IMG/VR virus record: IMGVR_UViG_3300034418_006083
Span: 1 to 25,596 of that record
DNA length: 25,596 nucleotides
Reading direction: 5' to 3' (one strand)
Source of the DNA: a virus
Under the pieces are notes generated by a model. That model was not told the DNA's origin and made no database searches. It saw only the letters and a program-made list of their open reading frames with translations. The translations under genes and the position numbers were made by a program. Of this stretch, positions 1-25,596 are shown one piece after another. Each line of letters opens with the position of its first letter. Within the stretch, counting starts at the first letter, position 1.

Positions 1-923
1 ATTCCGTCGTTTGCGCGATACCAGATATCGCCGTTAACATTGATTGTCGATGATTGTCCACTGGCACCAGCAGCAAGCACGGAGATTGTCTGAATAGGTG
101 ACTGTAAATCCTTCCATACCGATCTGTCAAATGGCGCATTCACAGACAACACGCCTCTTTCAGTAAATACTTGCAAAGGCCCCTGAGCCGTGGTAGTGTC
201 TTGAACAGCGACAGATTGCATTGCTGTGATCCGTCCGCTCTGGCTTGGAACTACAAAAGCCCCGCCTTCGTTCAGAAAAGTGTTCTCAGTAAAACTCAGA
301 ACATCAGCGGTTCTTTGTGTCAAACTATAAGCCAAATCGCCTGCAATAAAGGATCTTCGGTCTTCGCTGGCGACCCAGATACGTCCCCCATTGTAACACA
401 TCACAGTCCCAACAGGGATCTCATTACCCCCATTGATTCTTGGAATACTCCTCCGAAGAGTTGCCCCGTTAAAAATCAATGGGATAGAACTGCCATCTTG
501 AATGATCAAGAACTCCTCGGCTTGAACCATCCAGACTTGAGGGCGGTCAGAAGGATTAACCTGTCCGCTAACTTCTGATAAGTCAGTGACCTTGCGATTT
601 GATGTGTCAATTTTGAAGACCCGTCCAGAAATGCAAGCAATCAAGTGACTGTTGCCCTGGGTGTCGGTGTAGGGGTGGGCACCTTGCCAGCACCCATCTT
701 CGAAAAGATCACGGAGAGCGGTATCCGTCGTGCCGTCCGCCGCAAGGAACTGAAGCGCTAGCGAACTCCAGCCAGGACGGCACTCGGGATAACCGTTTCT
801 CGTTGTCCCATTGACTAGCCAGGACAACTGGGAAGCCGGAAGCGCAATACTAGCAACAGCAGAACTAACCCCTTGAGAGATAGCACTGAAGCCACTGTAG
901 GTCGCTTTCCGGTCATTCCTCAC
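1..923 (-). CDS. Virion structural protein, beta-propeller-like tail protein (3' end missing)
   Basis: An open frame of 307 codons runs off the left edge. It starts at a GTG (923-921) that overlaps the TGA of the upstream lipoprotein gene. The only nearby ATG in another frame dies after about 33 codons. The protein has repeated short beta-rich blocks of the type 'G-x-V/L-x-x-I-D' followed by arginine- and asparagine-rich turns, for example ISGRVFKID, QAEEFLIIQDG and YNGGRIWVASED. This pattern is typical of the propeller-bearing nozzle or hub proteins of short-tailed phages (T7 gp12, P22 gp10). I see the repeated strands directly; the nozzle role is inferred from them and from the position after the spike and lysis-type genes. 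It could be another adhesin-like propeller protein. No catalytic motif is visible. Confidence 0.6.
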   Translation of the reverse strand, partial: MRNDRKATYSGFSAISQGVSSAVASIALPASQLSWLVNGTTRNGYPECRPGWSSLALQFLAADGTTDTALRDLFEDGCWQGAHPYTDTQGNSHLIACISGRVFKIDTSNRKVTDLSEVSGQVNPSDRPQVWMVQAEEFLIIQDGSSIPLIFNGATLRRSIPRINGGNEIPVGTVMCYNGGRIWVASEDRRSFIAGDLAYSLTQRTADVLSFTENTFLNEGGAFVVPSQSGRITAMQSVAVQDTTTAQGPLQVFTERGVLSVNAPFDRSVWKDLQSPIQTISVLAAGASGQSSTINVNGDIWYRANDG

Positions 924-1408
924 TTACGTGCAAGTTTTCCTCGGTCTTTTTCGATATTGCCCTTCAGATTGAGTAGCTGAGTCTTGATTTCAGCATTATC
1001 TGTGGTGGCAATGATAGTGTTCAAGTGATCTGCGAAGGCACCCAAGGCACCATCAGCCGCCCGTCCAACCCGTGTGCTCTTAGCAAACGCACTATAGGCA
1101 AGCAATCCGAAGCCAATCGCTACAAAGAGAGCCGCTACCAACGCAATAAACGACGGTGATTGCAAATACTCTCCACTTTCCTTGGCCCCGGCATCCTGTT
1201 GCGTGGTATGAGAAAGCTTGATGGATTCCGCGACGGGAATTCCCTCTGCGTTAACGGCGACGGGGGTGGTGATTTTTTCCACCATCAAGCTTTGCTGGTT
1301 CGCAATGGATTCCGTTGCCTTGACGGATTCAGTGCGTTTGTCGGGTATCAGACTACCTGCACAGGCAGTAAGAGTCAGAATTGCGAGAATTGATAGGGTC
1401 TTTTTCAT
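920..1408 (-). CDS. Lipoprotein with an internal transmembrane segment, spanin candidate
   Basis: The 162-residue protein begins with a textbook lipoprotein signal: MKK, a hydrophobic stretch, then the lipobox L13-T-A-C16, followed by Ala-Gly-Ser. A second hydrophobic segment at about residues 87-110 is long enough to span a membrane, and a charged, helix-prone tail of about 50 residues follows. A lipid anchor plus one transmembrane segment is the architecture of unimolecular spanins, which join outer and inner membranes to complete lysis of diderm hosts. Here the transmembrane segment is central rather than terminal, so the tail would lie in the cytoplasm. The gene overlaps the holin-like gene upstream by ATGA, which fits a lysis cassette. 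A structural or exclusion lipoprotein is an alternative. Confidence 0.65.
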   Translation of the reverse strand: MKKTLSILAILTLTACAGSLIPDKRTESVKATESIANQQSLMVEKITTPVAVNAEGIPVAESIKLSHTTQQDAGAKESGEYLQSPSFIALVAALFVAIGFGLLAYSAFAKSTRVGRAADGALGAFADHLNTIIATTDNAEIKTQLLNLKGNIEKDRGKLARK

Positions 1409-1635
1409 TTCAGTAAACTTAATACGATATCACGGGCAACCTCATTAGTCACCGCTAGAATCACTATCGCTCCAATCACAGTATATTCAACAGTTTTCAG
1501 CCGTTTTTCTTGGCGTCTCTGACGTTGAACAATCCCCTGAATGCCCTTATCTTCATCACCTGAGATCGCCAACTTGATGTCATGCACGAGCTGTTTCAGC
1601 TCATCCAACTGATTCTTAATGTCTTCACCCATCAC
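1405..1635 (-). CDS. Small coiled-coil/transmembrane protein, XhlA-type holin candidate
   Basis: The 76-residue protein has an amphipathic, charged N-terminal helix (about residues 4-48, ending in a basic patch R38-R45) and one hydrophobic segment at about 50-66 near the C-terminus. This is the layout of the haemolysin XhlA family and similar small phage membrane proteins that act with holins. It overlaps the preceding collagen-like gene and the following lipoprotein gene by ATGA on both sides, so the three are probably translated together. I see no second transmembrane helix, so it is not a class I or II holin. The lysis role is inferred from layout and neighbours. No endolysin is found beside it. 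Confidence 0.55.
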   Translation of the reverse strand: MMGEDIKNQLDELKQLVHDIKLAISGDEDKGIQGIVQRQRRQEKRLKTVEYTVIGAIVILAVTNEVARDIVLSLLK

Positions 1636-2822
1636 GCAAAAATATACCCATACACATGACAGTCGGCTGTGCCACTAGCAGCACCCACCGTCACGCGAAA
1701 ATAAAGAGTGGAGGTTGTGAAAGTGTCTGTGGTAGCAGCTGCTGTCAACGTTAACTGTTGCTGTTTGCCTCCAGCCGTTAGATTAGAAAGTGTCCCTGGT
1801 CCACTATTTGCGAGTGCTGTTCCGCCTCCCCCTGTGCCGGTGAAGAACCCTGCTTGTGCAGCCGAAACATCTGCACTGGCATTCTCAACAATGATTTTGT
1901 CAACGGCATAACGTGAAGCCGTGATCGAGATGTTATTGTCGTTCGGTCCACTGGTCATGTCCACGCCAGTCACTTCACCTAGCAACCCGTAAGTGGCAGT
2001 CAGCAAACTCGTAGCGGGTGTCGTTTGAATACCAGCGGCAGTGGCAATACAAACCTCACCATTCGTCAAACCCCCAGCCGCATCAACAGTGACCACTTCG
2101 TTGTCTGCAACACCTGTGTCAACGATTGCAGATGTGCCCAAGCCTAGAGTTGAACGCCCTGTGGCGGCGTTGACGGATTCGATACCGGTTGCAGTGGCCC
2201 TGCAAAGTTCCCCGTTTGTTAGACCCGCCGCGTCGTCAACTTCCAGGGAGTCGTTATCAGCGACCCCTACAGGTTTCACTGAAACCGTGTTCGCTGTGTC
2301 ATTAAACGCAACAATTCCCGTTCCTAGACCTTCCAACTGAACACTACTAGGTAGATCTGCTGTTTCGTCCTCAACTGTTAGGTAGGTTGAAGAATCTGGG
2401 GCTGTACCGCTAGCTGCTGTTCCTTGGGGACCTTGCAAGCCTGCCGGAGACACACTAGAGTCATTGGAAATAACTGTGCTAGGCGCTGCGTTGCCTGGGT
2501 AAGCACTAGTAGCAGCATCTTCCAGATTCTTGAGAATCACAGAGGTTGCCGTTGGTGTGCTCTGCACTTCCATGTGCCCAGCTGTTTGCACAAACAACAC
2601 CTGCCCTGATGTCATCCAGCTACTATCGTCAACTGTAACTGTGACGTTAGCTAGTTCTGCCGGCATGACGAAGGTGCCATCCGTTAGCGTGTAAGCATTG
2701 ACACCATTGGTGCCATTACTGCCATTGCTGCCATCCGAGCCCGCTGGACCAGGAACTTGCACAGTAGCTGTCCCCGAGCACGGAGAGCAACAGTCAGCAG
2801 GCGTTGGAAGTGAACTAGCCAT
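1632..2822 (-). CDS. Collagen-like repeat protein, probable tail fibre or virion appendage
   Basis: This 396-residue protein is low in charge and very rich in Gly, Ala, Ser, Thr, Asn and Val. Residues 25-40 are Gly-X-Y triplets (GPA, GSD, GSN, GSN, GTN), and a short second collagen-like patch lies near 128-136. A tandem repeat of about 50 residues is visible: a V-A-D-N-[DE] start at 187 and again at 238, each followed by [GA]GLTNGE-x-C-x-A and then A-x-GI. Between the copies is RSTLGLGTSAIVDTG, a motif common in fibre shafts. Cysteines cluster at residues 11, 12 and 15. The gene follows the tail spike and a tiny membrane peptide and overlaps the holin-like gene by ATGA. A trimeric fibre or spike accessory protein is the best guess. 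Confidence 0.6.
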   Translation of the reverse strand: MASSLPTPADCCSPCSGTATVQVPGPAGSDGSNGSNGTNGVNAYTLTDGTFVMPAELANVTVTVDDSSWMTSGQVLFVQTAGHMEVQSTPTATSVILKNLEDAATSAYPGNAAPSTVISNDSSVSPAGLQGPQGTAASGTAPDSSTYLTVEDETADLPSSVQLEGLGTGIVAFNDTANTVSVKPVGVADNDSLEVDDAAGLTNGELCRATATGIESVNAATGRSTLGLGTSAIVDTGVADNEVVTVDAAGGLTNGEVCIATAAGIQTTPATSLLTATYGLLGEVTGVDMTSGPNDNNISITASRYAVDKIIVENASADVSAAQAGFFTGTGGGGTALANSGPGTLSNLTAGGKQQQLTLTAAATTDTFTTSTLYFRVTVGAASGTADCHVYGYIFA

Positions 2823-2825
2823 AAG

Positions 2826-2906
2826 CTACCAAAAGAGCATAATCCAAATGATTAAGCCTAACAAGAATAACCAGCTACAGATCTCCCTGTTACGGGGTGG
2901 GCTCAT
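2826..2906 (-). CDS. Tiny membrane peptide (26 residues)
   Basis: An ATG inside the 3' end of the upstream gene opens a different frame that runs to a TAG three bases before the ATG of the collagen-like gene. The product has a basic N-terminus (PPRNRE), then an almost purely hydrophobic stretch with three Trp from residue 12 to 26, matching a single membrane span. Out-of-frame overlap with the upstream gene and near-abutment with the downstream one suggest translational coupling. There is no strong Shine-Dalgarno sequence. It resembles in size and design the other three tiny membrane peptides in this window (22458-22532, 21096-21170, 20996-21094). It could be a chance open frame; the hydrophobic profile and placement favour a real peptide. 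Confidence 0.4.
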   Translation of the reverse strand: MSPPRNREICSWLFLLGLIIWIMLFW

Positions 2907-3228
2907 TGATGTCGATAGCGTCCCCGTTGTCAGCAGGTGCAGCTTCTGCACTATCAGCAGACGCCAGCCCAGTAGCTACCTCTTCTATCGTTGGCATTGT
3001 GACGATGACGCTTTGGTTGTAGGCATCGACAGCCGCTTTGAGCTCGCCGTAGAGTTCGGGAAGCTTCGCAGCGTCAGGATCTTGGGTCAGCTTTTTCCGG
3101 GCTGAGATTAGGTCCTTAGCGCCTCCTTCACGGTTAATCACTGCAATCAACCGATTTGCGGGAACACGATTTGCAGCTTGAGACTCCAAGCCTTGGAGCA
3201 ATCCTAGCAAGTATTCTGTCTTTTTCAT
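2890..3228 (-). CDS. Hypothetical protein of the tail/lysis region
   Basis: I do not recognise this 112-residue protein. Residues 1-75 look mostly helical and mildly basic (KKTEYLLGLL, then repeated leucines and AARKKL-type patches). The last 30 residues are acidic and rich in Ala, Asp and Pro, probably disordered. There is no signal peptide, membrane span or cysteine. The ATG lies three bases after the stop of the tail spike gene and has no obvious ribosome site, so re-initiation after the spike is likely. Its 3' end overlaps the tiny membrane peptide frame. A chaperone or connector for the spike would fit the position, but nothing in the sequence proves it. Confidence 0.6.
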   Translation of the reverse strand: MKKTEYLLGLLQGLESQAANRVPANRLIAVINREGGAKDLISARKKLTQDPDAAKLPELYGELKAAVDAYNQSVIVTMPTIEEVATGLASADSAEAAPADNGDAIDINEPTP

Positions 3229-3231
3229 AGT

Positions 3232-6084
3232 TTAAGCGATTTCGTAGACTGCGCTGAATCGGATTTCGGATGTCGCGGTAAATACGGTTTGATCTATAGT
3301 GGTGAGCCCTGTCGCCGAGCTCTCGTAAAGCTTTATATCGGTTCCGTTATAGGTCACGACACCAGACACACCGCCTAGAGCGAGCCCGGTCATGTTGAAC
3401 GCTGCCACCTGGGCAACCGCGTGATCGAGTCCTCTATTAGCGGCTGTAAAGGGCATGCCTCCTAGTGTCGCGTTACCAGTGCTCGACCCAAGCGCGGTCA
3501 AAGTGATTCTTGCGTCAATATAAACGGTCTTCTCGTCCAGCTTTCTCCAATAGCCCGTTTGATTGCCGTAGGTCATCCCGGTGTTAGCACCGCCAAACAG
3601 CAACTCTGGGGTGAACGTTCCAGACCTCTGGGGCTTCACTTGCAACGCTGTCACATTAGTGGCCGTTGCATTTAGCTCGTTGGAGGTTGCGTCAACGATT
3701 GAACCATTGGATTCAATATTCTCAGGCAACAGTGCCAAAGCGCAACCAGCTGGTTTACAACTCGCGTCGTCAATATACCATTGTCCTGTCCCTCCTAAAA
3801 CAAAGTCGCGGGCCGAGGATGCAACCAGCTTGAATACAAGGTCGATGCGATACCATCCAGAGCCCAAATCTGTTAATTTATAACTTCGGAGCTCGGAGCC
3901 GGGATACTCGGCAATAACTTCAGAAGATCTATCCGTCAAAGATGTGCCATCAAAAGTCACCCAACGATCATTATTCACCCCGAAGTCAAAAACTCCAGCG
4001 GCTGCATTTTTAACAATCACTGATGCGCGGTTCCATCCCACAGGGACGATGGAGCTTTGGCGTAGCTGATGCAAAACGCCGGACACGATCGACGAACCGG
4101 AAGACGTGTAATGACACGCATAGCTTCCGCTATACTTATTAACTCCGTCCTGGGCAATTGTGATAGATGCCCCCTCGGTCCATGAGGTAAGGTTTGAGGG
4201 GGATGACCAAGCCTCGAAACCTGGGTCAGTTAGGACTTCCGTAGCGGTTCCCCACTGGTCCAAGACATCTGGTTGGTTCCCTGTTATTTGCAGTTGGTCA
4301 ATCTCTGTCGCATCCAACAAGCGATCATAAACTAGAACTGAAAGGAACGTCGAATTGATACCTGTTGAACTGTTATTGTTGATCTTATACGTGCTGCCCG
4401 ATAAAACCGTCGCGGACTCAGCGGAAATATCAACTGTCCCGCTAGCGACACCGTTGATGTAAAGAGTAGCGTTTCCGTCGCGGTCGCCCGTAACACAGTA
4501 ATGTTTATACTCGTCATGAGCCGTGATTGCGGTCGTGATGATATAATCTGTGCCATCGATTCGAACCCGTACATAATCTGAAGCTGCCCCCGAGATTCGA
4601 ACGCTTAACGTGCCATCATCGAAGATTGTCTCATCATCATTGGCCGCTGTGTGATAGGCCATAACCCAAGCGATGCTGAAGTCACTTGTTCCAATGATGT
4701 CTGACACTGACCCCGACCCTGTAAGAACAGCAGTTGTCCCGTTGAAATACACCCCATTACTTGGTGGGCGTGTATTAGTGCGGTCATTAACATAGTCTTG
4801 CGTTTTGTTGCCGATCAAGGCGTTGGAAGAATCAATAAACTGGTTACCCGTGCCTGAGTCGCTGTAACTGCCTGACAAACCATTAGCCACGACATAGTTA
4901 TTGGAACTATTGGCATCCAACGAAATGTCAGCCGTAATCGCAGCAGTATCGAAACGGTTATTCGAGAATGTGGAGTTATTGACATAGGCCCCTTTAATCC
5001 CCCATGTATAAGTAGCAGCATCCCAATTGAAGTAGTTATTTTCAATAGACACCCCGTCAAACGCATCCGCAAAACTCCCTGCAAGGTCAATAAGTGCTTT
5101 ACTCGCAGTGACAGTCTCGCCTGTGGTAGAAGTAATGTGATTACCTTCAATATGCAGATTCGTGACTTTGTTACTAGCTTGCGTGAGTCCTAAGAAAGTG
5201 CCACTCAAACTAACTGCTTGATTGTTGACAAGTCGTAAACCTGTGATTTCGGAGTCAGCACTAGCAATACATGAAGAGCTGCCTCCACTGCCATCAAAGT
5301 TACTATCACGAATGATCGTATCAATGGCAGCAGACGACAATTGAACATAACCCCCTGCTGTGCCCGTGAAATAACAACGGTCAATAGTAGTGTCCCTCGT
5401 AGACGTCAGCAACAACGGCGTCTCAAAGGCACAATTTGTGACTAGCACCTGATACGTTCCCGTCAACTGAATTGAATAAGTCCCACCAGTAGTGCCGTCT
5501 ATGATTGCTAAGCGTTCAATAACAGTAGATTGACCTCTCACTACTGCATTGTTGACATTGAGTGCCGCCCCGCCTGTGTCATTGACAAGCACAGCACCAA
5601 CCCCTGTAGTCATCAGGCCATCCCCGTAGACACCCAACAAACGCACCCCCCTGTCATTCAAAGAAGAGATAGCTGATAACAATCGATACGTGCCATAGGG
5701 GAAATAGACAGTGCCCCCTCCAACCCCAGTAGCCGCATCAATGGCAGCATTGATAGCAGCACTATCATCAGTAGTGCCATCTCCGGTTGCCCCGAAAGAT
5801 TTGACGTTGAAAAAGTCACCAGTGCCAGCGGCGGTGCCGTATGGCATCAACTTCCACCTGCCCGTCCAACTTGTGTCGGACGGCTGGAGCGTGCCATAAT
5901 TATCATCGGCGGCAGAACTCGATGCATCAAACTTGTAGAGCCTACCATCCGTGGTTGTGCCCAGGAACGCATGGGCATTCTCGACAGGGCGCGGGATATC
6001 CTTGACCTGCTGCGTGGTCTCAGCCTCGTAAATTGCAGGAATCTTGTATTCCCTAACGTTGGTTCCTTCTCGTGTCAGTGGCAT
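3232..6084 (-). CDS. Tail spike: pectate-lyase-fold beta-helix with LamG-like and carbohydrate-binding-like domains
   Basis: This 950-residue protein is the likely receptor-binding, glycan-degrading spike. Residues 1-85 form an attachment region. Residues 91-116 carry the Pectate_lyase_3 signature (FFNVKSFGATGDG-T-DD-x-AAINAAID), followed at 124-135 by GTVYFPYGTY. A right-handed parallel beta-helix then runs to about 430, with many I-x-N-N and I-x-x-N-x-F coils. About residues 440-600 look like a LamG/concanavalin-type jelly roll (VYFNGTT, FSIAWVMAYH, ATLYINGV). About 615-780 resemble a carbohydrate-binding jelly roll (DPGFEAW, WYRIDLVF, WYIDDASC). Residues 820-950 are a C-terminal cap found in other phage spikes (FTPELLFGGANTG, GNATLGGMPF). 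A short basic-protein gene lies four bases upstream. The enzyme's exact substrate cannot be read from sequence. Confidence 0.88.
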   Translation of the reverse strand: MPLTREGTNVREYKIPAIYEAETTQQVKDIPRPVENAHAFLGTTTDGRLYKFDASSSAADDNYGTLQPSDTSWTGRWKLMPYGTAAGTGDFFNVKSFGATGDGTTDDSAAINAAIDAATGVGGGTVYFPYGTYRLLSAISSLNDRGVRLLGVYGDGLMTTGVGAVLVNDTGGAALNVNNAVVRGQSTVIERLAIIDGTTGGTYSIQLTGTYQVLVTNCAFETPLLLTSTRDTTIDRCYFTGTAGGYVQLSSAAIDTIIRDSNFDGSGGSSSCIASADSEITGLRLVNNQAVSLSGTFLGLTQASNKVTNLHIEGNHITSTTGETVTASKALIDLAGSFADAFDGVSIENNYFNWDAATYTWGIKGAYVNNSTFSNNRFDTAAITADISLDANSSNNYVVANGLSGSYSDSGTGNQFIDSSNALIGNKTQDYVNDRTNTRPPSNGVYFNGTTAVLTGSGSVSDIIGTSDFSIAWVMAYHTAANDDETIFDDGTLSVRISGAASDYVRVRIDGTDYIITTAITAHDEYKHYCVTGDRDGNATLYINGVASGTVDISAESATVLSGSTYKINNNSSTGINSTFLSVLVYDRLLDATEIDQLQITGNQPDVLDQWGTATEVLTDPGFEAWSSPSNLTSWTEGASITIAQDGVNKYSGSYACHYTSSGSSIVSGVLHQLRQSSIVPVGWNRASVIVKNAAAGVFDFGVNNDRWVTFDGTSLTDRSSEVIAEYPGSELRSYKLTDLGSGWYRIDLVFKLVASSARDFVLGGTGQWYIDDASCKPAGCALALLPENIESNGSIVDATSNELNATATNVTALQVKPQRSGTFTPELLFGGANTGMTYGNQTGYWRKLDEKTVYIDARITLTALGSSTGNATLGGMPFTAANRGLDHAVAQVAAFNMTGLALGGVSGVVTYNGTDIKLYESSATGLTTIDQTVFTATSEIRFSAVYEIA

Positions 6085-6087
6085 AAA

Positions 6088-6189
6088 TTAACCTTTGCGC
6101 TTGCGGGACATTACCTTTTTCGCAGCTTTCTTGGCAGCTTTCTTGCCTGCCACCGTGTATGGAAATTTCTTTTTACCTACTTTTGGCAT
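6088..6189 (-). CDS. Very small, highly basic protein (33 residues)
   Basis: The frame starts at ATG 6189 (MPKVGKKKFPYTVAGKK) and ends with SRKRKG and TAA at 6090-6088. About 15 of the 33 residues are Lys or Arg, with Ala between them (KKAAKKAAKK). The opening MPKVGKKKFPYT resembles a small protein I associate with other phages, which supports it being a genuine gene. It sits three bases after the stop of the next basic gene (6193-6465) and three bases before the tail spike ATG. A purine-rich AAAGG near its 3' end can serve as ribosome site for the spike. Such a protein may bind DNA or RNA or neutralise packaged DNA; this is inference. Confidence 0.7.
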   Translation of the reverse strand: MPKVGKKKFPYTVAGKKAAKKAAKKVMSRKRKG

Positions 6190-6192
6190 AAC

Positions 6193-6465
6193 TTACCACT
6201 TCACTTTATCTGCCCAATACGCAGCAGACATTTTGCCTTTACTGATATTCTTCGCATGGCGGGCCTTAAAGCTTTTCTGTCTCGCTTTTCCAGCAGCAGT
6301 CTTAGGACTTTTACCCGCACCACTCACGCCTTGTTGCCCGAACCGAATCAACTTCGTCTTGTCGCCTTCTTTCGCAAGGACAGCATGGCTCTTCTTCGGG
6401 TGGCTAGGGGTTCGCTTTGGCTTATTGAAGCCTGCAAACTTTTCACCATTTCGCTCAACTGCCAT
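6193..6465 (-). CDS. Conserved basic phage protein of unknown function
   Basis: The 90-residue protein is strongly basic (K and R through the whole length) with no acidic cluster and no membrane segment. The N-terminal motif ERNGEKF-x-G-x-NKPKRTPSHP and the C-terminal motif FKARHAKNI-x-KGKMSAAYWA recur, in my recollection, in small proteins of many phages, with no assigned function. The conserved Arg-His and Tyr-Trp at the C-terminus suggest nucleic-acid binding. The ATG overlaps the last base of the upstream gene's stop (6465), and the 33-residue basic gene follows at once. The pair probably acts together, perhaps as packaged DNA-binding proteins. The role is inferred only. Confidence 0.72.
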   Translation of the reverse strand: MAVERNGEKFAGFNKPKRTPSHPKKSHAVLAKEGDKTKLIRFGQQGVSGAGKSPKTAAGKARQKSFKARHAKNISKGKMSAAYWADKVKW

Positions 6466-6881
6466 TACTTCAAAGGAGTTGCTTGAACTGTCGCGTCTGA
6501 GCCACCATCTCTGATAAACTTAGCAGCCTCAGCTAGTGCCTTACTCCAAGTGGCTGAGTATCCACTAGCTAGCACATGCCCGTTGGTGGTAGTCGGAGCA
6601 CTACCATCGAAAGTTACTCTAGCGGGTTGGTCTTGCACGTCAATCAAAACAAATCGGCAATCATCACTAAAAGCTGTAAGTTGGACACCGCCAACGGTGG
6701 CATCTACTGTGAGAGTCTGGTCATTACCACTGGCGACCTCAGCACCTGCCAATGTAAAGCTGCTAGGAGCAGACTCATTGAGTGCCTGTAAAATCATACC
6801 TACCGCGCTATGGATGTCACGGCTAGATGCGCCTGAGCTATTTGCTCGGCTTTGAAGTTCTGCTATTTCGTAGGTCGCCAT
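6465..6881 (-). CDS. Probable minor virion or head-completion protein
   Basis: I do not recognise this 138-residue protein by name. The first 35 residues are helical (IAELQSRAN, IHSAVGMILQALNE). Residues 40-105 look like a beta-sandwich with alternating hydrophobics (QTLTVDATVGGVQLTAF, FVLIDVQDQPARVTFDG), and the last 30 are mixed. Its position two genes after the capsid gene suggests a decoration, head-completion or tail-adaptor protein. There is no Shine-Dalgarno before the ATG: the preceding bases are pyrimidines, the T-tract of a strong hairpin terminator. Translation of this gene therefore depends on read-through transcription or an unseen start. Confidence 0.6.
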   Translation of the reverse strand: MATYEIAELQSRANSSGASSRDIHSAVGMILQALNESAPSSFTLAGAEVASGNDQTLTVDATVGGVQLTAFSDDCRFVLIDVQDQPARVTFDGSAPTTTNGHVLASGYSATWSKALAEAAKFIRDGGSDATVQATPLK

Positions 6882-6919
6882 AGAAAAAGAGTAGAGGGGG
6901 GAGCTAAGTAACTCCCCCC
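6882..6919 (-). terminator. Rho-independent terminator after the capsid-proximal genes
   Basis: On the minus strand, GGGGGGAG pairs with CTCCCCCC (8 bp, almost all GC) around an 8-base loop, followed by the pyrimidine run TCTACTCTTTTTCT that ends at the next ATG. It stands just after the stop of the 6932-7345 gene and would set high capsid-gene expression apart from lower expression of the downstream tail genes. Confidence 0.8.
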
Positions 6920-6931
6920 TGATTTACTTAA

Positions 6932-7345
6932 TTAGTGAACGTAGCCAGAGTTGGCAGAGTAACCAACAGTGACATCAACCACAGTGTCAACCTTCCAGGT
7001 CAACGGTGTAGTATCCGCAGGAGACACCCGAATCTGAATGTCATTACCGCTCACATTGAAGTTAGCATCACGGCCTCCTACTGATTCAATTGCCGTGATA
7101 ACACTAGCAGTCGAGCCAATCTGGGCCAACGTTCCGCCGTCACGCTTGAACAATCCAACGAGCCAATAGAACTGGCCTTCACCGTAATTGCCTTTAGCGA
7201 CGGCTGTGATCTTTGCCTCCAATTTAATGAGCGTATCATCCCCGATTTCATCAGTCGGGATAGTGACAGCCACTTGATTGGCAGTTGCAGCGGTAGTATT
7301 GTAAACACTACCCTTTCGAGTTCCGTTTGCGTAGTCTGTTGCCAT
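6932..7345 (-). CDS. Probable capsid decoration or head-associated protein
   Basis: The 137-residue protein is mostly beta-strand with a small central helix. It has no Cys, no signal peptide and no membrane span. The N-terminus (MATDYANGTRKGSVYNTT) is followed by strands such as NQVAVTIPTDEI, KLEAKITAVAKG and QFYWLVGLF, and the C-terminus by KVDTVVDVTVGY. It has the strongest ribosome site in the late region (AGAAGGAGG, 8 bases before ATG 7345), follows the capsid gene after 19 bases, and lies before a strong terminator. It is thus in the most highly expressed transcript, together with the capsid protein. That pattern is typical for a decoration or cement protein. The function is inferred from position and strength of expression signals. 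Confidence 0.6.
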   Translation of the reverse strand: MATDYANGTRKGSVYNTTAATANQVAVTIPTDEIGDDTLIKLEAKITAVAKGNYGEGQFYWLVGLFKRDGGTLAQIGSTASVITAIESVGGRDANFNVSGNDIQIRVSPADTTPLTWKVDTVVDVTVGYSANSGYVH

Positions 7346-7364
7346 AGTCTATTCCTCCTTCTGA

Positions 7365-8570
7365 TTAGGAAACGCAAGCCGTGGTGCAACCAGTAGGATC
7401 GCAACGCAAGTGAGCAAACGCGACACCGCGCCAAGTCTCACCGGGCATAGATCCATTGGCCAACTGCATACGATGGTAGACCACCGTTCCATCAGGGTTA
7501 CATGTGCGATCGAGGATGTTCTTCAACTGCACAGCACCGGTAAAATTCACCGGGTCAAACCGGAAATCAGGATGCGGATTAGTAGGAGGCCGAGGAATCA
7601 GCGAAGTAAACACTTCAGGATCGAACCGGAAGGACTCCTCAATTGCAGCGGTCTTCCAGCTAGAGTTGACAACAGCTTCTTGACCACGAGTTGCATTGCT
7701 ACCCAGTGCAAATGCTGCAATCTCAGTGTAGGTCCCACCTGCACAGCTAAACCGCCGTGGGTAAGGATCTGCCAAGAACACCACATCGCCATAGCTATGA
7801 GACAACCCGAAACCACGAATCAACATGTTCTTGTCGTTCGAATACCGAATATCCTCTCGAATATCAGCATTCTGACGAGTGATATTCCCACGAGTCTCAT
7901 TCGAAACGATCATGATTCCCAGAGGAGAACCACCAGCACCCCGCAAGAGTGCATCAGCGCCCGCTCCATCGCGCATCAAGTCGATGTTGTATCGATCGAT
8001 AATGGCCATGTGCAACGGATGCGTTGGACAAGTACTTGGATAAGTGGTGGCCAAGTTATCACTGGAAGTGGCAGCCGAGCCACAGTCGTCAACAACAACC
8101 TTCGTCTGGCAGAGGCGGAAATACTCGTGTCGATACTTGATTTCCCACAGCATTCTGCTATAATCGCCAAGAACACCAGCAACGCTGGTCAATTGATTCC
8201 GCAAGTCGAAGGCAGGCATTGTATCAATGTTACAAATGTCAGGACCTTCTCGTGCCACACGCTCCAGGTTGAAGTTACGAGTCGTAGAGGCGATGCTGAT
8301 CTTCTCACTAGGAGGCAGACAGCTGCCGCCAGCCGCTCCATCAGGGATCACATCGCTAGGGTGAATTGAATTCCAGGTCGGATTCGCCTCAGTGGGTGCA
8401 CTGCGCTCATAGAACAGCACGTTGAGACTCGGCCCCATACCGTTTTCCCATTCGCCACGACGAACAAGATTCATCCAAAAGCTCCGCGCAAAAACGCGGC
8501 GCTGCATGATAGGCACAACAAACCTTCCGGTCTCATTGTGCAAGAAATTAGTTACTGCTTCGCAAGACAT
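7365..8570 (-). CDS. Major capsid protein
   Basis: The 401-residue protein is assigned as the major capsid protein from its length, its place downstream of portal and scaffold, its own promoter and structured leader, and a following high-expression small gene and terminator. The N-terminus is helical and rich in Arg (QRRVFARSFWMNLVRRGEWENG), a plausible N-arm. Later sequences such as VLGDYSRMLWEIKYRHEYFRL look like the long spine helix. The C-terminal third carries GVAFAHLRCDPTGCTTACV. It contains 11 cysteines, unusual for an HK97-fold capsid, three of them in the last 14 residues. No clear Shine-Dalgarno precedes the ATG; a hairpin ends seven bases upstream. No sequence motif alone proves the fold. 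Confidence 0.72.
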   Translation of the reverse strand: MSCEAVTNFLHNETGRFVVPIMQRRVFARSFWMNLVRRGEWENGMGPSLNVLFYERSAPTEANPTWNSIHPSDVIPDGAAGGSCLPPSEKISIASTTRNFNLERVAREGPDICNIDTMPAFDLRNQLTSVAGVLGDYSRMLWEIKYRHEYFRLCQTKVVVDDCGSAATSSDNLATTYPSTCPTHPLHMAIIDRYNIDLMRDGAGADALLRGAGGSPLGIMIVSNETRGNITRQNADIREDIRYSNDKNMLIRGFGLSHSYGDVVFLADPYPRRFSCAGGTYTEIAAFALGSNATRGQEAVVNSSWKTAAIEESFRFDPEVFTSLIPRPPTNPHPDFRFDPVNFTGAVQLKNILDRTCNPDGTVVYHRMQLANGSMPGETWRGVAFAHLRCDPTGCTTACVS

Positions 8571-8577
8571 ATTCTAA

Positions 8578-8624
8578 CAAATAGTTAAGGGTTCTGAACA
8601 CAGACCTTCTGTGTTCACTATTTG
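8578..8624 (-). promoter_or_regulatory. Bulged hairpin directly upstream of the capsid start codon
   Basis: On the minus-strand RNA, TGAACACAGA and TCTGTGTTCA form a perfect 10-bp stem with a 3-base loop (8595-8617). Outside it, CAAATAG and CTATTTG form a further 7 bp, with a 10-base bulge on the 3' side only. The structure ends seven bases before the ATG of the capsid gene, where a ribosome site would normally lie. It may control translation or stabilise the messenger RNA. Confidence 0.65.
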
Positions 8625-8670
8625 CCTCTAGACCACGGAGACGGATTAGGTCTATTCGAATAAGTCAAGC

Positions 8671-8704
8671 CAGCAGTTGGGCACTGCTGAGCCTATTCAG
8701 GCTC
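8671..8704 (-). other. Twin perfect hairpins in the capsid-gene leader
   Basis: Two perfect inverted repeats follow each other: GAGCCT/AGGCTC with a 4-base loop (8689-8704) and CAGCAGT/ACTGCTG with a 5-base loop (8671-8689), sharing one base. Neither is followed by a T-run, so they are not terminators. Just downstream lies the 10-bp palindrome TATTCGAATA (8653-8662). Together with the hairpin at 8578-8624 they make most of the leader structured. Confidence 0.55.
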
Positions 8705-8713
8705 GACATGCGT

Positions 8714-8742
8714 ATCTTGCATTGCATTTGCAATGCTGTCAA
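8714..8742 (-). promoter_or_regulatory. Promoter of the capsid operon with a palindromic operator in its spacer
   Basis: On the minus strand a consensus -35 box TTGACA (8742-8737) is followed by GCATTGCAAATGCAATGC (8736-8719), a perfect 8-2-8 palindrome that fills the spacer, then a weak -10 (CAAGAT or AAGATA, spacing 17-18). It begins three bases after the T-run of the preceding terminator. A perfect -35 with a poor -10 and an embedded palindrome suggests control by a dimeric regulator. Confidence 0.55.
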
Positions 8743-8745
8743 CAC

Positions 8746-8776
8746 AAAAAAAGAGCACCTGCATTGCAGATGCTCT
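8746..8776 (-). terminator. Rho-independent terminator of the glycan island
   Basis: The minus strand has AGAGCA, one mismatch, CTGC, a 3-base loop, GCAG, one mismatch, TGCTCT and then seven T residues. It lies 22 bases after the stop of the FkbM-like gene and just before the capsid promoter, separating the two transcription units. Confidence 0.85.
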
Positions 8777-8798
8777 ACTCTTGAAAACTAAATTCTTC

Positions 8799-9275
8799 TT
8801 AATTAGTTCTTAGCCAGAAATCAACGCCCTCCACGTCAATCTTATGCGGATGGTAACCTCCAACCTTCAACACTCCCCTGATGCTATCCCGGTAATCACT
8901 CTGTCCTCCATGCTTCACAGTCACACAGTTGAACACTCTATGAGGTAGTATGTTAGCCAGGATGACGTCAGCTTGAGTGCTCACGTTCAAACTCAGGTAA
9001 CCAACTATCGAGTCCTCGAAATACTGATTCAGAAATCCGTCCCAATCAATGGCAAGTGGATCTTCGTTAACATAGTCACAAGTTCTCACTTGTCGGTAGG
9101 CTTCCTCGAATTCCCACCACTCTGAAACTGACACCCCCTCCCATCCGTTAAGGTCCAGGAGGTAGGTGTCGTTGGCTTCGATTGGGTCTTTTGTGCCAAC
9201 ATCGAGGTAGGACAAAGTGCTTGCGTGCTCCAATGTCCAGAGGTCTTTCTTTAGTGGGCTGTAGCTTTTTGGCAT
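8799..9275 (-). CDS. Degenerate FkbM-like methyltransferase-fold protein
   Basis: The 158-residue protein follows the plan of FkbM-type SAM methyltransferases: TLSYLDVGTKDPIEAN (21-35) in place of the DxGAxxG loop, YLLDLNGWEGVSV (38-50) matching the 'NGW-G-x-x-x-EP' strand, YLSLNVSTQADVIL (93-106) for the 'LSxDVEGxE' strand, and VDFWLR near the end. Several key residues differ: the glycine loop lacks its second Gly, and the usual Asp and Glu of the central strand are Asn97 and Ser99. It is also shorter than most family members. It may bind sugar or nucleotide without methylation, or be decaying. It is the last gene of the glycan island, starts inside the preceding membrane-protein gene (25-base overlap), and ends before a terminator. 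Confidence 0.6.
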   Translation of the reverse strand: MPKSYSPLKKDLWTLEHASTLSYLDVGTKDPIEANDTYLLDLNGWEGVSVSEWWEFEEAYRQVRTCDYVNEDPLAIDWDGFLNQYFEDSIVGYLSLNVSTQADVILANILPHRVFNCVTVKHGGQSDYRDSIRGVLKVGGYHPHKIDVEGVDFWLRTN

Positions 9276-9463
9276 TCTGCGAGTTCCCTTGAGATTCTGT
9301 CATTAACCTTTGATTGCTGTAGATAAGCGTTGCGGAATGTATCTCGTTCCATGCGTATCTCATGAAACGACAGACCGACATGACGACATCCTTCCCAGAC
9401 ACTTGCAAGCACAATCACGCTGAGACCTATGATAACTAGCTCATTGACATTCTTTTGTGTCAT
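9251..9463 (-). CDS. Small membrane protein with N-terminal anchor and helical tail
   Basis: The 70-residue protein has one hydrophobic segment (about residues 8-23, ELVIIGLSVIVLASVW) after a short polar N-terminus, then a charged helical region of about 45 residues (HEIRMERDTF to ISRELAECQK). This is the layout of a short inner-membrane spanin or of a membrane tether. It overlaps the metallophosphoesterase gene by ATGA and the FkbM-like gene by 25 bases, so all three are co-translated. Given neighbours that act on glycans or phosphate esters, it might recruit enzymes to the membrane. A spanin role is possible but no lipoprotein partner was found in the overlapping frames. Confidence 0.6.
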   Translation of the reverse strand: MTQKNVNELVIIGLSVIVLASVWEGCRHVGLSFHEIRMERDTFRNAYLQQSKVNDRISRELAECQKATAH

Positions 9464-10341
9464 AGAGCCATTTCAGGGGACATCTTAACCTGCATGATGC
9501 TCTGTCCTTTGAAAGAAATCCCAAAGTTAAGCCACCATCCACCCAGTGGCCTAGCGGCCCTGCCGTTTTCGACGTGAAAACCGTAAGGCTTGTGCTCACA
9601 CTTGTAAGCGCTCCCACGTAGAAAAAGCTGCTGACATCTCTCGATATTGCCATGCTTTGACAATCGAGTAACTACCCGATCATCCAGATTGCGCCTGTGG
9701 ATGTGACCAGAATAGTAAATGTCCGCAATGTAGTCATCGCGGGTTCGGCTGTTGTCGATCATCCCGGCAGTCACAGCACCTCCCCCACCATAACCGTGAT
9801 GATAATAGAGCGTTTTCTGTAATATCTGTGAACTGTTTGACTTCTGAAACTGTATCTGCACAAAGCCCCAGTAACCACCAATCATCGTCTTCAGGCCCTT
9901 AGCGTGCAAACGATCCTGCATCAACTGCATGAGATCCACTTCATGCCTCTTGGTGATAGCGGTCTCGTGATTGCCTGGTGTAATTAGGGCTAGGTTAGGG
10001 AATTCAGCATACCAATCAGCCGCTATTCGTGGAAGTTTAGAAAGGTAGTCATGGACCTGAAGCTCTGGTCGAACCTTGTCTTTAACGCCTCGCTTGTCCC
10101 ACTTACCACCCATACAGTCAAAGAGGTCTCCAAACCTGAAAATAGGAGCGTTCCGAGCTTGGGCTTCGCTGAGATGCTCCCGCAATACTTGCCGATTGCA
10201 GTCTGTGGAGTCCCAATGATCGTCACTACCTAACAGAATAGAACGTTCATCACCCGCCTTCAATCCTGTGAAGCGTAGTCGATGAACGTTCGGCGCGAGT
10301 TGTGTAAACTCCCAATTCAGGTTCTTTTTATCTGCTTTCAT
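9460..10341 (-). CDS. Calcineurin-like metallophosphoesterase
   Basis: The 293-residue enzyme carries the complete set of metallophosphoesterase motifs: GSDDH (38-42) for the first metal ligands, GDLFD (71-75), GNHE (123-126), YHHGYGG (180-186) and SGHIH (211-215). These bind two metal ions and hydrolyse phosphate mono- or diesters. The substrate may be DNA, a nucleotide or a phospho-sugar. The best start is the ATG at 10341: an upstream in-frame TTG (10347) is possible, but the ATG has AGAGG eight bases before it. The stop overlaps the membrane-protein start by ATGA. It lies in the glycan island, so removal of phosphate from a sugar donor or capsule component is plausible; a DNA-processing role is the alternative. 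Confidence 0.88.
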   Translation of the reverse strand: MKADKKNLNWEFTQLAPNVHRLRFTGLKAGDERSILLGSDDHWDSTDCNRQVLREHLSEAQARNAPIFRFGDLFDCMGGKWDKRGVKDKVRPELQVHDYLSKLPRIAADWYAEFPNLALITPGNHETAITKRHEVDLMQLMQDRLHAKGLKTMIGGYWGFVQIQFQKSNSSQILQKTLYYHHGYGGGGAVTAGMIDNSRTRDDYIADIYYSGHIHRRNLDDRVVTRLSKHGNIERCQQLFLRGSAYKCEHKPYGFHVENGRAARPLGGWWLNFGISFKGQSIMQVKMSPEMAL

Positions 10342-10343
10342 TG

Positions 10344-10952
10344 TCAACCTCTGACTCTGAAGATACCATAACTTTGCATAACTCTAACAACATCACACTT
10401 GTCATGCAGCTTCCGTTGTGCCTGCTTTGTGGTCTCCCAGTCCACATCATCAAACCAAATCTGGCCCCCTGGCCGCATCAGTGGCAAGTAATTCTCTACG
10501 TCCAGACAACTGACCTCCTCGCTATGGTTACCGTCAATGTGCAAAAAGTCAATGGCACCTAGTGATTTAATGTCACCTAATGCTCCTTCGCTGGTCTTCT
10601 TAAACACCGAGCAGTAGTCTTCAACATCTAATGCCCTTCGGTGATCGTAGAACAAGTCTTGAATGTGCGTGTGGTCTAAGCTTTCCCACCACTGAGCATT
10701 CGCGTCCTCGTCTGGTAACCCTTGCTTGCAAGGTTGTGGTGCCCAAGGCTCAATACCGTAAACATGACCGACCCCTAGCTCCTTCAATGCCAGCGCCACA
10801 GCAAACAATGAACGCCCTGCAAACACTCCAATCTCCACACACACACGAGGTTGATCGGAACGCACTCCCGCTATCATATCTAATGCCTTCTCGGTCTCAC
10901 ACCATCCGTGAAGCAGGGGCATATACTCTGTTGCGTATTTCTCAGGTGTCAT
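10344..10952 (-). CDS. Class I SAM-dependent methyltransferase (Methyltransf_24 type)
   Basis: The 202-residue protein shows the Rossmann methyltransferase order: VCVEIGVFAGRSLFAVALA (37-55) as the SAM-binding loop, VYGIEPW (64-70) with the acidic residue that holds the ribose, then FLHIDGNHSEEVSCLDVENY and LMRPGGQIWFDDVDW in the C-terminal half. The HIDGNHS and PGG-x-x-x-x-DD pattern is typical of cephalosporin-hydroxylase/Methyltransf_24-like enzymes that act on sugars or small molecules. A clear ribosome site (AGGTGAG) precedes the ATG, three bases after the GT25 stop. It most likely O-methylates a sugar made by the neighbouring glycosyltransferases. The acceptor is not known. Confidence 0.82.
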   Translation of the reverse strand: MTPEKYATEYMPLLHGWCETEKALDMIAGVRSDQPRVCVEIGVFAGRSLFAVALALKELGVGHVYGIEPWAPQPCKQGLPDEDANAQWWESLDHTHIQDLFYDHRRALDVEDYCSVFKKTSEGALGDIKSLGAIDFLHIDGNHSEEVSCLDVENYLPLMRPGGQIWFDDVDWETTKQAQRKLHDKCDVVRVMQSYGIFRVRG

Positions 10953-10955
10953 ACT

Positions 10956-11564
10956 CTACTCACCTAACTCTGTGTCTAATTGGTCCGCAATACGAGGCAC
11001 GAAGGCATACAGGTTTAAATGCTCGGCGCATTCAAAAATGATCTGCAAGTCAATCGGAGCCCATACTTTCTCACACTTCTCTATCAAAAAATCTAATGCT
11101 TTTCTACGAATGAAAAAGCAATGCGTGGTGAATGCTGTAGCGATTTTGCAAACATCGTAGTCATACTTTTCCTGGATGCACCAGAAACCTCCAGAGCAGC
11201 CCACATAAAACAGATCCCAGTCATCGGGCAGCACACTAAACGCTTGCTCTATCCTCTCAATAGGGTTATCAACATTGAACCTAACATCATCCTCCATGAC
11301 CAGATAGTGCTCAGCATCCGGCTCCATTGTTTGCAACGCCTTCCAAAGCGAAACTTGAGATATCACATTGCCAATACTCAATGCCCCGATGCTCCTAGCA
11401 CCTCCCTCGTCCTTGTCATACAAATGCTTAGTCTGCTCTAAACCTGTGATGTGACCGTCAAACCCCCAATACTTCACAGGATCAAACCCATGCCTCTCCA
11501 ACAACGAGCACGTTGCATTCAACTCTTCGGACAAACGCTTCAATCCTATGACATAGCACTTCAT
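10956..11564 (-). CDS. Glycosyltransferase family 25-like protein
   Basis: The 202-residue protein opens with CYVIGLKRLSEEL, the GT25 start (hydrophobic strand, then N/K-L-x-R). It continues with GALSIGNVISQVSLWKAL (60-77), matching the 'G-x-x-GC-x-x-SH-x-x-x-W' element, and HYLVMEDDVRF (86-96) with the acidic EDD metal/nucleotide site. THCFFIRRKAL is the 'A-Y-x-I-s-x-x-A' segment. GT25 enzymes add galactose or related sugars to lipo-oligosaccharide. The start overlaps the next upstream gene's stop by ATGA. A distant relative with ED-T in place of EDD is encoded at 13967-14575. It probably transfers a sugar to the phage or host glycan handled by this island. Confidence 0.78.
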   Translation of the reverse strand: MKCYVIGLKRLSEELNATCSLLERHGFDPVKYWGFDGHITGLEQTKHLYDKDEGGARSIGALSIGNVISQVSLWKALQTMEPDAEHYLVMEDDVRFNVDNPIERIEQAFSVLPDDWDLFYVGCSGGFWCIQEKYDYDVCKIATAFTTHCFFIRRKALDFLIEKCEKVWAPIDLQIIFECAEHLNLYAFVPRIADQLDTELGE

Positions 11565-12271
11565 GACTTGCCCATGGCTCGATACTTGTCCAAAACCTTC
11601 TGCTCATTAACTTCCCGCATATCCCAGGAAGGCCCATGATGTGTGTTCAAATACGCGATAGGTGCACCCAAATGCTCAACATGACTGTGAGCACACACCG
11701 CACAAATTTCCCCTATGCGTGCTAACTCCTCACGATAAAAAATATCAGGGTAGTAGATGCCCACTTCCTCATTCCAGCGAAAACCCTTGTCTCTCCGCAT
11801 CACAAAGTGATAACCACAGGGTTCCGTAGTCTCTAAGACACCTCCTACCTGTTCTTTAGCTTTGTCGTAATAACAGAAATACCCATCCCCATTTTCTCGA
11901 CTAACGCCTTGCACTGAATGATACTTGCCTGTAGCCAACAACGTTTTCAAAGGAGTCAACCAGTCTCCAAGGAAAAGTGTGTCTGCGATACTGAAAACCA
12001 CAAACTCACTTTCTGTCCTATCCAGCCCATAGTTGTAAATTTTATTCAGATTAAACTCATCATGATAATGCACCCAATCATAGCCTAATCTGTTAAGCTC
12101 TTCCCGCATGAGACTCGCAAACTTTGTGTGCTCCTTTGTGTGATTCTCATTGAAGATAGCAATTAGCTTAGAATCACATGTTGCCTTGTGGGACCTGAAA
12201 GCTGCCCTGTAAATCGCCAACTGCGCAGGGTGCTGGCAGACAATAGGCATTATTGTTACCGTGTCACTCAT
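11561..12271 (-). CDS. GT-A-type glycosyltransferase, paralogue of the next gene
   Basis: I chose the ATG at 12271, which overlaps the upstream stop as TAATG and gives 236 residues. A longer frame to 12298 exists, but only the shorter start aligns with its paralogue. The start MSDTVTIMPIV, then SHKAT (28-32), RLGYDWV, F-x-L-x-K-I-x-N-x-G (73-82) and FVVFSIADTLFLGDWL (90-105) match the neighbour at 12271-13023 in order and spacing. IAD (95-97) stands at the DxD-like metal-binding site. Near the end H-V-x-H and NTHHGPSWD may serve catalysis. This is a GT2-like inverting nucleotide-sugar transferase by fold; donor and acceptor are unknown. Confidence 0.72.
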   Translation of the reverse strand: MSDTVTIMPIVCQHPAQLAIYRAAFRSHKATCDSKLIAIFNENHTKEHTKFASLMREELNRLGYDWVHYHDEFNLNKIYNYGLDRTESEFVVFSIADTLFLGDWLTPLKTLLATGKYHSVQGVSRENGDGYFCYYDKAKEQVGGVLETTEPCGYHFVMRRDKGFRWNEEVGIYYPDIFYREELARIGEICAVCAHSHVEHLGAPIAYLNTHHGPSWDMREVNEQKVLDKYRAMGKS

Positions 12272-13023
12272 TACTTTGATACTAACACAGGTTCCCACTT
12301 AGCAAAAAACTTCATTCGATCACTATCCGCGATCTTATCCATCGAGGCCTTATTGAATTGTTTCACGAGCCCTTGAATCTGATGGTCAACCCGGCTAGCA
12401 TAGTTAATCCCTGCTTGCAGGTTGTTAAATCTCATCCAATACCAGTAATCGCAATCACACTCATATCTTTCAAACTGCTCATCGAACCTAAACTGGTCCT
12501 TCGTTCTAAAAAGAGAGCAATGCATTTGTGGTTGCTCCACGAGACGTGTTTCATGTAGCGGAACTGTTGTTGACCTGTAGTTGACACCCCTGTTAACCGC
12601 ACTGTAAGTGTAAGGGTGCACCGCACTGTAAGTGTAAGGGTGCATCGACAGATACTTACTGGCGTTGTCATTTTGTGCCCAAGCTTCCAACAAATAGTGC
12701 AACCAGAAGTTGTGGAACAGCACATCGGCATTCGAAAGAACGACGTATTCAAACCGCCCTTCTGCCATCTCATAGCCTCGGTTCCAGAACTTCGTCAACG
12801 AGAAGTCTTCTCTGCTAAAGTCATATTCGTAACCTAGCGACTCGACCAGCTTCTGCAACTCTTGCTGTAGGCCAGGGTCAGCGTCTTGATTGTCCAAACA
12901 AATCAAATGCGCCTGTGTTGTTGCTTTATGTGATTCCAAGGCCCGCTTACAGACGTTGAACATCTCGTGTGTCAACGCCGTTGCAGGCATAATAGTCACT
13001 GTTCTTTTTTCAGCTTCGCTCAT
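12271..13023 (-). CDS. GT-A-type glycosyltransferase with an internal 8-residue duplication
   Basis: The 250-residue protein aligns with its downstream neighbour: TVTIMPA, SHKAT (31-35), SLGYEYDF, F-S-L-T-K-F-W-N-R-G and YVVLSNADVLFHNFWL (93-108). NAD (98-100) occupies the metal-site position. The C-terminal half has DEQFERYECDCDYWYWMR (181-198), typical of GT2 enzymes where acidic residues bind the acceptor. HPYTYSAV occurs twice in tandem (128-135 and 136-143), coded by an exact 24-base repeat. The gene overlaps both neighbours by a single base (TAATG). It most likely adds a sugar in the same chain as its paralogue, with a different acceptor. Confidence 0.72.
   Translation of the reverse strand: MSEAEKRTVTIMPATALTHEMFNVCKRALESHKATTQAHLICLDNQDADPGLQQELQKLVESLGYEYDFSREDFSLTKFWNRGYEMAEGRFEYVVLSNADVLFHNFWLHYLLEAWAQNDNASKYLSMHPYTYSAVHPYTYSAVNRGVNYRSTTVPLHETRLVEQPQMHCSLFRTKDQFRFDEQFERYECDCDYWYWMRFNNLQAGINYASRVDHQIQGLVKQFNKASMDKIADSDRMKFFAKWEPVLVSK
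12596..12643 (-). repeat. Exact tandem duplication, 2 x 24 bp, inside a glycosyltransferase gene
   Basis: Bases 12596-12619 and 12620-12643 are identical (starting accgcactgtaagtg). The length is a multiple of three, so the frame is kept and HPYTYSAV is doubled in the protein. Perfect identity including silent positions points to a recent event such as replication slippage. Confidence 0.95.
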
Positions 13024-13970
13024 TACATCTCACTTAACGGTTGACCATCTCTCCAGTCATGCTCTGGCACTTGCGTCACCGGGAAGTCTTCACCAGCCAG
13101 AATACGTTCTCTCAACTCCCTTAAATCACACCCATCATAGTTATGACCCTTTGGTCGCCGCCCTTCTTTCACCCAATTCAACATTCGATGACTAGCATCA
13201 ATGGATCCCTGATACGGCTTAATGACTCGCTTGAATGGAGTGTCCTCATGATGGGCTTCTTCTGACTCGTAAGTCATCATACCCGGCACATAATACAGCA
13301 TGTAACCTTGCTGCTCCAGCATCATGCCACAACAGTAATCCTCCCCCGCCATACTGTCATTATCCTCGTCCCAGCCATTAACCTTCAGCAAAGCTTCAAT
13401 GGGTGCTCCAAAGCTACAGCCAAACGCCGAGTTACCTGTCACTCTTGTAGGGGCTGTATTGTTGAAGTGCCCTAGTCGGCTGTCTATTCCTTCTGGATAC
13501 TCCTCGGCATTAGTAATTTCACCCACCCTAACATCCAGATTTAGCATTTTCTTGTAGGCCCCACATGCTATCCACTTTCGCTCAATGGCAAAGTTCAGCC
13601 AATTCAACCAGCCCGGCAACAACACACTAAGGTCATCAACACACACAAGATACTCACCCTCGGCATAACACAACGCAGTATTCCGTGCGTTGCTCGCAGC
13701 AAACCAATCTTGATTTGTCAATCGATGCGGACCTTGCCACACTGTTGGCTTAGGTGGCACATGCACAATGTCACAATGTGCCATCTTCTTGAACTCAGCT
13801 TTCCGGTTAACAATTTGAGTGGTGCCCCACTGGTGACCCTTCTGAGCATAGAAATCGACAACGACCAACTTAATCCCGCTGTAATCATCCCCACACTCTC
13901 TATGCAAAGAATCAAAGAACCACCTAATCCTTGGGTTCTTCCTGTTGGTCATGTAGGCAATCGTGATCAT
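13023..13970 (-). CDS. GT2-like glycosyltransferase
   Basis: The best start is ATG 13970, which overlaps the upstream stop by ATGA and gives 315 residues beginning MITIAYMTNRKNPRI. The frame is open further upstream, but that would overlap the preceding gene by about 170 bases. Residues 90-121 hold FAASNARNTALCYAEGEY and then VCVDDLSVLLPGWL, the GT2 pattern with the DD metal site at 112-113. GWDEDNDSMAGEDYCCGMML (199-218) matches the GWDE-x-x-x-x-x-xED catalytic segment of polysaccharide synthases and galactosyltransferases. The final 60 residues are basic. This is the most canonical transferase of the island and may extend a polysaccharide. Donor sugar cannot be told from sequence. Confidence 0.82.
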   Translation of the reverse strand: MITIAYMTNRKNPRIRWFFDSLHRECGDDYSGIKLVVVDFYAQKGHQWGTTQIVNRKAEFKKMAHCDIVHVPPKPTVWQGPHRLTNQDWFAASNARNTALCYAEGEYLVCVDDLSVLLPGWLNWLNFAIERKWIACGAYKKMLNLDVRVGEITNAEEYPEGIDSRLGHFNNTAPTRVTGNSAFGCSFGAPIEALLKVNGWDEDNDSMAGEDYCCGMMLEQQGYMLYYVPGMMTYESEEAHHEDTPFKRVIKPYQGSIDASHRMLNWVKEGRRPKGHNYDGCDLRELRERILAGEDFPVTQVPEHDWRDGQPLSEM

Positions 13971-14575
13971 TTTGCTAGTCGAGGCACCGTAATATAGTGG
14001 TTCAGAAACGGGTAGATCCTTTGCAAGAGCATGACGTCGAGAGGCCGGTCCACTGGTCTCAGCATAGCTACTGCTTTTCGTGCTGCGTCTCGTGTCCAGT
14101 AAATTGCCCCAGTCTGAAATGGATAACGGTAGCATCTCGCAAAACTGTCGTTTACCTTCTCATACCTACCATCTTTGTCGTCCGTGTAGTAATACTGAAG
14201 CTGAACAACATCCGTGTCAGCCGGTAGGTTCTCCTCACTATCTTGCCACACTTTCTGGAAGTTATCAATCAGCCTCACAGTATCCTCCAACATGAAAAAC
14301 TTCTCATGACCCTCAGCTAAAGCAGCCGCCAATGCTGACCTATAAGACAAAAAGTGGCCCACCACCGTATTGTGGATATACTGCCCTGCACCAAACTCAT
14401 CGTCTTGATACGGATTTGTTGCCCTCAGCCCTATTGTCTCACCCTGTATCCCCGAGACATACCTAGGCTTCAAACCCTGCTCTTGTTCCAAGTGCTGAAC
14501 ACACGATTCCCGCCGTTTGCGCTCTTCATCGTAGACAATGCAGTAGACTGGAGGAAGCTCTTTGGTTTTTTTCAT
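13967..14575 (-). CDS. GT25-like glycosyltransferase with altered metal site
   Basis: The 202-residue protein has the GT25 frame: VYCIVYDEERKRRESCVQHL (10-29), a central G-x-x-x-x-x-x-SYRSAL (73-82) and FFMLEDTVRL (93-102), where GT25 enzymes carry ED-D or ED-x. Here Thr99 replaces the last acidic residue. GAIYWTRDAARKAV matches the 'G-x-x-Y-x-x-s-x-x-g-A' segment, followed by RPLDVMLLQRI, the usual 'P-x-D-x-x-l' end. Its relative at 10956-11564 keeps EDD. It overlaps the next GT2 gene by ATGA. It may be active with other ligands or be specialised; sequence alone does not decide. Confidence 0.68.
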   Translation of the reverse strand: MKKTKELPPVYCIVYDEERKRRESCVQHLEQEQGLKPRYVSGIQGETIGLRATNPYQDDEFGAGQYIHNTVVGHFLSYRSALAAALAEGHEKFFMLEDTVRLIDNFQKVWQDSEENLPADTDVVQLQYYYTDDKDGRYEKVNDSFARCYRYPFQTGAIYWTRDAARKAVAMLRPVDRPLDVMLLQRIYPFLNHYITVPRLAK

Positions 14576-14586
14576 CCCAGTTGTTT

Positions 14587-14751
14587 TTATTGAAGTATTA
14601 CCAATCGATCAATGCTACCGTCCATACGTTCACCTTTAACAGATACAATCGAGGTCACCTCGCTACTTTTTAAAGATCCAAGCACTACCGGAGCATCTTG
14701 AAATTCAAACTCCAATCCCTGCAAATCATCAATTAATTCTTCAACTGTCAT
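14587..14751 (-). CDS. Small acidic protein (54 residues)
   Basis: The frame begins at ATG 14751 and ends at TAA 14589-14587. The start overlaps the stop of the GT/GH130-like fusion gene by ATGA, and the next ATG (14575) lies 11 bases after its stop, so it fills a gap in an otherwise continuous operon. The protein starts MTVEELIDDLQGLEFEFQD, a short acidic helix, followed by beta-type stretches (APVVLGSL, VTSIVSVKGE, RLVILQ). I do not recognise it. Overall composition and operon placement favour a true gene. It could be a small partner or regulator of the neighbouring enzymes. Confidence 0.7.
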   Translation of the reverse strand: MTVEELIDDLQGLEFEFQDAPVVLGSLKSSEVTSIVSVKGERMDGSIDRLVILQ

Positions 14752-16436
14752 AGTTTCTTCAACTTACCACCATCATGCACTGATTGCAACAGACCATCTA
14801 AGTCTTTCTCTGGGATTTTTACCCAACCGCAGTTCTCATCGTTCACTCCGAACACCACCAGAAAACTGTCATCTTGTCTAATAGCCCCACCAGGGAAAAT
14901 CACCAACGGCCCCTCGAACACTCTAGGGTCATGCTCGCTGCCAATCAACAAAGGCTCATGCGTCATACGGAGAGGCTCGAATGGGGGCTTAGCCTCAAAC
15001 GTGTAGGCCCCCATATAGTAGCGTCTTTTGTTACCTCGCCACCTCTCACTACTATGAAAAAACGACAAATACTCACTATCATTCAAACGAATTGGCGGTG
15101 TGCCTCCTCGAATCTCCCCGTATTCCCACACCATCTTTGTGCGAGCTTTCCATTGCATCTCAACACTATGGCCTTTCCCTGCTTTGAAAGTTAAATGCGG
15201 AGAAGGGCTGTAAACACAATGCCATCCATCATGGTCAAACCAAGTCCAATTCTTCTCATGGCGACTACCCGATTCTGGTTTACTTGCATTGCCCCCATAG
15301 TTGGTCTCTGCCACGACTTCAAACTTTGACCAGTCCTCATCCAGCTTCACGAGAGCTTGTCGAATCGTCCACCTGTGATCTCGGACCCATGTCGCAAAAG
15401 ACAGATACACTTGACCGTCCTTAATCATCACCCGTGGATCTTCCCAGTTCTCTTGGTCCCACCTTCGAGGAGGTCTCGGCGTTAACGACTCCGCAACTGT
15501 CATCGAGTCAGGTCTCACCCTCCAGATCACTAAATCACTGTGCTTGTCCCAGTAGCCCACACCATGCACTTTTGGGATACCAAACCGAAACCTTCTTGTG
15601 AACAACCACAACTTGCCGTCATATTCTGCAATAGCTGGGTTGAAGTAACACGTTTTCTCCCCATATGGAAACGCAAATATACCACAGGGCCAATCCGTTT
15701 GATCTAAAAAACTATCATACCGATCTTTCCTCACCTGTGTATCAAGTTCTCCAATGTCTCGCTTACCTAAGAAAACCTCCTGCTGCCTCCCATCACAACC
15801 CCTCAACAGACAGGCGTCAGGAAACTGGATCTTAATCTCTGAAAACCGAAAATTGGAGCCCTGGTCCACAATGATCTTGTCAGTGTGCCCAACATCCTTC
15901 ATGACATCAGGCCCCGCAAGCCTATCAAATGGTGCACTCTGGGCATACAAAGCCCCGGTATGCACTAGATACTTTGAAATCTCAGACGGCCAGATCCCAC
16001 ACCTATCCATATAGGCTTGAGGTAAGTGTGTTGTGCCATACACATAACCCACAAAAGTTTTCTTCAGCCGTGTTTTTTCATCAAACACATGATCGACCCA
16101 ATTTTGGATCAACGGACAAGCATCCTGCTCCCACCATAACCAACAGTCATAGCGATGGGCATAGTTCTCTTCTATGTGTCGTGCCGTGTGCTGCCAAATG
16201 AAGTTTTCTCTGGTGGGAAACTTTTGCAGCTTCTCCCATTCATCGTGCTTGAAGTAACTGACAGTCTCGAAGTAAGTCCTCGCAACTTTATCAACACTTG
16301 ACCTAGACAAGTTATCGTCATGCACTACCAACAAATGGTGCTTACTCTTTGCACCATATTTAAGGGCTACCTCCAGATTCAACCGGAAGTAGCCCAAATT
16401 CTCGCTATCTAATGATGTAACAACCAGCTGGGTCAT
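14748..16436 (-). CDS. Fusion of a GT-A-like domain and a GH130-like five-bladed propeller
   Basis: The 562-residue protein has two parts. Residues 1-235 look like a glycosyltransferase A-fold domain: TQLVVTSLDSENLGYFRLNL, HHLLVVHDD and YDCWLWWEQDACPLIQNW, where E-Q-D (103-105) sits at the metal site. Residues about 250-545 form a propeller like GH130 phosphorylases and GH43/32 relatives: FNPAI, NWEDPRVM (330-337), NWTWFDHDGWHCVYSPSP, RGGTPPIRL (443-451), FFHSSERW (459-466), MGAYTFEAKPPFEPL and FPGGAIRQDDSFLVVFGVND. In GH130 the EDPR and R-x-x-HSS/YHG sites bind phosphate and sugar. It overlaps the scaffold stop by ATGA and is the first gene of the island. It might both make and trim a mannose-type linkage. 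Confidence 0.72.
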   Translation of the reverse strand: MTQLVVTSLDSENLGYFRLNLEVALKYGAKSKHHLLVVHDDNLSRSSVDKVARTYFETVSYFKHDEWEKLQKFPTRENFIWQHTARHIEENYAHRYDCWLWWEQDACPLIQNWVDHVFDEKTRLKKTFVGYVYGTTHLPQAYMDRCGIWPSEISKYLVHTGALYAQSAPFDRLAGPDVMKDVGHTDKIIVDQGSNFRFSEIKIQFPDACLLRGCDGRQQEVFLGKRDIGELDTQVRKDRYDSFLDQTDWPCGIFAFPYGEKTCYFNPAIAEYDGKLWLFTRRFRFGIPKVHGVGYWDKHSDLVIWRVRPDSMTVAESLTPRPPRRWDQENWEDPRVMIKDGQVYLSFATWVRDHRWTIRQALVKLDEDWSKFEVVAETNYGGNASKPESGSRHEKNWTWFDHDGWHCVYSPSPHLTFKAGKGHSVEMQWKARTKMVWEYGEIRGGTPPIRLNDSEYLSFFHSSERWRGNKRRYYMGAYTFEAKPPFEPLRMTHEPLLIGSEHDPRVFEGPLVIFPGGAIRQDDSFLVVFGVNDENCGWVKIPEKDLDGLLQSVHDGGKLKKL

Positions 16437-17569
16437 TGGGCATTCTGAGCCGCACGCAGCCCGCTCATGAAGTCATTACTGTAACCCTTATCGTAGTAAT
16501 CCTTCTGCTTCAGGTCAGTCGCAGCGGGCTCTTTGACACCATTCCCCGGCACACTCGATTCAAACTTAGAGAGCTTCGCCTGAAGCTGCTCGATCTCGCT
16601 TTGCTGGCTCTGCACCAACTCAAACAACTGACCACTAGCCCCGACAGTTAGAGCAACCCTTGCTTCCTCCTCTGGCCCTAGATCCCCACTAATGACCCTC
16701 TTTGCCAACTCAATCGCCTCAGACGCTTTGCTGTTTCCAGCTTGATAGGCGAAGTATCCATCATCGCCATCTGCCTGAAGCTTTGCAAGGTGCTTGTCGA
16801 AGGCTGTTTGTCTGGCTTGTTGTTGTTGCTGTCTGGCTTGTTGTTGCTGTTGTGTGGTTTGTTCAATCCGTGCATCCCAATTCTGTCTCGCCGCTGCAAT
16901 CTCAGCCTGCTTACTGATGTCAATTTGTTCCAGTGTCGAAAGCGCCGCGTTAATCCTCCTCTGAGAACTGTTTGGCAACTCCTCAATTATCTTATCAATC
17001 TGTTGATCCCTCAACACACTAGAAGGCATCTCTAGCAGTTTGGCGAGCTCATCACCCCTATCTGCCGCTGCCAACTTAGCATTACGGATCGCTACATCGG
17101 CCTGAGTTTGATACTTGGAGTTGAATTCAGGATCACGCTCAATGGCAGTCTCTCTCAGCGCCTGCTTGTATTCCTCGTTCTGTTTCCGTAGCTGTTCCAA
17201 CTCCTCATTCGGGCTACTTGAAAGCTCCTGGATCTTCTGCTCCAACGCCAACTTCTCAGCATTATGCTTTTCCTTTAGTGACTTCCAGTCTTGTGCCTTC
17301 TTAGGTAGATTCTGGAGGTCAGGAATCTCAACAGGATTAGTTGAATCCTCCGTATTATGCTCCTCTGTCGTCTGCTCTTGTTGCTCTTGTTGCTCTTGCT
17401 GCTGTTGCTCAGACTTCGGCAAATCTTGCTGCCGAGCGGCTTCCAAATCACTTGGATTAAAAGAATCCGGCAATGGGCCTTCTGCTTCCCGTTCTAGCCG
17501 GGACTGTGCGCCTGCCTTCATAGCATCTACTGGCACAGTCGGGGTGGGTTCACTGGTCGGTTGACTCAT
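16433..17569 (-). CDS. Capsid scaffolding protein
   Basis: The 378-residue protein is very hydrophilic, highly helical and low in aromatic residues. Residues 1-90 are disordered and rich in Pro, Glu and Gln with E-Q-Q repeats. Residues 95-150 and 330-350 are coiled coil (LEQKIQELSSSPNEELEQL; SQQSEIEQLQAKLSKFESS). Residues 240-255 are a Gln-rich tract coded by imperfect CAA/CAG runs. It ends with a small aromatic, basic tail (DYYDKGYSNDFMSGLRAAQ), as in scaffolds whose C-terminus binds the capsid shell. It follows the portal and precedes the capsid gene, apart from the inserted island. It is expected to be lost or cleaved during head maturation. No protease domain is visible. Confidence 0.82.
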   Translation of the reverse strand: MSQPTSEPTPTVPVDAMKAGAQSRLEREAEGPLPDSFNPSDLEAARQQDLPKSEQQQQEQQEQQEQTTEEHNTEDSTNPVEIPDLQNLPKKAQDWKSLKEKHNAEKLALEQKIQELSSSPNEELEQLRKQNEEYKQALRETAIERDPEFNSKYQTQADVAIRNAKLAAADRGDELAKLLEMPSSVLRDQQIDKIIEELPNSSQRRINAALSTLEQIDISKQAEIAAARQNWDARIEQTTQQQQQARQQQQQARQTAFDKHLAKLQADGDDGYFAYQAGNSKASEAIELAKRVISGDLGPEEEARVALTVGASGQLFELVQSQQSEIEQLQAKLSKFESSVPGNGVKEPAATDLKQKDYYDKGYSNDFMSGLRAAQNAQ

Positions 17570-17924
17570 ATGTAATATTCTCGTCTACTGGTAGTTGTTC
17601 TGTCCTTGATCTCTGTAACTGTTCAAAAAACCCAATGGCTTTCTCGAAACCCTCTACCCTGCCTAGCTGCCTACTCTCAGTAGGCATGACACTATCAACA
17701 AACTTACTATTTCGCTCGTTGATTAACACATTGAGCGCCAACCTAAAGCGTGGCTCCTCTTGCGCCCACCTTACTAAGTCTGTATCAGCCTGCCACTCCA
17801 GCAGAGTTGTGCCCTGTAACGGATAATGTTTCTTTGGTCTTCTTCGAGGTGAAGATTTGCTCATAATTCTTGCGATAATTCTCTGAGAAGCAATTCCTGG
17901 GACTGCTTCCCTTGCCTGCTCCAC
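17550..17924 (-). CDS. Hypothetical protein in the portal frame (start uncertain)
   Basis: I do not recognise this protein. The frame starts at GTG 17924 (124 residues) or at ATG 17864 (104 residues, MSKSSPRRRPKKHYPL). The GTG has TTAGGCG before it; the ATG has no clear ribosome site. The first part is basic and Arg-rich; residues 40-110 are helical (EWQADTDLVRWAQEEPRFRLALNVLI). The frame is the same as that of the portal and stays open from the portal's TAG stop through to here, so a portal-plus-extension of about 150 residues is formally possible by read-through. It overlaps the scaffold start by 20 bases. A head-assembly accessory is the natural guess. Confidence 0.55.
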   Translation of the reverse strand: MEQAREAVPGIASQRIIARIMSKSSPRRRPKKHYPLQGTTLLEWQADTDLVRWAQEEPRFRLALNVLINERNSKFVDSVMPTESRQLGRVEGFEKAIGFFEQLQRSRTEQLPVDENITYESTDQ

Positions 17925-17996
17925 TGCTACGCCTAAGCGCAGCGTTTGCCCGCTCGACTCTCGACGTTGGTCCTTCCATACTTCACAGGTAACACT

Positions 17997-20183
17997 CTAT
18001 TGTCCTTGCGTCAAGGTGTCTTGCTGAAATCGCACAGCCTTCTGTGTCACATCTTGTTCAAACTTCGCCTGCTTGTGCTGAAGTTGCTGCTGGGTTTTCA
18101 TATCCCTCTCCTGCATCTTAGACGCAGCCTCCTGCATCTGCAATTGCTGCTCAAAACTCAACTGCTGGGCCTGCTGCTGCTGTTTTTGCTGCTCTGCCAC
18201 AGCCTGTTGAACCACCCTTGATCCTTGCTCAAGTTGCTGTAGGCCTTGCGCCATTTGCTGCTGAACAGTTGGCCTAGCAATTTGCGACACATGCTCAGCC
18301 GTATGAGGAATCGCCAACTGCAAAAAGATTGCAGCACTCGTAGGATCTGCACCTTGCTCTACCGCTTGCACAGCCTGAATCCCAGCCTGTAAATGCCTCA
18401 AGGCATGCACTTCATGGTCTTGCCCTTCAGCAATCAAAGGCGGAGCCCCTTGCTGCATGTCATTGTTCTCACGGGTTGCCTGCCAGTCGTCATTAGTCGG
18501 TATATTATTCCGATCTTCATCAGGAAAGTATCGACTCACCTTCTCGTAACCCGCAAACGCCGCAACATAATCCTGCTGATAGTTCTCCAAACCTCTCTGC
18601 CCCATAAATGGAACCATAGGGTTCAACGAGTTAACCGCTTGCTGCTTCATCACCGGAGAGCCATTCCCTATCGACCTCGTAGCAACAACCGCACACTCCT
18701 CGATCACATCCTGAATCTGTGCGTCACTCACCCCAGCATCCTTTAACTTCTTCTGAAACTTCTTGGCTGACTTGACACCAGGCCCGCTGCCTGCCAAATT
18801 CTTCTTAGTAGCTCGTCTGAAGATCTCAAAAAACAACACATCGAGCTGCGAGATAAATCGATTAACCGCACTGTTTGTCAAAACAGTCGCTTGATTGAAG
18901 CGGATGCTTGCAGCCGTAGCAGATTCTGGGTTCCCTGCTGGCTTCTCAAACTGAGGTCGATAAATGCCAGTATTCACATCTAGCTGCCGGTCAAACGCCC
19001 CACTCACAGCCAAACCGGACTCCACGTCACCACTAATCTGCCCTGTAGCAGCCTCATATCCCTGTGGAATCACCGTTACCCCATCACCCACTTGCACTAA
19101 CCCGGTCGCAGCCGTATTGCTACCCACCTGATTTAACACAATGTTCTGGCGCATCAAGGTATTGTCGGCAACCTTGTTCGCAATCCTGTCCTTCACCTGC
19201 ATGAAAGACACGATTCGCTTTCCGAGACCCTCCAGTGCATTAATACTCCCACTGTTGACCTCGAACACAAACGGTGCTAGTATCTCACGTATGGACTCAG
19301 AGATGCGGTTGCGACTATAAAGCCAACCATTATCCCCTAAATTCTTCCGTTCTGGTGTGTTTACTTCCCTCTCCAGCCGTGACTCTGGTCCTGTGTAACC
19401 CTTCTCTGTGGTGTCCTCCTGCACTGGCACCACCATCCGATGCCACCAACCATCTTCTAACCAAAACATCGAAGCACATTTGACCGTCTTCGCCATAGTA
19501 TGGGGCTCCACTACATTATCATTGAGCCGCTTCTGGATCGCCATCGGGTCGTCCTCTTCCCAATCAGGCACAGCCAACTTCATGGCCTCCATCACAGCCT
19601 CTTTATTCCACCCCTTACCCTCGCCCTTATTGACAAAGTTCCACAACTGCGACACTGTAAAACTGTGTTCTAGTGCAAACTCCTCCCAGGTCTCGGGATC
19701 AATGCTATAGCCATCAGGAAAATAGACCTTATTCCAATCGATGTGGCAGAAACGCCAATCCTCTGTGGGCCACCAGAAAAATCCCTTATTGAAGCCTACA
19801 AAATCATCTAGCATGAGCCACACATTAGCATCCATGCTCTTCCAATCCTTCATCATGCGGTCAAACTCGACCGTCATTTTCTCGCTAGCATCATTAGCGG
19901 ACAACCCTTCTGGGTTATCCTTCACAGTCTGAATCGTGGCATACGTCCGATTGCTGCTGAAAAGCTCATAATACGGCGTTTTGGCACTGTCCTTCCTACT
20001 AGCTCCCTCCAGAGTGTTGAAATTTGCCTGCCAATCGGTGCCCGCCGCCCGCTTCTTGTCCCTCCTAAACGGCGGATTCCCGTCAAACATGCCCTGAATG
20101 ACAGCAGCTTTCTGCAATCTAGGCTTCGCTGCCTCCTTCCACATGCAAAACTTAGCCTGTGCTTTACTCGCTGTCAGTTCCAT
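17997..20183 (-). CDS. Portal protein
   Basis: The 728-residue protein is assigned as portal by length (close to the 725-residue P22 portal), position between terminase and scaffold, and sequence type. The N-terminus is a helical clip/wing region (KEAAKPRLQKAAVIQGMF, then DWQANFNTLEG). A central region has FNKGFFWWPTEDWRFCHIDW and DWNKVYFPDGYSIDPETWEE, typical of wing domains. About residues 310-370 have ALEGLGKRIVSFMQVKDRIANKVADNTLMRQN, resembling the long stem/tunnel helix. The last 100 residues are a Gln-rich coiled coil, like the barrel of long portals, through which DNA passes. It ends at TAG 17999-17997. The small upstream gene overlaps its start by 10 bases. Confidence 0.85.
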   Translation of the reverse strand: MELTASKAQAKFCMWKEAAKPRLQKAAVIQGMFDGNPPFRRDKKRAAGTDWQANFNTLEGASRKDSAKTPYYELFSSNRTYATIQTVKDNPEGLSANDASEKMTVEFDRMMKDWKSMDANVWLMLDDFVGFNKGFFWWPTEDWRFCHIDWNKVYFPDGYSIDPETWEEFALEHSFTVSQLWNFVNKGEGKGWNKEAVMEAMKLAVPDWEEDDPMAIQKRLNDNVVEPHTMAKTVKCASMFWLEDGWWHRMVVPVQEDTTEKGYTGPESRLEREVNTPERKNLGDNGWLYSRNRISESIREILAPFVFEVNSGSINALEGLGKRIVSFMQVKDRIANKVADNTLMRQNIVLNQVGSNTAATGLVQVGDGVTVIPQGYEAATGQISGDVESGLAVSGAFDRQLDVNTGIYRPQFEKPAGNPESATAASIRFNQATVLTNSAVNRFISQLDVLFFEIFRRATKKNLAGSGPGVKSAKKFQKKLKDAGVSDAQIQDVIEECAVVATRSIGNGSPVMKQQAVNSLNPMVPFMGQRGLENYQQDYVAAFAGYEKVSRYFPDEDRNNIPTNDDWQATRENNDMQQGAPPLIAEGQDHEVHALRHLQAGIQAVQAVEQGADPTSAAIFLQLAIPHTAEHVSQIARPTVQQQMAQGLQQLEQGSRVVQQAVAEQQKQQQQAQQLSFEQQLQMQEAASKMQERDMKTQQQLQHKQAKFEQDVTQKAVRFQQDTLTQGQ

Positions 20184-20389
20184 AGGATTCGACTTTCCTC
20201 TTGATTATCTCTTTGCTGCTCCATGAACACTTGCATTGCCACCGCCATGCTGTCCCAGTCCTCCACACTCCTCATAGGTGTTGCACTGATGATCCACTGC
20301 GTCTCTGTCTGGGCAGCTACCATAAAAGGCACACCCAAGTCTTGCATTTCCTCTAAAAGAGAATAGAATCTGACAATCTTACTGTCCAT
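20174..20389 (-). CDS. Small hypothetical protein upstream of the portal
   Basis: The 71-residue protein starts MDSKIVRFYSLLEEMQDL and has alternating helices and strands (VPFMVAAQTETQWIISATP, EDWDSMAVAMQVFMEQQ). It is mildly acidic with several Met and no Cys. It overlaps the zinc-protein gene upstream by 11 bases and the portal start by 10 bases, which supports a real gene. I do not recognise it, and no function is suggested by motif. Confidence 0.6.
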   Translation of the reverse strand: MDSKIVRFYSLLEEMQDLGVPFMVAAQTETQWIISATPMRSVEDWDSMAVAMQVFMEQQRDNQEESRILWN

Positions 20390-20999
20390 TTACCCAGCAA
20401 TGTGCTGGCAAGTCGTCTTTTATAGCCTGCGGCATGTTTTTTTGCAAGATTTCAGTAGGAACCCACACTTTCGCCTTCAAACTACACCCACAAGCCCTAC
20501 AAGCCTTCAGTTTATCCCCTTGAGATGTCTCACCCGGCGCAATTCTAGCAATCTGCTGCAACATCGCAGCCCTTGCACAACTCGTGCAACCTCCCGGCTC
20601 CTGATTCTCGACACACCCTACACAGATAGCAGCCCTCCTTTCTGCCTCCCCAGCATCAACACTAGCTCCACCCCCTGTAACCAACCAACTCCAGAGCGTT
20701 TTCGTCCCAGACACGATCTCATGCACAAACCTGTGCTGCTGCTTCTTGACAGGCTTCAATTCTGGCCCATCCGGCACACAATAGTCTGGCACATCCTTAC
20801 AAATCTGCTCCTCAACAAGCTCTCTCAGCCCAAAGGGCACATGAAAGTCATTGGCAACATAGTGCTTCTTGACATTCTCTATCAACTGCCCCTCTGTCGT
20901 GCCCACAATATAAGCACCTGTCTCCGGCACAGTATACCGCCAACCACCTCCAGCCGGGGCATTGGTCCTATTCGGGTAAAATCTAGGCTTATCACTCAT
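20379..20999 (-). CDS. Zinc-binding cysteine-rich protein next to the portal
   Basis: The ATG at 20999 is the best start (206 residues). A GTG nine bases upstream exists, but the ATG overlaps the stop of the preceding tiny gene as ATGA. The N-terminal half has a domain of about 60 residues (GGWRYTVPETGAYIVGTTEGQL, VKKHYVANDFHVP). The C-terminal half contains C126-x2-C129, C138-x2-C141, C167-x2-C170-x-C172 and a late Cys near 199. This spacing (CVGCVENQEPGGCTSC; CRACGCSLKAK) is the zinc-ribbon pattern found in phage proteins beside portal or terminase genes, where a metal-bound domain is thought to bind nucleic acid or protein. The exact role is unknown. Confidence 0.7.
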   Translation of the reverse strand: MSDKPRFYPNRTNAPAGGGWRYTVPETGAYIVGTTEGQLIENVKKHYVANDFHVPFGLRELVEEQICKDVPDYCVPDGPELKPVKKQQHRFVHEIVSGTKTLWSWLVTGGGASVDAGEAERRAAICVGCVENQEPGGCTSCARAAMLQQIARIAPGETSQGDKLKACRACGCSLKAKVWVPTEILQKNMPQAIKDDLPAHCWVNGQ

Positions 21000-21094
21000 A
21001 CACAACACCCAAAGTCATCATCGTCATCTAACCACCAATGTGCGGCCAACACAAGAGCACACGCACAAAGCGCCAATATCACGTAGAAAGTCAT
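20996..21094 (-). CDS. Tiny membrane peptide with acidic tail (32 residues)
   Basis: ATG 21094 opens a frame to TGA 20998-20996, which overlaps the ATG of the zinc-binding gene as ATGA. The first 20 residues (MTFYVILALCACALVLAAHW) form one membrane span. They are followed by WL, five Asp in a row (residues 23-27) and FGCCV. The five-Asp tail on the C-terminal side is striking. It begins one base after the stop of another tiny membrane peptide. Short size makes it statistically weak alone, but the chain of overlapping starts and stops supports it. Confidence 0.5.
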   Translation of the reverse strand: MTFYVILALCACALVLAAHWWLDDDDDFGCCV

Positions 21095-21095
21095 A

Positions 21096-21170
21096 TCACT
21101 TCTTTGCAACCGCAGTCCAAACTGCCACCAAGTGTGCCAACACCAGCACCACAATCAAAAAGATAGCCAT
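21096..21170 (-). CDS. Tiny membrane peptide (24 residues)
   Basis: ATG 21170 to TGA 21098-21096 encodes MAIFLIVVLVLAHLVAVW followed by TAVAKK. It is a single hydrophobic span with a basic C-terminus. It begins a dozen bases after the stop of the 21182-21526 gene and is followed one base later by the next tiny peptide. GAAGG stands just upstream of the ATG, closer than ideal. Size and design match the peptide at 22458-22532. Confidence 0.5.
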   Translation of the reverse strand: MAIFLIVVLVLAHLVAVWTAVAKK

Positions 21171-21181
21171 ACCTTCACTCA

Positions 21182-21526
21182 TCACTTCACACCATCATCA
21201 TCATATGTTTGCCTAACAGCCCCTCCATATCTGAGAGATAAAAACTCAGATTTATTGTCGATTACGCCTCCAGGCACAAAGGTTAACGCTTCCGCAACAG
21301 CATGAGACCCATCTGGATTTCTTTGTTGTGTTGTGACCTGGACAATAACTCCAGCACCCTCTACGGGCATAGCTTTTGTTGATTTCATCCAGCCCTCTGA
21401 CTTGCTGGAAGCTTTAGACAAGCAAACCCATTGACCTGGATCTCCATATACCTGAATATCTGGAACATTCTTTCTAGCTCCCTCTAGGTTAGAATTGTGC
21501 AATGTCTTTTCTTTTTGATTACTCAT
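21182..21526 (-). CDS. Hypothetical protein of the early/packaging region
   Basis: The 114-residue protein starts MSNQKEKTLHNSNLEGARKN and has a compact central region with PDIQVYGDPGQWVCLSKASS, GWMKSTKAM, GAGVIVQVTTQ and ALTFVPGG. It ends with an acidic tail (QTYDDDGVK). The beta-rich middle with GDPGQWVC may be a small barrel. There is a single Cys and no membrane span. Upstream DNA is A-rich with no clear Shine-Dalgarno, and a 6-bp hairpin stands between the previous stop and this ATG. I do not recognise its family. Confidence 0.6.
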   Translation of the reverse strand: MSNQKEKTLHNSNLEGARKNVPDIQVYGDPGQWVCLSKASSKSEGWMKSTKAMPVEGAGVIVQVTTQQRNPDGSHAVAEALTFVPGGVIDNKSEFLSLRYGGAVRQTYDDDGVK

Positions 21527-21561
21527 ATATTTTGTTTTCTTTTGTTTTGTTCACTAATAGC

Positions 21562-21577
21562 TAGCTCTTATGAGCTA
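21562..21577 (-). promoter_or_regulatory. Hairpin between stop and next gene
   Basis: On the minus strand TAGCTC-ATAA-GAGCTA is a perfect 6-bp stem with a 4-base loop. It starts directly after the TAG stop of the 21578-22057 gene and precedes the A-rich leader of the 21182-21526 gene. A similar sequence lies at 22431-22451. Confidence 0.45.
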
Positions 21578-22057
21578 CTAAAACTTCCCAGCCTTCATAT
21601 CGTCGATGGCAGTCATCAGTTTCCCTCTCGCAATCACAGCAGACTTCAACTCAGCCGGTAGAGTTGCTTCCACGTCCAACAACACCTTACCCCCCATCTT
21701 AATGACAATCTTGAGGTTGTCCCAGTCAAGAATAACCTGAAACTGATTCTCTACAATCCAGTCAAGCATCAGCTTTTGCTTGTCCTTCTGCTCAATTTCC
21801 TCGTAAGCCTCCCAAAAACTATGAGGAGCCACGTTAGCAAGCACATGCTGCGCGATCTCCTCAGCTTGAGCCAAGAACGAATTGACAGCAGCCTCCACCT
21901 CCGCGTCAAACTTCGCGGCCATGATGTTGGAGCTCGTTTTCTCCTTATCAGCCTCCGTAGTCCTCAGCGTGCCTGCCTTCACGAACCCAGGCTTACCGTT
22001 CAACTCCATCCCCAAAGAGATCTCGCGCTCATCATCGAGCTTTTGTGTTCTTTTCAT
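21578..22057 (-). CDS. Hypothetical helical protein
   Basis: The 159-residue protein is mostly charged helix: MKRTQKLDDEREISLGMELN, then EVEAAVNSFLAQAEEIAQHVLANV, and EAYEEIEQKDKQKLMLDWI. This is followed by beta-type segments (VENQFQVILDWDNLKIVIKMGGKVLLDVEATL) and a final helix. There is no Cys and no membrane segment. The ATG lies one base after the TAG of the Acb2/Tad1-like gene, so the two are translated together. A small terminase-type or DNA-packaging helper would fit the neighbourhood, but no motif supports it. Function unknown. Confidence 0.6.
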   Translation of the reverse strand: MKRTQKLDDEREISLGMELNGKPGFVKAGTLRTTEADKEKTSSNIMAAKFDAEVEAAVNSFLAQAEEIAQHVLANVAPHSFWEAYEEIEQKDKQKLMLDWIVENQFQVILDWDNLKIVIKMGGKVLLDVEATLPAELKSAVIARGKLMTAIDDMKAGKF

Positions 22058-22058
22058 C

Positions 22059-22412
22059 CTACAGTTTCAGCCCATCAGCAGTTTTCTCGATGACTGCACT
22101 TGCAGGATTGTAAGATTGTGGATAAGGATTATCGCACCCAGCCACGCCTTCTTCTCGCATGGCCTTCAGATCCATACCTAGCCACAAAATCGCCTCTTGC
22201 AATTTGGAATACGATAAAACCCGTTCCCGCGACTCACGATCAGTCTCGGCTTTCAACATTCGTTGAAGTATAGCATCCAAGTCTTTTCTGAACTGTTTGG
22301 TCTGAGTCACAATGTGAGGCACTTCCTCTTCACTTAGTTTCTCAGTAGATCTATCGGTAGTAGCCCAAAGCGTGATGGGTTTATCTGTCGTGTCACTATT
22401 CGTGTTTTCCAT
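22059..22412 (-). CDS. Acb2/Tad1 hairpin-domain protein, probable cyclic-nucleotide sponge (anti-CBASS/anti-Thoeris)
   Basis: The 117-residue protein has a polar N-terminal tail (1-30), then two helices: VTQTKQFRKDLDAILQRML (35-53) and SRERVLSYSKLQEAILWLG (61-79). It ends with NPYPQSYNPASAVIEKTADG and LKL. The second helix follows the Acb2/Tad1 hairpin signature as I recall it (S/G-RE-x-S-L-A-x-TKL-E/Q-EA-x-x-W), with the family's conserved R-E, K-L-[EQ]-E-A and W. The end T-A-D-G-L-K-L is also typical of longer members. Acb2 forms hexamers that bind cyclic di- and trinucleotides and gcADPR, blocking CBASS and Thoeris signals. It has a strong ribosome site (AGGAGA). Confidence rests on motif memory; a profile search would decide. 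Confidence 0.62.
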   Translation of the reverse strand: MENTNSDTTDKPITLWATTDRSTEKLSEEEVPHIVTQTKQFRKDLDAILQRMLKAETDRESRERVLSYSKLQEAILWLGMDLKAMREEGVAGCDNPYPQSYNPASAVIEKTADGLKL

Positions 22413-22430
22413 AATTTTTTCTCCTGTTGC

Positions 22431-22451
22431 TTAGCCACTACGAGCAGCTAA
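22431..22451 (-). promoter_or_regulatory. Hairpin in the leader of the Acb2/Tad1-like gene
   Basis: The minus-strand RNA TTAGC-UGCU-CGU-AGUG-GCTAA can form a 9-bp stem with two G-U pairs and a 3-base loop. It lies between the stop of the tiny membrane peptide and the AGGAGA ribosome site of the Acb2/Tad1-like gene. Its left half (TTTTAGCTGCTCGTA) closely matches the left half of the element at 21562-21577 (TTTTAGTAGCTCATA). Confidence 0.4.
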
Positions 22452-22457
22452 AATTTT

Positions 22458-22532
22458 TCATTCCTGATAGTGTAACCCATAACCAACCAAAAACAACCCC
22501 ACAAGCACAGCAAATAACGCAATGATGCTCAT
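22458..22532 (-). CDS. Tiny membrane peptide (24 residues)
   Basis: ATG 22532 overlaps the TGA of the helicase gene as ATGA and the frame ends at TGA 22460-22458. The product, MSIIALFAVLVGLFLVGYG followed by LHYQE, is one hydrophobic helix with a glycine every few residues and a polar end. The coupling to the helicase stop and its likeness to the other tiny peptides in this window argue for a genuine gene. Short membrane peptides in phages can act as holin-like, superinfection or toxin-type proteins; none of these is shown here. Confidence 0.5.
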   Translation of the reverse strand: MSIIALFAVLVGLFLVGYGLHYQE

Positions 22533-23869
22533 CTCGCAAAAGCTACCCACTCATAGCCTGACTCTCTACGCCTTCCACGTTTGATGCGTGTCGGCCTCTC
22601 CTGTGCCAACTCCCTGAGCTGCTGCCCAATGACCCTTGTGCTACTTAGAAAATCCTTGTAGTCCTCCTTGTTTGGCCGGAACTGAATGACCTGTCTCAAG
22701 TTGTCCGCCATAAAATTCCACTGATCTTTGCTGTTTGCCTCCATGTAGGCATCAATGACTTCCAACAACTTATCCGCTTGGCTTGTCTCTGAGCAATGCT
22801 CAATGACCTCCTCGTTCCAGAACGAGTGCAGTCCATAACGTTGCTCAGCCGCACACTTTGGGAGCAGATGCTCCGGTATCGCATATTCATGGATCAACCA
22901 ATACAAGAAACCCGGCATCTCCTTCACAAGCTGCGCCGCAATCACGTCCTTGTCGTTCAAGTGCTCGAACCCTGGCAACTTCGTGTAGCACTTATCTAGC
23001 AGTAGCACCATGAACTTGTCCCGCATCGCATTCTCATAAGTCGGTAGAGACATCCAATTCCCATTGCTAGTGTTCATGCTCACAGCTATGGCCTGAATGG
23101 GTGACACCGTAAACCCGTCCTGATACAGAAACCTACAACGCTTCTCATCGGCCATGATGACGTGCTTCATGTTGTTGTAGAACTGGCTATACCGATGTTT
23201 CTCGATGTTGGGCATGTCATCCATCAGCAACAAGGGACTAGTCAGAATCTCACTATTGAACTCTGTCTTCCCAGCAAACGCCTCATACGGGTTCGCACTT
23301 GCCCCGATACAGCCCTTAATCACCGCCAGCAACAGAGACTTCCCGGTGCCGGCAGGACCAATCAAATGTAATGCCTGCAAATGCCGCTTTTTCGCGTTGT
23401 GGATCTTGTCCACTGCCATCTTCAGCCAACTCAACGAAGCATCCCGATTCTCTGGAGCCATCCACGAAAAGAACGCATGGAGGAAGCCAAACTCACCCTT
23501 TTTAATCGGTGGTGGCGTGTAACCCTGCGGCACCAACACCTTTACCCCACTCAGATCATGCACACCCCTCTTATACCCGGCAATATTGCACACAATGTCC
23601 ACACTCCTTTTTCTCACAATTACCGCAAGTATTGGCTTGCATTCCTTCTGAGAATAAGGCACCTTCTCCAAAAGGCCCAGATTGGGATCACCTAGCAACA
23701 AATCCATGAAAGTGGTTCTGTTGACTACTAGGTATCCTCCATCTTCCTTCTTCGGCACGACAAACTTGCCTGTGCTGGTGATGTAGTAGATATCTGGGTA
23801 TTGAGCCAAAAGCTCATCATCAGAGGCAGAAACCTTAACTTTGCCCTGACCTTTGTCTTCCTTCTTCAT
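22529..23869 (-). CDS. SF3/D5-like helicase ATPase (DUF5906-type)
   Basis: The 446-residue protein carries a P-loop GPAGTGKS (171-178), Walker B LLLMDD (213-218) and sensor segment IQAIAVSMNTSN (258-269), with an arginine-finger candidate R283 in AMRDKF. Spacing between these motifs is short, as in superfamily 3 helicases and the D5/DUF5906 group that unwind DNA at phage and plasmid origins. Residues 1-120 show no primase active site, so primase function must be elsewhere or absent. The C-terminal 60 residues are basic (RIKRGRRRESGYEW), a possible DNA-binding tail. It could load at the nearby iteron cluster (24523-24832). A TTGACT/CATAGT promoter lies just upstream, giving almost no leader. 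Confidence 0.8.
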   Translation of the reverse strand: MKKEDKGQGKVKVSASDDELLAQYPDIYYITSTGKFVVPKKEDGGYLVVNRTTFMDLLLGDPNLGLLEKVPYSQKECKPILAVIVRKRSVDIVCNIAGYKRGVHDLSGVKVLVPQGYTPPPIKKGEFGFLHAFFSWMAPENRDASLSWLKMAVDKIHNAKKRHLQALHLIGPAGTGKSLLLAVIKGCIGASANPYEAFAGKTEFNSEILTSPLLLMDDMPNIEKHRYSQFYNNMKHVIMADEKRCRFLYQDGFTVSPIQAIAVSMNTSNGNWMSLPTYENAMRDKFMVLLLDKCYTKLPGFEHLNDKDVIAAQLVKEMPGFLYWLIHEYAIPEHLLPKCAAEQRYGLHSFWNEEVIEHCSETSQADKLLEVIDAYMEANSKDQWNFMADNLRQVIQFRPNKEDYKDFLSSTRVIGQQLRELAQERPTRIKRGRRRESGYEWVAFAR

Positions 23870-23878
23870 TGCGCTATC

Positions 23879-23907
23879 ACTATGCCCTGTAGTGGCTGTA
23901 TAGTCAA
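23879..23907 (-). promoter_or_regulatory. Promoter candidate for the helicase gene
   Basis: The minus strand has TTGACT (23907-23902), a 17-base spacer and CATAGT (23884-23879). This matches the sigma-70 consensus at 5/6 and 4/6 positions. Predicted transcription would begin only a few bases before ATG 23869, so the messenger would be nearly leaderless. No Shine-Dalgarno of normal spacing is present. Confidence 0.45.
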
Positions 23908-23911
23908 GGTT

Positions 23912-24127
23912 TCACAATACATGCACTTGGCTCCAATCTGGCTTGGGTGCGTTGGGGTCCTCTGAAGGGTAATCCTCAAAGTAGAACGTCTCACTTTCAC
24001 AGAGAACGTGCTTACTAGTGATGATCTCTCGTAGAGTGGAGTCCTTGTTCTTGGCATTTTCCGCCAGCTTCTGAACCACAAATGGTAGTAACCCCAGAAT
24101 TGCTTCACGCTCTGCTCTCTGTTTCAT
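23912..24127 (-). CDS. Small hypothetical protein
   Basis: The 71-residue protein MKQRAEREAILGLLPFVVQK... has a helical N-terminal half, mildly basic (LAENAKNKDSTLREIIT), and a C-terminal half with an acidic patch (SETFYFEDYPSEDPNAP). It has one Cys and no clear membrane span. A second frame over the same region (23866-24108) lacks coding character and is rejected. The ATG lies in the sequence TTAGGGCATTATG, shared with the next upstream gene. Function is unknown. It lies between the unknown 24134-24499 gene and the helicase promoter. Confidence 0.55.
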   Translation of the reverse strand: MKQRAEREAILGLLPFVVQKLAENAKNKDSTLREIITSKHVLCESETFYFEDYPSEDPNAPKPDWSQVHVL

Positions 24128-24139
24128 AATGCCCTAAGC
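24125..24139 (-). repeat. Translation-start repeat, copy 1
   Basis: The 15 bases cataatgccctaagc (minus strand GCTTAGGGCATTATG) include the preceding stop TAG, a GGG ribosome-site core and the ATG of the 23912-24127 gene. An identical copy occurs at 24497-24511. Confidence 0.8.
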
Positions 24140-24499
24140 CAGTAGTCTCTTCAGTTCTTCTATTACTTGCTCGGTTGTCTTCCAGTGTCTGCGACGGTTA
24201 AACACATAGTTAAATTGATCGTAGGTTTCCCACTTATCTTGCCCACTGCACATAGCATGCACAGAAAATAAGGGGCGCACGAAGACAGAAAACTCCAGAG
24301 CTCCACAAGGGAGCAAAGTTAGGTCATACTCGAAGCCTTCTCCCAGAGCCGCAGGCAACCAATGGCAAAAGGGCTCAGCTTCGGCTAGCGTCTGTTCTGA
24401 GGCTGCAAGACAACCGTCAAAACTCCACCCGTCTTGATAGCGTGCCCAGATTGCCAGCGACTCTAGCAACCCTTGTGTATGTTCTTCCTGTTTTGTCAT
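24134..24499 (-). CDS. Hypothetical protein
   Basis: The 121-residue protein begins MTKQEEHTQGLLESLAIWARY and shows mixed helix and strand: SFDGCLAASEQTLAEAEPFC, YDLTLLPCGALEFSVFVRPL, QFNYVFNRRRHWKTTEQVIEE. It has four Cys and many aromatic residues, so it is probably a folded domain. There is no signal peptide or membrane span. It is the first gene after the iteron-bearing region and may be an early protein. The stop ...LLA-TAG overlaps the repeated start sequence of the next gene. I do not recognise its family. Confidence 0.6.
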   Translation of the reverse strand: MTKQEEHTQGLLESLAIWARYQDGWSFDGCLAASEQTLAEAEPFCHWLPAALGEGFEYDLTLLPCGALEFSVFVRPLFSVHAMCSGQDKWETYDQFNYVFNRRRHWKTTEQVIEELKRLLA

Positions 24500-24511
24500 A
24501 ATGCCCTAAGC
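24497..24511 (-). repeat. Translation-start repeat, copy 2
   Basis: Exact copy of the 15-base element at 24125-24139, holding the ATG of the 24134-24499 gene. The base context after the repeat (Leu-Ala-stop) is also shared, which suggests a small duplication of a gene junction. Confidence 0.8.
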
Positions 24512-24667
24512 TAGCACAAAATCCTGTATTGTCGATGCCTGTATTGTGTTTGTCATCGGGTACTTCGGGCAATCGCGCAAAAAGGTGGGGGGTCTGGCTG
24601 TAAAGAAATAGGCGATTCCTGTATTAGATTCTGGGGACAATACAGCGCGAAAAGCCTTGTCTAGCAA
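24506..24667 (-). CDS. Possible small protein or coding remnant (53 residues)
   Basis: From TTG 24667 an open frame runs to TAG 24508-24506, giving (M)LDKAFRAVLSPESNTG... ending ASTIQDFVLA. The frame extends further upstream without a standard start. It overlaps the terminator-like hairpin and three iteron copies, so it may be only apparent. Composition is protein-like, and the end Leu-Ala-TAG resembles the 24134-24499 gene end. No ribosome site is visible. It could be a degraded gene fragment. Confidence 0.22.
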   Translation of the reverse strand: MLDKAFRAVLSPESNTGIAYFFTARPPTFLRDCPKYPMTNTIQASTIQDFVLA

Positions 24668-24673
24668 GGCTTT
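24651..24673 (-). terminator. Perfect 9-bp inverted repeat, weak terminator
   Basis: AAAGCCTTG and CAAGGCTTT are perfectly complementary around a 5-base loop. Read on the minus strand the stem is followed by a short T-run (CTTTTCG). It stands about 175 bases after the terminase stop and could end the terminase transcript. It also lies within the iteron region, so it may be an origin structure. Confidence 0.5.
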
Positions 24674-24743
24674 AGGGCATGTGCCTGTATTGCTGTAGGC
24701 AGTTTGGGGAAAGTTTTTTTCACGGTTTTTCTACCTTCTATTA

Positions 24744-24772
24744 TTAATAATAATTTTTTTAGTAAATCACAA
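24744..24772 (-). promoter_or_regulatory. AT-rich promoter candidate overlapping an iteron
   Basis: On the minus strand TTGTGA (24772-24767) and TATTAA (24749-24744) are separated by 17 bases. The match to consensus is 4/6 at each box, with an A/T-rich spacer. The -35 overlaps the last bases of the iteron at 24770-24777, so binding there would block the promoter. It would drive the early genes from 24499 downward. Confidence 0.35.
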
Positions 24773-24848
24773 TACAGAATACAGGAATTCTACATAAAGC
24801 ATTGAAAATGAGGAGTTTATGACGCTGTATTGTCTCTGTAAGGATGCA

Positions 24849-25596
24849 TTAGGAAGCCCATCCTTCTGAGAAATGTGCTACTTCCTCGCCCCATCCCAGT
24901 GATTTGTGCTGTGTTGCACTCAATATGTCGTTCAATTCATGGCGTGTGCGCCTTACAGCGTCCTTTTTGGAGATGTTGAAGCCATTGAGACGCGCCACTT
25001 CGACTATGCCTGTGAGTGCATCGAAGTGGTCAGGGCTGTAGCCAACCCTGGATTTCATGTCCTCCTTCTTCTCCACACTGATGCGCCTGCCCTTGAGGCT
25101 GTAGCAGCGTGCACAACCTTGAGCGACTACGGTGGTGTTCAGACCTTTGAGTTGGTTTGCTAGGAGTGTTTCTCGTGTGACATACCAGAGCTCAGTGACG
25201 AAGCGGTCATAGAGTTCTCGTGCTGTGCGTGTGTCATCAGGTAGGACAGTGCGATTTGATGCCATGCCTCCAAACTCTACTTTGCGGATTTGGGGGCTCC
25301 ACTCTTCGTGGATGAAGGAGCCTACTCCCCTGCCAATGCCAGTGGCGTCGAGGCCAAAGTAGTGCGGTGCGACGTTGTGTGCTTTGCAGGTGGCGACCAC
25401 TTTGTCTGTGATCTGGCGTTCAATGGTGGTGTCTAGGAGGGGGTCTATTTGGACTTCCTGGAAGTCTAAGACCTGGATGCCTTGTCTGCCAGTGTTGTGC
25501 CCATCTTCTGACATGATGTCACCGATCTCAGCTAGGCATAAGACACAGCTATCGCCACCAAACCCTGGATCAAGGAAAGCAATGGCAGATTTTTGA
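24849..25596 (-). CDS. terL: Terminase large subunit, C-terminal nuclease domain (5' end outside window)
   Basis: The frame is open from the right edge (about 249 codons seen). The RNase H-like nuclease domain of large terminases is visible: AIAFLDPGFGGDSCVLCLAEIG with the first catalytic Asp, HYFGLDATGIGRGVG with the second acidic region, and EKKEDMKSRVGYSPDHFDAL with the last catalytic Asp (SPDHFDAL). The enzyme cuts concatemeric DNA at the portal during packaging. The N-terminal ATPase lies beyond the window. An internal ATG at 25514 is not the real start, because the first catalytic motif lies upstream of it. The last 30 residues are a polar tail. The gene is followed by the iteron-bearing region rather than directly by the portal. 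Confidence 0.88.
   Translation of the reverse strand, partial: QKSAIAFLDPGFGGDSCVLCLAEIGDIMSEDGHNTGRQGIQVLDFQEVQIDPLLDTTIERQITDKVVATCKAHNVAPHYFGLDATGIGRGVGSFIHEEWSPQIRKVEFGGMASNRTVLPDDTRTARELYDRFVTELWYVTRETLLANQLKGLNTTVVAQGCARCYSLKGRRISVEKKEDMKSRVGYSPDHFDALTGIVEVARLNGFNISKKDAVRRTRHELNDILSATQHKSLGWGEEVAHFSEGWAS

Follow-up and report, generated by a model that had tools for sequence, protein, structure and literature searches.

A recurrent block of glycan-assembly genes among the head genes of an uncultured aquatic phage clade and its possible role in virion glycosylation

Glycosylation of phage virions is known from a few mycobacteriophages. According to a review (PMC12363180), gp110 of phage Che8 is essential for capsid glycosylation; mycobacteriophage virion glycosylation is treated both there and in PMC12619734. 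In chlorovirus PBCV-1, a tested case, soluble viral glycosyltransferases act on the capsid in the cytoplasm and viral O-methyltransferases cap the glycan (A064R, A061L; PMC9614988), and among aquatic phages the variable regions of pelagimyophages, which are large myophages, carry several glycosyltransferases, mostly GT8 (PMC7029224). Here we describe a block of eleven ORFs in a stretch of viral DNA (the window, i.e., positions 1-25,596 of IMG/VR record IMGVR_UViG_3300034418_006083, 25,596 nucleotides) that may represent a phage-encoded, late-expressed glycan assembly line. At roughly even odds (a probability of about 0.5), this block makes an O-methylated glycan that is most likely put on a head protein of the virion.

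The block occupies positions 8799-16436 of the minus strand, between a scaffold-like gene and the gene for a HK97-fold major capsid protein (Table 1), and thus separates the two, as an earlier, preliminary description had it. Read from the coordinates, neighboring ORFs overlap at nine of the eleven junctions, including that of the scaffold with the first ORF, so the claim that overlaps link most of the genes and reach back to the scaffold gene holds as well. The start of the GT2-like gene was placed at the ATGA overlap instead of at the longest-ORF start (14135).

Table 1 Features of the glycan-assembly block and its surroundings, in order of transcription (junctions are with the preceding ORF)
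Feature	Position	Strand	Junction	Basis or remarks
Portal-like protein	17997-20183	-		48 viral loci have a homologue lying between the terminase and scaffold genes; no library match
Scaffold-like protein	16433-17569	-		Acidic, glutamine-rich coiled coil; position and composition; opens the overlapping chain
GT-GH130 two-domain protein, 562 aa	14748-16436	-	4 nt overlap	GT-like ~1-240 plus GH130/GT108-like five-bladed propeller ~245-553
Small acidic ORF, 54 aa	14587-14751	-	4 nt overlap
GT25-like glycosyltransferase a (GT25a)	13967-14575	-	11 nt gap	phrog_2835 glucosyltransferase E 2.4e-10; Pfam GT25 E 0.0028
GT2-like glycosyltransferase, 315 aa	13023-13970	-	4 nt overlap	Pfam GT2-group E 0.001-0.02
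GT-A glycosyltransferase 1 (GT-A1)	12271-13023	-	1 nt overlap (TAATG)	Pfam GT2 E 0.00037
GT-A glycosyltransferase 2 (GT-A2)	11561-12271	-	1 nt overlap	Paralogue of GT-A1
GT25-like glycosyltransferase b (GT25b)	10956-11564	-	4 nt overlap	Motif EDD; phrog_2835 E 6.1e-9; Pfam GT25 E 0.0063
Class I SAM methyltransferase (Methyltransf_24)	10344-10952	-	3 nt gap	Pfam PF13578 E 1.9e-19
Calcineurin-like metallophosphoesterase	9460-10347	-	4 nt overlap	TTG start; phrog_7339 E 2.8e-10; motifs GDLFD, GNHE, GHIH
Small protein, 70 aa	9251-9463	-	4 nt overlap	One predicted membrane helix (sequence)
FkbM-methyltransferase-like protein, 158 aa	8799-9275	-	25 nt overlap	Motif positions altered; 32-37% identical to L006/L008/L009 proteins
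Intrinsic terminator after block	8752-8776	-		11-pair stem with T-run
Major capsid protein, HK97 fold, N4-like	7365-8570	-		AlphaFold pLDDT 75; possible acceptor

The block is probably transcribed late, together with the head genes. A strong terminator, already recognized in the preliminary description, closes the block (-21.8 kcal/mol, z -4.4, none of 200 shuffles being equally good). The capsid promoter placed after it found no support: the sole consensus match near the capsid start (TTCAGA-16-TAGAAT) ends at 8571, abutting the capsid ATG at 8570, so that a transcript from it would begin within the capsid gene, the match lacks conservation among relatives, and promoter-like matches in that region are at chance level (22 found vs. 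20.5 expected). The motif CTTAACTnTTTGT, conserved ahead of the capsid ATG, was considered as a repeated phage promoter and rejected, with one exact copy in the window and no telling excess of loose matches (14 vs. 8.0 expected, 3 of 100 shuffles having as many); among the fetched loci it recurs solely upstream of the capsid gene in close relatives. Rfam and PADLOC searches returned no matches.

Neither Pfam nor PHROGs assigned the capsid gene. Its predicted structure supports a HK97-fold major capsid protein, the best Foldseek match being the phage N4 capsid (9e99, E 1.4e-10) and the best 50 of 256 PDB matches at E ≤ 0.001 being capsids except for one lambda portal-vertex entry. The protein is 80-82% identical in four relatives, and homologues of the scaffold-like protein occupy the same place in relatives.

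A scan of IMG/VR for the GH130-like domain gave 149 relatives, and across this large clade the linkage with head genes recurs, a portal, scaffold or capsid gene lying at most 10 kb away in 31 of the 33 non-redundant GH130 clusters examined. The slot is portal-scaffold in one clade and scaffold-capsid in that of the window; a third clade is mostly block-less. Scaffold adjoins capsid in nine block-less relatives (L018, L025, L033, L034, L042, L052, L053, L055, and L056), as in Che8, in keeping with the earlier statement that the two are normally adjacent. The linkage of the block to head genes could reflect vertical inheritance within one virus clade. Judging from the median dN/dS (0.06-0.10 in block genes vs. 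0.05-0.09 in head genes), the block genes are under purifying selection, as the head genes are, and their ORFs are intact in dozens of related contigs. The synteny comparison proposed in the preliminary description revealed a block that recurs intact near head genes, and not one split or degraded; the block does lie between scaffold and capsid, but the term “inserted” used there has to be revised, as the block has long belonged to this clade and is no recent arrival in a single phage. Gene content varies between relatives, and the phosphoesterase, the membrane ORF and the altered FkbM-like protein are, among related loci, peculiar to the window virus, as might be expected of a useless passenger, yet with dN/dS near 0.1 and so many intact copies this explanation is scarcely credible.

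A megablast of the window against phages had no match, and tblastn against 50,697 phage records had none for the capsid, portal, GT2 and GT-GH130 proteins or for the portal and GH130 proteins of L105, so that cultured phages provide no named relative or host. Most proteins of this virus family are without a recognizable relative among these records. A portal profile searched against 84,980 bacterial and archaeal genomes matched solely an 8.9 kb contig in a Verrucomicrobia MAG, the binning of which may be wrong.

Glycan assembly by the block is well supported. The gene identities first proposed stood for the GH130-like domain, the Methyltransf_24 enzyme and the paralogous GT-A pair (33% identity over 104 aa, E 7e-13), but were weaker for the GT25, GT2 and FkbM-like proteins. 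Block ORFs of L005 and L008 share 41% and 36% identity with GT-A1 and GT-A2, respectively; inside the GT-A1 gene, two identical 24 bp units stand in tandem (12596-12644). GT25a and GT25b are also paralogues (25% identity, E 9e-10), the former reading EDT at the motif that is EDD in most relatives. In the window, the GT25 and GT2 assignments have weak Pfam matches (E 0.0004-0.05) and rest on the relatives, among which several GT25 proteins pass the Pfam cut-off (E 1e-23 to 9e-6, L006 and L008 included); the GT2-like protein has 19 viral relatives at 34-100% identity. In the FkbM-like protein, motif-like residues kept by relatives are altered: SQxGQD, DxGAS, DCDDD, and VEHD of L006, L008, and L009 read SPLKKD, DVGTK, NVSTQ, and VKHGG in the window. 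The window protein had no library match, and two of its relatives had no Pfam match either. The 70 aa membrane ORF matched nothing in Pfam or PHROGs, and in place of the small acidic ORF relatives carry one of 76-77 aa and of other sequence. Among cultured phages, the only relatives of the Methyltransf_24 enzyme are mycobacteriophage methyltransferases.

The GT-GH130 protein passes the Pfam cut-off for Glyco_hydro_130 (E 1.5e-8, 34.4 bits vs. 26). The fold matches (VIA) of its AlphaFold model (pLDDT 85) are filled by the propeller, the N-terminal GT-like domain being hardly sampled, and comprise GH130 phosphorylases (Z ~27; RaMP1, Z 27.5, rmsd 3.0 over 293 residues), a mannoside synthase (Z 25.8) and Leishmania GDP-Man mannosyltransferases (Z 22.2-22.6). 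EDP, KNW, RGG, and ND are invariant across 15 viral GH130-like relatives, and EDPR is conserved and aligns with the EDPR of 7fip; an Arg 19 residues past the Asp of the window protein is absent at that place in L003 and L004. The closest cellular homologue of the propeller among 289 Verrucomicrobiota genomes (E 2.9e-28) adjoins a Wzm/Wzt-like ABC exporter pair and a DegT-type sugar aminotransferase, and giant viruses have related propeller folds fused to glycan-building enzymes. Based on these fusions, on the polysaccharide locus of the cellular homologue and on the mannoside synthase and GDP-Man mannosyltransferases among the solved relatives, we infer that the propeller synthesizes rather than degrades. 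The closest folds, most named GH130 enzymes with structures being phosphorylases or hydrolases, would also suit a metabolic or depolymerizing cassette in which propeller and phosphoesterase degrade host storage or surface glycans; the same synthetic relatives and export locus, together with a propeller that is throughout fused to a GT domain or placed beside GT and methyltransferase genes, make this improbable.

We postulate that the soluble glycosyltransferases (two GT25-like, three GT2/GT-A-like, and one GT fused to the GH130/GT108-like propeller) would assemble a short oligosaccharide in the cytoplasm from sugar nucleotides of the host. Methyl caps would then be added by the Methyltransf_24 enzyme and, in relatives, also by methyltransferases of the FkbM or other types. 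No nucleotidyltransferase was found in 29 related records, whereas its control gave matches. The acceptor would most likely be a head protein from the same operon, virions then being released with a glycan coat. Since the enzyme families are those of the mycobacteriophage shell-glycosylation locus, the viruses carrying the block probably make sugar-coated particles. Che8 gp110, which passes Pfam GT25, matches the GT25 profile of the block (E 1.8e-9, 33.5 bits; best of 500 shuffles, 2.3 bits). Among the observations that count against this reading, the same profile matches a Burkholderia prophage GT25 at 1.2e-30, far above Che8 gp110, the glycosylation genes of Che8 are remote from its head genes, and the C-terminal character of the capsid fails to separate carriers from block-less relatives, their Ser/Thr contents, tried as a sign of glycosylation sites, overlapping. 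Virion decoration, as put forward in the preliminary description, has gained from the recurring head-linked block, the Che8 precedent and the lack, in 29 related records, of genes defining the two main alternatives; the acceptor would presumably be a virion protein, but the envelope may be the target instead.

In that case a host surface glycan would be modified late in infection, e.g., blocking superinfection or keeping progeny from sticking to debris, with host lipid-linked intermediates or lipopolysaccharide as substrates at the inner membrane. O-antigen and capsule loci often contain GT25, GT2, and FkbM enzymes, Methyltransf_24 and GT25 serve envelope glycans too, the cationic amphipathic segments with which sister-clade GH130-like proteins start would fit membrane work, as would the one-helix membrane ORF, the closest cellular propeller sits in a polysaccharide export locus, and the pectate-lyase fold of the window virus tailspike suggests a polysaccharide receptor. 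Host surface modification is also what the pelagimyophage authors favor for their glycosyltransferases (PMC7029224); however, most of those genes belong to the tail-fibre variable region, and the block, in contrast, stays among head genes. Moreover, GtrA, the Wzx-type flippase PF01943, the initiating sugar-phosphate transferase PF02397 and the WecA-type transferase PF00953 were each found in 0 of 29 related records, which may be fragments (control matches in 7, 13, 9, and 12 of 14, respectively), although host counterparts would be usable. On balance, we consider an envelope target less likely than a virion protein. T4-like hypermodification of phage DNA is the best-known role of phage glycosyltransferases, and the block methyltransferase has a weak match to a PHROG annotated as DNA methyltransferase. 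Nevertheless, with the thymidylate-synthase-type hydroxymethylase PF00303 in none of the 29 records (control matches in 9 of 14) and with six glycosyltransferases plus a propeller exceeding the needs of such systems, this role is very improbable; PF12851 (Tet/JBP-type) had no matches in related records, the control being likewise silent.

If the block decorates virions, glycosylation would be a standing trait of this widespread clade of uncultured phages, with a genetic tie to head assembly and an enzyme content that varies between close relatives with capsids ~80% identical. The coat may protect or shield the virion or help it adsorb to particles or hosts, with a bearing on phage persistence in water, sticking to particles or mucus, and avoiding recognition. 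The block is, in addition, a source of unstudied glycosyltransferases, including viral GH130/GT108-like enzymes.

Several known systems share parts of this design. Phage O-antigen seroconversion (gtr) clusters also contain glycosyltransferases, but together with the GtrA flippase that was not found here. GH130 phosphorylases, GT108 mannosyltransferases/phosphorylases and the mannoside synthase Uhgb_MS have the five-bladed propeller and EDPR-type motif of the viral protein, which differs in its low identity to them (10-19%), its KNW and RGG motifs and its fused GT domain, its activity being predicted. In Che8 (cluster F, Cheoctovirus), an unrelated siphovirus, gp108 (GT2 plus Methyltransf_24), gp109 (GT2-like) and gp110 (GT25; all by Pfam) are encoded, as in the block, by neighboring and partly overlapping genes, but these three lie at the right genome end, far from the adjacent scaffold and capsid genes, and are without a propeller domain; modification of the Che8 capsid was shown by others. 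PBCV-1 is a eukaryotic virus, and its glycosylation genes have not been reported to form a block within the head genes. We tentatively propose, as a possibility somewhat short of even odds, a phage counterpart of chlorovirus capsid glycosylation: virions of an aquatic clade would carry a complex, O-methylated glycan of the phages' own making, assembled by a diversifying set of enzymes that has long stayed among the head genes and in which a GT108-like propeller synthase is joined to another glycosyltransferase.

Eleven minus-strand ORFs run from 16436 down to 8799 in the ORF list of the window, between a scaffold-like gene and the major capsid gene, as the preliminary description had proposed. 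Once the starts of GT2 (13970) and GT-A2 (12271) are set at the overlap with the preceding gene instead of at the longest-ORF start, overlaps of 1, 4 or 25 nt are found at nine of the eleven junctions, including that between the scaffold and the first ORF, and gaps of 3 and 11 nt at the other two, which bears out the suggested chain of linked genes reaching the scaffold. The strongly folding terminator expected at the end of the block is also present, directly after the last ORF. The capsid promoter placed at this border is not supported: the match ends right before the ATG and lacks conservation. Next to the block follows a gene that encodes a capsid protein, by its predicted structure (AlphaFold model, pLDDT 75; first structural match, phage N4 capsids).

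Coordinates of the glycan-enzyme block, its borders and other genes of the window
Feature	Position	Strand	Remark
Collagen-like repeat protein, small membrane protein, lipoprotein	920-2822		after tailspike region
Small basic protein	6193-6465
Capsid gene	7365-8570	-	next gene after block
FkbM-like ORF	8799-9275	-	in block
Phosphoesterase	9460-10347	-	in block
Tandem repeat in GT-A1	12596-12644		in block
GT-GH130 fusion	14748-16436	-	largest block protein
Scaffold-like gene	16433-17569	-	upstream neighbour of block
Cysteine-rich protein	20379-21008		between terminase and portal
DUF5906 primase/helicase-like gene	22529-23869		between terminase and portal
Terminase gene	24849-25596		truncated by window end

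The methyltransferase and the GH130-like domain of the window pass curated Pfam cut-offs; its GT25-like and GT2-like proteins have weak Pfam matches and either pass PHROG glucosyltransferase thresholds or match strongly in relatives. The largest block protein is a fusion of a GT-like domain (ca. 240 residues) and a five-bladed propeller (AlphaFold model, pLDDT 85), the latter with structural-match Z scores of 27 to GH130 phosphorylases, 25.8 to a mannoside synthase and 22 to Leishmania GDP-mannose mannosyltransferases. Such a propeller could build or degrade glycans, and three lines favour building: in the gene orders of nearly all carriers it is fused to, or lies near, glycosyltransferases and methyltransferases; among 289 Verrucomicrobiota genomes, its nearest cellular homologue (E 2.9e-28; 2.2e-12 for the second best) has neighbours that, judged from their sequences, resemble an exporter pair of Wzm/Wzt type and an aminotransferase of DegT type; and its structural relatives in giant viruses occur as fusions with LicD, pyruvyl transferase and fucosyltransferase domains. 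Overall, we consider it very likely that the block assembles a glycan.

In IMG/VR, the portal alignment found 48 relatives, the GT2 alignment 19 and the GH130 alignment 149, of which 80 were kept. The synteny comparison proposed in the preliminary description, i.e., with relatives having and lacking the block, agrees with its linkage to head genes: when GH130 carriers were grouped at 95% identity, a portal, scaffold or capsid gene lay inside the fetched 10 kb flanks in 31 of 33 clusters (none in those of loci L069 and L081). Two orders recur, one with terminase, a zinc-finger-like protein, portal, glycan enzymes together with a GH130-like protein, and scaffold, and the other, as in the window, with scaffold, glycan enzymes and capsid. 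The related loci L006-L009, whose capsids are 80-82% identical to that of the window, share with it the GT-GH130, GT25, GT2, methyltransferase and FkbM-like genes, and differ from it in some other genes. On a portal tree the window and six other scaffold-capsid carriers form one group (support 99), its sister carries the block between portal and scaffold, and block-less viruses, with scaffold adjoining capsid, lie in a further clade; on this quick tree, with some row labels assigned by hand from gene orders, a minimum of five slot changes is needed. Median dN/dS (pairs with synonymous divergence < 1) was 0.096 (GH130), 0.060 (GT25) and, from three pairs each, 0.102 (methyltransferase) and 0.071 (GT2) in the block, compared with 0.055 (portal), 0.092 (scaffold), 0.075 (capsid) and 0.046 (terminase) outside it. 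To judge from these sequence comparisons, the block is retained for a function.

The naming of the last block ORF as FkbM-like stands in part: it is intact and has relatives in L006-L009, but the residues that its relatives have in common with FkbM-type motifs are altered in the window, so its product may have ceased to be a methyltransferase, a possible pseudoenzyme. None of the related loci has a counterpart of the phosphoesterase or of the membrane ORF. The sole cultured-phage relative of the phosphoesterase, in Rhodobacteraceae phage LS06-2018-MD07 (34%, E 7e-33), lies beside genes for endolysin and replication rather than beside head genes. GT-A1 contains a perfect 2 x 24 bp tandem repeat that duplicates HPYTYSAV; the near-identical contig L002 stops before it. 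Elsewhere, the DUF5906 gene occupies the same place in loci L012 and L077, the cysteine-rich protein is conserved in 97 related ORFs, without a clear library match, and the terminase frame is longer in L002 (441 aa). The small basic protein (phrog_7595, E 2.2e-38) matches part of a 'minor head protein and DNA pilot' family and among related loci has a counterpart in L080 alone. The trio after the tailspike region, conserved in L006-L009, possibly represents lysis genes. A contig binned in a Verrucomicrobia MAG (L151, 1-8881) shows the gene order of the window, with portal, scaffold, a fusion protein of GT-like type and more GT-like genes, which hints weakly at a Verrucomicrobia host.

Searches of 29 related records, run alongside positive controls that responded, found no gene for an initiating transferase, a flippase, GtrA, a nucleotidyltransferase or a hydroxymethylase; thus, the enzymes are expected to draw on sugar nucleotides of the host and to act on an acceptor reachable from the cytoplasm, which would be either a protein of the virion or a lipid-linked intermediate of the host. 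The block GT25 profile matches gp110 of mycobacteriophage Che8 (33.5 bits, E 1.8e-9; ≤ 2.3 bits for 500 shuffled copies), and among cultured phages only mycobacteriophage methyltransferases match that of the window (E 3e-4 to 6e-4). The capsid of chlorovirus PBCV-1 can be glycosylated by soluble glycosyltransferases and methyltransferases of the virus itself, independently of host machinery (PMC9614988). The Che8 parallel, the methyltransferase kinship, the head-gene linkage and this precedent favour a virion protein as acceptor. However, GT25 and Methyltransf_24 are not virion-specific families, a Burkholderia prophage GT25 outscores Che8 gp110 against the block profile, the sister clade has amphipathic cationic N-termini compatible with work at a membrane, and the head-gene linkage may partly reflect shared descent. 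On this balance, we give decoration of the virion, the role suggested in the preliminary description, a probability of about 0.5, and regard modification of the host envelope instead as the less likely outcome.

Phage virion glycosylation is itself already known. In the open-licence papers searched, this block is undescribed; three aspects are new: the scale, with the block being standard in a clade that has no cultured members; its location among the head genes; and the enzymes of GH130/GT108-like type. The best-tested phage parallel is Che8, whose neighbouring gp108-110 are all annotated as glycosyltransferases and of which gp110, in the account of PMC12363180 (citing Freeman et al. 2023), is reported to be essential for capsid glycosylation. 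By Pfam, gp108 is GT2 plus Methyltransf_24, gp109 GT2 and gp110 GT25, families that are all present in the block.
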